From Pacificoceanicola onchidii (lineage in GTDB: Bacteria > Pseudomonadota > Alphaproteobacteria > Rhodobacterales > Rhodobacteraceae), in the NCBI RefSeq assembly GCF_004804335.1, contig NZ_SRXY01000001.1, positions 496,001 through 560,000 on the forward strand: 64,000 bases of DNA, in the 5' to 3' direction. The position numbers and the translations under genes are program-made. Of this stretch, positions 1-64,000 are shown piece by piece. The stretch's first letter is position 1; each line of letters starts with the position of its first letter. The notes beneath the pieces were generated by a model. It saw only the letters and a list, made by a program, of their open reading frames with translations, made no database searches and had not been told where the DNA came from.

Positions 1-469
1 GGGACACCTCGTGTTTTCATCCCTACACGCCAACAGCTCTGTCGGCGCCATCGTGCGCCTGCGCGATCTGGGGCTGGAAAACTTCCTCATCGCCGCCACC
101 CTGCGTGGTGTCATCGCCCAACGCCTCCTGCGAAAGCTTTGCCCGCATTGTGCCGAAGCCGAGCCTCTGGCCGAAGAACACGAACGTCTGTTTGATCGCC
201 ATCGCATCGCTTTGCCCAATGTCACTTACCACCCAGTTGGATGCCCTGAATGTCAGGGCACAGGCCACGCCGGGCGCATGGGGATTTTCGAGATAACGGA
301 GGTAGACGAACGTCTGCGCACCGCCATCGACGGCGGCGAAAGCGAAGCGGCAATCAAGGCGATTGCCCTCGCGCCCGGCGACACGCTGACCGGACAGGGC
401 CTTCAGGCCGTAGCCGATGGGCGTGTCAGCCTTGAAGAGGCGCTGCGCGTGGTCGGGGACGCCACATGA
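1..469 (+). CDS. gspE: Type II secretion ATPase GspE, C-terminal part
   Basis: This is the 3' end of a gene that begins before the window; the frame is open from the first base. GspE is the cytoplasmic ATPase that powers pseudopilus assembly in type II secretion. The visible part starts in the conserved stretch GHLVFSSLHANS (the His-box region) and continues with the RLRDLGL segment. It contains the paired CxxC zinc motif (CPHC and CPEC, about 30 residues apart) found in GspE and PilB ATPases, followed by the GRMGIFEI segment. The Walker A and B boxes lie outside the window. The stop overlaps the gspF start by 4 bases (ATGA), so the two are translationally coupled. The family call is clear from the tetracysteine motif and the neighbouring gspF. 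Confidence 0.93.
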   Translation, partial: GHLVFSSLHANSSVGAIVRLRDLGLENFLIAATLRGVIAQRLLRKLCPHCAEAEPLAEEHERLFDRHRIALPNVTYHPVGCPECQGTGHAGRMGIFEITEVDERLRTAIDGGESEAAIKAIALAPGDTLTGQGLQAVADGRVSLEEALRVVGDAT

Positions 470-1674
470 GAGCCTACAGCTACACGGCCTACACCAGCTC
501 CGGCAAACGCAAGACCGGAACAATTGTGGCCGAGACCGAGGCCCATGCGACAGAACAACTGGCCGAGCAGGACCTGTTCACCTCGGAGCTGACGGAAACC
601 GGCGCGGCCAAAACCGGCAAACGCAGCCTCTTTGCCCGAAAACTGGTGCCGGACTTGCAGGCGGTCTTCACCCGGCAGATGGCGGTGATGTTGGCGGCGG
701 AATTGCCGGTGGATGCCGCTTTGGAGGCCGTCAGAACTGGCGGACATCCGGCGCTTGAAACCGTTGCCGCGCAGGCGCGCGCCGATCTGCTCGACGGCGC
801 GGCGCTCTCGGACGCCTTGGAACAATCGGGCGCAGGCTTCCCCCCCTATTACATCGCCGCCATGCGCGCGGGCGAAGACGCGGGCGAGTTGGCGGCGGTG
901 TTCGGCGAATTGGCGGATCACCTGGAGCAGGAAAACACCGGCAAAGCCCAGATCGCCACGGCGCTGATCTACCCGGCTTTCGTCGCCGCTGTGTCGCTGC
1001 TGGTCTGCGGCATTCTCATGGTCAATGTCGCGCCCGAGATTGTGGCGATGTTCGAAATGACCGGCCGCCCGCTGCCGCCTCTCACGGTTTTCGTGATGGG
1101 CGTCTCGGACGCAATTCGTGCGCATTGGGAGCTGATTTCATGCGGAGTTGCCGCGCTGATCCTGCTGTTTCTGGCAATCCCTCGCGTGCCAGCCCTGAAA
1201 CGGGCCAAAGATCGTGTTCTGCTCAAAACCCCGGTGCTCGGGCGTCTGGCGCGGCTCACGGAGGCGGTGCAATACATGCGCACGCTGGCGCTTGTGCTCG
1301 GCTCCCGCCACGCGGTTCTGAGCGCGGTGGACAGCGCGGCCTCGGTTCTGACAATCGAGGCGTTTCAGACCGAAGCGCAAGACGTCGGCACCGGCGTGCG
1401 GCAGGGGCAAAGCCTCGCCTCCGCCTTGGAATCGCTCAGCATTCTTCCACCCGTATCGCGCCAACTTATTGCGGCAGGAGAGGTTTCTGTGCGCCTGGCC
1501 CGCATGACAGACCGCGCCGCCGCATTAACCGAGCACAGATTGACCACAGAACGCAAAAGAATTGCAGCGTTGCTTGAGCCTATGTTGATGATGGTGGTTG
1601 GCGGTTTGGTGCTGGTGATCGTTCTGGCGATCCTGTTGCCGGTCTTCGATCTTCAATCCGCCGTGGCAGGCTGA
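466..1674 (+). CDS. gspF: Type II secretion inner-membrane platform protein GspF
   Basis: This 402-residue protein has the usual GspF length. GspF is the polytopic inner-membrane platform that couples the GspE ATPase to pseudopilin assembly. It shows a cytoplasmic N-terminal region and two repeated T2SSF domains (roughly residues 65-190 and 265-390). Hydrophobic membrane segments lie near 165-190, 220-240 and 370-395. The first T2SSF domain begins at FTRQMAVMLAAELPVDAAL, a typical family signature. It starts on the ATGA shared with the gspE stop. Only 2 bases separate its stop from the converging gspC-like gene on the other strand, so no separate terminator is visible. The assignment is firm. 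Confidence 0.95.
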   Translation: MRAYSYTAYTSSGKRKTGTIVAETEAHATEQLAEQDLFTSELTETGAAKTGKRSLFARKLVPDLQAVFTRQMAVMLAAELPVDAALEAVRTGGHPALETVAAQARADLLDGAALSDALEQSGAGFPPYYIAAMRAGEDAGELAAVFGELADHLEQENTGKAQIATALIYPAFVAAVSLLVCGILMVNVAPEIVAMFEMTGRPLPPLTVFVMGVSDAIRAHWELISCGVAALILLFLAIPRVPALKRAKDRVLLKTPVLGRLARLTEAVQYMRTLALVLGSRHAVLSAVDSAASVLTIEAFQTEAQDVGTGVRQGQSLASALESLSILPPVSRQLIAAGEVSVRLARMTDRAAALTEHRLTTERKRIAALLEPMLMMVVGGLVLVIVLAILLPVFDLQSAVAG

Positions 1675-1676
1675 CG

Positions 1677-2168
1677 TTACTCGACGAACTCCAGCAACTC
1701 GGGTGCATCGCCGTCGCGGGAGACCCAGACGCCCGCGTCGTCAATGCGCACAACTTCAATACCGTCGCGCAGCATATGACCGGGCCTGACAAGCTGTTCG
1801 CCGGTGGCGTGGTTGATCATCGCCCAGGTCACATCCTCCATCTGCACCATGCCCTTGAGCTCATAGCCCAAGGTCTCGAGCGGCGGTTTGGGGGGCTTGG
1901 GCGGTTGCGGTTCTTCGCGCGGCGGCGGCGGGGGCGGTGGTGCGGGCGGCTTGGGCGGCTTGGGCGGCTGCGGCTCGCCAAAGACGGCGGGCCAGCCGCG
2001 TGGCGGGACTGGCGGGGCCGGTTCTGCCGTTCCGGTATCGCCGTCCGGCACAGCCGCCAAGGCCACTTCCGGCTCGGGCGCATTCACAGCCGTCCAGAGC
2101 GCAAACCCCGTTTGCCCGGCGAAAGCCAGTAGCGCAAAGGTCACAATCCACGCCAAGACGCGCATCAA
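1677..2168 (-). CDS. gspC: GspC-like inner-membrane T2SS protein, short, with proline-rich linker
   Basis: This 163-residue protein has one N-terminal membrane segment (residues 4-27). A very proline-rich stretch (about 50-98, alternating PP, PPKPP and an octaproline-like run) follows, then a compact domain (about 100-163) with the pattern GYELKGMVQMED and a later VRPGHML. That C-terminal part resembles the GspC homology region, which links the inner-membrane platform to the GspD secretin in the periplasm. The protein is about half the usual GspC length and I see no PDZ domain. It lies on the strand opposite to gspEF and gspG-M, which is unusual. The call rests on architecture and location. 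A PilP- or TonB-like bridging protein is the main alternative. Confidence 0.68.
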   Translation of the reverse strand: MMRVLAWIVTFALLAFAGQTGFALWTAVNAPEPEVALAAVPDGDTGTAEPAPPVPPRGWPAVFGEPQPPKPPKPPAPPPPPPPREEPQPPKPPKPPLETLGYELKGMVQMEDVTWAMINHATGEQLVRPGHMLRDGIEVVRIDDAGVWVSRDGDAPELLEFVE

Positions 2169-2276
2169 ATCCGCCCAAATCAGTGTTCAGCCCGCCGCGC
2201 CGTAGACGCATGGACCCGTATTGCCTATACTCCTTTGATAATACGCGACAAGAAACAAGCGTAAAAGAGAGCAGAC

Positions 2277-2789
2277 ATGCAGGTAACCTCTATCCTCCGG
2301 GCCGGCTTTGCCGGTGTGGCACTGCTGGCGTTGAGCAGTTGTGACGAAACGGCCGTTTCCGGCGGCAGCTTCAAGGCGAAATATGCCGTGGCCCGTGATG
2401 CGCTTGAGAACGGTCAGTATGATCGTGCCAAACGCCAGTATCTCGCGCTGATCAAGGAAGCCGGACCGCTGGCTTCGCGACTGCAGCTTGAATATGCCCA
2501 TGCCGAATTGCGCAGCGGAAACTACGCGCAGGCCGCAAGCATTGCTTCCAATCTGGCCGCCTCCCAAAGCGGCAAGGCGCGCGCCTCTTCTTTGTCCGTA
2601 CAAGGCACGGCGCAGCACGAACTGGCGCTGGAACTGCTTGCCGAAGGGCAGAAATCCGGCGCGAAAGAGCAACTCAAAGGCGCCGAGAAAGCTCTGGCGA
2701 CGGTGATCAAGGACCATCCGGATCTCGATCCGATCGGCTCGCTTGCCGGGCGATTGGGCCAAATTCGCAAGACGCTGAAAACGCTCTGA
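2277..2789 (+). CDS. TPR-like lipoprotein inside the T2SS locus
   Basis: This 170-residue protein has a short hydrophobic signal (residues 5-21) ending in the lipobox LSSC, so it should be lipid-anchored. The mature part is helical and alanine-rich with tetratricopeptide-like pairs, for example YAVARDALENGQYDRAKRQY and LEYAHAELRSGNYAQAASIA. No enzyme motif is seen. An AGAG stretch about 5 bases before the ATG can serve as ribosome site. It is divergent from the gspC-like gene, with 108 bases between the starts, and convergent with the Sel1 gene (1 base between stops). A lipoprotein in this position could act as a pilotin or accessory factor for the secretin. That role is inferred from location only. 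Confidence 0.7.
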   Translation: MQVTSILRAGFAGVALLALSSCDETAVSGGSFKAKYAVARDALENGQYDRAKRQYLALIKEAGPLASRLQLEYAHAELRSGNYAQAASIASNLAASQSGKARASSLSVQGTAQHELALELLAEGQKSGAKEQLKGAEKALATVIKDHPDLDPIGSLAGRLGQIRKTLKTL

Positions 2790-2790
2790 C

Positions 2791-4002
2791 CTACTGCTGA
2801 ACGCGGGCTTCGGCCATCTTCTGTGCCTCTGCGATCTGGCCGGGTGTCATCCGGCTGGCCAAGGCGGCGCTCAGATCCAAAGCCTGATCAAAACCGGCCG
2901 TGCCTGCCAACACCAGCCACATGTAGCCGGTGGCATAGTCCTGCGGCACCACGCGGCCTTCGAAATACATCAGGGCAAGGTTGGTCATGGCCGCCGGGTT
3001 CCCGGCCTGCGCCGCTGCATTGAACAGTTGAGCCGCCTGCTGGATGTCGGCGAAGCCCGGGTTTTCGAGCTGCATCAGAATCCATCCGGCGGAAAACAGC
3101 GCCAGTGGATCGCGCGCGCGCACACCGTTCTGGATCTTGGCCATGCCCTCTTCGCTCATGTCTGGCGGCAGGATACGCGGATCAAAGACGACGCGGGGCA
3201 GCCCTGCGGGCGCGCCGGGCGCTTGAGCGTCCCCGGCTGCCAAGCGGTAAAGCTCATGCGCGCGGGCCTCATCCTGATCCACGCCAAAGCCGTTTTCAAA
3301 CATGACCCCGAGATTGCGCAGGGCCACGTCCAACCCCTGCGATGCGGCTGACTCGAACAAGGCAACGGCCCGCGCATAATCCTGCGGCACACCCTCACCA
3401 CGTACATAAAGCAGACCGAGGTTGTTCTGCGCTCGTGCATGGCCGCGTTCCGCCGGGCCTTCATAGAGCGCTTTGGCGCGGAGCAGGTCCTGCGCGACGC
3501 CTTTGCCGTTCTGGTACAGGACGCCGAGACTGACGGATGCGTCCTCAAACCCCTGCTCAGCTGCTTTTGCGTAAGCTTCGGCGGCGCGGGCAAAATCTGC
3601 CGGGTCTTCGCTGCCGGTTTCCAGCGCCGTGCCATAGTCATGCAAATACCGCGCTTCGCCGGTTTGTGCCGCCTTGGCGAGCCATGAAAGCCCTGCCGCG
3701 CGGTTCTGATCGACACCGATGCCGGTAAAGTAATACTGGCCGAGCCGGTGCGCCGCTGCGGCGCTGCCCTGCTCCGCTGCCTTAGTAAACCATGCCGCAG
3801 CAGAGGCGTAGTTCTGCAAAACCCCTTCCCCGTTCTCAAGCCGCAGGCCAAGCGCGAATTGCGCAGACACATCGCCGCCGGTCGCAGCTGTCTGAACCTC
3901 ATTCAACGGGGCCGACTGCCAGCGGTTGCCTTCTTCACTCAAGGTAGGGCTTGCCGAGAGGGCCAGGATCAGCGCCAGCGTGGACGCAATCCTGCGGCTC
4001 AT
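2791..4002 (-). CDS. Exported Sel1-repeat protein (403 residues)
   Basis: An N-terminal signal peptide (residues 1-22, hydrophobic core LALILALSA) is followed by about seven or eight Sel1 repeats. These are ~36-residue helix pairs with the pattern A...LG..Y..G.GV.QD...A..W...AA..G. Examples are LGLLYVRGEGVPQDYARAV and LGVMFENGFGVDQDEARA. Sel1 proteins act as scaffolds for protein-protein contacts; no catalytic motif is visible. Its start overlaps the stop of the upstream Sel1 gene by 4 bases, so the two are co-translated. Its last ~50 residues (WLVLAG...MTPGQIAEAQKMA) closely resemble the end of the upstream paralogue, which points to duplication. Location suggests a periplasmic helper to the T2SS, which is inference. 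Confidence 0.85.
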   Translation of the reverse strand: MSRRIASTLALILALSASPTLSEEGNRWQSAPLNEVQTAATGGDVSAQFALGLRLENGEGVLQNYASAAAWFTKAAEQGSAAAAHRLGQYYFTGIGVDQNRAAGLSWLAKAAQTGEARYLHDYGTALETGSEDPADFARAAEAYAKAAEQGFEDASVSLGVLYQNGKGVAQDLLRAKALYEGPAERGHARAQNNLGLLYVRGEGVPQDYARAVALFESAASQGLDVALRNLGVMFENGFGVDQDEARAHELYRLAAGDAQAPGAPAGLPRVVFDPRILPPDMSEEGMAKIQNGVRARDPLALFSAGWILMQLENPGFADIQQAAQLFNAAAQAGNPAAMTNLALMYFEGRVVPQDYATGYMWLVLAGTAGFDQALDLSAALASRMTPGQIAEAQKMAEARVQQ

Positions 4003-5552
4003 TCGCCTGCTCCTGTGGCCTGCGCCGGCGGGCGGGCCTGTTCAAAGAACTGGCGCGCGGCGGTCTGCGCTTCGGCAACCTGTTCGGCGGTCATCAGATC
4101 GGCAGCGATCCCGCGCATTTCCAACGCGTCAGAACTGCCGCCAGCGGCCGCAATGTTCAGCCATTTGTGCGCCGTGATATAGTCCTGCTCGACCCCGGTG
4201 CCCTTCATGTAGGCCAGTCCAAGCTGATGCTGTGCAACAACATCTCCCGCCTCAGCCGCCGTGGTCAGCAAAGCCGATGCTTCTGCAGGATCGCCGTCGT
4301 TAGCCAGCAACCAGAGCGCAAGCGCCGTGCGCGCGGGGCGCAGCCCTTCGTCGGAGCGCGCTTTGAGCCAGGCAAGCGCGGCTTCATCGCCGTTCTGCGC
4401 GGCGGCCATAGCCCAGGGTACGGCGCGGTGCGGGGCAAGCAAGCCATCGAGTTTGCCCTCTCCAGCGCGCTGGCCAAGCACCAAAATCGCCTCTTCGCTG
4501 CCGGCCTCAACCGCCTTGCGGTAATACTCGACCGCCTTCTCCATATCCCCCGGCTGCCCCTCGAACCCGTCTTCGAGCAGGCGGGCCATTCCCAGCATGG
4601 CGCGCGGATACCCGGCATCGGCGGCGCGCGAATAAAACTGCATCGCCAATGCCGGGTTCGGTGTTACCCCGTTGGCGCCGCGAAAGGCATCGGCAAGATC
4701 GGTCATGGCCGTCATGTCACCACTGTTTGCCGCCTGTTGTAGCCAGCGTTGACCTTCGCCCAGGTTCTGCTCCAGCCCATCGCCCTTGAGGTACTTCCGC
4801 CCCAAAGCGGTCTGAGCCCGAATGAAGCCAGCTTCAGCAGAGCGGCGCAGCCAATTGGCCGCCTGCGCCCTGTCCTGCGCCAAGCCCTGACCGCTATCGA
4901 GCGCGAAAGACAGGAAGTACTGCGCTTCCGCATGGCCGCCAGCAGCGGCTTCGGTCAGCCAGCGCACGGCCTGCTCGGTGTTCTGTTCTGCGCCCACGCC
5001 GCGCGCGTAGGCGCGGCTCAGTTCGAACATCGCGGACACATTGCCGTTTTCGGCGGAGGCCAGGAACCATGTCACCGCATCCTCGGCGCTTTGCGTAATC
5101 CCGGTGCCGCGCGCATAGAGCAGGCCAAGATAATACTGCGCCTCTGAGTTGCCTCGCGCTGCCGCACTCTTGAGCAAGCTCACGGCGCGTTCAGGATTGC
5201 GCTCCGGCCCGCCCTGCGCGCCACTGAGGTAGAGCCGGGCAAGCAGAACCATGGCGTCGATCTGATTGGCCGTCGAGGCTTTCTCCAGCCAGTCACGCGC
5301 GCCCATCAAGTCCGCCGGACCGCCCCGCCCTTCGATCAACACCCGTCCATAGCGGTACATGGCGAAAGGCGTGCCTTCGGTTTCCGCCAGAGTTTTGAGA
5401 CCTTCGCGAACCGTCACAAAATCTCCGGCGGCCCAGGCTGCTTCGATCTGGGTCATGGTGAGCGGCTCTTGCGCGGTTTCCTGTGCCAGTGCGGGCAGCG
5501 GAGACAGGGCGAGCAGAAGGGTCAGAGGCAATACGGACTTTGAAAAAGGCAT
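3999..5552 (-). CDS. Exported Sel1-repeat protein (517 residues)
   Basis: A signal peptide (residues 1-23, cleavage expected after ALA) precedes about eleven Sel1 repeats covering most of the protein. Examples are YYLGLLYARGTGITQSAEDAV and LGLAYMKGTGVEQDYITA shortened to its core. It is first in a two-gene unit with the shorter paralogue. Both end in a similar segment (HKWLNIAA...LMTAEQVAEAQ here). Repeats make it a likely adaptor or scaffold; no enzyme residues are evident. The 94 bases between its start and the gspO stop hold no gene and probably the promoter. Sel1 genes are not a standard part of T2SS operons, so their place between gspC and gspO is notable. Confidence 0.86.
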   Translation of the reverse strand: MPFSKSVLPLTLLLALSPLPALAQETAQEPLTMTQIEAAWAAGDFVTVREGLKTLAETEGTPFAMYRYGRVLIEGRGGPADLMGARDWLEKASTANQIDAMVLLARLYLSGAQGGPERNPERAVSLLKSAAARGNSEAQYYLGLLYARGTGITQSAEDAVTWFLASAENGNVSAMFELSRAYARGVGAEQNTEQAVRWLTEAAAGGHAEAQYFLSFALDSGQGLAQDRAQAANWLRRSAEAGFIRAQTALGRKYLKGDGLEQNLGEGQRWLQQAANSGDMTAMTDLADAFRGANGVTPNPALAMQFYSRAADAGYPRAMLGMARLLEDGFEGQPGDMEKAVEYYRKAVEAGSEEAILVLGQRAGEGKLDGLLAPHRAVPWAMAAAQNGDEAALAWLKARSDEGLRPARTALALWLLANDGDPAEASALLTTAAEAGDVVAQHQLGLAYMKGTGVEQDYITAHKWLNIAAAGGSSDALEMRGIAADLMTAEQVAEAQTAARQFFEQARPPAQATGAGE

Positions 5553-5646
5553 GGGTCTCTCGATCGTTTGGTGCGACGCATTCGGGCAAATCGACCCGGC
5601 GTCAGGCGGAGCCTAGAGTCAGGGTGCTTCGATTGCAACGCTGACC

Positions 5647-6405
5647 CTATATCGCCCCGCCAGCCCGGAGAACCCAGAGCACGGCCGCCGCCGCGCAAAG
5701 GGCAGCACCGAACGGCAATCGCTGATCTGCTCTGATCTGCCCCGCGCGCAGAACCAGCGCCGCGATCAACCCGCCGAGAGAGGCGATCAGGACCAGAAGC
5801 GGCAGATCGAACGGCCCGGCAAAGGCTCCGAGGCCAGCCATCAGTTTGACATCCCCGAGCCCAAGCCCTTCGCGCCCCCGCAAGGTCCGATAAAGAACGC
5901 GGATCAGGAAAAAGGCCCCGCTGCCGAGGCAGGCACCGATCAGCGCCAACTGCAAGGATCCGGCAAACCAGGCCAGAGCCAGGGCCAGCACCAACAGCAT
6001 CGCGTTCAATACATCAGGCAGGCGCATCCAAAGCGCGTCTGCAAACCCAAGTGCCAGAAGCACCCACAAAAACCCTGCCGTCAGCCAGAGGGTCAGACCT
6101 GACGCCCCAGAGGCCACCGCGCAGACGCCCACACCCAGTGCGGCGATTTCGATATAGAGAAGCCATGCGGGCAGAGCTGCCCGGCAGCTACGGCACCGCC
6201 CGCCGTTCAGGGCAAACGACAAAATCGGGATCAGATCGCGCGCGGCAAGCCGGGTGCCGCAGGCACGGCACGCAGACGGACGGGTCACCACATTTTCCCC
6301 GCGCGGCAGACGATCCACCAGCACCCCGAGGTGCGAGCCGATAAAGGGCGACAGGATGATGAGCAGCGCGGCTTGGGTCACTGTGTCGATTTCGGGGCTG
6401 GTCAT
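5647..6405 (-). CDS. gspO: Prepilin peptidase (type IV leader peptidase)
   Basis: This 252-residue polytopic membrane enzyme cleaves and N-methylates the pseudopilins encoded next door. It shows the cytoplasmic zinc-binding part with two CxxC pairs (CRACG and CRSC). The two catalytic aspartates of this family are visible as ADALWMRLPD and GLGLGDVK (the GxGD motif). About seven or eight hydrophobic segments are present. The open frame runs 150 codons further upstream, but that extension is antisense to gspG and has no membrane or leader character. I therefore place the start at ATG 6405 (protein beginning MTSPEI). The gene is divergent from gspG, with 78 bases between starts that must hold both promoters. 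Confidence 0.93.
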   Translation of the reverse strand: MTSPEIDTVTQAALLIILSPFIGSHLGVLVDRLPRGENVVTRPSACRACGTRLAARDLIPILSFALNGGRCRSCRAALPAWLLYIEIAALGVGVCAVASGASGLTLWLTAGFLWVLLALGFADALWMRLPDVLNAMLLVLALALAWFAGSLQLALIGACLGSGAFFLIRVLYRTLRGREGLGLGDVKLMAGLGAFAGPFDLPLLVLIASLGGLIAALVLRAGQIRADQRLPFGAALCAAAAVLWVLRAGGAI

Positions 6406-6483
6406 CCGGGGGGACTTGGTGCGAGGAATGGACAAAAGTTTGAAAGCCACCTTATCATACCCCCATTCAGACGAAAGCGTACC

Positions 6484-6945
6484 ATGACCCCGACTCCTTG
6501 CCAGACCGCCCCGAACCCTTCTCGCCGAGACGAAGGATTTTCGCTGTTGGAACTGATGGTTGTCGTGGTGATCCTGTCGATCCTCGCACTGGTTATCGTG
6601 CCGCGCGTCATCGACCGCCCGGATCAGGCACGCGCCGCGCGGGCGCAATCGGACATCGCCGCCATCGTCAGCGCCATCAATCTCTACCGGCTGGACAATT
6701 TCCGGTATCCAACCGCCGCGCAGGGGTTGTCTGCGCTTGTTGACAAGCCAACCAGCGATCCGGTGCCCGCCAACTATGCCGCCAACGGCTATATGGACCG
6801 GATGCCCGTGGATCCCTGGGGGCAGCCTTATCAATACCTTGAACCGGGCGTGCACGGAGAGTTTGACGTGTTTTCCTATGGCGCGGATGGTGTTGCGGGC
6901 GGATCGGGCGCGGATGCGGACATCGGTTCATGGACCGTGCAGTAA
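6484..6945 (+). CDS. gspG: Major pseudopilin GspG
   Basis: This 153-residue protein has the prepilin cleavage and helix pattern G|FSLLELMVVVVILSIL, with Glu at +5. The C-terminal half has the GspG features PWGQPYQYL and a late ADG...GADADIGSW segment, which forms the calcium site in this family. It polymerises into the periplasmic pseudopilus that pushes substrates through GspD. The start chosen is ATG 6484 (protein beginning MTPTPC). The in-frame upstream extension lies over the gspO gene and is unlikely. It is the first gene of gspGHIJKLM, and its end overlaps gspH by 16 bases. Confidence 0.95.
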   Translation: MTPTPCQTAPNPSRRDEGFSLLELMVVVVILSILALVIVPRVIDRPDQARAARAQSDIAAIVSAINLYRLDNFRYPTAAQGLSALVDKPTSDPVPANYAANGYMDRMPVDPWGQPYQYLEPGVHGEFDVFSYGADGVAGGSGADADIGSWTVQ

Positions 6946-7388
6946 CGCCTGACGCGAAAGACGACGGCTTCACGCTGATCGAGCTTCTGGTCAGCGTTGC
7001 GATCATCTCTGTTCTGTCCGTCGGCGCGAGCCTTGCCGTCTCGCGCGGGACCGGCCAGCAACAAAGCGACATGTCCCTGTTCCAGAGCCGCTATGAAACC
7101 GCACGGCAGATGGCTGTGCTTGGCCAGCAAACCATGGGTTTGGACATTGCTCCGGGCGGGCTACGGTCCGTGACCAAGGACCTGTCGGGCTGGCAAAAAC
7201 CCGGACAGTTGCAGCGCTGGCGAGGCCGCGTGTCGCTGTCCGCTGACCGTACCGCGCCGCCGGGCGTGCCTGCGCCGGATCTGGTTTTTCTGGCGAATGG
7301 ACAGACCAACGCCTTTCGCGTCGCCTTTGGCTCCAGTGGATTTTGCGAAAGTGACGGCTGGACGGGGCTGACATGTTCCGGAGACTGA
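6930..7388 (+). CDS. gspH: Minor pseudopilin GspH
   Basis: This 152-residue protein has a prepilin leader ending in G and the helix FTLIELLVSVAIISVLSVG with Glu +5. The rest is a small beta-rich domain with no strong motif. Its position directly after gspG, and the order G-H-I-J-K, support GspH, a minor pseudopilin of the tip complex region. It overlaps gspG by 16 bases and gspI by 16 bases, so expression is coupled. Confidence 0.87.
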   Translation: MDRAVTPDAKDDGFTLIELLVSVAIISVLSVGASLAVSRGTGQQQSDMSLFQSRYETARQMAVLGQQTMGLDIAPGGLRSVTKDLSGWQKPGQLQRWRGRVSLSADRTAPPGVPAPDLVFLANGQTNAFRVAFGSSGFCESDGWTGLTCSGD

Positions 7389-7747
7389 AGCGGGGCCGTT
7401 CCGACAAGGGATTGACGCTGGTCGAACTGGCGGTTGCCATTCTTGTGCTGTCGATCGGCAGCATCGCCGCCCTGCGCGCCGCCGATCAATCCGCACGCGT
7501 GGTGGGCGGTGAAATGCCCCGCCTGCTGGCGCGTATCGCAGCCATGAACCGGGCCGAGGAACTGCGTCTTGCCGCCCCGCTGTTCAGTACCTTGCCCGCC
7601 AGCACGCAGATTGGCGAGAGCTTGATCACCTTAGTGACAGAGACCGAACGCACCGCAGGCGGATTGATCCGCGCCACCGTGACCGCCCGGACCGAAAGCG
7701 GCGAAGGCGCGTCCTTGGTGGTCTACCTGCCGGGGGCCGGGCTGTGA
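7373..7747 (+). CDS. gspI: Minor pseudopilin GspI
   Basis: This 124-residue protein has the prepilin signature G|LTLVELAVAILVLSIGSIAALRA after a short basic leader (KRGRSDK). The conserved AEELRLAA segment follows, as expected for GspI. GspI nucleates the pseudopilus tip with GspJ and GspK. The length is normal. The stop TGA overlaps the GTG start of gspJ. The assignment rests on the leader type plus gene order. Confidence 0.9.
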   Translation: MFRRLKRGRSDKGLTLVELAVAILVLSIGSIAALRAADQSARVVGGEMPRLLARIAAMNRAEELRLAAPLFSTLPASTQIGESLITLVTETERTAGGLIRATVTARTESGEGASLVVYLPGAGL

Positions 7748-8397
7748 ACGGGCGCGGCGGAGGGGACAAGGGCCTGAGCCTGATCGAGCTGGTGGTGGCC
7801 ATGGCGATCTTTGCGCTGGTGGCCATCATGGGCGCGCAAACGCTGACCGGGATGCTGCGGATGCGCAACGGAATTACGGCCCGTTCCGATGACGCGGCTG
7901 CGCTGGCCGAAGCGACCAGCCTGCTGCGCGCGGATATGGCCGCCGCCATCCCCATGCTGTTCTTTGCGCCGGATGTTTCCTACGCCGAGTCCGCAATTTT
8001 GTTTGAGTCCGGTGAGCTTGGCCTGTCCGTCGGCGGACAGCGCGGGATGCTGACCGGCGACAACGACATTCCTCTGAGCCGCGTCAGCTGGCGCATCGAA
8101 GACGGTACGCTGATCCGTCGCACATGGCCCACGCTGACCCCAGCCGCCACCGTGCGCCCCACCCCGGACCAGCCGGTGATGCAAGGCGTCGACGCGCTGC
8201 GGCTGCGCAGCTATCTGCCGGATGTCGGCTGGGTCGAGGGTCTGCGCGTGCCATCCAACACACAAGACCAGGCGGTAGACGGCGACGAAGGAGCGCTCAT
8301 TGCCTCAAGTTATTCCAGCGGCTTGCCGCTGGGCCTGGAAATCACCCTGATAACCCGCGACTACGGCGCGATTCCCATCGTGGAGCGGCTGCAATGA
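7744..8397 (+). CDS. gspJ: Minor pseudopilin GspJ
   Basis: This 217-residue protein has the prepilin cleavage site G|LSLIELVVAMAIFALVAIMGAQ. A central part with ...RSDDAAALAEATSLLRADMAAA and ...VSWRIEDGTLIRRTWP is typical of the GspJ fold. It starts with GTG at 7744 inside the stop of gspI. GspJ joins GspI and GspK in the trimer at the pseudopilus tip. It overlaps gspK by 4 bases (ATGA). Confidence 0.92.
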   Translation: MNGRGGGDKGLSLIELVVAMAIFALVAIMGAQTLTGMLRMRNGITARSDDAAALAEATSLLRADMAAAIPMLFFAPDVSYAESAILFESGELGLSVGGQRGMLTGDNDIPLSRVSWRIEDGTLIRRTWPTLTPAATVRPTPDQPVMQGVDALRLRSYLPDVGWVEGLRVPSNTQDQAVDGDEGALIASSYSSGLPLGLEITLITRDYGAIPIVERLQ

Positions 8398-9365
8398 GGA
8401 CGGATCGCGGCTTTGTTCTGGTCAATGCCTTGGTCATCGTGGCCGCGCTGAGCGCTGTTGCAGTCTTCCTGTTGACCCGCTCCGAAGCCGGTCAGGCCCG
8501 GCTTGAGGCCGGGTTGGCCGCCGATCAGCTGGCGCTTAACCTCGATGCGTTTGAGGCGCTGTCGATCACCTCGCTGGCCCGCGACACCAATGGCATCGAC
8601 CATGCGGGCGAAGACTGGGCACAACCGCTACCCCCGGTCGCGCTGGCGCAGGGACAGGTGACCGGACAGCTCGAAGACCTGCAGGGGCGCTACAACGTGA
8701 ACTGGCTTGCCATTCCCGGTCTGGTTCTGGCCGACGAAGCTTTTGACCGGCTGCTCACCCGGCTGGGTGTTGGCGCGGAGGCTGGCTCGGCCATTCGCGA
8801 CTTTCTCCAGCCCGGCGGGCCGCGTGACCGCGCAGGCTGGCGGCAGCTTGATCCACCATTGGAGCCGCGCGGCGGGGCCATTCTGGACCTTGGACAGCTG
8901 AGACAGATTCCCGGCCTGTCAGAGCGCAGTCTGGAGCGGCTTCTGCCTTACATCGCCGCCGTGCCGGGCGTCTCGCAGCTCAACGTGAACACCGCCCCGC
9001 AAGAGGTGCTCAGCGCGTTTTTCCCGCAAGTGCCCCCTGCGCAAATGGCCCGGCTGATGGTCAAGCGCAGGCAGGAGCCTTTCCCCTCCCGGATCGAATT
9101 TCTGCGTCAGATCGGACTGGCCGAAGAAGACGACGACAAGGCCGAAACGGACGGTTTGACCGAGGAGGAACGCGAGGCGCAGGAGCTGGAGGAGAAACAA
9201 CGGCAGCAAGAGCTGGAACGCACAATTTCGGTGCATTCCGACTGGTTCCGCCTTGATGCCAGCGCCGAAGTGCGCGGGCGCATGGCGCGGCGGGTGACCG
9301 TACTGAGCCGCGAAGGCGTCCCCGCGAAGGTAAAAGTCACATGGGCCATGACGTTTCGGCCATGA
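8394..9365 (+). CDS. gspK: Minor pseudopilin GspK
   Basis: This 323-residue protein is the largest pseudopilin. The leader is RTDRG|FVLVNALVIVAALSAV; it lacks Glu at +5, as is normal for GspK, which caps the tip. The helix-rich region includes DLQGRYNVNWLAIPG and LNVNTAPQEVLSA, the standard GspK motifs. A highly charged insert (about residues 250-285, EEDDDKAET... EEEREAQELEEKQRQQ) is unusual. The start is the ATG overlapping the gspJ stop; the longer open frame upstream is out of register with gspJ and rejected. The stop overlaps the ATG of a possible 40-residue frame. Confidence 0.94.
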   Translation: MRTDRGFVLVNALVIVAALSAVAVFLLTRSEAGQARLEAGLAADQLALNLDAFEALSITSLARDTNGIDHAGEDWAQPLPPVALAQGQVTGQLEDLQGRYNVNWLAIPGLVLADEAFDRLLTRLGVGAEAGSAIRDFLQPGGPRDRAGWRQLDPPLEPRGGAILDLGQLRQIPGLSERSLERLLPYIAAVPGVSQLNVNTAPQEVLSAFFPQVPPAQMARLMVKRRQEPFPSRIEFLRQIGLAEEDDDKAETDGLTEEEREAQELEEKQRQQELERTISVHSDWFRLDASAEVRGRMARRVTVLSREGVPAKVKVTWAMTFRP

Positions 9366-9484
9366 AATCGTTTGAACCATTGAACTTGGCCCGCCCGGCG
9401 GTGCATGCTGCGGCGGCAAGGATGAGCCGTTTTGCGCGCATGTCAGGCCGATTCCAGGCCCTGTCTTTTCGGATCGCGCTTTGA
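9362..9484 (+). CDS. Possible 40-residue small ORF between gspK and gspL
   Basis: A frame of 40 codons starts on the ATGA that overlaps the gspK stop, the same coupling used by other genes in this operon. It ends just before the gspL ribosome site. The peptide is basic (several Arg, no acidic residues after the start region) with the core ARPAVHAAAARMSRFARMS, and it has no membrane segment. It may be a real small protein, a translational bridge that brings ribosomes to gspL, or chance. I do not recognise it. Confidence 0.3.
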   Translation: MKSFEPLNLARPAVHAAAARMSRFARMSGRFQALSFRIAL

Positions 9485-9492
9485 GAGGACCC

Positions 9493-10692
9493 GTGGCCAA
9501 GACACGCCAGAACACAGCGCAGTCAGACGACGGCTCCGGCTTTGTCCGCCTCGGGGGCAAACGTGCCAGCGCGCGTCAGGTGGTACTGGTGCCGGGCAGT
9601 GCCGTGCCGCTTGTGGCGCTGGACCTGCCGGATCGGCTGCGTGGACAGGCGCGCGAACAGGTGGCGCAGCGGCAATTGTCGGATCGGCTCGGCCTGCGCG
9701 CGGAGCAGATCGCCATGCGCCCCTTTTCGGTCCAATCCAAAGCCAAAAAATCCGGGGAAGCGTGGTCTCGCGTGATCGCGGCTGACAAGGCCTGGCTTGA
9801 AACGCTGCGCGATGAGCCGGGGCGCGCGGTGCTGCCGGACTACCTGTCCCTTCCCACCGCACCGGGTCTTTGGACGGTTCAGGAGGTCGAGGCGGACGGC
9901 CATCCGCAGGTGATGATCCGGTTTGGTCCATCCGATGGACTGACCGCCCAGCCCGCATTGGCGCTGAGCGCGCTCCGACAGGCGTTGGTTACGCAGGATT
10001 TGCCAAAGGCGATCTATGCGCCGGGCAATCTACCGGACGGCTTGGAGGCTTTGGCAGAAACAGCCAATGTCCCGGTGTTCACCGATGCAAAGGCGCTGAC
10101 CAAGGCAAAGGGGAGCAAACCCGTGGTCCTTGGCCATGGCGAGCTGGCTTGCGATCTGCGCAAGAACCCGATGGCCGCCCGCGCCCGTCTCGCCCGCCGG
10201 GTGCTGCCGTGGCGCTGGACCGCCGTTGCGGCCCTGCTGGCAGGCGGCCTCTGGGCCGGGTTGCAGTGGTTTGAGCTGGACCGGACAGAGCGGCAAACGC
10301 AGGCCGTCTCGCAAGCGACGACGTCCATGGTGCAACAGGTTTTCACCGGCAACGCACCGGTTCTGGATGCGCGCCTTCAGGTCAGCCGCGCGCTGGCCGA
10401 TCTGCAAGCGGGGCAGGACGTTGATGGCGAGGCCATGGACGCGCTGGATCTGGTGCACAACGTTTCACTGGTGCTGACCGGCGCGCGGATTGTGCCGGAG
10501 CTTCTTGATTATCGCAGCGGCGAAGACCTTCGGCTGATTGCGCGTCTGCCGGACTTTGCAGCGGGTGATCGTCTGGCTGACGCCCTGCGGGCGGGCGGTT
10601 TGCGCGTTGATCTGCGCGATTCCCGCACGGAAGACGGGGAAACCGGCGTGCGCACAGAGTTCGCGATTGCGCCTGCGGAGGCCGTGGAATGA
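9493..10692 (+). CDS. gspL: T2SS inner-membrane assembly protein GspL
   Basis: This 399-residue bitopic protein recruits GspE to the membrane. The N-terminal ~235 residues fit the cytoplasmic actin-like GspL domain (VVLVPGSAVPLVALDLP near the start). A membrane segment follows at about 235-255 (WRWTAVAALLAGGLWAGLQW), then a periplasmic ferredoxin-like domain to the end. I choose GTG 9493 (protein MAKTRQ after start conversion) because GAGAGGA sits 4 bases upstream. A TTG at 9481 would add four residues but has no such site. It overlaps gspM by 4 bases. Confidence 0.9.
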   Translation: MAKTRQNTAQSDDGSGFVRLGGKRASARQVVLVPGSAVPLVALDLPDRLRGQAREQVAQRQLSDRLGLRAEQIAMRPFSVQSKAKKSGEAWSRVIAADKAWLETLRDEPGRAVLPDYLSLPTAPGLWTVQEVEADGHPQVMIRFGPSDGLTAQPALALSALRQALVTQDLPKAIYAPGNLPDGLEALAETANVPVFTDAKALTKAKGSKPVVLGHGELACDLRKNPMAARARLARRVLPWRWTAVAALLAGGLWAGLQWFELDRTERQTQAVSQATTSMVQQVFTGNAPVLDARLQVSRALADLQAGQDVDGEAMDALDLVHNVSLVLTGARIVPELLDYRSGEDLRLIARLPDFAAGDRLADALRAGGLRVDLRDSRTEDGETGVRTEFAIAPAEAVE

Positions 10693-11183
10693 GCGGCTCC
10701 TTGCTCGACATGCTCTTGCGCCTCAGCCCGCGCGAACGCGGGCTTCTGGGGCTGATGACCGGGGTCGCCCTGCCGCTTGGCATCGGTTTTGCTGTGCTTT
10801 TGCCACTCTACGAGGCCCGGCAGGCGGCAGAGGCTGACCGCGAAGAGGCGGTTGCCCTGCAAGCCTGGGTCGCGGCCCGCGCGGGGGAAGCACAGGGTTT
10901 GGCGCAGTCCGTCATCCCCGATCAGGCCTATGAGCCGATTGGTCTTTCCGGGATCGAGGAAGGTCTGATCGCCGCCAACCTGCGCGGTGCCCTGACCAGC
11001 ATTGGCACAGAAAGCGGCGGGGTGATTGCCCTGCGCTTCGACAGTGTCGATTTTGTGCGGCTCGCCACATGGCTGTCTTCGGCGCATCCCTCTTGGGGCT
11101 ACACGATCCAGACCCTGCGGCTGGAGGACATCGGCGCGCCCTCGAAGGTGTCCGCCCGGATCGAACTGAGTCCAGCCCGGTAA
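10689..11183 (+). CDS. gspM: T2SS inner-membrane assembly protein GspM
   Basis: This 164-residue protein has a short cytoplasmic N-terminus with LSPRERGLLGLMT, a motif common in GspM. One membrane segment (about 20-42) follows, then a periplasmic domain with FDSVDFVRLATWLSSAHPSWGY. GspM stabilises GspL. It is the last gene of the gspGHIJKLM run and starts on the ATGA of the gspL stop. A strong hairpin terminator follows 20 bases later. GspN is not found, as in many compact systems. Confidence 0.92.
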   Translation: MSGSLLDMLLRLSPRERGLLGLMTGVALPLGIGFAVLLPLYEARQAAEADREEAVALQAWVAARAGEAQGLAQSVIPDQAYEPIGLSGIEEGLIAANLRGALTSIGTESGGVIALRFDSVDFVRLATWLSSAHPSWGYTIQTLRLEDIGAPSKVSARIELSPAR

Positions 11184-11202
11184 TTGATTTCCCAAAAGGA
11201 AA

Positions 11203-11235
11203 CCGCCGCGCCCTCGTGAGGCGCGGCGGTTTTTT
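11203..11235 (+). terminator. Rho-independent terminator after gspM
   Basis: A perfect 10-bp stem (CCGCCGCGCC paired with GGCGCGGCGG) encloses a 7-base loop and is followed by six T residues. It ends the T2SS operon. It also lies 12 bases past the stop of the convergent giant gene, and the opposite strand has a short T-containing stretch, so it may work both ways. Confidence 0.93.
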
Positions 11236-11246
11236 GTGTTTCTCGA

Positions 11247-14200
11247 TCAGAAGTCGAGCGAGACGCCGTGTTCGAGCGTCACTTCTTCCGGGCTCGGCAT
11301 GGCGAGGCGGGTGACCACGGCCCCCTGCCCGCGCGCAAACTTGCGCTCGCGGGTGAAGTCCAGCGTCAGACGGTTGAGATCGTCGAGACGCTCGTAGTCC
11401 AGCTCGAACCCGTAGCTCAGATGCTTGCTCGGCTTGGTCATCATCACGGATATGTTGATGCCCGCGCTACAATCCGCGCCATCGCCATAAGACGAGAACT
11501 CACAGGCGACACGCGGGGTGAAGCTCATTTCGGTCATCATCTCGCCAAAGGCGGCCGCGCCCTCCTTGGAGCCGATCCCGGCGAACTCGACCTCCGCAAA
11601 GAGGCGCCCGCCGCTGAAGTCCGGCAACTCGATCCGGCCCGTGTCCGTCTGGCCAAGCTGCTTGGCCGTGACGCTGGCGTCCGAGACCCAGGCATGAGCC
11701 AGATCGAGACCAACGCGCGGGGTCAGGGTGAACGTCTCGTACTCCCGTGTTCCGCTCAGCGCCACACCGCCGAAGACCGCCGCATAGCGATAGTCGCCGG
11801 TGGCCGTGATGTCAGCCGGATTGGCATCGAAGGTCAGGTCATAGCGATGCATGCCGATGGCCGCCGAAGCGTAGTAGTCCATGAACAATCCATCGCCCAG
11901 ATCACGCGCGCCGTAGACGCCGCCATTGAGACCAAAGCCGTTGATCACACCATCTGCCGGGCCATCCACGAGGTTTCGGCTGTAGTAGCCCCCCCAGAAG
12001 AAGCCGTGCAGCGCGCTCTCGGACAGGAACTTTTCGCTCTGGCGCGAGAACTGCAGCATCGCCTGCGTGCCTTTGTCTGCCGACCAGTTGAGCGAGAAGC
12101 TTCCGTCAAGGATCTCACGCCGCATGGTGTAGCAGTTGTAGACATCCCAGCCGAACTTGCCGTCGCTGCTGCCGGTGCCGTCCTGAATGGTCAGACGCCC
12201 ATCCACATCCGGTGCCGAGATCGTCCCGCATTCCAACCCGCTCTGCCCTTCCTTCAGGCGGCTGAGCGCGCCTTTGGCAATGCGGCTGAAGTGACGCTGC
12301 TGGGTGCGGACGGTCTGCTCAAGGTCATCCTTGAGGATTTCCGTCAGCGGATCGCGGATTTGGTCTACAAGATCGTCCGTGACCGTCACCGTGCTGAGCG
12401 CCAGCGCATAAGCATCGTAGCGGGAATCCGCGGAGGATACCGTGACCGTCGGCTGACAGCTGTGCGTGCCCTCGACATCCTCATCGTCAATCGCCCGGAT
12501 CGTCAGCGCCTGCGGGCTGGTGTAGTTGGCCGACGTAAAGGTCAGCGTTGCGGGCATGACCTTACACTGGCTGTCACCGGCAAAGCTGAGCGTGACATTG
12601 GACGAAGGCTGACCCAGCAGGACGAAGGACATGGTCGCATCATCATCGCCGTTTTCCGAGGTGGTCAGATCCACATCGGTGACCGCGATCACCGCGTTGT
12701 CATCGTCGAGGATGCTGGCCGTCGCGGTCAGATCGGAGGCGGTAGTGCTGAGCATCGTCACCGTATCGCCGGAGGTCACTCCCGCAAGGGTCAGCGACAC
12801 GCTCTCGGATCCTTCGATCAGGCCGTCCTCCAGAACCGGAACGGTCACAACAACCGATGTGTCGCCAACCGGGATCGTGGCCGTGCCGCTCGGCGCGGTG
12901 TAGTCCGTCCCGCCGGTTGCCGTGCCACCCATGGTGTAGGTGACCACCGTGGGCAGGGCCGACAGACGATCCTGCGCGATGACAAAGGTCACGTCCGTGG
13001 GCGTGCCGCCATTCGCTTCCGCCCCGTTCTGGCCAAGGCTGGCCGTGACCGGGTTTTCCGCGCATTGCGTCATGGGCACGTTGTTTGCCAGAACATCCGG
13101 ATCGCCCGGTTCGATGACAAAGGTGTCGTAGAAGACGCTCGCCGAGGCATCCGCGAGGAAGCCGGTGCTGCCATCCTCGGTCGAGCCGAGAACACCAGGG
13201 TTCGACGGCAGGATCGTGGTCACGTCCAGCGTGCCGGAGGAGAGGCGCGCCGTGCTCGGCAGACCCTCGCTGGCCGGGTAGCTGTAAGTCACCGTGTAGG
13301 TGCCGGGGCGTGTTGCGAACCACTGGAACTCACCGGTGGAGCCGTCGCGGACAATGTTGATGTCATTGGCAAGGCCGATGCTGCTGTTCGACCCGGACGG
13401 TCCGCTGACGGTGATGCCGCCACCGGCCAGGATCCGGCCATCGTCTTCACAGTAGAAATAGCCCTGCGGATCGTAGTCCGACGCATCCGGGATACCGTCG
13501 CCATCGCGGTCGCCTGTCTCGTTTGCATCCGGAACGCCATCGCCATCGCTGTCAGGCAAGGGTGCCGGATCGGGCGTGCCGGTCAGATCCGCCGTGGCCA
13601 TGACCGGATCGGAGACAACACTGTCGTTGCCCTGCCCGTCCTGCGCCGCGGCGGCCAGCACCGTGATGGTGATGTCACCGTCATGATCCGGGGTCAGCGT
13701 GAAGGTGTAGGTATCCCCGCTGCCGTTCAGAACAGACGCAGTGCCGTTGTCGATGTCCAGCGACGCCAGTGCAAAACCCGTCACCGGTTCGCTGAAGCTC
13801 ACCGTCACTTCGAACGGATCGGACTGTGCTTCGGTCGGGACGGTCAAGGTGACCGTCGGCTGAATCACGTCTTTGGTCGCTGTTCCGCTTGCCCGGATGC
13901 CGGCGTTACCCGCCGTATCCGTCAGCGCAACGGTCACTGTCAGCGTGCCGTCTCCGAGGCCCGACACATCCAGCCCGCTCACCTGCTCGGTTGCGCTGCT
14001 GATCGTGCCGCTTCCCGTCATGGCCGTGCCGCCGCTATCGGAAGAGATCGCATAGACAAAGCTGGCCCCGACCTCGGCACCGGAGAAACTGAAACTCACC
14101 GCCGAGACGTTCGAGAGGTTCACCGGATCCTGATCAAAGCTCACGCCATAACCGGAAGGCGCGGTGGCGTCTTTACTCAGGCTGGCCGTGGCCTGCGGTG

Positions 14201-17200
14201 CCGGGTTGCCCGCCGCATCGTCGAGGTCCGCCGTCAGGGACAGGGCCCCATCCGCGAGGGCGCTCAGGTCCATTGCGGTGGACCAGATACCACCGGAAAC
14301 CGTTGCACTGCCCGTCGCCGTTGCGCTGCCATCGCTGACCGCCAGTGTCACGCTCTGGCCGTCTTCGACGTCCGTTGCCGTGCCGCTGATCGTGGCCGAG
14401 GACGCTTCGGAGGCGTTCACCACATCATCGTCCAGCAGGGGGCTGTCGAAGGCGACACCTGGAACCGCCACATCCTTCGTGGCGTCATCCGTGGCCGCAG
14501 CGCCGGTGTTGCCCGCAAGGTCTGTCAACGTCACGCTGAGTGTCAGCGTCCCGTCGTTGAGGCCCGTGAGGTCAATCGCACTCACCTGTTGATCGGCAGA
14601 GGCAATGGTGCCGCTGCTGCTCACCGGCGTGCCGCCAGCATCGGAGGTGATGGTGTAGTTGAACATCGCGCCAACTTCGGCTCCGGCAAAGGTGAAGCTC
14701 GCCGCGCCCGCTGTCGCGAGGTTGATCGGGTCCTGATCGAAGAGCACGGTGTATCCCGAAGGTGCCGTTGCATCCTTGGTTACGGTTGCCGCCGCCTGCG
14801 CCGCCGGATTGCCAGCAACATCACTTGCGTCGGCGGTCAGGTTGATCGTCCCGTCTGCCAGCCCGCTGAGATCGAGGACAACAGTCCATGCGCCGCCGGA
14901 CACCGTTGTTGTGCCGCTGACCGTGGCCGTGCCGTCGCTGGCGGCAACTGTCACGGTCTGCCCATCGGGCAGGCCGCTGGACGTGCCCATGACGCTTTGC
15001 GCGCCCGCCTCTGCCGCGTTGACCACGTCATCGCCGGAAATCGGCCGGTCAAAAGCGAGCGTCGGGGCGACAACGTCCTTTTCAACCGTATCGGTTGACG
15101 CAGTCGATGCGTTGCCCGCCGTATCCGTCACAACAACGCTGAGCGTCAACGTGCCGTCCGCCAGACCGCTCAGGTCAAGCCCGCTCACAGCATGTGTCGC
15201 ACTGCTGATTGTGCCCGTCCCTGTGACAGCCGTGCCGCCGCCAGAGGACGTGATGGTATAGGCAAAGCTTGCCCCGGTTTCGCCATCGGTAAAGCCGAAG
15301 CCAGACGCCGTTTCATTGGCGGCGTTCACCGCCGTCTGCGCGAAGGCCACGGTAAAGCCGGTTGGCGCAGCCGTGTCCTTGGTAAGGGTATCCGTTGCCG
15401 GAACCGCCGGGTTGCCCGCCGGATCCGTCGTGGAGGCCGACAGTGTCAGAGGACCATCGGCAAGTCCCGAAAGGTCGAACGTGGCGCTCCAGGCGTTGCT
15501 GCCGACGGTGGCCGTGCCCGAGACGGTAGCCGTGCCATCGCTGACTTGAACCGTGATCACATGGCCATCGGGCAGATCCGTGGAGGTGCCATCAATGGTC
15601 ACCGCGCTCTCTTCGGCCGCGTTGACCACATCATCCCCTGCGAAGGGACCGTCAAACGCCAGTGTCGGAGCAACCACGTCTTTCTCGATGGTGTCGGTGA
15701 CCGCCGGGGCGGCGTTGCCCGCGATATCGGTGACAACAACGCTGAGCGTCAGCGTGCCATCCGGCAACGACGACAGGTCCGCAAAGGCCTGATGTGTTGC
15801 ACTGCCAAGGGTGCCTGTGCCCGTGACCGGCGTACCGCCCGCGCTGGACGACACGGTAAAGGCAAAGGTCGCGCCGGTTTCTGCTCCTGTAAAGCTGAAG
15901 TCCACCGCTGTCTGGTTGGCCGCGTTCACCGAAGCCGGGTTGAACGCCACACCGAAGCCCGTGGGCACGCCGGTGTCTTTCGTCAGGCTGGCCGTGGCTT
16001 CGATGGCCGGGTTGCCGGACGGATCGGTGGCATTGGCCGCAATGCTGAGAGAACCGTCGGCGAGGCCTGACAGGTCAAGCGTCACACTCCAGACCCCACC
16101 TGTCACATTGGCGGTGCCGGGCACGGTTGCGCTCAGGGAATCGGTGACAACAATTGCGACCGCATTGCCATCCGGCAGATCGCTGGACGTGCCGGAAATC
16201 GTAACCGAGCCGGCCTCGGACGCGTTCACCAGATCATCACCTGCAAGCGGGTTGTCGATGGCAAGCGATGGGGCAACCGTATCCTTGGTGATGGTGTCCG
16301 TGATCGCTGTACCCGCGTTGCCCGCAGGGTCCGACAGGGTCGCCGTCAAGGTTAGCGTACCATCCGCCAGACCGCTGAGATCAAGACCCGAGATCTGATC
16401 TGTGGCGGTCGCCAGAGTGCCGCTGCCGGTCACTGCCGTGCCGCCGCCGCTGGAGGTGATCTGGTAAACAAAGGAGGCGCCAACCTCGCCGCTGGCAAAG
16501 TCAAACGCAACAGAGGTTTCATTGGCCCCGTTCACAGACGAAGGCGTGAAGCTCACGCTCGCACCGCTCGGCGCAACCGTGTCTTTCCCCAAGATGGCGG
16601 TGGCCTGAGTGGCCGGGTTGCCCGCAACGTCACTGACATCTGCGGTCAGGTTCAAGGTTCCGTCTGCAAGGGGTGTCAGATCAACAACCGTGCTCCAGAC
16701 CCCGCTGTTCACCGTCGGGTTGACCAAAACAAAGGTCGCACCATCACCCGCGATGATGTTGACGGGTTGCCCATCTTCCGCATCTGTCGAGGTGCCACTA
16801 ATCGTAACGGTGGGAGCTTCGGTGCCGTTGATGACATCATCGCCCATGAGCGGGTTGTCGAAGGTCAGGGTCGGAGCCACCGTATCCTTGATGATGGTGT
16901 CAGTCACTCCAGCAGCCACGTTGCCCGCCGCATCCGTCAGGATCACGGTTATCGTCAGCGTGCCCTGCCCCGGGAAACTGTGATCGGAGTTTCGTCTTTC
17001 GTGAACCGGATTGGCCGTGATCGTGCCAGTCCCCGAAGGCGCAATCACCGAGCCATCAAACACTTCGTAACGGAACCTCGCACCCACTTCGGCGTTATTG
17101 ATGTCAAAACCGATGTTGTACTGATTGGCGATGTTCACGAAGGACTGGACATAGCTGACACTGTGCCCGCTCGGTGCGATGGTGTCTTTGGTCAGTCCGG

Positions 17201-20200
17201 CGCTGGCCTGGGCGGCCGGGTTGCCCGCAACATCGCTGAGATCTGCGGTCAGGCTGAGCGCCCCTTCATTCAGGGCGGACAGGTCAAGCGTGACGCTCCA
17301 CACTCCGCTGTTAACCGTGGCGCTGGACGGAATCGTGGTGGTGCCATCGGAAATGGCCAGTGTCACGGTCTGACCGTCCTCCGCATCGGTGGAGGTGCCG
17401 CTGATGGTCACGGCCGCCACTTCGGTGCCGTTCACCTGATCATCACCCATCAACAGGCTGTCGAAGCTGACCGTGGGCGCTGTTGCGTCCTTGGTGGTTG
17501 TGTCCGTGACGTTGCCGCCTGCGTTCCCTGCCGTATCGGTCAGGGAGAGAGTGACCGTCAGCGTGCCATCGCCAAGACCGGACAGGTCGATACCGCTCAG
17601 CGTCTGGGGCGCGCTGGTAACGGTGCCGCTGCCTGTAACAGGCGTGCCGCCCGCGTCCGAGGTGATGGTATAGGCGAAACTCGTGCCAAACTCACCGCCA
17701 GTCAGGGTCAGGGACGCGGCGCTCTCGTTCGAGAGATTGACCGGGTCCTGATCAAAGGCCATGGAATAGCCGCTGGGCGCTGCCACGTCCTTGGTCAGGT
17801 TGGCCGTCGCCTGCGTTGCCGGATTGCCCGCAACGTCGCTGAGATCAGCCGTCAGGCTGAGCGATCCATCGCTGAGACCGGACAAATTGACAACCGTGCT
17901 CCAGATGCCACCCGAAACGAGGGCCGAGCCGGGCACCGTGCTGCTGCCATCCCCAATGGACAGGGTGACGCTCTGGCCGTCCTCCGCATCGGTGGAGGTG
18001 CCGCTGATCGTGACCGTGGCGGCTTCTGCTGCGTTGACCACATCATCGCCCGCAAGCGAGCTGTCGAAAGCGACGGTCGGCGCAACAGCATCCTTTTCGA
18101 TGGTATCCGTCACCGCCGGGGCTGCGTTGCCATTGGTGTCGGTCAATGTGACGCTGAGGGTCAAAGTGCCTTCGCCAAGGCCGCTGAGATCCAACGGGTT
18201 CACGGTTTGAGAAGCCGAGGTGATCGTGGTCGGCCCACCGGTGACAGAACCCGCGCCCGTGTCGGTGATCTGGTAAGTGAAGCTCGCGCCCACTTCGCCG
18301 CCGGTCAGCGTGAAGGAAATCGCGCTTTCGTTGGCAAGGTTCACCAAGGTCTGATCGAAGGCCACGGACTGTCCCGTCGGGGGCGTGGCATCCAGGGTCA
18401 CAGCCGCCGGAGTCGCCGAAGCGGGGGTGCCATTCACATCGGATACCATGGCGGTGATCGACACAGCGCCATCCGCAAGACCGCTCATGTCGAGGTTCAC
18501 GGAATAGGCGTTGCTCGCCACGCCGAAGGTCTGGGTAGACGTGCCGGACGCGCTGTCTGTCGCGGTGACGGTCACTGTCTGACCATTGGCAACGGCCACG
18601 GTCATACCGGACACGGTCACCGAAGGCGCTTCTGCGCCATTGACGATATCATTGGTCGCAATCGGCGTTGTGATCGTGATCCCCGGCTGACTGAGCGTTG
18701 CGCTCGCCGTGCCCGCACTGCCAAGAGACGTACTCAGGGCCCCTGTTGTGTTTACATAAGATCCCGCGCCGGTCAGCGTGACATCAACGGTGATTGTACA
18801 GCTGCCCGAGGCGGCAACGGTACCGCCGGAATAGGAAACTGTTCCGGACCCGGCGACGGCTGTCAGCGTGCCGCCGGTGCAAGTGGTTGCCGCATTGGAC
18901 GGCGTCGCCACAACCATGCCCGCAGGCAGCGTGTCCGTAACACTCAGGGCTGTGGCGGGAACCAGCGCTGTCGCGTTGTTGATGGTCAGTGTCATGGTCG
19001 AGCTGCCACCCGCCGCGATGCTCACTGCGTCAAAGCTCTTGGAGAAGGACGGAATCGGTGCACTGGACACCAGAAGCGTCGGAGCCGTGCCAGCCGCGCC
19101 ACCCAGGCTCGACGTCAGGCTTCCGATGGGCTGTGTCTTGAGGCCGGCGGTCGAAGTCACAACGTCAAAGCTGATGGTACAGGTCGCGCTGGACGGAAGT
19201 GTGCCGCCCGCATAGGAGAAGCCGGAGGTGCCAGCCGTCGCCGTTACCGTTCCGCCCGTACAGGTCGTGGAGGCATTGGACGGCGTTGCCACGAGCAGCG
19301 AGCTTTCCAGGGTTCCGGAGAACCCGGCACCGGTAGCCGAAGTGCCTGCGCCGCTGTTGTCGAGCGTGAAGGTCAGGGTGCTGATCGCGCCCTGCACCAC
19401 CGGCGCGGGTGCAAAGGCGGCGCTGAAGCCCGGGTTCGGGACAACGGTAAAGCTATCGGAGACCGGATCAGCCAGCACATCACCGTTCGAGGAGAGCGCC
19501 GAGCTGGTCGTCGTGACGGAACCGGACGCCGCCGCGGCGGGAATCTGCAGAACAACATCAACGGTACAGCTGCTTGAAGGCGGAACCGACAAGCCGTTCG
19601 CGGACAGCACGCCTGTGCCTGTTCCACTTATGCTGCCGGTTGGGCAAGTCGTTGACGATCCGGCGCCAAGAGTGAGGCCCGACAAGATGGAATCGTAGTC
19701 ATCATTGAACTGCAAATCGCTCAACGTGACCGACGCATCGGTGTTGGTGATCGTGTAGGTGCCTGTCAGGGTCTCACCCGCCCCGACAAAGGCGGAATCA
19801 TAGCTGAGGGCGAACATCGGCAGCTCGAAGCTGCGCACTTCGAAGGCCGATTCCACGGAAATCCCGGAGATCATCAACCCGGATGCGCTCCCCGAAGGCG
19901 GGGCCGTTGTCGAGGACAGGAAGCTTGCGACCGGCGCGTTGGACGGGATGTTCAAATCCGCCGAAATCGTACAGGTGCCCAGCGCCGCGATCGATCCACC
20001 GCTGAAGTCGAAACTCAGGCCACCCGTGAAGGTGCCGCCGCAGGTGGACGTCGGCGATCCTGAAAGCGTGGTGCCGGAGGGGAAGCCCGAAAGGGAATCT
20101 ACGAAACTGACCGATGTGACAGGATCATCCAGAGTGTTTTCGATCGTGTAAGTCACGCTCAGCGTGTTGCCTGCAGAAACCGGATCGGGGGTGTAAACCC

Positions 20201-22712
20201 GGCTCAGCTCCAGAAAGTCGCTTTTGACCAACGCGTCCGAACTGATGCTTGCCAGAACCACGCTCGAGCCGCTGACGCTGCCGGTCACGGCGCTGCTGTT
20301 CAGCTTATAACTGCCATCCGCTGTGGCTGCGGGCAGCGTGCCCGTGACGTCGAAGGTACAGCTTGTCCCTGCCGTCACCGAAAGTCCCGAGAAGACCAAA
20401 AAGGCCGAGAAATCGGTCGCGGAACTGCCGGCTCCGCAGAAGCCGGCGGACGGCAGAACGGTGATCGTTGTGGCGTTGTTGAACAGGTTGTAATCGTCGG
20501 TAAAGGTAACGGCGGTGTAATCGGAGCCAGTGGTGTTGGTGAAGGTGTACCGTGCGGTAAAGCTGCCGCCGGGGATCAACGGCTGGTCGAGGAACTCTCG
20601 TACCATGTCCAGAGGCGCAACAGGCAGAATATCCAGATCGGCTGTGGCGGGCGGCGTAGAAACCGGCTCACCGCCAGCCGTGCCTGTCAGCCCACCAGCG
20701 GTGTTGGTGAAGGTGCCGTTCACACCCGTCGGAAGGGTGATGTCAAACACGATCGTACAATCATGCCCGATGGGCAGGCTTGCCACGTCGAAAATCGCGT
20801 TTGTCGATGTGGAGGTGCCATTGAGTGTTGCACCACAGGTGCCGCCCAGGTTGCCGGCATAGGTTGCACCGGTAACGAAGTTTGCCAGGTTGTCATCCAC
20901 CTGCAGGTTCACCGCCTCGGACGGGCTTTCCTCGTCGCTTTCAAGCAAAAGGGTTGCCGTGACTGTCGATCCGGCCACTGCATTGGCCACATCAAAGGAT
21001 TTTGAAAGGCTCAGATCTGCGCCGCCGATCACGGTCAGCGTTGCCGAAGCTGCGTCTCCGTAAAGGGTCTGGCCGGACAGCACGGCGGAAATCGTCTCGG
21101 TCGGGGAGTCATAGGTTCCCGGCGATGTGCCCGCCGGAATGGAAAAGGGCAGCGTGATCGTACATTGCGCATTGCCAAGCGCATTGCCAGCCAACGCCCC
21201 GCCCGTCAGGGTCAGCTCATCGTCAAAGGAGTCATAACTGAACGACCCACCGCACGTGTTCACTGCAGAGACGGTATTCGGGATCATGCCGCTTGGCGGT
21301 GAGACCTCGTCCACAAAGGTGATATCGGTGAAGTCCATTCCCGCACCATTGAGATTGTCGATCGTGTAGATGACCGTGACATCTGTGTCGGGAGCGGACG
21401 GCTGAAGACCCGGCGTGCCTGTATCAGCGTCATAGGATTTGCTCAGGATCGGCGGCAAGGCGCTCGACGATTCGATGTAAAGGAACGCGCTGGCCTGGTT
21501 GCCGGTATAAGGACTGCCGTCCAACATCCCGCTGATCGCGCTTGTCTGGTTCTCGTAGGAGCCGGCTGTGGTCACAGATGCAGGAAGTGTTACAGGGACA
21601 GTGAAGGAGCAAAACTGTTCACCGGCCAATGACCCGCCGGTGAGCGTCAGAACCTGATTCCCCCCGGACAGGGCGAGGCTGGATCCCGCTCCACAGGGGT
21701 TAGCCGGCAGGGATCCGGTGAAGGTGGCGCCTGCGATCATGGACGACAGATCATCGGAGAAGGTCAGCGCGGTTCCGGGATCGTTCCGTGTTTTGTTGCT
21801 TACGGTGAAGGTCAGCTGAACGGTTTCCGTCGGCAGGGCGCTGCCTTCGTCAAACGCCTTCTCCAGAACGATTCCGCCGGTCGGGAGACCCGCAACCGAG
21901 AGCGATTCGACAAAACTGCTGCTGAGTTGCGAGACAGTCCCGGACAAATCGAAGTCACCCGCCGCTGTCGCTGTCACGTCGAAGTCCAAAGTGCAAGCCG
22001 CAGTGGTTGGCACGAACCCAACCAGTTCAACAGTGGACGCGCCAGGGTTGGCGGTGATGGTGGCCGTTCCTGGGGTGCCGTTGAACAAACAGTCCGTCGC
22101 GGCGTTGGGCGGGCTCGCCACTTCAATGCCCGTTGGCAGAGTTTCGGTCAGAATAACCTGCTGGAATGACGAAGTGCCCGCGCCGAAGGTATAACTCACC
22201 GTTGTGCGCCCGCCGATGGTCGCCATCGAGGAAGACAAAGACTTGGACGCCGGAAAGAACCCCGGTTGAACGGTCAAGCTGGCATTTTCAGCCGTCTCAC
22301 CGCCCGCGTCCGTCAACCAGCTGTAGACAACAGTCTCCGTGGTATTGCTCGCCACCGTGCCTGCTGCAACCGGAACCGTAATCTGACAGCTCGCGCCGCT
22401 GCCAAGATTGAACGCGGAAACACTGACCGACGTAGAGCCGGGGACGGCCGATACCGCTGCGCCAAAACAGCTGTTTGTCACTGCACTCTGACCAACTGTC
22501 AGAACACCCGGCAAGGTGGTCGTGACCGCAACCCCGGTTGTCCCTGACGCCGCAGCCCCCTGAAAATCGAGGATGGCCGTTACTTCACCGTTCGAGACAA
22601 CCGATGAAGACGAGAAGTAAGGATTGAACGTCACCCCGGATTGAGCGCTGGCAAGAGCCGGCAAAACAGAAAACACGAGTGTGAAGAGCGCGCGGCGCAG
22701 AAAGCTGGTCAT
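11247..22712 (-). CDS. Giant autotransporter-like surface adhesin (3,821 residues)
   Basis: The protein begins with a signal peptide (1-23, ending ALASA). Residues ~24-1340 are ten related domains of ~130 residues, each with a cysteine pair of the form C-x(25-35)-C-[T/S/Q]; they resemble DUF11/DUF7933-type bacterial surface repeats. Residues ~1340-2947 are sixteen ~100-residue Ig-like repeats in alternating A and B types. A further Ig-like domain (~2948-3040), a thrombospondin-3-like calcium segment (DSDGDGVPD...DRDGDGIPD, ~3050-3085), an unassigned domain, and two Calx-beta-like domains (~3215-3450) follow. A helical linker (~3450-3490) precedes a ~290-residue beta-barrel ending in Phe. This fits a type Va-like autotransporter in which the barrel anchors the passenger to the outer membrane. 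The role is likely adhesion or a surface fibre. It is convergent with gspM. T2SS export is possible but not shown. Confidence 0.85.
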   Translation of the reverse strand: MTSFLRRALFTLVFSVLPALASAQSGVTFNPYFSSSSVVSNGEVTAILDFQGAAASGTTGVAVTTTLPGVLTVGQSAVTNSCFGAAVSAVPGSTSVSVSAFNLGSGASCQITVPVAAGTVASNTTETVVYSWLTDAGGETAENASLTVQPGFFPASKSLSSSMATIGGRTTVSYTFGAGTSSFQQVILTETLPTGIEVASPPNAATDCLFNGTPGTATITANPGASTVELVGFVPTTAACTLDFDVTATAAGDFDLSGTVSQLSSSFVESLSVAGLPTGGIVLEKAFDEGSALPTETVQLTFTVSNKTRNDPGTALTFSDDLSSMIAGATFTGSLPANPCGAGSSLALSGGNQVLTLTGGSLAGEQFCSFTVPVTLPASVTTAGSYENQTSAISGMLDGSPYTGNQASAFLYIESSSALPPILSKSYDADTGTPGLQPSAPDTDVTVIYTIDNLNGAGMDFTDITFVDEVSPPSGMIPNTVSAVNTCGGSFSYDSFDDELTLTGGALAGNALGNAQCTITLPFSIPAGTSPGTYDSPTETISAVLSGQTLYGDAASATLTVIGGADLSLSKSFDVANAVAGSTVTATLLLESDEESPSEAVNLQVDDNLANFVTGATYAGNLGGTCGATLNGTSTSTNAIFDVASLPIGHDCTIVFDITLPTGVNGTFTNTAGGLTGTAGGEPVSTPPATADLDILPVAPLDMVREFLDQPLIPGGSFTARYTFTNTTGSDYTAVTFTDDYNLFNNATTITVLPSAGFCGAGSSATDFSAFLVFSGLSVTAGTSCTFDVTGTLPAATADGSYKLNSSAVTGSVSGSSVVLASISSDALVKSDFLELSRVYTPDPVSAGNTLSVTYTIENTLDDPVTSVSFVDSLSGFPSGTTLSGSPTSTCGGTFTGGLSFDFSGGSIAALGTCTISADLNIPSNAPVASFLSSTTAPPSGSASGLMISGISVESAFEVRSFELPMFALSYDSAFVGAGETLTGTYTITNTDASVTLSDLQFNDDYDSILSGLTLGAGSSTTCPTGSISGTGTGVLSANGLSVPPSSSCTVDVVLQIPAAAASGSVTTTSSALSSNGDVLADPVSDSFTVVPNPGFSAAFAPAPVVQGAISTLTFTLDNSGAGTSATGAGFSGTLESSLLVATPSNASTTCTGGTVTATAGTSGFSYAGGTLPSSATCTISFDVVTSTAGLKTQPIGSLTSSLGGAAGTAPTLLVSSAPIPSFSKSFDAVSIAAGGSSTMTLTINNATALVPATALSVTDTLPAGMVVATPSNAATTCTGGTLTAVAGSGTVSYSGGTVAASGSCTITVDVTLTGAGSYVNTTGALSTSLGSAGTASATLSQPGITITTPIATNDIVNGAEAPSVTVSGMTVAVANGQTVTVTATDSASGTSTQTFGVASNAYSVNLDMSGLADGAVSITAMVSDVNGTPASATPAAVTLDATPPTGQSVAFDQTLVNLANESAISFTLTGGEVGASFTYQITDTGAGSVTGGPTTITSASQTVNPLDLSGLGEGTLTLSVTLTDTNGNAAPAVTDTIEKDAVAPTVAFDSSLAGDDVVNAAEAATVTISGTSTDAEDGQSVTLSIGDGSSTVPGSALVSGGIWSTVVNLSGLSDGSLSLTADLSDVAGNPATQATANLTKDVAAPSGYSMAFDQDPVNLSNESAASLTLTGGEFGTSFAYTITSDAGGTPVTGSGTVTSAPQTLSGIDLSGLGDGTLTVTLSLTDTAGNAGGNVTDTTTKDATAPTVSFDSLLMGDDQVNGTEVAAVTISGTSTDAEDGQTVTLAISDGTTTIPSSATVNSGVWSVTLDLSALNEGALSLTADLSDVAGNPAAQASAGLTKDTIAPSGHSVSYVQSFVNIANQYNIGFDINNAEVGARFRYEVFDGSVIAPSGTGTITANPVHERRNSDHSFPGQGTLTITVILTDAAGNVAAGVTDTIIKDTVAPTLTFDNPLMGDDVINGTEAPTVTISGTSTDAEDGQPVNIIAGDGATFVLVNPTVNSGVWSTVVDLTPLADGTLNLTADVSDVAGNPATQATAILGKDTVAPSGASVSFTPSSVNGANETSVAFDFASGEVGASFVYQITSSGGGTAVTGSGTLATATDQISGLDLSGLADGTLTLTATLSDPAGNAGTAITDTITKDTVAPSLAIDNPLAGDDLVNASEAGSVTISGTSSDLPDGNAVAIVVTDSLSATVPGTANVTGGVWSVTLDLSGLADGSLSIAANATDPSGNPAIEATASLTKDTGVPTGFGVAFNPASVNAANQTAVDFSFTGAETGATFAFTVSSSAGGTPVTGTGTLGSATHQAFADLSSLPDGTLTLSVVVTDIAGNAAPAVTDTIEKDVVAPTLAFDGPFAGDDVVNAAEESAVTIDGTSTDLPDGHVITVQVSDGTATVSGTATVGSNAWSATFDLSGLADGPLTLSASTTDPAGNPAVPATDTLTKDTAAPTGFTVAFAQTAVNAANETASGFGFTDGETGASFAYTITSSGGGTAVTGTGTISSATHAVSGLDLSGLADGTLTLSVVVTDTAGNASTASTDTVEKDVVAPTLAFDRPISGDDVVNAAEAGAQSVMGTSSGLPDGQTVTVAASDGTATVSGTTTVSGGAWTVVLDLSGLADGTINLTADASDVAGNPAAQAAATVTKDATAPSGYTVLFDQDPINLATAGAASFTFAGAEVGAMFNYTITSDAGGTPVSSSGTIASADQQVSAIDLTGLNDGTLTLSVTLTDLAGNTGAAATDDATKDVAVPGVAFDSPLLDDDVVNASEASSATISGTATDVEDGQSVTLAVSDGSATATGSATVSGGIWSTAMDLSALADGALSLTADLDDAAGNPAPQATASLSKDATAPSGYGVSFDQDPVNLSNVSAVSFSFSGAEVGASFVYAISSDSGGTAMTGSGTISSATEQVSGLDVSGLGDGTLTVTVALTDTAGNAGIRASGTATKDVIQPTVTLTVPTEAQSDPFEVTVSFSEPVTGFALASLDIDNGTASVLNGSGDTYTFTLTPDHDGDITITVLAAAAQDGQGNDSVVSDPVMATADLTGTPDPAPLPDSDGDGVPDANETGDRDGDGIPDASDYDPQGYFYCEDDGRILAGGGITVSGPSGSNSSIGLANDINIVRDGSTGEFQWFATRPGTYTVTYSYPASEGLPSTARLSSGTLDVTTILPSNPGVLGSTEDGSTGFLADASASVFYDTFVIEPGDPDVLANNVPMTQCAENPVTASLGQNGAEANGGTPTDVTFVIAQDRLSALPTVVTYTMGGTATGGTDYTAPSGTATIPVGDTSVVVTVPVLEDGLIEGSESVSLTLAGVTSGDTVTMLSTTASDLTATASILDDDNAVIAVTDVDLTTSENGDDDATMSFVLLGQPSSNVTLSFAGDSQCKVMPATLTFTSANYTSPQALTIRAIDDEDVEGTHSCQPTVTVSSADSRYDAYALALSTVTVTDDLVDQIRDPLTEILKDDLEQTVRTQQRHFSRIAKGALSRLKEGQSGLECGTISAPDVDGRLTIQDGTGSSDGKFGWDVYNCYTMRREILDGSFSLNWSADKGTQAMLQFSRQSEKFLSESALHGFFWGGYYSRNLVDGPADGVINGFGLNGGVYGARDLGDGLFMDYYASAAIGMHRYDLTFDANPADITATGDYRYAAVFGGVALSGTREYETFTLTPRVGLDLAHAWVSDASVTAKQLGQTDTGRIELPDFSGGRLFAEVEFAGIGSKEGAAAFGEMMTEMSFTPRVACEFSSYGDGADCSAGINISVMMTKPSKHLSYGFELDYERLDDLNRLTLDFTRERKFARGQGAVVTRLAMPSPEEVTLEHGVSLDF
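13870..18690 (-). repeat. Sixteen alternating Ig-like repeats within the giant adhesin
   Basis: Eight A units (starting around SGY.VAFDQDPVNLSNES) alternate with eight B units (starting around TVAFDSPL.GDDVVNAAEA). Each is about 100 codons and units are joined by TKDxxAP-type linkers. The DNA is also repetitive: short blocks such as the GACGAT-rich region for DDVVN recur about every 600 bases. Units differ enough that no two are identical. The pattern suggests expansion by unequal recombination of an A+B pair. Confidence 0.9.
18710..22600 (-). repeat. Ten cysteine-paired surface domains in the adhesin N-terminal half
   Basis: Ten consecutive units of ~130 codons each hold two cysteines, the second in the context C-[TSQ]-[IVFL]. 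Examples are CTGGT...CTITV, CGGTF...CTISA and CGAGSS...CSFTV. Spacing is regular, so each domain probably has one internal disulfide. The Ig-like half downstream has no such cysteines. The units resemble DUF11/DUF7933 repeats. Confidence 0.8.
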
Positions 22713-23060
22713 GAAATGTCCCGTCAGTGCTTTGGCAGCCGGATTCGCGCATCCCCGACGAACGCAGCTCCGGCCTTTGACGTCACGTTAGGCGGAAAAC
22801 CGCTAAGCCGTCATGAACCCAATCCTTCGGATCGTCATTTTACGGGCAACTGTGGCCAAGATGTTGTGCAGTAGTGATCCACGTCACAAGAGACATGTTT
22901 GGGTTGCATAAAGGTCCGCTTTGACTTTCGCGGATCGGCGTCTTGCTCCTGCGCCCCAAACGCGCTTAAGCACCATAGTGCGATACCCTTGTTAGACCCG
23001 GGGCGCACTGCTGCCTTCACCTCGGCGCCGTACCGACAGGATCCAAAAAAGGACAATGAA
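22713..23060. other. Divergent intergenic region between the adhesin and the arsenite carrier
   Basis: These 348 bases hold no convincing gene. An open frame upstream of the carrier from 22899 is likely just extension. The region must hold the promoters of the adhesin (minus strand) and the carrier (plus strand). One candidate CRP/FNR-like palindrome is listed separately. I see no strong -35/-10 pair. Confidence 0.6.
22874..22887. promoter_or_regulatory. Candidate CRP/FNR-type palindrome
   Basis: GTGA-N6-TCAC, with A on both flanks, resembles the TGTGA-N6-TCACA half sites of the CRP/FNR family. It lies 162 bases upstream of the adhesin start and 174 bases upstream of the carrier start. A chance match of this length is quite possible. 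Confidence 0.3.
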
Positions 23061-24074
23061 ATGAGCCGCTTCGAGAGATATCTGACGATCTGGGTGGCGC
23101 TTGCGATGGGCGCAGGCATGGCCATCGGGATCCTGTTCCCGCCGCTGGTTCAGGCCATTGCCGCTGCCGAAGTGGCCTCGATCAACCTCGTCGTCGCGGT
23201 GCTGATCTGGGCGATGGTCTATCCGATGATGGTTGGTGTGGATTTTGGCGCCGTCGCCGGTGTGGCCAGACAACCAAAAGGCCTGTTGGTGACGCTTGTG
23301 GTCAATTGGCTGATCAAACCCTTTACAATGGCGCTGCTGGCCGTGCTGTTCTTCGACTACATCTTTGCGCCGCTGATTTCTCCCGAAGACGCCGCGCAAT
23401 ACACCGCCGGGCTGATCCTGCTGGGCGCGGCCCCCTGCACAGCCATGGTCTTTGTCTGGTCACAGCTCACGCGGGGCGACGCGACCTATACGCTGGTGCA
23501 GGTCTCCGTGAATGACCTGATTATGGTTATCGCCTTTGCCCCGATCGTCGCTTTCCTTCTGGGGATCACGGACATCGCCGTGCCATGGGACACGCTTGTT
23601 CTGGCGACGGTGCTCTATGTGCTGCTACCCCTTATCGCAGGTCTTCTGACGCGGCGCGCGCTTGGCAGTGGTGCAGCGGTGGAGGCTTTCACGTCGCGGA
23701 TCAAACCGCTGTCGATGATCGGGCTGATTGCGACGGTTGGCATTCTGTTCGGCCTGCAGGGCGAAACCATCCTGTCACGCCCTTTGGTGATCGCGCTTAT
23801 CGCCGTGCCGATCCTGATCCAAAGCTACGGCATCTTCGCGCTGGCTTACGGTGCAGCCTTTGTTTTGAAGGTTCCGCACCGCATCGCCGCCCCCTGCGCG
23901 ATGATTGGCACGTCGAACTTCTTTGAACTCGCCGTCGCCGTGGCGATTTCGCTCTTTGGGCTGAATTCGGGCGCGGCCCTGGCAACCGTGGTTGGCGTTC
24001 TGGTCGAAGTGCCCGTGATGCTGTCCCTGGTGGCTTTCGCCAATCGCACACGCGGGCGTTTTGCGGAAAGCTAG
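23061..24074 (+). CDS. arsB: Arsenite efflux carrier, ACR3 family
   Basis: This 337-residue protein has about ten hydrophobic segments. It carries the ACR3 signature [14 protein letters not shown] around residue 130, including the conserved cysteine needed for arsenite transport, and [19 protein letters not shown] near 290. It exports As(III) across the inner membrane. The start at ATG 23061 has AAAGGAC 7 bases upstream. The longer open frame from 22899 has no leader character and is rejected. No arsR or arsC is adjacent, which is unusual for an ars locus. Confidence 0.92.
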
Positions 24075-24086
24075 GGTCAGGACCCT

Positions 24087-24111
24087 AAGGCCCGGAGGTT
24101 GTCCGGGCCTT
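24087..24111. terminator. Hairpin between convergent arsB and 24118 gene
   Basis: A perfect 10-bp stem (AAGGCCCGGA with TCCGGGCCTT) has a 5-base loop. A T-poor stretch follows on the plus strand. It lies between two converging genes and may end both, though it lacks a strong T tract. Confidence 0.6.
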
Positions 24112-24117
24112 GCGTGT

Positions 24118-24525
24118 TTACTCTTCTTTGACTTCTTCGGGGGTGATGATCACCCCGCGCGACACCACGAAGTGGCCGGTCCTGTAGAAAGGCTTTTTCA
24201 TGGTGGTTTGCGCTTCGCCCCGGCCGTTGTTCACCGGGTTGACGATCTCGATCTCTTCTTCGGTCGCGGCCCGCAACTCGTACCGGTAAACCCCGTCCTG
24301 CGCGTCCGAGCGATCCAGTTCATACACTGGCGTGCCCCGTTCGGACCGAACCTGGCTGATCCGGCCATTGGGCGCGGCGACAACCATCGTGGCATTGGTC
24401 AGACCAATCCAGTTCTCAAACCAGACGGCATTCGAGTTGTGTTGCTGGACCGGATCCGGCCCCGCTGCGAAAGCGGCGGTTCCAAGTGCCACGCCCATCG
24501 CCGCGACGATCGAAAGAATTCGCAT
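24118..24525 (-). CDS. Exported protein of unknown function (135 residues)
   Basis: A clear signal peptide (1-20, ending FAA) is followed by a small beta-rich domain with no motif I recognise. A strong ribosome site AGGAGGT stands 5 bases before the ATG. Tryptophans and aromatics near WFENWIG and the charged end EEVKEE are the main features. It is convergent with arsB. Function cannot be assigned. Confidence 0.7.
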   Translation of the reverse strand: MRILSIVAAMGVALGTAAFAAGPDPVQQHNSNAVWFENWIGLTNATMVVAAPNGRISQVRSERGTPVYELDRSDAQDGVYRYELRAATEEEIEIVNPVNNGRGEAQTTMKKPFYRTGHFVVSRGVIITPEEVKEE

Positions 24526-24600
24526 AATTCACCTCCTGAAAATCAATGCGGTGCGGGCCGCGCCCGGAAACCTGCGTAACAGCAGCGCGGGCCAGCCCAA

Positions 24601-24617
24601 TTGTGTTAACAACACAA
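24601..24617. promoter_or_regulatory. Perfect inverted repeat upstream of the 24118 gene
   Basis: TTGTGTT-AAC-AACACAA is a perfect 7-bp palindrome with a 3-base spacer, 76 bases upstream of the exported-protein start. Its size and AT-rich form suit an operator for a dimeric regulator; the regulator is unknown. Confidence 0.4.
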
Positions 24618-24729
24618 AATCCTGGCATCGGGGTCAAGCGCTAGGCCATCACGATGTAGGCAGGAATTCCTGACCTCGTTGCGGAAAACCGCCGCTTTGC
24701 CAAAGGAAAGGCGGAACACCGCCCTTGGC

Positions 24730-25353
24730 CTAAAGTGTCGAGGCCCAATCCGAAACCGCCGCAGCCGCGGCCAGCACATGGTCGTTTGCGGTCAATCCGG
24801 TCAGGCGTTTGCGCGGCTTGAAGTCATGGTCGCCATCCTCCAGCCAATGCATCGCAATGGCACCAGACAAGTTGTAACCCGCAACGTCCTCCGCTGTTCC
24901 AAACGGATCCCGCGTGCCTTGGCAGATCAGCGCGGGACACGTCAGCGTTTCAAGATGCGCCGTGCGCAGGTTCTCCGGCTTGCCCGTTGGATGGAAGGGG
25001 TATCCGAAACAGGCCAGACCTGCGATTTGACCTTTGGCAAACAAATCATCCGCGATCAGGCTGGCCACGCGGCCACCCATGCTCTTGCCGCCGATGATCA
25101 ATGGCCCGTCCCCAGCCAGTTCGGCGATCTGTTCTCTGTATTCAGCTTCCAAAACCGGCATTTTCGGCGGTGGCCGCTTGGACCCGCCGGTCCGCCTTTG
25201 CGCCATATAGTCGAACTCGAACCGCAGTGTGCGCAGGCCCTTGGCCGCCAATGCCTCCGCCAACCCAGTCATGAAAGATGTGTCCATGGCGGCACCCGCG
25301 CCATGAGCAAGCATCACCGTCACAGTGCCCTCACCTGTGATCAGGACGGACAA
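24730..25353 (-). CDS. Alpha/beta hydrolase, KANL3/TEX30-like
   Basis: This 207-residue protein begins with LITGEGTVTVMLAHGAGA, the oxyanion region. It has the nucleophile elbow GKSMGG at about residue 90, Asp in GTRDPFG (~150) and His in GDHDF (~175), so the Ser-Asp-His triad is complete. It belongs to the small KANL3/TEX30 branch of the alpha/beta hydrolases. The substrate is unknown. It lies 6 bases after the MYG1 gene on the same strand and is probably co-transcribed. Confidence 0.85.
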   Translation of the reverse strand: MSVLITGEGTVTVMLAHGAGAAMDTSFMTGLAEALAAKGLRTLRFEFDYMAQRRTGGSKRPPPKMPVLEAEYREQIAELAGDGPLIIGGKSMGGRVASLIADDLFAKGQIAGLACFGYPFHPTGKPENLRTAHLETLTCPALICQGTRDPFGTAEDVAGYNLSGAIAMHWLEDGDHDFKPRKRLTGLTANDHVLAAAAAVSDWASTL

Positions 25354-25359
25354 ACGCGA

Positions 25360-26280
25360 TCAGCCCAGATGCGCCGCGACAGCGAGATCCGCCATCTTGA
25401 GCACGGCATCGCGCGAATTCGCCACCGCGATAAAACGGCCGTTGTGGCAGAACTTGGCCCCGCTCACGCCGCTGGCTTCTTCCAGTGCGTGATCGGTCAG
25501 CCCGGCCCAGGCTGCGGGCAGATCCGCGCGGCTCTCGAAGGTATCGCCGCCCTTGCGAATGGTGGTCAGAGCCCAGTCCTTGTCACGCGGATGCACGACA
25601 AACAACAGGTGGTCCGCGCCGACCTTTTCAATAGCGGCACGGAACGGCATGCCCATGGCAAGCTCCAGAACCCGGCTTTCTCCTGCTGAGGAAATCGCCT
25701 CGGTCACCATTGCCTCCGCCCGCCGTTTTGCCGCCAGATTGCGTACAGCGGCCTCGACAAAGGCGCGGGCCACGTCCAGCGCCTCGGCAAAGGCGGAATC
25801 ATCCGCCGCAGGATCGCGCTCGTCGAATTCCGGTTTAAGCGTCTCGAGCAGAACCGGCAGGGTCAGACCGGCAAGAGGCCCCGCAGAAGACGGCTCCATC
25901 GCGCCGTTGTCCAGCATGTCGATCGGCCAGACAAACTTGGCGTCAAAGCTGGCATGAACCGCATCCACTTCGGCATCGGGCACCGCCATGGCCTTGAGAT
26001 AGTCGCGGCCGAAATGCTTCCAGATCAGACCGAATGAGCTGAAAGGGCTTCCATCTTCGCGTAGAGGGTTCGGCTTCTGGTGATGATCGAACATCCCCGC
26101 GCCCGGATCGTATTCGCGCCCCACGTCATAGATGATCCGCCCCTCCCGAGGCGAAATCCACTCCGGATCGCGACTGCGGATCAAACGCGCCGACGGGAAC
26201 AGCCGGGTCAGAACAACCGATGAGAGCAGCTCATCCGCGTGGAACCCGCCGGAATGTGTAACCAGATGCGATACGTTCAT
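25360..26280 (-). CDS. MYG1-family metal-dependent protein (UPF0160)
   Basis: This 306-residue protein starts with the hallmark VTHSGGFHADELLSS and holds D...FDHHQ at about residue 70, a DHH-type motif for metal binding. MYG1 proteins are related to DHH phosphoesterases; the eukaryotic member is a 3'-5' RNA exonuclease. The bacterial role is not settled. It is upstream of, and 6 bases from, the alpha/beta hydrolase gene. Confidence 0.93.
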   Translation of the reverse strand: MNVSHLVTHSGGFHADELLSSVVLTRLFPSARLIRSRDPEWISPREGRIIYDVGREYDPGAGMFDHHQKPNPLREDGSPFSSFGLIWKHFGRDYLKAMAVPDAEVDAVHASFDAKFVWPIDMLDNGAMEPSSAGPLAGLTLPVLLETLKPEFDERDPAADDSAFAEALDVARAFVEAAVRNLAAKRRAEAMVTEAISSAGESRVLELAMGMPFRAAIEKVGADHLLFVVHPRDKDWALTTIRKGGDTFESRADLPAAWAGLTDHALEEASGVSGAKFCHNGRFIAVANSRDAVLKMADLAVAAHLG

Positions 26281-26331
26281 GACACTCCGAACCTTGGCTC
26301 ATTATCCCCATGCATGCGCTTCGGAATAGGC

Positions 26332-26643
26332 TCAATGCGTCCAGGCGCTTTTTCGATCCACCGCGAAGTTCTCGGCGTAGCCACGGGCGCGCACATTGGG
26401 GCGGCGCTTGTTCGGCTCGAAGACCTGCGCATCAATGCCATGCTCGCGCGCATAGGCCACAGCCGCATCCTTGCTGTCGAACCGCAGCCGGACCTGGGTT
26501 TGCGTGTCACTGCTCGATGTCCAGCCCATCAGCGGATCCACCTCGCGGGCTTTCGCCGGGGCGAACTCCAGAAGCCAGGTCTTTGTCTTGCCCTGCCCCG
26601 ATGACATGGCGGTCTTGGACGGCTGGTAAATGCGGGCGCGCAT
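26332..26643 (-). CDS. NADH dehydrogenase accessory subunit, NDUFS4-like (ETC complex I)
   Basis: This 103-residue protein starts RARIYQPSKTAMSSGQGKT, the conserved opening of alphaproteobacterial complex I accessory subunits. It also has LEFAP..A.E.DPLMGWTSS and the end segment RRPNVRARGYAENF. It binds complex I at the NADH module. Two ATG codons are adjacent (26646 and 26643). I choose the second because GGAG then sits 7 bases away. Confidence 0.93.
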   Translation of the reverse strand: MRARIYQPSKTAMSSGQGKTKTWLLEFAPAKAREVDPLMGWTSSSDTQTQVRLRFDSKDAAVAYAREHGIDAQVFEPNKRRPNVRARGYAENFAVDRKSAWTH

Positions 26644-26810
26644 CATGGCTCTCCTTCACATGGCTGCTGATTGCCGGGTGTCGCACAGGGCGCTCGGCAA
26701 GGCGATAGCAGAATTGGCTTTAAGGGTTATCAAAGATTTGCCGTCACGGGGCAAGCGCGGCTTCTGCGTCATTTGATCCGTCGAGACGCCATCTGAGGAG
26801 GCCAATGTCT

Positions 26811-27287
26811 TCATTCCTGAGCCAACAGCTTTTCCGCAATCCACTGCAAGGCGTCTTCGCATGAATAGGTAACGTGCAAATTGCCCATATCCTCGATCCC
26901 GTGGCCACTGAGAACCTCCTGCGCCATACGGATGCAGCCGTACCCCAACTCGCTGTCGACAACGAAGGCGCGCAATGCGCCCTTGCGCTGCGGCATGTGT
27001 GCCAGTGAAAGCAGTTGTCGACGGCACACAGCCAAATCGTAGGGGTTGAAGTCAAATCCGCGAAAGTCCCACAACGTGGGCATTTTAGCGCCAAGTTCCG
27101 ACCTCTCGCTCAGCAGTCGCAGTGTCTCGAGAACTGCATCCTTCGACAGGAACCCGACCGGCCGGAACCGAACGAACCGGGCGCCTCCGGGAAGCCTGTC
27201 ATGGGACACATCGAGCTTCCCCTCTGCGCGGATGTTTTCCGTCGAATCGAAACCGGCCATCCGCCGGTCGCTATGATCGCACGTCAT
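26811..27287 (-). CDS. Hypothetical protein, possibly STAS/SpoIIAA-like
   Basis: This 158-residue protein has alternating beta strands and helices. Segments LPGGARFVRFRPVGFLSKDAVLETLR and PTLWDFRGFDF resemble the small STAS/SpoIIAA-like folds found in Rhodobacterales. There is no signal peptide or membrane segment. A second ATG at about codon 10 (MAGFDS) could be the start. The match to a fold is inferred. Confidence 0.6.
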   Translation of the reverse strand: MTCDHSDRRMAGFDSTENIRAEGKLDVSHDRLPGGARFVRFRPVGFLSKDAVLETLRLLSERSELGAKMPTLWDFRGFDFNPYDLAVCRRQLLSLAHMPQRKGALRAFVVDSELGYGCIRMAQEVLSGHGIEDMGNLHVTYSCEDALQWIAEKLLAQE

Positions 27288-27413
27288 TCTACTCTCGCAT
27301 TGACGTCCCCGAGTTGATCCCTCTCACATACCGTTCTTACTTCCAATGCAGGGCAGCAGAATCGCGCGGCGTAACACCCTTAAGCCAGTCAGGAGACTAT
27401 TTCTTATCGTTGA

Positions 27414-27433
27414 GTTGCATCTTTCAATGCAAC
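27414..27433. other. Hairpin in the AT-rich region before uvrB
   Basis: A 7-bp perfect inverted repeat, GTTGCAT and ATGCAAC, has a 6-base loop. A run of six T residues follows 11 bases later, too far for a classical terminator. It may be a protein site or a leader structure. Confidence 0.4.
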
Positions 27434-27525
27434 CTATAGGTGTATTTTTTGGTGTGCGCAAGATATTTGTTTTTCTTTTTGAGAGCATAGCAACCGATGT
27501 GGTGGCCCAGCAACTGTAGACGTGG

Positions 27526-27540
27526 GTTCACAAGTATTTC
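27526..27540 (+). promoter_or_regulatory. Candidate LexA (SOS) site upstream of uvrB
   Basis: GTTC-N7-TTTC differs in one base from the alphaproteobacterial LexA pattern GTTC-N7-GTTC. It lies 148 bases before the uvrB start. uvrB is often SOS-regulated, so the site is worth testing, but the match is partial. Confidence 0.35.
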
Positions 27541-27687
27541 GTAGCAAGGTCGGGCAAGCCTGCCGGTTTTTTGTCAATCAATCGGAGAATGCGTCCTTGA
27601 GAGCCTTCTCCTGCCATTTTCTGACAGCATTCGCCCTTGCATCCCCGCCCCACCGTGCCACATTTGGCACGCGAAGGAGTCTGTTCT

Positions 27688-29883
27688 ATGCACAACAACA
27701 ATCCGCAATCCATGCCAGTCATGCACGCCGCAGCGCCGGATGTGCGGACGCGCGAAAAGCTGGAAGGCGGCAAGCAGTTCATCATGCACACAGAGTTCAA
27801 TGCGGCCGGGGACCAACCCACTGCCATTGAAGAGCTGTCGGGCGGGATCAACGGCGGTGAACGCGATCAGGTACTGCTTGGGGCGACCGGGACCGGCAAA
27901 ACCTTCACCATGGCCAAGGTCATCGAAGAGACCCAGCGCCCCGCCATCATCCTCGCCCCGAACAAAACGCTCGCGGCGCAATTGTATGGCGAATTCAAGG
28001 GGTTCTTTCCCGAAAACGCGGTCGAATACTTCGTGTCCTACTACGATTACTACCAACCCGAAGCCTATGTGGCACGCTCGGACACCTACATCGAGAAAGA
28101 ATCGCAGATCAACGAACAGATCGACCGGATGCGCCACTCGGCAACGCGCGCACTGCTGGAACGGGATGACGTGATTATCGTGGCCTCGGTGTCCTGCATC
28201 TACGGCATTGGTTCGGTCGAGACCTACGGGGCGATGACCCAGGATCTATTCATCGAAAAGGAATACGATCTGCGAAAGGTCATTGCGGACCTTGTCGCAC
28301 AGCAATACCGCCGAAACGACCAAGCGTTTCAGCGCGGGTGTTTCCGGGTTCGCGGGGACAGCCTTGAGGTCTGGCCCGCGCACCTTGAGGATCGAGCCTG
28401 GAAGCTGTCTTTCTTTGGCGAAGAGTTGGAGAGCATCACGGAGTTTGACCCGCTTACCGGTGAGAAAACCGACAGTTTCGAGCGCATCCGCATCTATGCA
28501 AACTCGCACTACGTCACGCCCCGCCCGACGATGAATCAGGCTATCATCGGCATCAAGAAAGAGCTGCGTCAGCGGCTCGATCAGCTGGTGAACGAAGGAA
28601 AACTGCTGGAAGCGCAACGGCTTGAACAGCGCTGCAACTTTGATCTGGAGATGCTTGAGGCCACGGGCGTCTGCAACGGGATCGAAAACTATTCGCGCTA
28701 TCTGACTGGCCGCGCCCCCGGCGAGCCGCCCCCCACCCTCTTCGAGTTCATCCCTGACAACGCAATCGTGTTTGCCGACGAGAGTCACGTCTCTGTCCCG
28801 CAGATCGGCGCGATGTACAAAGGCGACTACCGCCGCAAATTCACGCTGGCCGAACACGGGTTCCGCCTGCCGTCCTGCATGGACAACCGCCCGCTGAAAT
28901 TCGAGGAATGGGACGCCATGCGCCCGCAATCCATCTTCGTCTCGGCGACACCGGCATCGTGGGAAATGGATCAGGCCGGCGGTGTCTTTGCCGAGCAGGT
29001 CATTCGCCCCACGGGTCTTCTGGATCCGGAGGTGGAAATTCGACCTGTCGAAATGCAGGTGGACGATCTGCTGGACGAAATTCGCAAGGTCGCGGCGGAT
29101 GGATACCGCACGCTTGCAACCACATTGACCAAACGCATGGCCGAGGACCTGACGGAGTACCTGCACGAGCAGGGCATCAAGGTCCGCTACATGCACTCCG
29201 ACATCGACACCATCGAACGTATTGAAATCCTGCGCGATTTGCGGCTTGGGGCGTTTGACGTTCTGGTCGGGATCAACCTGCTGCGCGAGGGTCTCGATAT
29301 CCCGGAATGTGGGCTCGTGGCCATTCTGGACGCAGACAAGGAGGGTTTCCTGCGCTCGGAAACCTCCCTGATCCAGACCATTGGCCGCGCCGCGCGGAAC
29401 GCGGAAGGCCGCGTGATAATGTACGCGGATCGCATCACGGGCTCCATGGAACGCGCCCTGGCAGAGACCAACCGCCGCCGCGCCAAGCAGATCGCCTATA
29501 ACGAAGAGCATGGCATCACCCCGGAGACCGTGAAGAAGAACGTCGAGGACATCCTTGCCGGGCTCTATAAAGGCGACGCTGACATGAACCGCGTCACGGC
29601 GACGATCGACCCCAAACATTCCGGCTCCAACCTGCAGGCGGTTCTGGACGGCTTGAAGGCAGACATGCGCAAGGCCGCCGAGAATCTCGAATTCGAGGAA
29701 GCCGCGCGTTTGCGGGACGAAGTGAAACGGCTGGAAGCTGTCGACCTTGCCGTCTCCGACGATCCTTTGGCACGCCAGCAGGCGGTCGAGAAAGCCTCTG
29801 CCGCAGCGGTCAAGGCGAAGGGGCGGTCAACCGCGGGACGGCCCGGGCAACGGGGCGGGAATGTGAAACGGCGGAAGCGGTAA
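27688..29883 (+). CDS. uvrB: Excinuclease ABC subunit B
   Basis: This 731-residue protein is the damage-verifying helicase of nucleotide excision repair. It shows Walker A GATGTGKT, the beta-hairpin region [22 protein letters not shown], and the helicase motif IGRAARN. A C-terminal UVR domain ([13 protein letters not shown]) contacts UvrC. I choose ATG 27688 because GAAGGAG stands 8 bases upstream; the longer frame adds seventeen residues without support. The family assignment is beyond doubt. Confidence 0.98.
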
Positions 29884-29985
29884 TCCGCACTCCGCCATCA
29901 GGCTTTGGGAAAGATCAGCCCGCCCCGAAGTTGACCTGCGCGGGCATCAAACCGACACTGCCAAAACACAACGAGTTGATCCGAC

Positions 29986-30411
29986 ATGCGCCTCCTTGCT
30001 CTTCTGCTCTTCCTCGCCACACCCGCCTTCGCTTGGGACACCCCGCAACGCGGTAGCCAGCTTCGAGCCGACCTGATGTCCGCGATCCGGCCGCATGCGG
30101 AATGGATCCTCGGCGCGCCGGTCGAGTTTGTCATCCACGATCTGCGTGTCTCCGGCGATGTCGCTTTTGCGGCCATGCATGCACAACGACCCGGCGGCAT
30201 CGAAATTGACCTGAACACCGTTCCGGGAGCTCTGCGCGGGGAGTATGACCCGGCGTTTTCCGACGGTTCCTCCATACAGGCGCTTTTGCAGAAATCCGGC
30301 AACGTCTGGGTGGCCACGCACCACGCCATCGGAGCAACTGATGTCTGGTGGTTCTGGGATGCGTTCTGCCCGGTCTGGCACCCGGTCATCCCAGAAGCCT
30401 GCGCGGGCTGA
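29986..30411 (+). CDS. Exported protein of unknown function (141 residues)
   Basis: A signal peptide (1-16, ending AFA) is followed by a ~125-residue domain. Sequence blocks EWILGAPVEFVIHDLRV and WWFWDAFCPVWHP stand out; the latter is rich in aromatic residues. I do not recognise a family, and no catalytic motif is seen. A hairpin follows. Confidence 0.75.
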   Translation: MRLLALLLFLATPAFAWDTPQRGSQLRADLMSAIRPHAEWILGAPVEFVIHDLRVSGDVAFAAMHAQRPGGIEIDLNTVPGALRGEYDPAFSDGSSIQALLQKSGNVWVATHHAIGATDVWWFWDAFCPVWHPVIPEACAG

Positions 30412-30412
30412 A

Positions 30413-30441
30413 CGCGCCGCTCCGCCTTACGGAGCAGCGCG
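30413..30441. terminator. Hairpin between convergent 29986 gene and UspA gene
   Basis: CGCGCCGCTCCG pairs with CGGAGCAGCGCG, with one mismatch (C/A) and a short loop. It lies between two converging stops. No T tract is present, so termination activity is inferred. Confidence 0.45.
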
Positions 30442-30449
30442 CGATCATG

Positions 30450-30863
30450 TCAGCGCAGCACGTGCACCGCGCAACTGGCGTGGCGCACCACCTGCGTTGC
30501 GGTGGACCCCAGCAGCAGATCCTGCATACCCGGCCGGTGCGAGGAAATGACAATCAGGTCGCTGCCGTTTTCCTCGGCCCAGTCCAGGATCGTCCTCCCG
30601 GAATGCCCTTCGATCACGAGACCTTCTCCACCGGGAATGGCGGACGCCAGATCATTCAACTCGCTTGCAATCGCGGCCCGTGACTGGGCGGTGTAGTCCG
30701 CAGGCAGGTAGCTGACCGCGTAGCCCGGCACCTTCTCCATCACGTGCAACAAGGTGATCTTGGCTCCTTCCTCCGCCAGCCGCCCGGCCAGCGCCAGTGC
30801 TGCTTTGACCTTCTCGTCACTGCCTTCATCGAATGCAATTGGAACCAGAATGTTGGTATACAT
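30450..30863 (-). CDS. Universal stress protein UspA family
   Basis: This 137-residue single-domain UspA protein begins MYTNILVPIAFDEGS, the usual start of the fold, and ends with the block SSHRPGMQDLLLGSTA and the tail ASCAVHVLR. The GxxD...LLGS pattern is near the nucleotide-binding loop. I choose ATG 30863 because GGAGG is 8 bases upstream; ATG 30869 leaves only 2 bases. It likely supports survival under stress. Confidence 0.92.
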   Translation of the reverse strand: MYTNILVPIAFDEGSDEKVKAALALAGRLAEEGAKITLLHVMEKVPGYAVSYLPADYTAQSRAAIASELNDLASAIPGGEGLVIEGHSGRTILDWAEENGSDLIVISSHRPGMQDLLLGSTATQVVRHASCAVHVLR

Positions 30864-31141
30864 GGACATCTCCTCCTTCAGTCAAGAGGCTGACCGGCTT
30901 GCCAGCCAAGGACAGTGTCGCACGGCGCAGGCTCGCAATGCCTTGACAGAGATCATGCCAGAATTGCTCCACACTTCGGACACATTGAACCGATAGGGCT
31001 AAACGCCATCAGCAGAACGTTGTTCCGTTCCGATCCGCCCCGTCAGAAGACCCGGGCCGGTCTTTGGAAGCCATGTGGGTGGTCCCTTTCGGGTCCTCCG
31101 GCCCTTATGGGCTCCCGGCGCCAAACGCGAGGAGCAAGTGG

Positions 31142-31834
31142 ATGCGCTACCTGATCGCCGAAACGAACTGGGATGTGATGTCTCTGGCGCAGGAACTGGT
31201 CGCCAACGGCACCCTGCTGACCCGAACGGATCGGCCGGAAGATCTGCTCCACTATGCAAAAATTGGCCACGCGGACCTGATTTTGATTGCAGCGGATCAA
31301 ATGGACAAGCGCACGGTTTCCATGGACAGGCTACACGCGGCAAGCCCCGCGAGCCCGGTTGTTCTGGTCACAAACGCCGTCTCTCCCGACGCGATGTCAG
31401 GTTTTTTGGCAGCCGGCGCAGACGCGGTTGTCGATTGCTCCGCCAGCGTCGAGGAGGTGCTTGCAAGACTTCAGGCCATCGCTCGCCGCGGCCACGGGCT
31501 CGGACGCCCTGTTCTGCAGTACGGCCCGCTGCGGCTCGACCTCATGCATCGGCGCGCCCATCTGGGAGAGGTCCGTCTCAAGCTCACACCGAAAGTCTAT
31601 GAACTGCTTGAGTTCATCGCCCTGCGCCCCGGTCGTCTGGTCACGCGGGAAAACCTGCTGACGCATATCTACGGGTTGGAGAATGAGCCGGATCCGCGGG
31701 TGTTTGACGTCTACATGTGCAATCTGCGCGCCCAGCTTTCCGCCTCGGGCGGCGCCGTGGACATCGAAACCGCACGCGGAGCGGGCTTTCGGTTTGTGGC
31801 GGCTGATATGGGCACGGGCGGCATAGCCGCCTGA
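31142..31834 (+). CDS. OmpR-type DNA-binding regulator with degenerate receiver domain
   Basis: This 230-residue protein is an N-terminal receiver-like domain (about 1-120) plus an OmpR winged helix (about 130-225) with LKLTPKVYELLEFIALRPGRLVTRENLL and the end GAGFRFV. The receiver lacks the phospho-acceptor: the DLILI strand is followed by Ala where CtrA and others have Asp. The usual acidic pair after strand 1 and the Lys of strand 5 are also missing (DAVVDCSAS). It resembles CtrA and FtcR/Rem-type factors. It probably works without phosphorylation. ATG 31142 has GAGGAG 7 bases upstream. Confidence 0.85.
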   Translation: MRYLIAETNWDVMSLAQELVANGTLLTRTDRPEDLLHYAKIGHADLILIAADQMDKRTVSMDRLHAASPASPVVLVTNAVSPDAMSGFLAAGADAVVDCSASVEEVLARLQAIARRGHGLGRPVLQYGPLRLDLMHRRAHLGEVRLKLTPKVYELLEFIALRPGRLVTRENLLTHIYGLENEPDPRVFDVYMCNLRAQLSASGGAVDIETARGAGFRFVAADMGTGGIAA

Positions 31835-31863
31835 CACGGCACATCTGTTGTAGCTTCTCCGCT

Positions 31864-31923
31864 TTGCGCCGCTTTCTGGCGCAACGGCCCCGTTTTCCTT
31901 GACAGGCCAAGGACAGCGGGGCC
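31864..31923. terminator. Two tandem hairpins after the OmpR-type regulator
   Basis: A perfect 7-bp hairpin (TTGCGCC with GGCGCAA, 31864-31884) is followed by GGCCCCG with CGGGGCC (31886-31923), which contains an inner CCTTG/CAAGG stem. No T tract follows the second. They lie between the regulator and the DUF484 gene. Either termination or leader folding is possible. Confidence 0.5.
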
Positions 31924-31965
31924 AAACAAGGTCAAATCAAACTGATCGCCCGGCAACAGGGCGGC

Positions 31966-32697
31966 ATGAGCAGCATTGAGACATCCATGACCAGCAGCAG
32001 CCAGCGTATCGACGATTCGATCCGGGAGACCATCATTTCTCAGCCGGACATCATCCTTGACGACAAGGATCTGATGCATGCGCTGATCGCCGCGAACGAA
32101 CGCGCCATGGGTGGCAATATCATCGATCTGCGCGGCATCGCGATGGAACGTCTCGAAGCGCGGCTGGACCGCCTGGAAGACACACACCGCTCTGTCATCG
32201 CCGCCGCCTACGAAAACCTCGCGGGCACCAATCAGATCCACCGCGCCGTTCTGCGTATGCTGGACCCTTTGGAGTTCGAACCTTTCCTGCATGACCTCGG
32301 CAGTGAAGTGGCGCAGATTCTGCGCGTTGATTGCGTCCGGTTGGTTCTCGAAAGCGCCAACGCCGAAGGCGAAGTGGCGGTCGAACGTCTCGGCGATGTT
32401 TTGTCTGTGGCCGAGCCGGGATTTGTTGCGGATTACATCTCCGAAGGCCGCGAGGCGCCGCTGCGCCCGGTTACTCTGCGACAGATCGAAGAAGGCAACA
32501 CCCAGATTTTCGGCGACAAGGCCGACTGGATTCGCTCTGAAGCCTGTCTCAAACTGGATTTCGGCCCAGGGCGTCTACCCGGCCTTTTGGTGATGGGCTC
32601 TGAAGACCCACACATGTTCACGCCGCAGCAGGGCACGGACCTGCTTGCCTTCTTTGGTGGTGTTTTCGAACGCGCCATGCGGCGCTGGCTGAGCTGA
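31966..32697 (+). CDS. DUF484-family protein
   Basis: This 243-residue protein has an N-terminal helical region and a GAF-like domain, with VLRMLDPLEFEPFLHDLGSEVAQIL near 85 and the end block LLVMGSEDPHMFTPQQGTDLLAFFGGVF. DUF484 genes next to xerC are common in proteobacteria. The function is unknown; GAF-like domains often bind small molecules. It is 78 bases upstream of xerC. Confidence 0.9.
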   Translation: MSSIETSMTSSSQRIDDSIRETIISQPDIILDDKDLMHALIAANERAMGGNIIDLRGIAMERLEARLDRLEDTHRSVIAAAYENLAGTNQIHRAVLRMLDPLEFEPFLHDLGSEVAQILRVDCVRLVLESANAEGEVAVERLGDVLSVAEPGFVADYISEGREAPLRPVTLRQIEEGNTQIFGDKADWIRSEACLKLDFGPGRLPGLLVMGSEDPHMFTPQQGTDLLAFFGGVFERAMRRWLS

Positions 32698-32775
32698 ACA
32701 CCTTTCCGGCCCCTCGCTGCCACGGGCCTCGCAACCTTTGAACGAGGCGCGCCTGACAGGGCGCGATGAGTGGCC

Positions 32776-33702
32776 ATGACCTTGACGATCTCCCCTGCCG
32801 CGCGCGATGCGCTTGCCACGTGGCTTGACCAGACTCGCGCGCTTAAGGACGCATCCGAAAACACGCTCACCGCCTATCGCGGCGACGTTCTCGATTTCAT
32901 CGCCTTTCTCACATCGCACCACGCCGAGCCGCAGGGCCTCGCCCCGCTTGCTCGTGTGACCACATCCGACATGCGCGCCTGGATGGCCCATTTGCGCGGC
33001 ACCAGCGTTGCATCCCGCTCCATGGCGCGCAAGCTTTCCGCCGTGAAAACCTTCTACCGTTGGCTTTCGGAACGCGAAGGGTTCGAGCCAACCGCCGTTC
33101 TCTCCGCCCGCGCCCCGAAGTTTCAGAAAAAGCTGCCGCGCCCCCTGACCGAAGATGCCGCGCGCGCCATGATCGACACCGTAGAAATGCAATCGCGCGA
33201 AGGCTGGGTCGGCGCGCGCGATGCGGCGGTTGTCACGCTGCTCTACGGTTGCGGATTGCGGATTTCCGAAGCGCTGGGTCTGACGGGCCGTGATCTGCCG
33301 CTGGGCGAAACTCTCAGAATTCTGGGCAAAGGCAAGAAGGAACGCATCGTGCCCGTTCTGCCGATCGCCCGGCGCGCCATCGACACGTATCTGCAACTGT
33401 GCCCGCACCCCATGGCCCCTGACCTGCCGGTTTTCCGCGGCGCGCGGGGAGGCGCGTTGAACCCGCGCCTGATCCAGAAGGTCACGGCCCAGGCTCGCAT
33501 GCAGCTCGGACTGCCCGCAACCGCCACGCCCCACGCCATGCGGCACAGCTTTGCCACACATCTGTTGTCAGCGGGCGGCGATCTTCGCGCCATTCAGGAA
33601 CTGCTCGGTCATGCATCGCTCTCAACAACCCAGGCCTATACATCCGTTGATCAGGTCCACCTGATGCAGGTCTACGAGGCGACGCACCCCAAAGCGGGAT
33701 AA
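32776..33702 (+). CDS. xerC: Tyrosine recombinase XerC
   Basis: This 308-residue enzyme has an N-terminal SAM-like DNA-binding domain and a C-terminal catalytic domain. The catalytic residues are visible: Arg in GCGLRISEAL, Lys in GKGKKER, His/Arg in HAMRHSFATHLL, His in GHASLSTTQ and Tyr in QAYTS. XerC with XerD resolves chromosome dimers at dif. The start at ATG 32776 or GTG 32770 cannot be settled. Position after DUF484 supports XerC rather than a mobile integrase. Confidence 0.93.
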   Translation: MTLTISPAARDALATWLDQTRALKDASENTLTAYRGDVLDFIAFLTSHHAEPQGLAPLARVTTSDMRAWMAHLRGTSVASRSMARKLSAVKTFYRWLSEREGFEPTAVLSARAPKFQKKLPRPLTEDAARAMIDTVEMQSREGWVGARDAAVVTLLYGCGLRISEALGLTGRDLPLGETLRILGKGKKERIVPVLPIARRAIDTYLQLCPHPMAPDLPVFRGARGGALNPRLIQKVTAQARMQLGLPATATPHAMRHSFATHLLSAGGDLRAIQELLGHASLSTTQAYTSVDQVHLMQVYEATHPKAG

Positions 33703-33766
33703 GCGCGTTGCGAGAGACCGGCGCGGGGCCTAGTCTCTTCCCAAACTCCAAATCAGGACCGCCCCC

Positions 33767-34369
33767 ATGAAGCTGATCAAATCCGATGCCTCTCCCTTTG
33801 TGCGCAAGACGCTGGTCACGCTGCATGAAACAGGCCTCTTGGAGCAGACCGAACTGGTATCCGTCACAACCTCGCCGCTGAACTCCGATCCAACCGTGCT
33901 TGCGACGAACCCGATCGGGAAAATCCCGGCGCTGGTGCGGGACGATGGCCCCGCGCTGTACGACAGTCGTGTGATCTGCCGGTACCTTGATGCCAAGGCA
34001 GGCGCGGGCCTCTATCCCGAATCCCGATTGTGGGAGACCCTTACTCTGGAAGCCACCGGCGACGGAATCATGGATTCCGCCGTCAGCATGACCTACGAAG
34101 CCCGCTTTCGCGGACCCGAACTGGTGTTCGAAGACTGGGTCGAGGCGCAGTGGGCCAAGGTTTCGCGTGCGCTCGATGCGTTGGAAGAGCGGTGGATGAG
34201 CCATCTGGCGGGCCCGCTGGACATGGGACAGATCAGCGTGGCCTGTGCGTTGGGCTATCTCGACCTGCGTCATGACGCGCGCGGGTGGCGAAACGGTCGG
34301 CCTGCGCTTGCCGCATGGCACGAGGCATTCGAGCAGCGCGCATCCATGAAGGCGACCGCTCCGGTCTGA
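33767..34369 (+). CDS. Glutathione S-transferase family protein
   Basis: This 200-residue protein has a thioredoxin-fold N-terminal half with NPIGKIPAL (cis-proline loop) and DSRVICRYLD, typical of glutathione binding. The helical C-terminal half follows. The substrate is not predictable. A palindromic repeat follows its 3' end. Confidence 0.92.
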   Translation: MKLIKSDASPFVRKTLVTLHETGLLEQTELVSVTTSPLNSDPTVLATNPIGKIPALVRDDGPALYDSRVICRYLDAKAGAGLYPESRLWETLTLEATGDGIMDSAVSMTYEARFRGPELVFEDWVEAQWAKVSRALDALEERWMSHLAGPLDMGQISVACALGYLDLRHDARGWRNGRPALAAWHEAFEQRASMKATAPV

Positions 34370-34387
34370 TCAACGCACCGGCGGTCC

Positions 34388-34410
34388 GTAGGGCGGGGTT
34401 TCACCCCGCC
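34388..34410. repeat. REP-like palindrome, copy 1
   Basis: GTAGGGCGGGGTTTCACCCCGCC: an inverted repeat with GGCGGGGT and ACCCCGCC around a 3-base loop. A nearly identical element is at 38153-38175. It lies between two converging genes, 8 bases before the barrel gene stop. Confidence 0.75.
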
Positions 34411-34418
34411 ACACTCTC

Positions 34419-35084
34419 TCAGAAGTTCAGCGAAATACCGATGTTCAACGCGTTGGTCTTCAGATCGGTCTTGAAGGTACCGCCGTCTTCGAACTCGCCC
34501 TCATTGGACGAATAGGTAAACTGGTACTCCCCGAACACCGAGAACCGATCATTGATCGGATAGCTTGCACCTGCGGTCAGCCGCACGGCCGGGCCCGTCA
34601 TCTGGAAGCCGTAGGTCTTGCTTCCGGAGTTGTGATCCGCATCCACATGCGGGAATGCGATCCCGATGCCGGCACCCACGTAAGGTGTGATGTTGTTCCA
34701 CTGATCCGGCCAACGCTTCATCACATTGGCGGTCAGAATATTGTGGCCATCGGAGAACTCAAGCCGCGAAAAGCCGAGTTTGTTTTGCACGTCGTCCGGC
34801 GCGTAGGCCTTGGCGTGGGTGTACTCAACACCAAAGCCCAGCGTCTCGCTGCGCCACCATGTGACGCGCGCGCCATAATACGGCGGCATCTGGAGGGACT
34901 TGCCGTCCCACCCCACCAGTTCGTCATAGCTGCCGCCGCCGTTCGGCAGATCACCGGAGATTCTGCTATGGGGCAGTGTTTGCCAGCCCGTGTAGAACGA
35001 AAGTTCCATTTCCGCTGTAGCGGGAGCCGCGAAAGCGGCGCCGATTGCAAGCGCCGCGGCTGTGGAAAGAATCAGTTGTCGCAT
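34419..35084 (-). CDS. Outer-membrane beta-barrel protein (221 residues)
   Basis: A signal peptide (1-24, ending ATA) is followed by a barrel of about eight strands with alternating aromatic and polar residues, ending in LNF, the outer-membrane assembly signal. Blocks such as [21 protein letters not shown] and [15 protein letters not shown] fit the OMP_b-brl type. I choose ATG 35084; the upstream frame extension lacks a leader. It is divergent from petA. Confidence 0.88.
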
Positions 35085-35243
35085 GGGAGCGCCTTGGATC
35101 AATGTCTCGCAAGTACTTAAGCATTGGCAGGTGGCTGTTTCAACCGCGACACATCCGCGCTTATTCCATTGGCGGGCTTTTGTGTGCTGGACGCCCCAGC
35201 GCAGCCCGGCTAAACACCGCCGAGGAATGGCTGTGTTTTTCGC

Positions 35244-35265
35244 GGCCTCTGGTTGTAGAGAGGCC
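35244..35265 (+). other. Hairpin in the petA leader
   Basis: GGCCTCT and AGAGGCC form a perfect 7-bp stem with an 8-base loop. It lies 35 bases before the petA start, in the 215-base divergent region. A role in translation control is possible but not shown. Confidence 0.35.
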
Positions 35266-35299
35266 ACGGAAGGCCCCGAAAGCAATGGAGCGTACCCAC

Positions 35300-35893
35300 G
35301 TGTCACATACTGAAGATCACGAAGGCACACGTAGAGACTTTCTCTATTACGCCACGGCTGGAGCCGGGGCCGTGGCCACAGGCGCAGCCGTTTGGCCGCT
35401 GGTGCATCAGATGAACCCCTCCGCCGACGTTCGCGCGCTTGCGTCCATCCGTGTTGACGTCTCCGGCGTCGAACCCGGAACGCAGCTGACTGTGAAATGG
35501 CTGGGCAAACCCGTCTTTATCCGCCACCGCACCGGTGCCGAGATCTCCGAAGCGCAAGAGCAGGATGCTGCCTTCGCCGCAGGTGAGGCCGTGGTTGACC
35601 CGCTGGCGCGCAACGCCAACCTTGCCGATGCCACCGCATCGGCTTCGGATGCCAACCGCACCATGCCGTCCCCTGAAGGCGAAGGCGCTGGCGCGTGGCT
35701 CGTTCAGATGGGCGTCTGCACGCACCTTGGCTGTGTGCCGCTCGGCGATGCCGGCGATTACAAAGGCTGGTTCTGCCCCTGCCACGGGTCGCACTACGAC
35801 CTCGCAGGCCGTATCCGCAAAGGTCCGGCCCCTGAAAACCTTCCCGTCCCGCCCGCTGAGTGGGTAGACGGCTCGACCATCAAACTCGGTTAA
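35300..35893 (+). CDS. petA: Rieske iron-sulfur protein of cytochrome bc1
   Basis: This 197-residue protein carries a twin-arginine signal ([14 protein letters not shown]) and one membrane anchor. The 2Fe-2S ligands are in CTHLGC and CPCHGSHYD. It passes electrons from quinol to cytochrome c1. I choose GTG 35300 because the start SHTEDH-GTRRDFL aligns with the Rhodobacter protein start and GGAG lies 9 bases upstream. ATG 35285 would add five residues. It is the first gene of petABC. Confidence 0.96.
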
Positions 35894-35905
35894 GGGAGCG
35901 CTCGT

Positions 35906-37243
35906 ATGTCTGGTATTCCGCACGACCATTATGAACCCAAGACCGGGATCGAGAAGTGGCTGAACAAGCGTCTTCCGATCGTTGGTCTCGTCTATGACAC
36001 CATCATGATCCCCACCCCCAAGAACCTGAACTGGTGGTGGATCTGGGGTATCGTTCTCGCCTACTGTCTGGTGCACATGATTGTCACCGGGATTGTGCTG
36101 GTGATGCACTACACCCCGCATGTGGATCTGGCCTTCGCCTCTGTCGAGCACATCATGCGCGACGTGAATGGCGGCTATATGATCCGCTATCTGCACGCAA
36201 ACGGCGCGTCGCTGTTCTTCGTTGCCGTCTACATCCACATCTTCCGCGGCCTCTACTACGGTTCCTACAAGGCACCCCGCGAAGTCACGTGGATTGTCGG
36301 CATGCTGATCTACCTGATGATGATGGGCACCGCCTTCATGGGCTACGTTCTGCCCTGGGGTCAGATGTCCTTCTGGGGCGCGACCGTTATCACCGGTCTG
36401 TTTGGCGCCATCCCGTTCATCGGTGAGCCGATCCAGACTTGGCTGCTCGGCGGGCCGGCGGTGGACAACGCCACGCTCAACCGCTTCTTCTCGCTGCACT
36501 ATCTGCTGCCCTTCGTGATCGCGGCTCTCGTCGCCATCCACATCTGGGCATTCCACACCACGGGCAACAACAACCCGACCGGTGTCGAAGTGCGTCGCAC
36601 CTCGAAAGCAGACGCAGAGAAAGACACCCTGCCCTTCTGGCCGTACTTCGTGATCAAGGATCTCTTTGCTCTCGTGGTCGTCCTCGCGGTGTTCTTTGCC
36701 ATCGTCGGCTTCATGCCGAACTACCTTGGCCACCCGGACAACTACATCGAAGCGAACCCGCTGGTGACGCCTGCGCACATCGTTCCGGAATGGTACTTCC
36801 TGCCGTTCTACGCGATCCTGCGTGCCTTCACCTCCGAGGTCTGGGTCGTTCAGATCGCCTCCTTCGTGACCGGCGGCATCATCGACGCGAAGTTCTTCGG
36901 TGTTCTGGCGATGTTCGGCGCGATCGCTGTCATGGCGCTGGCACCGTGGCTTGATACCTCCTCTGTCCGCTCGGCACGCTACCGTCCGATGCTGAAGTGG
37001 TGGTTCTGGCTTCTGGTCATCGACTTCATGGCCCTGATGTGGCTCGGTGCGATGCCCGCAGAAGAGCCCTACGCCTCCTTCTCGCTGATCGGGTCCGCCT
37101 ACTGGTTCGGCTACTTCCTCGTCATCCTGCCCCTCATGGGCGTGATCGAGAAGCCGCTGCAGACGCCGGACACCATCGAAGAAGACTTCAACGCAAAATA
37201 TGGCTCGTCCAAGGGTGACGCAGCCGGTACCCCGGCTGAGTAA
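35906..37243 (+). CDS. petB: Cytochrome b of cytochrome bc1
   Basis: This 445-residue protein has eight membrane helices. Haem ligand histidines are in HYTPHV...[24 protein letters not shown] and LHYLLPFV...HIWAFH. The Qo motif PEWYF is in [15 protein letters not shown]. It forms the quinone oxidation and reduction sites of complex III. It sits 12 bases after petA and 18 bases before petC. Confidence 0.98.
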
Positions 37244-37261
37244 TCGAAAGGACCGAATGAG

Positions 37262-38056
37262 ATGATCAAGAAACTCACACTCTCGGCCCTGACGGCCCTC
37301 TCCCTTTCCGCCAGCGGCGCTTATGCCGCTGGTGCGGCGGGGCACATCGAAGACTTCGCCTTCTCCTTTGAAGGCCCCTTCGGCACCTATGACCAGCACC
37401 AGCTGCAGCGTGGCCTTCAGGTCTACACCGAAGTCTGCGCCGCCTGCCACGGTCTGAAGTTCGTCCCGATCCGCTCCATGGCGGAAGAAGGCGGCCTTGG
37501 GTACTCCGAAGACGAAGTGCGCGCTTACGCGTCCCAGAACTTCGAAGTCTACGACGAAGAGCTGGAAGATTTCCGCCCGGCCCGTCCGGCGGATCACTTC
37601 CCGGAAAACACCGGCGCTGGCGCACCTGACCTGTCGCTGATGGCGAAGGCCCGTGCCGGTTTCCACGGCCCCTACGGCCTTGGGATCAACCAGTTCGTCA
37701 AGGGCATCGGTGGCGCGGAATACATCGCCTCCCTGCTCTCCGGCTACACCGGTGAGATCAAAGAAGAAGCAGGCACCACGCTGTATGAGAACACCGCCTT
37801 CCCGGGTGGCTGGATCTCCATGGCGCCGCCGCTGGAAGATGGTCTGGTCGAGTATTCCGACGGCCACTCCAACGATCTGCACCATCTGTCGGCAGACGTG
37901 TCTGCCTTCCTGATGTGGACAGCTGAGCCGAAGATGATGGCGCGCAAGCAGGCTGGTTTCACCGCCGTTCTGTTCCTCGTCGTGCTGTCGGTTCTGCTCT
38001 ACCTGACCAACAAACGGATCTGGAAGCCGATCAAGAAAAAGGCAAAGCAGGCCTGA
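37262..38056 (+). CDS. petC: Cytochrome c1 of cytochrome bc1
   Basis: A signal peptide (1-21) and the haem motif CAACH near residue 60 are followed by the axial Met region ISMAPPL. A C-terminal anchor ([17 protein letters not shown]) with a basic tail follows. The 264-residue size is as expected. It is the last petABC gene and is followed by a strong terminator. Confidence 0.98.
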
Positions 38057-38080
38057 GCCTGATACGCCACTGAAAGTGAA

Positions 38081-38110
38081 AAGCCCCGCCAAACTGGCGG
38101 GGCTTTTTCT
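38081..38110 (+). terminator. Terminator after petC
   Basis: AAGCCCCGCC pairs with GGCGGGGCTT with a 5-base loop, followed by a T-rich stretch. It ends the petABC operon. Confidence 0.92.
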
Positions 38111-38152
38111 TTGGCCCTGTGCGCAACCAGACGTGTTGGCCGCGCCCGTGAA

Positions 38153-38175
38153 GTAGGCCGGGGTTTCACCCCGGC
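38153..38175. repeat. REP-like palindrome, copy 2
   Basis: GTAGGCCGGGGTTTCACCCCGGC differs from the copy at 34388 only at paired stem positions, so the hairpin is preserved by compensating changes. Its end overlaps the thiQ stop codon and last codons (minus strand). Confidence 0.75.
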
Positions 38176-38873
38176 TCCTGCCCAAGATAGGCGCGAAGAG
38201 CGGGGGGCGGATCATCGAAGAGTACCTTGGTCTCAACAGGCGCATGAACGCGGCCGCCATCCACGTAAACCACGCGGCGGGCAAACCGACGCGCATCTGA
38301 CGGGTCATGGCTGACCATCAGGACCAGAGCGCCGGAGACCTGCGCAACCTCCGTCACCGCGTCCAGCATCTCCTGCCGCAAAGCAGGGCCAAGCGCTGCG
38401 AAAGGCTCATCCAGCAAGATGATCGGTCGCGCCTGTAGGAGAACCCGTGCCAGAGCGCCGCGCGCCTGTTGTCCACCCGACAAGGCACCGGGCTTGCGAT
38501 TCCCCAGCCCCTCAAGCCCCATGGTTTTCAAGGCCGCTTCAACGCGGGCTGCTTCGTCCGGCGTAACCCGGCCACCATCCGGGCGCAGCGCCAAACCCAG
38601 GTTGCGGGCGAGAGTCAAATGCGGGAACAAGTTTTGATCCTGAAACAGCATGGACACAGGGCGCGCCTGCGGCGGCACATCACTCAAGCCTTGTCCCTGC
38701 CAGAGCACCTGCCCCGCATCCGGTTTTCGGAACCCTGCGATCACATCAAGCAGGGTGGATTTTCCTGCCCCGGACGGGCCAATAACCGCAATGGTCTCCC
38801 CCGGCTGAAGCGCGAAATCGCCCTCGAGCGCAAAACCGTCCAGCGCCAGACGCATGCCTTTGACCTCAAGCAC
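38166..38873 (-). CDS. thiQ: Thiamine ABC transporter ATPase
   Basis: This 235-residue ATPase has Walker A GPSGAGKST, signature LSGGQQARGALAR and Walker B IILLDEPFAAL. It drives thiamine uptake with ThiB and ThiP. Its start overlaps the thiP stop by 8 bases. The riboswitch-led order thiB-thiP-thiQ confirms the substrate. Confidence 0.95.
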   Translation of the reverse strand: MLEVKGMRLALDGFALEGDFALQPGETIAVIGPSGAGKSTLLDVIAGFRKPDAGQVLWQGQGLSDVPPQARPVSMLFQDQNLFPHLTLARNLGLALRPDGGRVTPDEAARVEAALKTMGLEGLGNRKPGALSGGQQARGALARVLLQARPIILLDEPFAALGPALRQEMLDAVTEVAQVSGALVLMVSHDPSDARRFARRVVYVDGGRVHAPVETKVLFDDPPPALRAYLGQEPG

Positions 38874-40368
38874 CCACGCGCCCTCCCCTATCCAAAATCC
38901 AGAAAAGCCCCAGGCTCAGACATAACAAAAGCAACGACGCCCCCGCCGCCGCCTCCATCTGGTATGAGCCCATCAGTCGGTAGACCTGCAGCGGCAGCGT
39001 CGCCCGGTCCGGATCGGCAAACAGGGCGATAACGCCCAGATCCCCCATCGCAAGCGCCGCGGTCAGCCCGGCTGCAAAGCCAAGCGGGCGGCGCAGGCGC
39101 GGCAAGAACACCAACCTCGTCCAGGCCCAGGGCGTCAGCCCAATCGTTTGTGCCAACCGACCAAAATCGGACCGGATCGCCTCCGCCTCCGGCCGCAGGA
39201 TCCGCAAGGCAAAGGGCAAAGCCATCAATGCGTTGACAAGCCCGGTCACGGGCAGAGCCATGCTGAACGGGTTCACAAAAGGACGCAGGATCAGGAATAG
39301 CCCGGTGCCGAGCACCAATGGAGACAGGGCAATCGAGGATAGAGCCAACAATTCCCCGCGCCGCGTGGCCAGTGGCAGCGCCCAGATCAGGCATAGGGTC
39401 GTTGATGCCACCGCCAGAAGCAGCGAATGCCCCGCCGCGCGCAGGGTGTCCGAACCCAAGAGCCACAGCCCCGGCAATCCGCGCAGGATCACCATGCCCA
39501 GCGGCAAGAGCAGGAAGACCGCCACCAGCCCGATCCAGAAGGCATCAAACCACAGGCCACGCGCGCCCCAATGCGGTGTCTGTCGATCAAGCCCCGCGCC
39601 GAACCCGCTCCCGAGAGACACCCGCCATGCCACCATCCCGGCCACCAACGCCATCCCCAGTTGAACCATCGCGAGCAGGGCCGCACGGCCAAGGTCAAAA
39701 TCGAACCGCATCGCCTGGTAGATTGCCAGTTCCACCGTGGTGGCGCGCGGCCCGCCGCCCAAAGTGAGCGCCACCGCAAACGACGTCAGGCAAATCACGA
39801 AAATCACAGCAAAGGCGCTCGGCAATACACGCCGGATCAAAGGCCATTCCAACACCAGAAACGTCGCGCGCGGTGTCAGGTTTAGCGAAGCTGCCAGCCG
39901 AAAACGTTCTGATGGAATGGCCAGCCAGCCTTGCAAAAGCATACGTGTCGCCAGCGGCAGATTAAAGAAAACGTGGGCCAACACCACGCCGTGGAGACCG
40001 TAAATATCAAATCGCGCAAGCCCCAGCGCGCCCAGCACTGTATTGACGAGTCCCGCCCCGCCGAACACCGCGAGAAGACCCATGACCGCCACGATCACCG
40101 GCAGAATGAAGGGCGCCCCCAGCAAGGCAACAAGAACGGCGCGCCCCGGAAACCGCCGCCGCGCCAGAGCGCGCGCAACGGGTACGGCAAACAGGCAACT
40201 GACTAGGGCAGAGAGGAAGGCTTGCCAAACGGTGAACCGAACCGCGTCCAGATCACCGGGCCGAAAGCTGCCAAACCCTTCGGCGCGCAGCAACACAACG
40301 GCAATCGGCCCCAGCGTCAGAAGCGCCAGGGCCGAGCCTGCAATTATTGCGAGAGCGCGCTGCGCCAT
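38866..40368 (-). CDS. thiP: Thiamine ABC transporter permease
   Basis: This 500-residue protein is two fused permease halves with about twelve hydrophobic segments, as in known ThiP. Each half holds an EAA-like loop near AASLNLTPRATFL and LAQTIGLTPWAW. It overlaps thiB by 25 bases and thiQ by 8 bases, so the three are one operon. Confidence 0.95.
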   Translation of the reverse strand: MAQRALAIIAGSALALLTLGPIAVVLLRAEGFGSFRPGDLDAVRFTVWQAFLSALVSCLFAVPVARALARRRFPGRAVLVALLGAPFILPVIVAVMGLLAVFGGAGLVNTVLGALGLARFDIYGLHGVVLAHVFFNLPLATRMLLQGWLAIPSERFRLAASLNLTPRATFLVLEWPLIRRVLPSAFAVIFVICLTSFAVALTLGGGPRATTVELAIYQAMRFDFDLGRAALLAMVQLGMALVAGMVAWRVSLGSGFGAGLDRQTPHWGARGLWFDAFWIGLVAVFLLLPLGMVILRGLPGLWLLGSDTLRAAGHSLLLAVASTTLCLIWALPLATRRGELLALSSIALSPLVLGTGLFLILRPFVNPFSMALPVTGLVNALMALPFALRILRPEAEAIRSDFGRLAQTIGLTPWAWTRLVFLPRLRRPLGFAAGLTAALAMGDLGVIALFADPDRATLPLQVYRLMGSYQMEAAAGASLLLLCLSLGLFWILDRGGRVGA

Positions 40369-41324
40369 GCTTCGATGGCCTCATCGCGAAGGGCCGCGGC
40401 CTCATCTTCGGAGTAGAACAGGACCTTTTCGGGCAGGTTGAGCTTCTGGAATCCTTCCGGCCATTTGGCCTGATCCAGCGCCGCCGGGATGGACCAGTTT
40501 CCGGTTGCGATCATGCCCTGGAAATCCTCGGTCAGAATGAAATCCATGAAGGATTGCGCCAGTTCCGGCTGATCGCTGGAAGCCACTTTGGCTGCCAGTT
40601 CAACCATGAAGTAATGGCCTTCCGGGAAAATCGCGGCCTTCTTGGTCTCATCACCTTCCGCGATGATGTGGTAAGCTGGCGAGGTGGTGTAGCTCAATAC
40701 CATGTCCGCTTCGCCGTCGGTGAACAGACCGTAGGATTCGGACCAACCACGCGTGACCGTGACAATCTTCGGCGCCAGCTTCGCCCATGCTTCGCCAGCC
40801 TTCTCGCCATAAACCGCCTGCACCCACAGAACGAGGGCGAGACCGGAAATGGACGAACGCGGATCCTGAATGACAAGGCGCAGGTCATCCGGCGCATTGA
40901 CGAGATCTTCGAAAGAAGCCGGCGGCGCGTCTACCTTTGTCGTGTCATAGATGAACGCCGTGTGGCCATAGTTGAACGGCAGGAAGACATCGTCGTTCCA
41001 GTCGAGCGGCAAGGTCAGCCCGGCCAGATCCGTGCCATGCGGGGCAAAGAGGCCGCTTTCGCGCGCTTTCTTGGTGACATCGGTGTTCAGACCGATCACC
41101 ACGTCGGCCTCGGTCCGCTCCCCTTCCAGCATCAGGCGTGGAAGCAGATCACCGGGCTTGAACTGAAGATCGCAGCCGCAGCGCGCTTCGAACAGTTCTT
41201 CGATTTTTGGTCCCGGCCCCCACTCAGAGGTGAAGTAGTCCGGGGCGTAAACAGTGAGAACGGCATCATCCGCCAGCGCGGCGCTGGCTGCAAACAATCC
41301 CGCTGCAAATGTGAGGGCCTTCAT
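40344..41324 (-). CDS. thiB: Thiamine-binding periplasmic protein
   Basis: This 326-residue protein has a signal peptide (1-18, ending ALA) and the thiamine-binding family blocks LTVYAPDYFTSEWGPGPKIE, VVIGLNTD and VTRGWSESYGLF. It delivers thiamine to ThiPQ. ATG 41324 is chosen over an upstream in-frame ATG because it begins the signal peptide. A TPP riboswitch precedes it. Confidence 0.95.
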   Translation of the reverse strand: MKALTFAAGLFAASAALADDAVLTVYAPDYFTSEWGPGPKIEELFEARCGCDLQFKPGDLLPRLMLEGERTEADVVIGLNTDVTKKARESGLFAPHGTDLAGLTLPLDWNDDVFLPFNYGHTAFIYDTTKVDAPPASFEDLVNAPDDLRLVIQDPRSSISGLALVLWVQAVYGEKAGEAWAKLAPKIVTVTRGWSESYGLFTDGEADMVLSYTTSPAYHIIAEGDETKKAAIFPEGHYFMVELAAKVASSDQPELAQSFMDFILTEDFQGMIATGNWSIPAALDQAKWPEGFQKLNLPEKVLFYSEDEAAALRDEAIEAWRSALSQ

Positions 41325-41381
41325 GGCGCGTCTCCTATCTGCGGCGAAAGGCAAGATAAGGGGCCAATAGAAGGCTGAGTC

Positions 41382-41481
41382 CCGACCTTCCCTCCGCCGG
41401 TGTTAACCGGTTCAGGTTCAACGGGTTGATGCGTTCACGCAAATCTCAGACGGATCAGGCTCCGACACCCCGAGGTAGGCG
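41382..41481 (-). promoter_or_regulatory. TPP riboswitch (THI element)
   Basis: Read on the minus strand, the region has the conserved THI boxes: CGGGGTGTCGGAG, CTGAGAT, ACCCGTTGAACCTGA and CCGGTTAACACCGGCGGAGG. These form the TPP-binding core. It lies about 60 bases upstream of thiB and turns expression off at high TPP. Confidence 0.96.
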
Positions 41482-41574
41482 GCAACCTAGGGCCAGGCGG
41501 CGACCGGTTCAAGCGTGAAATCGCTTGAGGGCGCGCGCGCCGTAGCCTAGGAGAACGGTCAAAGGAGAAAGCCC

Positions 41575-42681
41575 ATGAGCCTCAACAGTTTCGGACATCT
41601 CTTCCGCGTCACCACCTGGGGCGAAAGCCATGGGCCGGCGCTTGGCGCGACGGTTGACGGGTGCCCTCCGGGCGTTGAGATCGACGAAGCGATGCTTCAG
41701 CACTGGCTCGACAAGCGCAAACCCGGCCAGAACAAATACACCACGCAACGGCGCGAGCCGGACGCCGTGCGCATTTTGTCCGGGGTGTTTGAGGGCAAAA
41801 CAACTGGAACGCCGGTTCAGCTCATGATCGAGAACACGGACCAGCGGTCCAAGGACTATGGGGACATCGCCGAGAAGTTCCGCCCTGGTCATGCGGATAT
41901 CACCTACTGGCAGAAATACGGCATTCGGGATTATCGCGGTGGTGGGCGTTCCTCGGCGCGTGAAACCGCGGCGCGCGTCGCAGCGGGCGGCCTTGCAAGG
42001 GCGGCGCTTGAAACGTTGGCACCGGGCATCGAAATACAAGGCTACATGACCCAAATGGGGCCGCATGGCATCGAAGGGGCACGTGATCTGAGCCAGATCG
42101 AGGAAAACCCGTTTTGGGTGCCATCGGCGCAAACGGCAGAGACCTGGGCAGGCTACCTAGAAGAGCTCCGCAAGTCCGGGAACTCGGTCGGCGCAATCAT
42201 TGAAGTTGTTGCGCGCGGCGTGCCGTCCGGGCTTGGCGCACCGATTTACGGAAAACTCGATACAGATCTGACCGCTGCCATGATGTCCATTAACGCGGTC
42301 AAGGGCGTCGAAATCGGCGAAGGCATGGCTGCCGCCATGTTGACCGGTGAGGAAAACGCCGATGAAATTTTCATGGGGAACGACGGCAAGCCGGTCTACA
42401 GTTCAAATCACGCGGGCGGGATTCTGGGCGGGATTTCCACCGGGCAGGACATCGTTGTGCGCTTCGCGGTCAAACCGACCTCATCCATCCTCAAGACGCG
42501 GCAAACCATAACCAAGTCCGGTCAGCAAACCGAGATCATCACAAAAGGTCGTCACGACCCATGCGTCGGCATCCGCGCTGTACCGGTCGGAGAGGCAATG
42601 ATGGCCTGCGTCATTCTCGATCATTTGCTGCTGCATCGCGGCCAAATCGGAAACGCCGGCGGAAAAATCGGGCCTGCTTGA
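41575..42681 (+). CDS. aroC: Chorismate synthase
   Basis: This 368-residue enzyme converts EPSP to chorismate with reduced FMN. It begins [15 protein letters not shown] and holds [20 protein letters not shown], the family signature, and SGEM-type regions near [16 protein letters not shown] is 7 bases before the ATG. A terminator follows. Confidence 0.98.
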
Positions 42682-42711
42682 GTGACCATTTCTTTGCGCT
42701 TTGATACGAAA

Positions 42712-42742
42712 AGCACCCGAGTTATCTCGGGTGCTCTTTTTT
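42712..42742 (+). terminator. Terminator after aroC
   Basis: AGCACCCGAG pairs with CTCGGGTGCT around a TTAT loop, followed by a run of six T residues. It may also serve the converging chemoreceptor gene. Confidence 0.93.
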
Positions 42743-42758
42743 CTCGGCCAATGTCTTT

Positions 42759-44813
42759 TCAGAAATCACTCCACATGCTGTCGGGATCGTTTACAGCGAG
42801 CTGAGACGTGCGTGCGCTCATCCGAGGTGTGGGTTCAGCCCTTTCAGCAGACACTGTTTCCCATGTTGAAGTCGGTTCTCCCGCTGCTTCAGGCTCCAGT
42901 TCCACGAGCGGCTCCGGCGCAACTTCCAAGTCGCTTTCTCCATGCATGACAACGGGACGATCCACTTCGTCGACGCGGTCGAAGGCTCCCTGCTCCATGT
43001 CTTTCAGTGGACCACTTAAAATTCGATCTGCAGCACTGTCTTCCACAGTCGTGTCTCGCGTGTCTCCGGACGTTTCTGCCTTCGGCGTTTCGCCACCAGC
43101 AAAGTTGGCTAACAGCCCGGACAATCGTTCCGCTTCCTGGCTCAACTGTCCGCTCGCCGCTTCTGTTTCGTTGACCATCGCCGCGTTGTGTTGCGTTGTT
43201 TTATCCAGTTCGGCGACACCGACATTGATCTCCTGAACACCTTGGGCCTGCTGTTGTGCCGAGGCGGAGATATCTGCAACCAGGACAGAGACTTCGTTGA
43301 CGCTTGCGACGATGTCTTTCAATGTCACAGAGGTCTCTTCGACGAGACGCTCGCCAGCCGACACGTGTTCCGAACTGTTGGAGACCAGTTCTTTGATTTC
43401 GCTGGCCGACTCGGAAGCGCGTTGCGCAAGGCTGCGCACTTCGGAAGCAACGACGGCAAAGCCTTTCCCCGACTCTCCTGCGCGCGCAGCTTCAACCCCT
43501 GCGTTCAGCGCCAGAAGGTTGGTTTGAAACGCGATGTCGTCAATAACACCGATGATCTGAGTGATCTGCTCGGAGGACCGCGCGATGGACCCCATGGCCG
43601 ATTGCGCCCGCGCCATGACTTCGCCACCTCGTTCCGCCCTTTCGCGGCCAGCAATAACTTTTTGATCAGCGCTCTTCGCACGCTCGGCGGCGGACTGCAC
43701 GCTTTGAGACAGTTCTTCGAGGGCGGCGGCGCTCTCTTCCAGAGTGGCCGCCTGTAGCTCAGATCTGCGAGACATGTCGGAAGACATATTGGTCAGATCC
43801 ATGGCACTGCTCTGAACAGTGGCACTGCTTTGGCGGAGCTGGCCCACCAGCATTCTGAGACTCGCACTCAGATCATTGAAATCATTGCATAGCTCCACAT
43901 ACTCCGACCCCAGCTCCGACCAGTTTTCCGGTTCCAGCTGACGATCTGTCTTGCCGCTTTTGAGCGCGGACATGGCGCCACCCAACTGATCGAACAAATC
44001 AGACCGAGCCTGCTGCAGGGCGACTTCTTCGCGGTTCTTGCTTTCAGCGCTCGACAGACGATCGCGCAAGGCCGTCAGGTTTTTTGCCACCGAACCGAAC
44101 TCATCCTTGCGGGCACATCCGCTTACCTCTTTCGAGAAATCCATTTCCACGAGGTCCTGAACGGATCCGGCAAGCGCAAGGACTTGCTTGGTAATGATTT
44201 GCCCCAAGCCCAGCGACACAACAACGCCGATCCCAATGACCGAAAGACAAACGATCAAAAGCGTCGCGCGCGCACTTTCCATCAGCGCAGCATTGGCCAG
44301 CACAATTTCCTTGGCCGCTGTATCCGCCCGTTGCACGACAGCATCCAGTTCAATCATCGCGCTCCGCAAGGTCTGGTCCGCGCGATAGAACAAGTCCGCC
44401 CGCGATTCGATCGTGTTAGCCCCTTTCGCTTCCGCGCCGATCTGACGGACAAGCCCGAGTTGACCAGAAACCTGCGTCAGACCTTGCGCCCAATCCAGCG
44501 CACGCCAAGCTGCGGCCTCACTTCTTTCGAGTGCAGACGAAACTTTTCCGACTGTTTCGTCCACCGGCCCCCAAGGGGTTTTGGCATCTGTGGCAAAGCG
44601 CAGTAATTGCGTTTGTGCGAGGGCAATCGATGCTTCTGCTTTCAAAAGAAACACTTCTTGCTCGTAAACTTGCGCGAGATCCGTGGTGTTGCCGGCCAGT
44701 TTGCGCTCTGTCACCCAGGCCGTCGCAGCGACCGAAACCAGAGCGATGACCAAGATAAATGAAGACAGAAGCACCTGAAATCGAACAGGAAATCTACTAA
44801 GAAAAAGACTCAT
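42759..44813 (-). CDS. Methyl-accepting chemotaxis protein
   Basis: This 684-residue receptor has a first membrane segment (~10-35), a ~150-residue sensing domain, a second (~185-205), a HAMP domain and a long signalling coiled coil. The hairpin tip is [32 protein letters not shown]; the Gly-Val in place of Ala-Val is slightly unusual. ATG 44813 has AGGTG 4 bases upstream. No pentapeptide tail is visible. The ligand is unknown. Confidence 0.95.
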
Positions 44814-44940
44814 TATACACCTCACGTCCCACAAGTGCCGTGGGGTCAACCACGTATCAACATGGTCTCTTATGGCGTCTGTTCGTTAAGAAGTTCTGGC
44901 GAAGCGCGAGAGGAAATCGCTAAAATTCAGAGGTTCAGCG

Positions 44941-45813
44941 TCACTGCCGAGCCGGCAGCTTGGACAGCTGAACGGCAAGAATACCACCCGCGATAATCGC
45001 AACGCCGACCATGTCGAGAAGTCGAAGCGTTTCTCCCAGGAAAACAGCGGCAATCGCGACGCCCAGAAACGGGTTGAGGAAGTGAAAGGTCGCCGCCCGA
45101 ACAGCCCCGATCCGATTGACCAGCAGGAACCAGACGAACGTCGCCGCAAGACCGGGAACAAGCGTGGTGTAGACAAAGGCAAGGATGAGTTTGACAGACC
45201 AGTCGATTTGCACGGTTTCGAGGCTCAGAGCGGCAGGCCAAAGCACGGCGCTGCCAACCAACATCTGCAGTCCCACAACCATCAGGAAGTTTCCGCCGCT
45301 CATGGCCCCCCGCAAAGCCAAGGTTGCTATGGTCAATGCCACGACGCCGATGACGCAAAGCGTGACCCCATAGGAATCAAATCCGCCGCCGAAACGCGCG
45401 CCCATGATGAGGGCAACGCCCGCAACACCCGCACAAAGCCCCAGAACGCTCAGAAACCGCAGTTTGTCCCCGAAGAACAGCCATCCGGCAAGTGCCACAA
45501 GCAGCGGCATTGTGGATGCAATAATGGCCGCCAGAGAGGCCTCTACCGTCTGCATCGCGACGAAGTTGAGCCCCAGATAGAGTGCGTTCTGACACACGCC
45601 AAAAACGATGGTGGCGCGCCATTGCGCCGGTGTCAGACGCCAGCTTTGTCCCATCGCGCGCGCGATCATGACCGCCAAAAGACCTGAAATCAGGAAGCGC
45701 AACGCCAGCGCAGACAAAGGCGGCGCGGCGGCGACGATGATCCGGGCCGACGTAAATGCCGACGACCACATGACCGCAAAAGCCAGACCCATCAGAAGCG
45801 CGCGAAATTCCAT
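44941..45813 (-). CDS. EamA-family (DMT) transporter
   Basis: This 290-residue protein has about ten hydrophobic segments in two EamA repeats (blocks ALYLGLNFVAMQTVEASLAA and ATFHFLNPFLGVAIAAVFLGE). It is a drug/metabolite exporter type with an unknown substrate. The gene stands alone. Confidence 0.92.
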   Translation of the reverse strand: MEFRALLMGLAFAVMWSSAFTSARIIVAAAPPLSALALRFLISGLLAVMIARAMGQSWRLTPAQWRATIVFGVCQNALYLGLNFVAMQTVEASLAAIIASTMPLLVALAGWLFFGDKLRFLSVLGLCAGVAGVALIMGARFGGGFDSYGVTLCVIGVVALTIATLALRGAMSGGNFLMVVGLQMLVGSAVLWPAALSLETVQIDWSVKLILAFVYTTLVPGLAATFVWFLLVNRIGAVRAATFHFLNPFLGVAIAAVFLGETLRLLDMVGVAIIAGGILAVQLSKLPARQ

Positions 45814-45955
45814 ACCGAAACCTGTAGACCGCTATCGGCACGAGGAAAACCGGATTCTGCGCCCAAGTTGGCCGACGCGCCATATGGGGCAGCAACGTTG
45901 CCCGAAACCGCTCTGCTTGTTAGGATTTCCTCATTCTTGCTGGAAGGACCAATCC

Positions 45956-46408
45956 ATGAAAACCACATTGTTTGCACTTGCGGCTTTGACCGCATCGCCG
46001 GCCATTGCGAACGTTGACGCATCAAACCCGGCGCGCCTTTACGATCTGCTTCGATCAGAGGGCTACGCCGTTGAGCTGGGTCGCGACTCTGTCGGAGATC
46101 CGAAAATCACAGCAAAATTCGAAGGGCGTACCTTTGCCGTCTTTTTCTACGATTGTACGGACAACGTGGCCTGCCGCACCATCCAGCTTCAGGTCGCCTA
46201 TGACATGTCTGACGGCATGGCGCTGGTCAAAGCCAACGAGTGGAACAGAAAAAAGCGCTACGCAACCGTGTACCTCGACGACGAAATGGATCCGTTTTTG
46301 CAGATGGACGTGAATCTCGACTACGGGGTCAGTGACGAAAACTTCGTAGACAACTTCAAGATGTTCACACGGCTGATTGGCGATTTCGAAGACTTCATTG
46401 ATTGGTAA
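45956..46408 (+). CDS. Exported YbjN-domain protein
   Basis: A signal peptide (1-18, ending AIA) is followed by a YbjN-like domain (about 25-150) with LLRSEGYAVELGRD and KANEWNRKKRYATVYLDDE, typical of the family. GGAAGGA is 7 bases before ATG 45956. The longer open frame upstream lies over the DMT gene and is rejected. The function is uncertain. Confidence 0.88.
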   Translation: MKTTLFALAALTASPAIANVDASNPARLYDLLRSEGYAVELGRDSVGDPKITAKFEGRTFAVFFYDCTDNVACRTIQLQVAYDMSDGMALVKANEWNRKKRYATVYLDDEMDPFLQMDVNLDYGVSDENFVDNFKMFTRLIGDFEDFIDW

Positions 46409-46439
46409 CGGCGAGGGGCGAACCGGCTGACCAAATACG

Positions 46440-46468
46440 AAAAAGCCCCGCCTGACACGCAGGCGGGG
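46440..46468 (-). terminator. Terminator after ccrM
   Basis: On the minus strand CCCCGCCT pairs with AGGCGGGG around a 7-base loop, followed by C and five T residues. It lies 71 bases beyond the ccrM stop. Confidence 0.88.
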
Positions 46469-46539
46469 AGAGTTGATGCCTTGGATGACACTCACAAGGC
46501 ACCGGCGGTGTTCTATGATTTCTTGAAACCCTTACGCCC

Positions 46540-47723
<1,184 letters not shown>

Positions 47724-47744
47724 GCGGTCAATTTCCTTTTTTAA

Positions 47745-48374
47745 TCAGTCTCTTGCGATTTCATCTTGATACAAGATGTTGTGCACCGGTTTGAACGAAC
47801 GTCTATGGTGTGGGGTCACCCCAAGATTTCGAAGTGCATCTTTGTGACACTTGGTGGGATATCCGGCGTTGGTTTCCCAACCATAACCCGGGAACTGTGT
47901 CGCGATCTCTTTCATGACATTATCGCGCCATGTTTTCGCCACAATTGACGCCGCGGCAATGGAGGGTGATTTGGTGTCACCCTTCACAATTGGCGTCCCC
48001 GGACAGGACAAAAGCGGCGGAACCCGGTTGCCATCCACCAGCGCATGATCCGGCAATTTGGGCAGAGCAGCGATGGCGCGTTGCATCGCAAGATAGGTCG
48101 CCTGCAGGATATTCACCTCGTCGATCTCTTCGACGCTCGCGACGCCGATCCCAACTTCGGCCTGTTGACGGATAAGCAGCGTCATCGCCTCCCGGCGCTT
48201 GGCGCTCAGGGTCTTGGAGTCGCGCAGGCCTTCCGGGAAGGCATCAGGATTGAGCACAACCGCAGCCGCGACGACAGGGCCTGCCAGCGGCCCTCTGCCG
48301 ACCTCATCAATGCCTGCAACGCGCAGGTCCTTGTCCCAGAAGGGCGACTCAAAACTTGTCTTCAATGGTTCCAT
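47745..48374 (-). CDS. rnhB: Ribonuclease HII
   Basis: This 209-residue enzyme has the active-site block [15 protein letters not shown] (Asp, Glu), Asp in [10 protein letters not shown] and [17 protein letters not shown]. It removes RNA from RNA-DNA hybrids. The order rnhB-ccrM is conserved in alphaproteobacteria. Confidence 0.97.
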
Positions 48375-48444
48375 GCCACCCGTGAAACCCCATTCCCGTT
48401 AATCAGACAAGGGGAGCCGCCTGTTTCACGCGCCCCCAAATGCA

Positions 48445-48470
48445 ACAAGAGCGCCCGGGGGCGCTCTTGT
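48445..48470. terminator. Hairpin after groEL
   Basis: ACAAGAGCGCC pairs perfectly with GGCGCTCTTGT around a 4-base loop. The T tract is weak. It lies 40 bases past the groEL stop on the minus strand. Confidence 0.7.
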
Positions 48471-48509
48471 CCTGACGGATGTCAGTTTTTCCGCGGTAGG
48501 CGGGGCAGA

Positions 48510-50180
<1,671 letters not shown>

Positions 50181-50216
50181 TTAAGAGTGCGTGGGCCGGG
50201 GATCTCCCCTACCGCC

Positions 50217-50504
50217 TCAGCTGATTATGCCGAGGATGTCGCTCTCTTTCATGATCAGCAGCTCTTCGCCTTCGACCGTTACTTCGGTGCCGGACCACTT
50301 GCCGAACAGGACTTTGTCGCCCTCGCTCACGGCCATCGCGATCAGCTCACCGCTGTCCTTGCGGGCGCCTTCGCCGCAAGCCACGATCTCGCCCTCGGCG
50401 GGCTTTTCCTTGGCGCTGTCGGGAATGATCAGACCACCGGCGGTCTTTTCGTCGCTCTCAACGCGGCGAACCAGCACGCGGTCATGAAGCGGTTTAAAAG
50501 CCAT
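50217..50504 (-). CDS. groES: Co-chaperonin GroES
   Basis: This 95-residue protein begins [16 protein letters not shown] and holds the mobile-loop region [20 protein letters not shown] 50504 is chosen; the longer open frame has no support. It caps GroEL. The CIRCE element lies 57 bases upstream. Confidence 0.99.
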
Positions 50505-50560
50505 CTTCGAGTCTCCTTGCTCAAAGTTACATATCCTTGGACCTCCCCTGCGGAGAGGTA

Positions 50561-50587
50561 TTAGCACTCACCCTGTTCGAGTGCTAA
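50561..50587 (-). promoter_or_regulatory. CIRCE element (HrcA operator) of groESL
   Basis: TTAGCACTC-N9-GAGTGCTAA is a perfect match to the CIRCE consensus, which binds the heat-shock repressor HrcA. Confidence 0.97.
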
Positions 50588-50731
50588 CGGCGCATAGCTA
50601 GGCACCGCGAGAAGGTGAGTCAACCAAAATGCGCGCAAAAATTTTGCCGGGGTCGCCGCCGCACCGCCACGCAAGGGCTTGTCGCCGCCCTGTCCCCCTG
50701 CCAGAAAACGTGGATCAAGGAGGCAGAGGCC

Positions 50732-51217
50732 ATGCACGCAGAAACAACCGTGGATTTGATCGAAGTATCCCCGCTGGATCCGCGTGCCATCACTTGTCTA
50801 GAGCACTACTACGCAGAGTTGGCAACCCGGCTCGACAAAGGGTTCGAAGTACATCTTTCAGCCGATCCCGAAGCCGGTTCCATGATCCCGCCTAAAGGGT
50901 CATTCCTCATCGCCACGCAGGGAGAAGAGCTGCTCGGCTGCGTGGGTTTGAAAGGGACGTCAAAGGGATACGCCGAAGTCAAGCGCCTGTGGGTTTCCCC
51001 CCAAGCGCGCGGCCTGGGACTTGCTAGAACGCTGATGGCAGAGTTGGAATCCCGGGCGCTGGCGCTCGGCCACCACGTGTTGAGGCTCGATAGCAACTCG
51101 GCGCTGCAGGAAGCCATTGCGATGTACCGCAAATGGAGCTGGGCCGAGATTAACCGGTTCAACGAAGACCCCTACCCGGACGTCTTTTTTGAAAAGAAGC
51201 TCTCGCCAGAGCAATGA
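50732..51217 (+). CDS. GNAT-family N-acetyltransferase
   Basis: This 161-residue protein carries the acetyl-CoA motif VSPQARGLGLARTLM and the LDSNSALQEAIAMYRKWSW block. ATG 50732 follows AAGGAGG with an 8-base spacer; the open frame extends further but lacks support. The acceptor is unknown. Confidence 0.9.
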   Translation: MHAETTVDLIEVSPLDPRAITCLEHYYAELATRLDKGFEVHLSADPEAGSMIPPKGSFLIATQGEELLGCVGLKGTSKGYAEVKRLWVSPQARGLGLARTLMAELESRALALGHHVLRLDSNSALQEAIAMYRKWSWAEINRFNEDPYPDVFFEKKLSPEQ

Positions 51218-51339
51218 CCCGCGTCTGATCCGGCGGCATTTCACTTGACGAACCGGTGGTCAGCCCGCACAGTTGGTCAACACTTCTTCCCCATTTTCCA
51301 ACCACCGCGCCAATCCGGCGAGGTCAACCGTGTTCGCCC

Positions 51340-52269
51340 ATGCCCCTGCAAACCACCAGCCCGATCCGCAGCGCACCGCCCCCCACCGCGCCGAACAATG
51401 CGAAGGGGCTCGTATTGATGTTCTTTGGTTTTTCTTTTTTCGCAGCGGCGGACGCGCAAGCGAAGCTGCTGACGGCCCACTTGCCGTCACTGGAAATCAC
51501 ATGGTTCCGCATGTTGGGCCTGTTTTTCGGTGTGCTTGTCATACTGGCGCTCCGGGGCTCCCATGTGCTGCGCAGCAAGACCCCGGTTTTGCAGATAATG
51601 CGTGGCATTGCCGCCGCTGGATCGGCCACTCTGTTCATCACGGCAGTCCGTCACGTGCCTTTGGCAGACGCGGTTGCGGTTTCCTTCATCGCGCCTTTCA
51701 TTGTGACCATATTCGGCGCGTTGCTCCTGCGCGAACCGGTTGGCCCGAGACGCTGGACAGCTGTCGCCATCGGTTTTGTCGGCATGCTGATCGTCATCCG
51801 TCCCGGGCTCGGCGTCTTTCATCCAGCCATCCTGTTGGTGGTCGCCGCTGCGAGCCTGTTCGCCTTTCGCCAGATCTTGTCGCGCTGGCTCAGCGGCGGC
51901 GATAGCCCGGTTACCACGGTTGCTTACACGTCGATCACGGCCACGGTTATCCTGAGCGTCGCGGTGCCCTTTGTCTGGCAGGCGCCAACAGGCTGGCAAA
52001 CATGGGTGCTGCTTTTCGGGCTCACGTGCACGTCGGCGGGCGGCGAAGTTCTTGTCATCCGCGCGCTGGACATGGCGCAGGCCGTAGTGCTGGCCCCGCT
52101 GCATTACACACTGATCTTGTGGGGGACGCTTTATGGCTATCTAGCCTTCTCGGATCTGCCGGATCAATGGACCCTGCTCGGCTGTGCCGTGATCGTGGTG
52201 TCAGGCCTTTACACTCTGCACCGCGAGCGCCTGAACGCGCGCAGAAAGACACAATCGGCTGTGTCCTGA
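51340..52269 (+). CDS. EamA-family (DMT) transporter
   Basis: This 309-residue protein has about ten hydrophobic segments in two EamA halves, with LADAVAVSFIAPFIVTIFGALLL and AQAVVLAPLHYTLILWG. The substrate is unknown. ATG 51340 is chosen over an upstream start that lacks membrane sequence. Confidence 0.9.
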   Translation: MPLQTTSPIRSAPPPTAPNNAKGLVLMFFGFSFFAAADAQAKLLTAHLPSLEITWFRMLGLFFGVLVILALRGSHVLRSKTPVLQIMRGIAAAGSATLFITAVRHVPLADAVAVSFIAPFIVTIFGALLLREPVGPRRWTAVAIGFVGMLIVIRPGLGVFHPAILLVVAAASLFAFRQILSRWLSGGDSPVTTVAYTSITATVILSVAVPFVWQAPTGWQTWVLLFGLTCTSAGGEVLVIRALDMAQAVVLAPLHYTLILWGTLYGYLAFSDLPDQWTLLGCAVIVVSGLYTLHRERLNARRKTQSAVS

Positions 52270-52296
52270 CCCGCCCATTTCCTACGTTCCACGAGA

Positions 52297-52989
52297 CTAG
52301 TTTCCCGTGCCGCCAGGGGATACATCCTCCAGGCTATGCGCCCAATCCGCAAGCCCTTTCCGGCCCTGATCGTTAAGCGCGTAAACCCCGGTTTCCACCT
52401 TGTCGAACCAACCGTAAATGTTGCGCCGCATGATCTCCGTCGCTTTCGGCACGCCAGTGGCCTTGGCCACGATCGACCCTTTCTCGGCCCCCGCATTGCC
52501 CAGGTAGGCGGCACAAGCCAACGCATCCTGCCGATAGCCTGTGACAATGCCATAGCGCGTCGCACCCCCGTCGTTCGGGTCCCCCCGCAGGCGCTCAAAC
52601 GCGCGCAGCAATCGCTCGCGTTTTTTGGTGTTGCGCCGGGGCGCGGCGCCTCCGGGATCGCAATGCACCTCGACAAAACCATCATCCCGGACCGTAATGA
52701 AGCCAAGACCTATGCGCCTGCACAGCGCCTTGTTGTCCTTCAGGGATCGCCGGGCCGACTTTCCTGTCGGTTTTGGAACAGCGATGTAAACAAGATCGGT
52801 CAACGTCATGCGCGCGGCCGCCTGATGGTACAGCGACAGCGTGATGCGCAGCTTCAACTCAACGATTACCGGCTCTTCGCCACCACGCCGCGCCACGACG
52901 TCGGCTGCGCCCACCTCGCCCTTGACCTCATAGCCCTGTGCCTCAAGATATCCCTTGAGCGGTGCATAAAGTTCGCTTTCCCGCCGCAT
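52297..52989 (-). CDS. DUF2161 protein, PD-(D/E)XK-like
   Basis: This 230-residue protein has GEVGAADVVARR and PVIVELKLR, which match the D...ExK core of the PD-(D/E)XK nuclease fold. DUF2161 proteins have that fold, with function unconfirmed. A basic stretch (RRNTKKRERLLRAF) follows. A nuclease role is inferred. Confidence 0.85.
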   Translation of the reverse strand: MRRESELYAPLKGYLEAQGYEVKGEVGAADVVARRGGEEPVIVELKLRITLSLYHQAAARMTLTDLVYIAVPKPTGKSARRSLKDNKALCRRIGLGFITVRDDGFVEVHCDPGGAAPRRNTKKRERLLRAFERLRGDPNDGGATRYGIVTGYRQDALACAAYLGNAGAEKGSIVAKATGVPKATEIMRRNIYGWFDKVETGVYALNDQGRKGLADWAHSLEDVSPGGTGN

Positions 52990-53053
52990 CCTCGCCCGTT
53001 TCTCCCGGCATGCCTCGCATTGGTTTTGCCAAATGTCTCAGTGAAAGTCCAAG

Positions 53054-54043
53054 ATGCACCGCCTTTTCTCAGCTTTGTTCGCCATCACCCTTGCAACAAG
53101 CGCCCATGCGGCGTGCCAGGGGCAGAACCTGATGCCGACGTTGACCGCGGCGCAACAGGACCAACTGGCCGCCGCGCTGGATGGCACCCCATACCCAAGC
53201 GGCAACCATTGGCTGGCGGAGAAAGACGGCGAGCAACTGCATCTGATCGGGACGATTCACCTTGACGATCCGCGCCTTGACGCCCCTGTGGAGCGCCTCA
53301 CACCGGTGATCGAAAACGCAAGCCTCCTGCTGCTGGAACTGCCAAAAGCCGATCAGGAGGCTTTGATGACGATGATGTCCAGCGACCCCGGCTTTTTCGT
53401 GCTTGAAAACACCAGCCTGCCGGAACTGCTGTCCGAAAAAGACTGGGAACGCATCAAGGAAGCCATGGCCGCGCGCGGCATCCCCGGTTTCATGGCCGCA
53501 AAATTCGAACCTTGGTACATTGCCATGGTGCTCGCCATGCCGCCTTGCATGATGCAAAAACTGGCAGAGCCCGACGGGGTCGATGCCCGCCTCGAAGCTA
53601 TTGCGGGGCGCGCCCAGATCCCAACCCGCGCGCTGGAGCCCTACGACAGCGCCATCCGCCTGTTCACTGACAGCCCACGCGCAGATCAGATCGACTTCCT
53701 GATGGCCTCCGTGACAGACACCACGCTGAGCGAAAACCTGCTCGAAACGATGTTTGCCGGCTACGTCAGCGAAGAGCATGCCGCAACGTTCCAAGCATCT
53801 TTGCTGCTGACGCCGGTACCCGACGGCATGAGCCGCGAAAAGCTGGAAGCCGAGCAGGCCGAGTTTCTCGAAGCGCTGCTGTTCAGCCGCAACCGAGCGT
53901 GGATCCCGGTCACAGAGCAAGCGCTGGCAGATACAGACGGCCCGGTCGTCGCCGCCTTCGGTGCGGGCCATCTGGCGGGCGTAGACGGCGTGCTCGATCT
54001 GTTGTCAAGGCAAGGCTACACGCTGACACGACAGAACTTCTGA
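53054..54043 (+). CDS. TraB/GumN-family protein, exported
   Basis: A signal peptide (1-19, ending AHA) is followed by the TraB fold with GTIHLDDPRLD (~65) and the late AFGAGHLAGVDGVLDLL, the paired GxxH motifs. The family resembles metalloproteases of the Tiki group. Physiological role unknown. Confidence 0.92.
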   Translation: MHRLFSALFAITLATSAHAACQGQNLMPTLTAAQQDQLAAALDGTPYPSGNHWLAEKDGEQLHLIGTIHLDDPRLDAPVERLTPVIENASLLLLELPKADQEALMTMMSSDPGFFVLENTSLPELLSEKDWERIKEAMAARGIPGFMAAKFEPWYIAMVLAMPPCMMQKLAEPDGVDARLEAIAGRAQIPTRALEPYDSAIRLFTDSPRADQIDFLMASVTDTTLSENLLETMFAGYVSEEHAATFQASLLLTPVPDGMSREKLEAEQAEFLEALLFSRNRAWIPVTEQALADTDGPVVAAFGAGHLAGVDGVLDLLSRQGYTLTRQNF

Positions 54044-54053
54044 CGCGTTGCGG

Positions 54054-54100
54054 GACGGCGGGTGGCGCGATGTCCAAAGGACGAGCGCCACCCCGCCGTC
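54054..54100. terminator. Hairpin between convergent 53054 gene and prlC
   Basis: A 15-bp stem, GACGGCGGGTGGCGC with GCGCCACCCCGCCGTC (one bulged C), has a 16-base loop and lies between converging stops. No T tract is present. Confidence 0.65.
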
Positions 54101-54104
54101 CGGC

Positions 54105-56129
54105 TCAGGCTGCGATCAGGCCACGGCCTTTGAGCAGAGCTTCAACCTCCGGCATTTTCCCGCGGAATTGCATGTACAGTTCTGCCGCGTCCTCCGATCC
54201 GCCGCGTGAGAGAATGAACTTTTCCAGCCGTTTGGCCATTTCAGCATCAAACGCCCCGCCCGCCTCTTCGAAGGCCGCAAAGGCGTCTGCATCCATAACC
54301 TCGGACCACATGTAACTGTAATAGCCCGAAGAATACCCGTCCCCGGCAAAGACATGTGCAAAATGCGGCGTCGCATGGCGCATGGTGATCGCATGCGGCA
54401 TGCCGATGCTTTCCAGCACCTCGGCCTGTTTCTGCATCGGGTCCGCCGGGGCAGGCCCGCTGTGGAACTCAAGATCGACCAGCGCAGAGGCTACGTATTC
54501 CACTGTCTGAAAGCCCATGTCGAAGGTCGCCGCCTTCAATACTTTTTGCAAAAGCGCCTCTGGCATGGCATCGCCGGTTTCCGCATGTGTTGCAAATTCG
54601 GACAGAACCTCTGGCACTTCCAGCCAGTGTTCGTAGAGCTGAGACGGCAGTTCAACGAAATCCCGCGCAACAGAGGTGCCTGAAACCGAGCCGAACTCCA
54701 CGTCGGACAGCATCTGGTGCAATGCGTGGCCGAACTCGTGGAACAGGGTCCGCGCGTCGTCGTAAGACAAAAGTGCGGGCTTGCCTTCCGATGGTTTGGC
54801 AAAGTTGCACACGTTGATCACGATCGGGGCTTTTTCCACCGGGCGCCGCGCCTGTGACTGGAAGGCCGAACACCAGGCGCCGGAGCGCTTGGAGGCACGC
54901 GCGAAGTAATCCCCGATGAAAACCGCCACATGTTCACCGCGGCGCGTGACTTCCCAAGCCTGGCAGTCTTCATGATAAAGCGGCACATCCAGCGGCTCGA
55001 ACTCGAGCCCGAACAGCCGGTTTGAACAGGCAAAAGATGCCTCGATCATTCGATCCAGTTGCAGGTAGGGCTTAAGCTCGGCCTCATCGAGATCATGCAG
55101 CGCTTTGCGCCGTTTCTCCGCATAGTAGCGCCAGTCCCAAGGCTCCAAAGGCGCGGCAAAACCGTCTTCGATCAGCATAGCCTCCATCTCGGCGGCATCA
55201 GACTCCGCCGCTGCTTTTGCAGGCCTCCAAACATCCATCAGCAACCCGCGCACCGCCTCGGGCGTTCTGGCCATTTCCGTTTCCAGCTTGAAGTTGGCAA
55301 AGTCAGAATAGCCCAGCAGCGCCGCGCGCTCTTCGCGCAGCTTGAGCGTCTCGGCCGCGGCCGCCCGGTTGTCTGTCTCGCCGCCATTCGCGCCGCGCGC
55401 GGTCCAGGCCCGCCAGGCTTGTTCGCGCAAGGCGCGTTTCGGGGAAAACTGCAGGAACGGCGCAATCAAGGACCGCGACAAAGTCACCACCGGCCCCGGC
55501 CTTTCTGCCGCCGCCCCGGCCGCGCGCGCCGCATCGATCACGAACTCTGGTAGTCCGTCCAAATCCGCCTCGGACAGATCCATCATCCAGCTTGATTCAT
55601 CTTTCAACAGGTTCTGGGTGAAGGCTGTCCCAAGCACCGCAAGCCGCGCCTTGACTTCTTTCATGCGCTCGGCTTCATCGCCGGTCAGCGCTGCGCCCGC
55701 GCGGACAAACCCGCGATGGGTGAGCATCAAGACGCGCGCTTCTTCGTCGGACAGATCCAGCGTGTCCCGCTTCTCCCACAGATCGCGAATCCGGGCAAAC
55801 AACGCCTCGTTGGCATAGATAGCCGAACTATGCGCCGATAGTTTCGGGGAGAAATCCCGTTGGAGCGCTTGGCGCGCATCGTTGCTATCCGCACCTGCGA
55901 TGTTGAAGAACGTGCCCAACACTTTGTCGAGCGCTTCACCCGCGCCCTCCATCGCTTCAATCGTATTGGCAAAACTCGCAGGGTCCGCATTGCCTGCAAT
56001 GGCCTCGATCTCGGCGAGGTGGGCTTCCAACGCGACCTCCAGCGCCGGGGCGAAATCCTCGTCGGAAATCTTGTCAAACGGCGCGAGGCCAAAGGGGGTA
56101 TCCCAGTCAGCAAGCAAAGGGTTGGTCAT
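54105..56129 (-). CDS. M3-family oligopeptidase (oligopeptidase A/Dcp type)
   Basis: This 674-residue cytoplasmic zinc peptidase has the motif FHEFGHALHQML (HExxH). ATG 56129 is preceded by AGGAGAT; a longer frame of 18 residues lacks support. It degrades short peptides, including cleaved signal peptides in E. coli. Confidence 0.94.
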   Translation of the reverse strand: MTNPLLADWDTPFGLAPFDKISDEDFAPALEVALEAHLAEIEAIAGNADPASFANTIEAMEGAGEALDKVLGTFFNIAGADSNDARQALQRDFSPKLSAHSSAIYANEALFARIRDLWEKRDTLDLSDEEARVLMLTHRGFVRAGAALTGDEAERMKEVKARLAVLGTAFTQNLLKDESSWMMDLSEADLDGLPEFVIDAARAAGAAAERPGPVVTLSRSLIAPFLQFSPKRALREQAWRAWTARGANGGETDNRAAAAETLKLREERAALLGYSDFANFKLETEMARTPEAVRGLLMDVWRPAKAAAESDAAEMEAMLIEDGFAAPLEPWDWRYYAEKRRKALHDLDEAELKPYLQLDRMIEASFACSNRLFGLEFEPLDVPLYHEDCQAWEVTRRGEHVAVFIGDYFARASKRSGAWCSAFQSQARRPVEKAPIVINVCNFAKPSEGKPALLSYDDARTLFHEFGHALHQMLSDVEFGSVSGTSVARDFVELPSQLYEHWLEVPEVLSEFATHAETGDAMPEALLQKVLKAATFDMGFQTVEYVASALVDLEFHSGPAPADPMQKQAEVLESIGMPHAITMRHATPHFAHVFAGDGYSSGYYSYMWSEVMDADAFAAFEEAGGAFDAEMAKRLEKFILSRGGSEDAAELYMQFRGKMPEVEALLKGRGLIAA

Positions 56130-56241
56130 GCGGATCTCCTGTCTGTTGCCTTGGAAGCTAGGCTTGGCCGCGCGCCGCTTCAACGCGCAAACGCACGTTT
56201 GGAGAGAAAAGATGAAGGAGATGCGTACCGGGTGAGGCGGA

Positions 56242-57297
56242 TCAAACGTCCGGAGCCTGGTCGCCGCAAACCGGACAATCCGCGCGCGCCTTCAACGTGA
56301 TCTTGCGGGTCTCGCCCCAAAGCGCGTCGTAAATCAGCATCTCACCGCGCAGGGCCTGCCCGGCCCCGGTGATCACCTTCACCGCCTCCACGGCCATCAT
56401 GCTGCCGACCACGCCGGGAAGTGGTCCGAGCACCCCCGCCTCGGCGCAACTGGGCGCCAGTTCAGGCGCGGGCGCTTCGGGAAAGATGCATTGGTAACAA
56501 GGGCCTGACGTGGCCGGATCGAAAACGGACACCTGCCCTTCCCACTGGCTCAAAGCGCCTGACACAAGCGGTTTGTCCTGTGCGGCTGCGACCTTGTTGA
56601 CCAGATACCGCGTGTCAAAATTGTCCGTGCCGTCCAGCACCAGATCATAATCGCCCAGCAAATCCGCTGCGATGTCTTCGGTCAGCTTTCGCTTGTAGGG
56701 GCGCACCTCGATAAACGGGTTGATCGCCAGCATGCGGTCCCGCGCAGAAAACACCTTGGGTTTACCGATGCTCGGATCGTCATGGATAACCTGTCGTTGC
56801 AGGTTGCCGCTGTCGACCTCGTCGTCGTCGATCACGCCGATCGTCCCAACGCCAGCAGCGGCGAGATAGAGCAAAGCCGGTGACCCAAGACCCCCTGCCC
56901 CGACCACCAAAACATTCGCTTCCTTCAGCTTTTTCTGCCCCGGTCCGCCCAACTCGCGCAGAACGATGTGGCGGGCATAGCGTGACAGTTCTCCGTCAGC
57001 AAAAGCGCCCGCCTTCGCAGGCTCGGAGTCCCCTGCGCGCTTGCTGGACGCAGCCTTGAGCCGCCTGACGACGCCTGCATAAGCAAACCCGAGCGCCAGC
57101 ATTCCACCTAGGATGAGCCAACCTTCCGGGCCGCCGCCAAGCCGGTCCCTTAACTCATTGCCCTCGGGCAAGACAAGCGTGGCGAGCACGACGCCGACAT
57201 AGACAAACCCGATCATGATCAGCCGCGCCCGGACCGGCGCACCCATGAGGTGCCCCATCCCCCAAAGCCCAGCCATGACACCTACGACCAGAAGCAT
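56242..57297 (-). CDS. moeB: Molybdopterin/ThiS adenylyltransferase MoeB/ThiF, membrane-anchored form
   Basis: This 351-residue protein has about three N-terminal hydrophobic segments (1-80), then the E1-like domain with GAGGLGSP (ATP site). Zinc CxxC pairs are in CYQC and CPVC, and SCAEAGVLGPLPG follows the first pair. It activates the small sulfur carriers for molybdopterin or thiamine. The N-terminal membrane part is not found in E. coli MoeB. It starts on the dut stop (TGATG). Confidence 0.93.
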   Translation of the reverse strand: MLLVVGVMAGLWGMGHLMGAPVRARLIMIGFVYVGVVLATLVLPEGNELRDRLGGGPEGWLILGGMLALGFAYAGVVRRLKAASSKRAGDSEPAKAGAFADGELSRYARHIVLRELGGPGQKKLKEANVLVVGAGGLGSPALLYLAAAGVGTIGVIDDDEVDSGNLQRQVIHDDPSIGKPKVFSARDRMLAINPFIEVRPYKRKLTEDIAADLLGDYDLVLDGTDNFDTRYLVNKVAAAQDKPLVSGALSQWEGQVSVFDPATSGPCYQCIFPEAPAPELAPSCAEAGVLGPLPGVVGSMMAVEAVKVITGAGQALRGEMLIYDALWGETRKITLKARADCPVCGDQAPDV

Positions 57298-57758
57298 CAG
57301 TTTTGTCCGGTAGACCCGAAGCCGCCCGCGCCGCGCGCGGTATCCGGCAGGCTGTCCACAGTGGCAAAACTCGCCCGGATCACCGGCGCGACGACCATTT
57401 GCGCAATCCGGTCGCCGTGGGCGATGGTGAATGCTTCGGCGCCCGCATTCATCACGATCACACCAAGGGGGCCGCGGTAGTCGCTGTCAATTGTGCCCGG
57501 CGCGTTCGGGAGGGTGATCCCGTGTTTGAGAGCCAGCCCGGAGCGCGGCCGGATCTGCACCTCGAAGCCATCCGGAATAGCGACGCGCAAACCTGTCGGA
57601 ACCAGCACACGCCCGCCGGGTTCCAAAACAACAGCGCCGCGATCCGGCAGATTGGCGCGCAAATCCGCGCCTGCCGCCCCGTCCGTAGCGTAGGTTGGAA
57701 GGCCCAGCGCGCTGTCGGCGTCAGTCTCCCAAACGAAAGCGATCTCACAGTGATTCAT
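57297..57758 (-). CDS. dut: dUTPase
   Basis: This 153-residue enzyme hydrolyses dUTP. Motifs are [28 protein letters not shown] and the C-terminal arm [12 protein letters not shown] 57758 is preceded by GGAAAGA; TTG 57776 is rejected. Its stop shares bases with the moeB start. Confidence 0.97.
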
Positions 57759-57788
57759 GGGGTTTCGTCTTTCCAATAGCCTTGGCGG

Positions 57789-58982
57789 TCAGGTCAGCGC
57801 TTGCGCTATGCGCTCTGCCAACTGCCGTGCCACGGCATCTTTTTTCATGCGCGGCCATGCCTCTGCCCCTGCATCGGAAATCAGCACAACCGCGTTTTCC
57901 GCGCCGCCCATGATACCCGTCGCGGGACTGACATCATTGGCGACAATCCAATCGCAGCCCTTTCGGGTGCGTTTGGCGGTGGCATGGGCGACCACATCAT
58001 TGGTTTCCGCCGCAAAACCAACCACAAGACCCGGACGCCCGTCCGAAAGCTGCGAGACTTCCGCCAGAATGTCCGGATTTTCGGCGAACTCCAGAACTGG
58101 CAAAGCTCCGGCCTTCTTCTTGATTTTGCTCCCGCTTTGCTGCGCCACGCGCCAATCCGCAACAGCGGCGGCGAACACCCCGGCATCGGCGGGCAAAGCT
58201 TCCATCACGGCGGCACGCATTTGCTGAGCCGTCTCCACCTCGATCACTGTCACACCATCCGGCCGGGCCACGTCCGCAGGACCGGTTACAAACACAACCT
58301 CTGCACCAAGATCGCGCAAAGCGCTTGCAATCGCCGTGCCTTGTGCGCCGGAAGAGCGGTTGGCGATGTAACGCACAGGATCAATCGGTTCATGGGTTGG
58401 GCCTGAAGTCACGACAATGCGTTTCCCATTGAGAGGCCCGCCCGAGAGCCGCGCCTCGATCGCAGCCAGTATCGCACAGGGTTCACTCAGACGTCCGGGC
58501 CCGTACTCGCCGCAAGCCATATCCCCGCTGTCCGGTCCCACAACCTGCACCCCATCGTTCTGCAAAACAGCGAGGTTTCTTTGCGTCGCGGGGTGTTCCC
58601 ACATCCGGACGTTCATCGCCGGAGCGATCATCACCGGCGTATCCGTGGCCATCAGAAGCGTCGACGCCAGATCATTTGCAAGCCCACTGGCCATTTTGGC
58701 CATGAGATCCGCCGTCGCGGGCGCCACCACAACCAGATCTGCCACACGGCTGAGCTGGATGTGACCCATTTCCGCTTCCTTGGTCAGATCAAACAAATCG
58801 CGGTGCACCTCTTCTCCGGCAAGGGCGGACAGGCTCAGAGGGGTGACGAACTCTTCGGCGGCTTTGGTCATCACAGGCGTTACTGCCGCACCGTGACCGC
58901 GCAAAAGGCGGATCAATTCCAGGCACTTGTAGGCCGCAATACCGCCTCCGACGATAAGCAAAACGCGTTTGCCGTTCAGCAT
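57789..58982 (-). CDS. coaBC: Bifunctional CoaBC (PPC synthetase/decarboxylase)
   Basis: This 397-residue enzyme makes pantetheine 4-phosphate in CoA synthesis. The CoaC half has PAMNVRMWEHPA and the cysteine loop ACGEYGPGRL. The CoaB half has TSGPTHEPIDPVRYI and KIKKKAGALP. It is first in coaBC-dut-moeB, 30 bases before dut. Confidence 0.98.
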   Translation of the reverse strand: MLNGKRVLLIVGGGIAAYKCLELIRLLRGHGAAVTPVMTKAAEEFVTPLSLSALAGEEVHRDLFDLTKEAEMGHIQLSRVADLVVVAPATADLMAKMASGLANDLASTLLMATDTPVMIAPAMNVRMWEHPATQRNLAVLQNDGVQVVGPDSGDMACGEYGPGRLSEPCAILAAIEARLSGGPLNGKRIVVTSGPTHEPIDPVRYIANRSSGAQGTAIASALRDLGAEVVFVTGPADVARPDGVTVIEVETAQQMRAAVMEALPADAGVFAAAVADWRVAQQSGSKIKKKAGALPVLEFAENPDILAEVSQLSDGRPGLVVGFAAETNDVVAHATAKRTRKGCDWIVANDVSPATGIMGGAENAVVLISDAGAEAWPRMKKDAVARQLAERIAQALT

Positions 58983-59088
58983 GACAGTCTCTCCCGGCCC
59001 CGAAGTGAATTACCGGACCAAGTGTTAGGCCGTCCCGCCGGGAAACTCAATTGCCCTATACCGCGCGCCTGGGTTGGTGAAGGACTGA

Positions 59089-59967
59089 TCAGGCGAGGAA
59101 GTGTTGCACTTCACTCGATTGCGTCTCCAGAGATTTGCGCATCTTTTGAAAGGCCGCTGCTTCGAGCTGCCGAACCCGCTCTTTGGACAAGCCAAGTTCA
59201 TTACCGAGGCTTTCCAGTGTACGCGCCTCTTCCCGCAGCTTGCGCTCGCGCACGATGAAACGCTCGCGCTCGTTGAGAGAATCCATCGCAACAAGCAGCC
59301 ATTCCCGCAACTGCTCACGGTCATGCGCGTTCTCGACAAGATCCTCGGCCTGCGCGCTGTCGTCTTCCAGCGTATCGATCCATTCGCGGCCTTCGTCTTC
59401 GACGGACTGCGTTGCGTTGAGCGAGAAATCCGAACCGGATAGCCGCCCTTCCATCATTTCCACGTCGTGCAAGGGAACGCCGATCTCCTTTGAGATCATC
59501 TCGCGCAGTTGGTGACGATCCAATGTCTCGCCCGTTGCCGATGCCTCCCGTTCGATTTGCGCCTGTACACGCCGCATATTGAAGAACAGAGATTTTTGAG
59601 AAGACGTCGAGCCGGTGCGTACCATGGACCAGTTGCGCATCACGTAGTCCTGAATGCTCGCCTTGATCCACCAAACCGCGTAGGTCGAAAAGCGCACGCC
59701 GCGATCCGGGTCAAACTTGTCTGCCGCTTTCATCAGGCCCAGACCCGCCTCCTGAATGAGATCATTCATCGGCGCGCCGTAACGGCGGAACTTCGACGCC
59801 ATCGAAATCGCCAGACGCATGTAAGCAGTGATGAGCCGGTGAAGGGCCTGTTCGTCCCGCTGGTCGCGCCACGCATAAGCCAGCGCGCGTTCCGTTTCGG
59901 CATCGAGCAGCTCGGCCTTCATCGCTTTGCGAGACAATGTCTGATCGTTCATACCATCAAGTGCCAT
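59089..59967 (-). CDS. rpoH: RNA polymerase sigma factor RpoH (sigma-32 type)
   Basis: This 292-residue sigma factor has region 2 (LRLAISMASKFRRYGAP, GVRFSTYAVWWIKA), the RpoH box SQKSLFFNMRR in place of the E. coli QRKLFFNLR, and region 4 (LGLSKERVRQLEAAA). It directs heat-shock transcription. The box variant fits an RpoH-II-type paralogue of Rhodobacterales. Confidence 0.93.
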   Translation of the reverse strand: MALDGMNDQTLSRKAMKAELLDAETERALAYAWRDQRDEQALHRLITAYMRLAISMASKFRRYGAPMNDLIQEAGLGLMKAADKFDPDRGVRFSTYAVWWIKASIQDYVMRNWSMVRTGSTSSQKSLFFNMRRVQAQIEREASATGETLDRHQLREMISKEIGVPLHDVEMMEGRLSGSDFSLNATQSVEDEGREWIDTLEDDSAQAEDLVENAHDREQLREWLLVAMDSLNERERFIVRERKLREEARTLESLGNELGLSKERVRQLEAAAFQKMRKSLETQSSEVQHFLA

Positions 59968-60086
59968 CGGCTTCCCCGTTTCTTTTTGCCCATTCTGGGT
60001 CCGGATATGTCAGGGGTACGCAGCGATAGGCGGAACGGATCAGTTTTTTGTCCGCCCGGCCTTCCGAATATCTGGTTTGCCGTCCG

Positions 60087-60101
60087 TTAACGAAATTCTA
60101 A
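60087..60101 (+). promoter_or_regulatory. Candidate CtrA site upstream of comM
   Basis: TTAA-N7-CTAA, in the context GTTAACGAAATTCTAAC, is one base from the CtrA pattern TTAA-N7-TTAA. It lies 50 bases before the comM start. CtrA controls DNA-uptake genes, including comM, in Rhodobacter capsulatus, so the position is meaningful. Confidence 0.45.
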
Positions 60102-60150
60102 CCACGATACCGGCACCTTTACGAAATCATTCAATTCCGGATTTCTGGCT

Positions 60151-61665
60151 ATGGTTTCGCACGCGTACACGGTTGCATTTGAAGGCATTGAGGCGCGGCC
60201 GGTCGAAGTGCAATGTGCCGTTACCCCGGGACTTCCGGCCTTTGCCATCGTCGGATTGCCGGACAAGGCCGTCTCTGAAGCGCGGGACAGAGTGCGCACC
60301 GCACTGTCTTCCATGGCGATTGCCCTGCCCTCCAAACGCATCACGATAAACCTCTCACCGGCAGACCTGCCGAAAGAAGGGTCGCATTTCGATCTGCCCA
60401 TTGCGCTCGGCCTGCTTGCCGCCTTGGACATCATCCCGAGCGACGCCGTGGCGCAAACCGTTGCGCTGGGTGAGCTTTCTCTCGATGGTAGCCTTATGCC
60501 TGTCATTGGTGCACTCCCCGCTGCTTTGACCGCCGCTGAGGACGACCGCGCACTGCTTTGCCCCCGCGCCTCCGGTGCCGAAGCAGCCTGGGTGGACGCC
60601 TGCAACGTTCTGGGTGCGGCCTCGCTATTGGAGGTGGTCCAACATTTCACCGGACAATCCGTCTTGCCTGCGGCCGTCGCTGGCGAGGTGCACGACACAA
60701 GGGGCGACAAAGACCTACGAGACGTCCGAGGTCAGGAACGCGCCAAGCGCGCATTGGAAATCGCGGCGGCAGGGCGTCACCACATGTTCATGGTCGGCAC
60801 GCCCGGATCGGGGAAATCCATGCTGGCCAAACGCCTGCCCTCCATCTTGCCGCCGCTTAATGCCATGGAAGCGCTTCAGACCTCGAGGATCCACTCGCTT
60901 GCCGGGTTGCTGGACGACGGCGGCATTTCCAAGAGTCGACCTTTCCGAGAACCCCATCACACCGCCTCCATGCCCGCCATTGTCGGCGGCGGACGCAGTG
61001 TGCGTCCCGGCGAAATCAGTCTCGCCCACAACGGCGTCCTGTTTCTGGACGAGTTCCCCGAGTTCGCCCGCAGCACCCTGGAAACGCTTCGCCAACCCAT
61101 CGAAACCGGCGAAGTCATGATCGCGCGCGCCAATGCGCACATCCGCTATCCTTGCCGGTTCATGCTCATGGCGGCGGCCAATCCCTGTCGGTGCGGGTAT
61201 CTCACAGATCCGGCCCGCGCCTGCTCCCGCGCGCCCGCTTGCGGCGAAGACTACCTGGGCCGAATTTCGGGCCCGCTCATGGATCGCTTTGATCTTCGAA
61301 TCGAAGTGCCGCCCGTCTCCTTCACCGACCTGGATCTGCCGCCTTCGGGTGACAGTTCAACTCAGGTTGCTGCCCGGGTCGCCGCAGCCCGTGACATCCA
61401 GCTCGCAAGGTTTGGCGAAAACAGCGACATTCGCACAAACGCCGACGCCGAAGGCAGCCAGCTTGACGAAATCGCAGCGCTGGACAGTGAAAGCAGGGAC
61501 CTGATGCGAAAGGCAGCAGAGCGTTTCGGGTTTTCCGCGCGCGGCTACCATCGCTGTATTCGTGTCGCCCGGACGATCGCCGATCTCGAAGGAAGCGAAG
61601 CGATCAAACGCCCGCATGTGGCCGAAGCCGTAAGCTACCGGCTGACCGGCGCAAAGGATTCCTGA
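60151..61665 (+). CDS. comM: ComM/YifB family AAA+ ATPase
   Basis: This 504-residue protein has an N-terminal Lon-like domain (VSEARDRVRTALSS, FDLPIALGLLAAL) and an AAA+ Mg-chelatase domain with Walker A GTPGSGKS, DEFPEF and MDRFDLRIEV. A Cys-rich loop (NPCRCG...CSRAPACG) is present. ComM drives branch migration during recombination of imported DNA. Its end overlaps the next gene on the other strand by 31 bases. Confidence 0.95.
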   Translation: MVSHAYTVAFEGIEARPVEVQCAVTPGLPAFAIVGLPDKAVSEARDRVRTALSSMAIALPSKRITINLSPADLPKEGSHFDLPIALGLLAALDIIPSDAVAQTVALGELSLDGSLMPVIGALPAALTAAEDDRALLCPRASGAEAAWVDACNVLGAASLLEVVQHFTGQSVLPAAVAGEVHDTRGDKDLRDVRGQERAKRALEIAAAGRHHMFMVGTPGSGKSMLAKRLPSILPPLNAMEALQTSRIHSLAGLLDDGGISKSRPFREPHHTASMPAIVGGGRSVRPGEISLAHNGVLFLDEFPEFARSTLETLRQPIETGEVMIARANAHIRYPCRFMLMAAANPCRCGYLTDPARACSRAPACGEDYLGRISGPLMDRFDLRIEVPPVSFTDLDLPPSGDSSTQVAARVAAARDIQLARFGENSDIRTNADAEGSQLDEIAALDSESRDLMRKAAERFGFSARGYHRCIRVARTIADLEGSEAIKRPHVAEAVSYRLTGAKDS

Positions 61666-62531
61666 ACAAAGGCGGCAACGCGTTCCAAACTCGTCCGCGC
61701 CTCGGGCAACCGACCGTCAAACAGATGCCAGACATGTGGCAAGTCCGCTGCCATCTCCAACGTAACTTTCCCGCCTGCCGCACGCAAATGCTCTGCTATC
61801 CGCAGGGTGTCGTCTCGCAGGATCTCCGTGTTCGAACACTGCAGCAAGACCGGCGGCGGCGAGGGAAAGGACGCAAAAAGCGGCGAGCCTCTTGGGTCCG
61901 CAGGATCGTGACCCTGCAAATGGTATTCCCTGAGTTCCTCGATCCGCTCTGCTGGCAAAAGTGGGTCTTTGTGACGGTTCTCATCCAAACTGGGGGACGA
62001 CAGTGTCAGGTCCGTCCACGGAGAAAATGCAAACGCAGCCGCCGGTTGCCTTCCGGCCTGACACAGATGCGCCAACAGCGCCAACGCAAGGCCTCCGCCA
62101 GCGGAATCGCCTCCAAGCACAATGTCAGAAGGGCGATAGCCCAGTGCAATGAGCCGCTCCCAAGCCCCTTTCGCGTCCTCAAAAGGCCCGGGAAACGGGT
62201 TTTCCGGCGCGAGACCGTACTGCAACGCGCAGACCTCCACACCGGATAGCTTGGACAATCGCGCTAGCATGGCCTGATGCGTCGCGGGACTGCCGACAAT
62301 GTACCCACCGCCATGAAAATAGAGAAGGACGCGGCGCGGCGCAGTTGGACCGGCGCTAATCCACCAGAGATTACCGGGGCGCTGCAGCACTCGGGTGAAC
62401 GGCACGTGAGGAAAACCAAGCGCGGCGCGCCGAAAGCCACGGCGCGCCAACGGGACGGTTTTAACCCGCGCCAGATGCGGCTTCACAAACAGCCGCAACA
62501 GGCGCGTCAGCAACCGCGCCTGCCAGCTCAC
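61635..62531 (-). CDS. Alpha/beta hydrolase, hormone-sensitive lipase type
   Basis: This 298-residue esterase-like protein has YFHGGGY (oxyanion hole), the nucleophile GGDSAGGG, Asp in STEILRDD and His in LPHVWHLF. The substrate is unknown. Its start overlaps the gshB stop by 4 bases. Its 3' end overlaps comM by 31 bases. Confidence 0.93.
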   Translation of the reverse strand: MSWQARLLTRLLRLFVKPHLARVKTVPLARRGFRRAALGFPHVPFTRVLQRPGNLWWISAGPTAPRRVLLYFHGGGYIVGSPATHQAMLARLSKLSGVEVCALQYGLAPENPFPGPFEDAKGAWERLIALGYRPSDIVLGGDSAGGGLALALLAHLCQAGRQPAAAFAFSPWTDLTLSSPSLDENRHKDPLLPAERIEELREYHLQGHDPADPRGSPLFASFPSPPPVLLQCSNTEILRDDTLRIAEHLRAAGGKVTLEMAADLPHVWHLFDGRLPEARTSLERVAAFVQESFAPVSR

Positions 62532-63463
62532 GCCAGCTTGGCCTCGATCGCATCCCAGATTTTCCCGGCAACATTAATCTGGTCAAACCGTTCCAGTTCC
62601 TGAATCCCCGTGGGAGACGTCACGTTGATCTCCGTCAGATGAGTCCCGATCACGTCGATCCCGACAAAAACCTGCCCGTTGTCTCTCAGCGTCGGCCCGA
62701 TTGCCTCGCAGATCTCCAGGTCCCGGTCGCTGAGCGCAATCTTCTCGGGCCGTCCGCCAACGTGCATGTTCGAACGCACTTCGCCTTTGGCCGGAACCCG
62801 GTTGATCGCACCGACAGGCTCGCCGTCGACGAGAATCACGCGTTTGTCGCCTGCGGTGACATCCGGCAGATACTTTTGAACAATCAAGGGCTCACGCGAA
62901 AAACCGGTGAACAGCTCAAACAGCGAAGACAGATTCTTGTCGTTTGCGTCCAGACGGAACACCCCTGCCCCGCCATTGCCATAGAGCGGTTTTAGGATGA
63001 CGTCTCCATGCTTTTCCTTGAAGGCCCGGATGGTTTGCAAATCGCGGGCGATGGTTGTTGGTGGGGTGAGATCGGGAAAGTCGAGAACAAGCAGCTTTTC
63101 CGGGAAGTTTCGCACCCAGAACGGATCATTCACCACGAGGGTCTGCCCCTTGAGACGATCAAGAAGGTGTGTCGACGTTATGTAATGCATGTCAAACGGC
63201 GGGTCTTGCCGCAGCCAGATCACATCCATATCTGCTAGATCGACCAGCACCTCTTCGCCCAGGATGGCTGGTGCTTCGGCCACGCGCTGCACGGTCATCC
63301 AATGCCCCCGCGCGACAATGCGGCCTTCGTCGTAAGCCAGCTGGTCAGGGCCATAGTAGAAAAGCGTATGCCCCCGCGCCTGTGCCTCTTCGGCCAGCCG
63401 GAAACTGCTGTCTGCGTTGATATCAACCCCGGTTATCGGGTCCATTTGAAAGGCGATCTTCAT
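62528..63463 (-). CDS. gshB: Glutathione synthetase
   Basis: This 311-residue ATP-grasp enzyme joins gamma-glutamylcysteine and glycine. Blocks are KIAFQMDPI, WLRQDPPFDM, VLKPLYGNGGAGVFR and IDVIGTHLTEINVTSPTG. It is next to yraN, as in many alphaproteobacteria. Confidence 0.97.
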   Translation of the reverse strand: MKIAFQMDPITGVDINADSSFRLAEEAQARGHTLFYYGPDQLAYDEGRIVARGHWMTVQRVAEAPAILGEEVLVDLADMDVIWLRQDPPFDMHYITSTHLLDRLKGQTLVVNDPFWVRNFPEKLLVLDFPDLTPPTTIARDLQTIRAFKEKHGDVILKPLYGNGGAGVFRLDANDKNLSSLFELFTGFSREPLIVQKYLPDVTAGDKRVILVDGEPVGAINRVPAKGEVRSNMHVGGRPEKIALSDRDLEICEAIGPTLRDNGQVFVGIDVIGTHLTEINVTSPTGIQELERFDQINVAGKIWDAIEAKLA

Positions 63464-63537
63464 TGTCTCTCCCCGGTTGGCTCTCTCTACATGGCTTAAC
63501 CGGGTGGCAGGTTCAATGCCGGGTGTCCCCGAGACGC

Positions 63538-63951
63538 CTACATGGCCACCAGCGCATTCTCGACAACTGCGATCGTGCCAAACCGATCCACAAGCGCCAC
63601 ATCAAATCGCATATCCGTCAGTTGCCCGTTCGGCTGCGTGCCCAGAAACTCTTCTGCTGCGCGTTGAAGTCGTTGAATCTGTCGGGGAGTCAAAAGTTGG
63701 GCAGCCTTGTTGAAATCGCGACTGCTCTTGACCTCGACAAACACCAGCCCGTTCCCATCGCGCACGATCAGGTCAATCTCGCCAGCTTTGCCGCGCCATC
63801 TTCGGCTCACTTCCTCGTAACCGCGCGCGGCGTAATCCCGAGTCACCGCATCTTCGGCCGCATATCCGGCAAAATGATTGGTCTGCCCACGGGCTTGCCG
63901 TACAGGCATGCCGGGAATCGACTGGAAGTCCTTCTTAGGCGCCTTTGTCAC
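63538..63951 (-). CDS. yraN: YraN (UPF0102) family protein
   Basis: This 137-residue protein has the UPF0102 motif GEIDLIVRDGNGLVFVEVK, a nuclease-like D...ExK pattern. The first ~25 residues are poorly conserved. It starts with GTG 63951, preceded by GAGGAG. The 49 bases beyond it contain no gene I can support. Confidence 0.93.
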   Translation of the reverse strand: MTKAPKKDFQSIPGMPVRQARGQTNHFAGYAAEDAVTRDYAARGYEEVSRRWRGKAGEIDLIVRDGNGLVFVEVKSSRDFNKAAQLLTPRQIQRLQRAAEEFLGTQPNGQLTDMRFDVALVDRFGTIAVVENALVAM

Positions 63952-64000
63952 GTCGCACTCCTCATGAAGCCGGCGCGATCTAGGATTTGGCGATTTTCAT

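What the first reader, a model, noticed from the sequence alone, without database searches (positions are those of the whole stretch)
11247..22712. 3,821-residue autotransporter-like adhesin next to the T2SS operon
One uninterrupted frame of 11.5 kb encodes a signal peptide, ten cysteine-paired domains, sixteen Ig-like repeats, a calcium-binding segment, Calx-beta-like domains and a C-terminal barrel ending in Phe. It is convergent with the T2SS. The combination of these domain types with an autotransporter barrel may be a little-described surface fibre.
Basis: partly seen in the sequence, partly recalled or inferred. Interest (0 to 1): 0.72.

Follow-up and report, generated by a model that had tools for sequence, protein, structure and literature searches.

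The report
Giant surface fibre tied to T2SS
A marine bacterium encodes a 3,821-residue fibre that seems to hang from a barrel in its outer membrane, and in close relatives this gene nearly always sits beside the genes of a protein-export machine (the type II secretion system), which suggests that the two work together and gives a direct experiment to run.

Summary
Window 11247-22712 (-) is one 3,821-codon frame: signal peptide, 10 Cys-paired DUF7933 domains, 16 Ig-like units in a 201-residue period plus a Big_12, a DxDGDG segment, two Calx-beta-like domains, then a long helix and a predicted beta-barrel ending in Phe (AlphaFold2 pLDDT 88.6; nearest solved folds include autotransporters EspP, NalP and Hbp, the transporter CdiB, and channels). 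The barrel is a divergent autotransporter-type domain: 22.3 bits against a PF03797 cut-off of 26, and about 16 strands, not 12.

The unexpected result is that the T2SS neighbour is not incidental. Close relatives of this gene lie directly beside T2SS-cluster genes in 11 of 12 named genomes, in three arrangements. All five plasmids that carry it also carry this T2SS. Among 295 genera, DUF7933 arrays track T2SS (10 of 12; base rate 17 of 295), while arrays of the similar DUF7507 do not (2 of 24). T2SS-bearing genomes also carry DUF7933 fibres on a second barrel, twice directly downstream of gspF, though mostly unlinked.

Best reading: a barrel-anchored, disulfide-rich attachment fibre belonging to a T2SS-centred module. 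Whether the T2SS exports or processes the fibre is untested. New variant of a known kind.

The parts
11247..22712 (-). Giant fibre gene, 3,821 aa
   Evidence: relatives
22641..22712 (-). Sec-type signal peptide (residues 1-24, cleavage after ASA probable)
   Evidence: read from sequence; no predictor run
18693..22640 (-). Ten DUF7933 domains (residues ~25-1340), each with a Cys pair 23-32 residues apart
13611..18692 (-). 16 Ig-like units in a 201-residue period plus one Big_12 (residues 1341-3034)
13464..13565 (-). DxDGDG calcium-type segment (residues ~3050-3083)
   Evidence: aligned in 13 sequences
13062..13460 (-). Unassigned conserved stalk domain (residues ~3085-3217, Cys 3088 and 3217)
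   Evidence: conserved in 12 of 12 aligned relatives; model of this part is low confidence
12378..13061 (-). Two Calx-beta-like domains (residues ~3218-3445)
12249..12371 (-). Predicted linker helix (residues 3448-3488)
   Evidence: AlphaFold2; within the aligned ranges with EspP/NalP
11250..12227 (-). Predicted ~16-stranded outer-membrane barrel ending in Phe (residues 3496-3821)
11197..11235 (+). Terminator hairpin between gspM and the fibre gene
1..1674 (+). T2SS: end of gspE (to 469) and gspF (466-1674); gspD upstream, outside the window
1677..2168 (-). gspC-like gene
   Evidence: NCBIfam GspC_delta 24 bits, below its cut-off of 150; homologues lie just before gspD in several relatives
2791..5552 (-). 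Two Sel1-repeat genes conserved in the T2SS cluster
5647..6855 (-). Prepilin peptidase (A24; listed start probably too early)
6484..6945 (+). gspG (start approximate)
   Evidence: tblastn with Tropicibacter GspG, 91% identity over its residues 16-154
6930..11183 (+). gspH, I, J, K, L, M (gspI by its N-methylation motif only and by position)

Best explanation
A giant attachment fibre held in the outer membrane by a C-terminal autotransporter-like barrel, and a standing partner of a particular type II secretion system of Rhodobacterales. Steps: (1) Sec export by the signal peptide (inferred from sequence). (2) The barrel inserts in the outer membrane with a helix in its pore (predicted; pore placement inferred from fold alignment). 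(3) The Calx-beta/DxDGDG stalk, the Ig repeats and the ten Cys-paired DUF7933 domains stand outside as a stiff, calcium- and disulfide-stabilised fibre that binds surfaces, algae or matrix (inferred). (4) The fibre works with the neighbouring T2SS. The genetic association is shown; what the T2SS does (secrete a partner or processing enzyme, or help the already disulfide-bonded passenger across the outer membrane) is inferred and undecided.
For: Barrel model pLDDT 88.6, pTM 0.82. VIA matches EspP Z 19.8, CdiB 19.4, NalP 19.2, Hbp 18.4, with the model helix inside the aligned ranges. T2SS linkage: 11 of 12 named genomes with a barrel at least 51% identical have the fibre gene directly next to a gsp or Sel1 gene of the cluster, in 3 arrangements (in three Mameliella genomes inferred from coordinates). 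5 of 5 plasmids with stalk and barrel carry this T2SS, adjacent in 4, though only 8 of 72,556 plasmid records hold a matching GspD at E <= 1e-60. Co-occurrence: DUF7933 arrays (6 or more matches) 10 of 12 T2SS+ against 17 of 295 overall, p = 1e-12; control DUF7507 arrays 2 of 24, p = 0.41. A second barrel type carries the same passenger in T2SS+ genera and sits directly after gspF in G251 and in Roseovarius faecimaris. The stalk is 64-72% identical among 12 relatives, the barrel 51-68%.
Against: No expression, localisation or adhesion data. 6 of 17 T2SS+ genera (G005, G031, G040, G082, G126, G200) have no DUF7933 match and G222 only one, so this T2SS does not need the fibre. Linkage is a feature of the window-type fibre: of the 10 T2SS+ array genera in the sample, adjacency was seen only in G000 and G251; Shimia (G204/G298) has the two on different contigs, G187 has them about 64 kb apart, G152 400 kb apart or on another contig, and G064, G098, G099, G133 and G210 on different contigs, some of them too short to judge. 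Genera are not phylogenetically independent, so shared ancestry may explain part of the association; on the T2SS tree DUF7933 presence needs 5 changes. With any match rather than arrays, the contrast shrinks: DUF7933 11 of 33, DUF7507 6 of 56 T2SS+. In the window a terminator separates the fibre gene from gspM. 2 of 12 arrays (G072, G146) lack the T2SS. Fold matches also include channels (CymA Z 19.0, FadL-type 16-17).
Confidence: 0.6

Rival explanations
1. Plain self-sufficient autotransporter adhesin: the barrel and BAM export the passenger unaided, and the T2SS is only a co-inherited member of the same surface-colonisation island or plasmid.
For: Linker helix, barrel and terminal Phe as in type Va. 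The second barrel type passes PF03797 (80, 58 and 74 bits in L108, L114 and L139), though L106 shows no PF03797 match at E 0.01. T2SS plasmids also carry rhamnose or polysaccharide genes. Six T2SS+ genera do without DUF7933. Related barrels carry other passengers in genomes mostly without a T2SS detected by the GspK model (26 of 27).
Against: The association persists where the genes are unlinked and with a different barrel, and arrays of another giant-adhesin repeat, DUF7507, do not show it.
Confidence: 0.4
2. T2SS-assisted export: the DUF7933 passenger folds and forms disulfides in the periplasm and needs the T2SS secretin to cross the outer membrane, while the barrel only anchors it.
For: Cys pairs 23-32 residues apart in 10 of 10 domains. 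PMC8151025 (passages) says T5SS proteins usually have few cysteines, only a few residues apart. Seven type-A relatives whose match range or alignment includes the helix linker, in genomes without a GspK match (L057, L060, L066, L068, L075, L077, L085), have 0-5 passenger cysteines, against 22-32 in the ten T2SS+ ones read far enough; two more T2SS+ ones (L045, L051) are cut short. Precedent for an Ig-like adhesin taken to the surface by a T2SS: InvL (PMC9245377, passages including the abstract).
Against: InvL is a lipoprotein without a barrel. A barrel plus in-pore helix is the equipment of self-transport. PMC8151025 also names autotransporters with disulfides (IcsA) and chlamydial Pmps with up to 18 cysteines. 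Several OmpA-linked relatives in genomes without a GspK match have Cys pairs too, often 8 apart. L083, with 4 passenger Cys, lies in a genome (G222/G327) that has a divergent T2SS. No disulfide was shown to form.
Confidence: 0.22
3. The T2SS secretes a separate partner that acts on the fibre, for example a protease or the FG-GAP/ASPIC protein encoded beside the cluster.
For: The FG-GAP_3/UnbV_ASPIC/ArsP_1 protein is encoded in 27 of 29 T2SS+ genomes searched and lies next to the fibre gene in Tropicibacter, Leisingera M527 and Phaeobacter G2.
Against: That protein is also present in T2SS+ genera without DUF7933 (G005, G031, G082, G126, G200), so it tracks the T2SS, not the fibre. Its permease domain suggests an inner-membrane protein. 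Only two T2SS- genomes were searched for it (0 of 2), so its own base rate is unknown.
Confidence: 0.15
4. The passenger is not exported but stays periplasmic, as an OmpA domain directly before the barrel in some relatives might suggest.
For: OmpA (peptidoglycan-binding) domain immediately before the barrel in L031, L034 and L036.
Against: The window protein has the helix linker instead; a 3,400-residue repeat fibre with Ig and Calx-beta domains is the usual make-up of exported adhesins (established knowledge).
Confidence: 0.04

Closest known systems
Type Va autotransporters (PF03797; EspP, NalP, Hbp)
   Same: Signal peptide, N-terminal passenger, linker helix, C-terminal outer-membrane barrel, terminal aromatic residue; among the best fold matches
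   Different: Below the PF03797 cut-off (22.3 vs 26 bits); ~16 strands over 326 residues; Ig/DUF7933 passenger rather than the usual beta-helix (recalled); many paired cysteines; T2SS linkage
InvL of Acinetobacter baumannii (T2SS-dependent Ig-like adhesin, PMC9245377)
   Same: Ig-like adhesin and a T2SS in one system
   Different: InvL is a 492-residue lipoprotein without a barrel; T2SS dependence was shown by experiment there and not here (passages)
Fibrillar adhesins with DUF11 (CLIPPER)/DUF7507/DUF7933 isopeptide domains (PMC12617251)
   Same: Tandem CnaA-like stalk domains; that paper lists DUF7933 as a predicted isopeptide family in which disulfides are prevalent (passages)
   Different: The Lys-Asp-Asn triad was matched in only 3 of 10 window domains by a crude pattern; barrel anchor and T2SS link do not appear in the passages read
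RTX/BapA-type giant adhesins (recalled)
   Same: Ca_tandemer Ig repeats
   Different: Sec signal peptide and C-terminal barrel instead of a type I secretion signal (definition recalled)

Membership tests
Type Va autotransporter | Matches the PF03797 beta-domain above the gathering score | tested here: not met
   22.3-22.4 bits vs 26; 22 of 42 type-A members match at E <= 0.1, best 1.4e-8
Type Va autotransporter | 12-stranded C-terminal barrel | tested here: inconclusive
   The model's element list has 18 strands, of which I read 16 as membrane-spanning and 2 as an extracellular hairpin; coordinates could not be inspected
Type Va autotransporter | Helical linker before the barrel, placed in the pore | tested here: inconclusive
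   41-residue helix predicted; aligned ranges include it with EspP, NalP and CdiB; pore placement not seen directly
Type Va autotransporter | N-terminal Sec signal peptide and passenger | tested here: met
   sequence; signal peptide read by eye
Type Va autotransporter | Passenger appears on the surface without another secretion system | not testable with these tools
   needs a gsp mutant
T2SS substrate | Export or surface exposure depends on gsp genes | not testable with these tools
   only genetic association is available
Type Ve inverse autotransporter (intimin/invasin) | N-terminal barrel followed by C-terminal Ig domains | tested here: not met
   barrel is predicted at the C-terminus and the N-terminus is DUF7933
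TpsB/BamA (Omp85) | POTRA domains before a 16-stranded barrel | tested here: inconclusive
   no POTRA among Pfam matches at E <= 0.1; Calx-beta-like domains precede the helix; CdiB is a strong fold match
DUF7933 isopeptide domain | Lys, Asp and Asn bond-forming residues | tested here: inconclusive
   pattern complete in 3 of 10 domains; triad named in PMC12617251

The most novel reading that the evidence does not exclude
A hybrid export route: a giant disulfide-locked fibre whose own barrel only anchors it, while a dedicated type II secretion system, often encoded beside it and kept even where the barrel is of another type, carries the folded passenger across the outer membrane.
Probability: 0.2. 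Interest if true: 0.87.

Novelty: new variant of a known kind. Interest (0 to 1): 0.62.

Why it matters
What T2SSs do in marine roseobacters is, as far as I know, largely open, and autotransporters are usually regarded as self-sufficient. A giant fibre family that follows one T2SS lineage on chromosomes and plasmids, through gene rearrangements and with two barrel types, points to a working unit, probably for attachment. It makes a clear question testable: does an autotransporter-like fibre with many paired cysteines need the machine that exports folded proteins? The broader result, DUF7933 arrays tracking T2SS while DUF7507 arrays do not, gives other genome readers a rule to test.

Tried and rejected
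Chance ORF or antisense artefact: rejected. The opposite strand also has long ORFs (1,276 and 936 aa), but domains, signal peptide and homologues lie on the minus strand.

Canonical PF03797 autotransporter as a filed membership: not met. Profile comparison of the window-type barrel with the second type gave only 21% probability, so I do not claim that the two are closely related, nor that one was swapped for the other.

GspK (PF21687) as T2SS marker: it missed G099 and G222, and hit G008, where only GspD- and GspE-like genes of another kind lie beside it (L121) and no GspD match at 1e-100 was found. So I repeated the base rate with GspD. The statement '12 of 12 close vs 1 of 27 distant barrels have T2SS' therefore stands for the GspK model only.

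Isopeptide locking of all DUF7933 domains as the reason for T2SS need: weakened, triad pattern in 3 of 10.

Stalk fold: the model has mean pLDDT 65; only the Calx-beta part is usable.

Sequence search of solved structures with the barrel profile: no hit at E <= 10. Channels such as CymA and FadL among the fold matches show that part of the similarity is general barrel shape.

Not in print: the listings of searches (15 of 42 shown; 12 of 14 shown; no paper) show no title or abstract start that describes this gene pair. Passages of PMC10778856, a review on T5SS and other secretion systems, speak of T5SS-T2SS cooperation only in general terms. PMC10090131 (passages) mentions the Leisingera M527 biofilm plasmid and T2SS in general terms. 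PMC13386836 (passages) notes T2SS on some Sulfitobacter plasmids. PMC5030684 is not held. Subscription papers are mostly not covered. The abstract of PMC12802150 was read and is not used as evidence.

Full report
WHAT IS THERE. The frame 11247-22712 (-) is real and complete: 3,821 codons, ATG start. Pfam finds ten DUF7933 stretches, Big_13/Big_3_3/Big_12 and a marginal Calx-beta; NCBIfam finds Ca_tandemer repeats. The twenty cysteines of the first 1,340 residues fall in ten pairs 23-32 apart. The next 1,600 residues repeat with a 201-residue period at 47.5% identity, made of two ~100-residue Ig-like halves. Two DxDGDG motifs follow, then a conserved unassigned domain and two Calx-beta-like domains that match the calcium-binding domains of NCX1/CALX. 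The stalk is 64-72% identical to 12 relatives; the barrel of the same relatives is 51-68% identical.

THE BARREL. With an alignment of 42 sequences (A4) AlphaFold2 gives pLDDT 88.6 and pTM 0.82 for residues 3440-3821: a 41-residue helix, then 18 strands, 16 of them membrane-spanning by my reading. Fold matches are EspP (Z 19.8), CdiB (19.4), NalP (19.2), Hbp (18.4), but also CymA (up to 19.0) and FadL-type channels (16-17), so a general barrel component must be allowed for. Only 22.3 bits are reached against PF03797 (cut-off 26); 22 of the 42 members match it at E <= 0.1. I call it a divergent autotransporter-type barrel.

HOMOLOGUES. In 295 same-family genomes, one per genus, 20 have a relative of the 382-residue C-terminus, two of them (own genome and G204) close. 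In named genomes 47 loci were fetched. These were found with the barrel, so they have it by construction; the point is that it caps many different passengers: DUF7507/DUF11/SdrD_B, SpaA+OmpA, CshA/Big_9+OmpA, VWA+DUF7507+OmpA, PKD, Big_12. In three of eleven aligned members an OmpA domain replaces the helix linker. A stalk-like domain (59-60% identity over about 165 residues) also occurs in DUF11-annotated proteins of plasmids of Roseovarius THAF9 and Roseivivax THAF40; the THAF9 protein (4,306 aa) has no PF03797 match.

T2SS LINKAGE. The window holds a T2SS: end of gspE, gspF, a gspC-like gene, two Sel1 genes, prepilin peptidase, gspG-M. Of 12 named genomes with a barrel 51-68% identical, 11 have the fibre gene directly beside the cluster: next to gspM (Pelagimonas x2, as in the window), next to the Sel1 gene (a Roseobacter MAG, Pseudophaeobacter x2, Phaeobacter), or directly downstream of gspF on the same strand (Mameliella x4, Antarctobacter). 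The exception is Shimia biformata, different contigs. For three Mameliella genomes (L050, L052, L053) the junction was inferred from coordinates and open-frame length, not read, and their gspK lies on another contig. The first two arrangements differ by inversion of the Sel1-gspM block (my reading); the third is a different position. Five plasmids carry stalk and barrel over 99-100% of the query (Tropicibacter oceani, Leisingera NJS204 and M527, Phaeobacter G2, Parasedimentitalea marina, the last in split frames). All five carry this T2SS, adjacent in four and 23 kb away in G2, while only 8 of 72,556 plasmid records have a matching GspD at E <= 1e-60. Of the other three T2SS plasmids one (Roseovarius faecimaris) has a DUF7933 fibre of the second type; in Tateyamaria omphalii none was annotated in the 42 kb read, and the third (M382) appears to be G200.

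CO-OCCURRENCE. T2SS by GspD: 17 of 295 genera. DUF7933 arrays with 6 or more matches: 12 genera, 10 of them T2SS+ (Fisher p = 1e-12; with GspK as marker 9 of 12, p = 6e-11). With any DUF7933 match at all, 11 of 33 are T2SS+. Control with DUF7507 arrays: 24 genera, 2 T2SS+ (p = 0.41); with any DUF7507 match 6 of 56. Of the 12 DUF7933 arrays, nine were read to a barrel (2 of window type, 7 of a second type; G251 only to the first part of its barrel) and all nine are T2SS+. G064 (T2SS+) and G072 (T2SS-) are cut by contig ends, and G146 (T2SS-) shows no barrel by eye. The second type reaches PF03797 in L108 and L114 (80 and 58 bits), not in L106 at E 0.01. It sits directly after gspF in G251 and in Roseovarius faecimaris, where the annotated 'autotransporter domain-containing protein' has 12 DUF7933 stretches and PF03797 at 74 bits. 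In the other second-type genera it is not adjacent to the T2SS or the contigs are too short to tell.

INDEPENDENCE. The p-values treat genera as independent, which they are not, and no species tree was available. On a 28-row tree of GspH-M, DUF7933 presence needs 5 changes and the window-type barrel 3; the rows without DUF7933 are about as scattered as shuffled labels (5 changes, shuffled mean 5.7). I read this as an old presence in this T2SS lineage with several losses and a change of barrel type, but such counts cannot tell gain from loss. Six of 17 T2SS+ genera have no DUF7933 match (G005, G031, G040, G082, G126, G200) and G222 has one.

A POSSIBLE REASON. A review says that T5SS proteins usually have few cysteines, only a few residues apart (PMC8151025, passages; it also names exceptions). 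The fibre has ten pairs with wide loops, and seven relatives with window-type barrel and helix linker in genomes without a GspK match have 0-5 passenger cysteines. T2SSs export folded proteins (established knowledge), and a T2SS-dependent Ig-like adhesin without a barrel is known, InvL (PMC9245377, passages). From this I derive the bold reading, T2SS-assisted display, at 0.2. The plainer readings are a self-exporting autotransporter in a shared attachment island, or a T2SS-secreted partner.

VERDICT. Real, well predicted, a new variant of a known kind (divergent barrel, DUF7933/Ig/Calx-beta passenger). The DUF7933-T2SS association is the surprising part, shown genetically here and not seen in the paper listings searched.

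Noticed in passing
L132:10625-13690; L134:9742-12882; L103:5851-9093: A ~1,020-1,080 aa protein with ArsP_1 permease, FG-GAP_3 repeats and UnbV_ASPIC is encoded in 27 of 29 T2SS+ genomes searched and 0 of 2 T2SS- ones, in many of them on the T2SS contig; in the window's own genome only a shortened match on contig C8.
   Followed up: partly
window 2791-5552 and relatives: A pair of Sel1-repeat genes beside a prepilin peptidase is embedded in many copies of this T2SS cluster; role unknown.
   Followed up: no
L031, L034, L036: OmpA (peptidoglycan-binding) domain directly before the same barrel in place of the helix linker, below surface-type repeat domains: an odd topology.
   Followed up: no
L136 and L140 (Parasedimentitalea marina plasmid pW43A): Two copies of the T2SS plus fibre block on one plasmid, both annotated with split genes in fibre and T2SS, as if decaying together.
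   Followed up: no
L137:12001-12504 (Roseovarius sp. THAF9 plasmid): The unassigned stalk domain (60% identity over 168 residues of the query) occurs in a 4,306 aa DUF7507/DUF11 protein upstream of a TonB-dependent receptor, without a PF03797 match.
   Followed up: no
G000:C3:~94500-108000: The window's genome also has a DUF7507 array in an open frame of 6,121 aa.
   Followed up: no
L126:12210-16421 (G200; same 103,081-base length as Rhodobacteraceae M382 plasmid CP081099.1): In a T2SS+ genus without DUF7933, a 1,403 aa protein with GGNDTL-type repeats follows gspF, the place where others have the fibre.
   Followed up: no
L135, L139, L141: T2SS/fibre plasmids of Phaeobacter G2 and Roseovarius faecimaris also carry rhamnose (rfb) or polysaccharide genes.
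   Followed up: no
L046 and L047: The Roseobacter MAG has the same T2SS-fibre region twice, 95 kb apart on one contig, possibly an assembly duplication.
   Followed up: no
L058: A contig labelled as an Actinomycetes MAG carries a barrel scoring like that of Marivivens donghaensis (both 43% identity to the query), probably contamination.
   Followed up: no
window 34419-35330 (-): Small outer-membrane barrel protein with weak OMP_b-brl and PF03797 matches.
   Followed up: no
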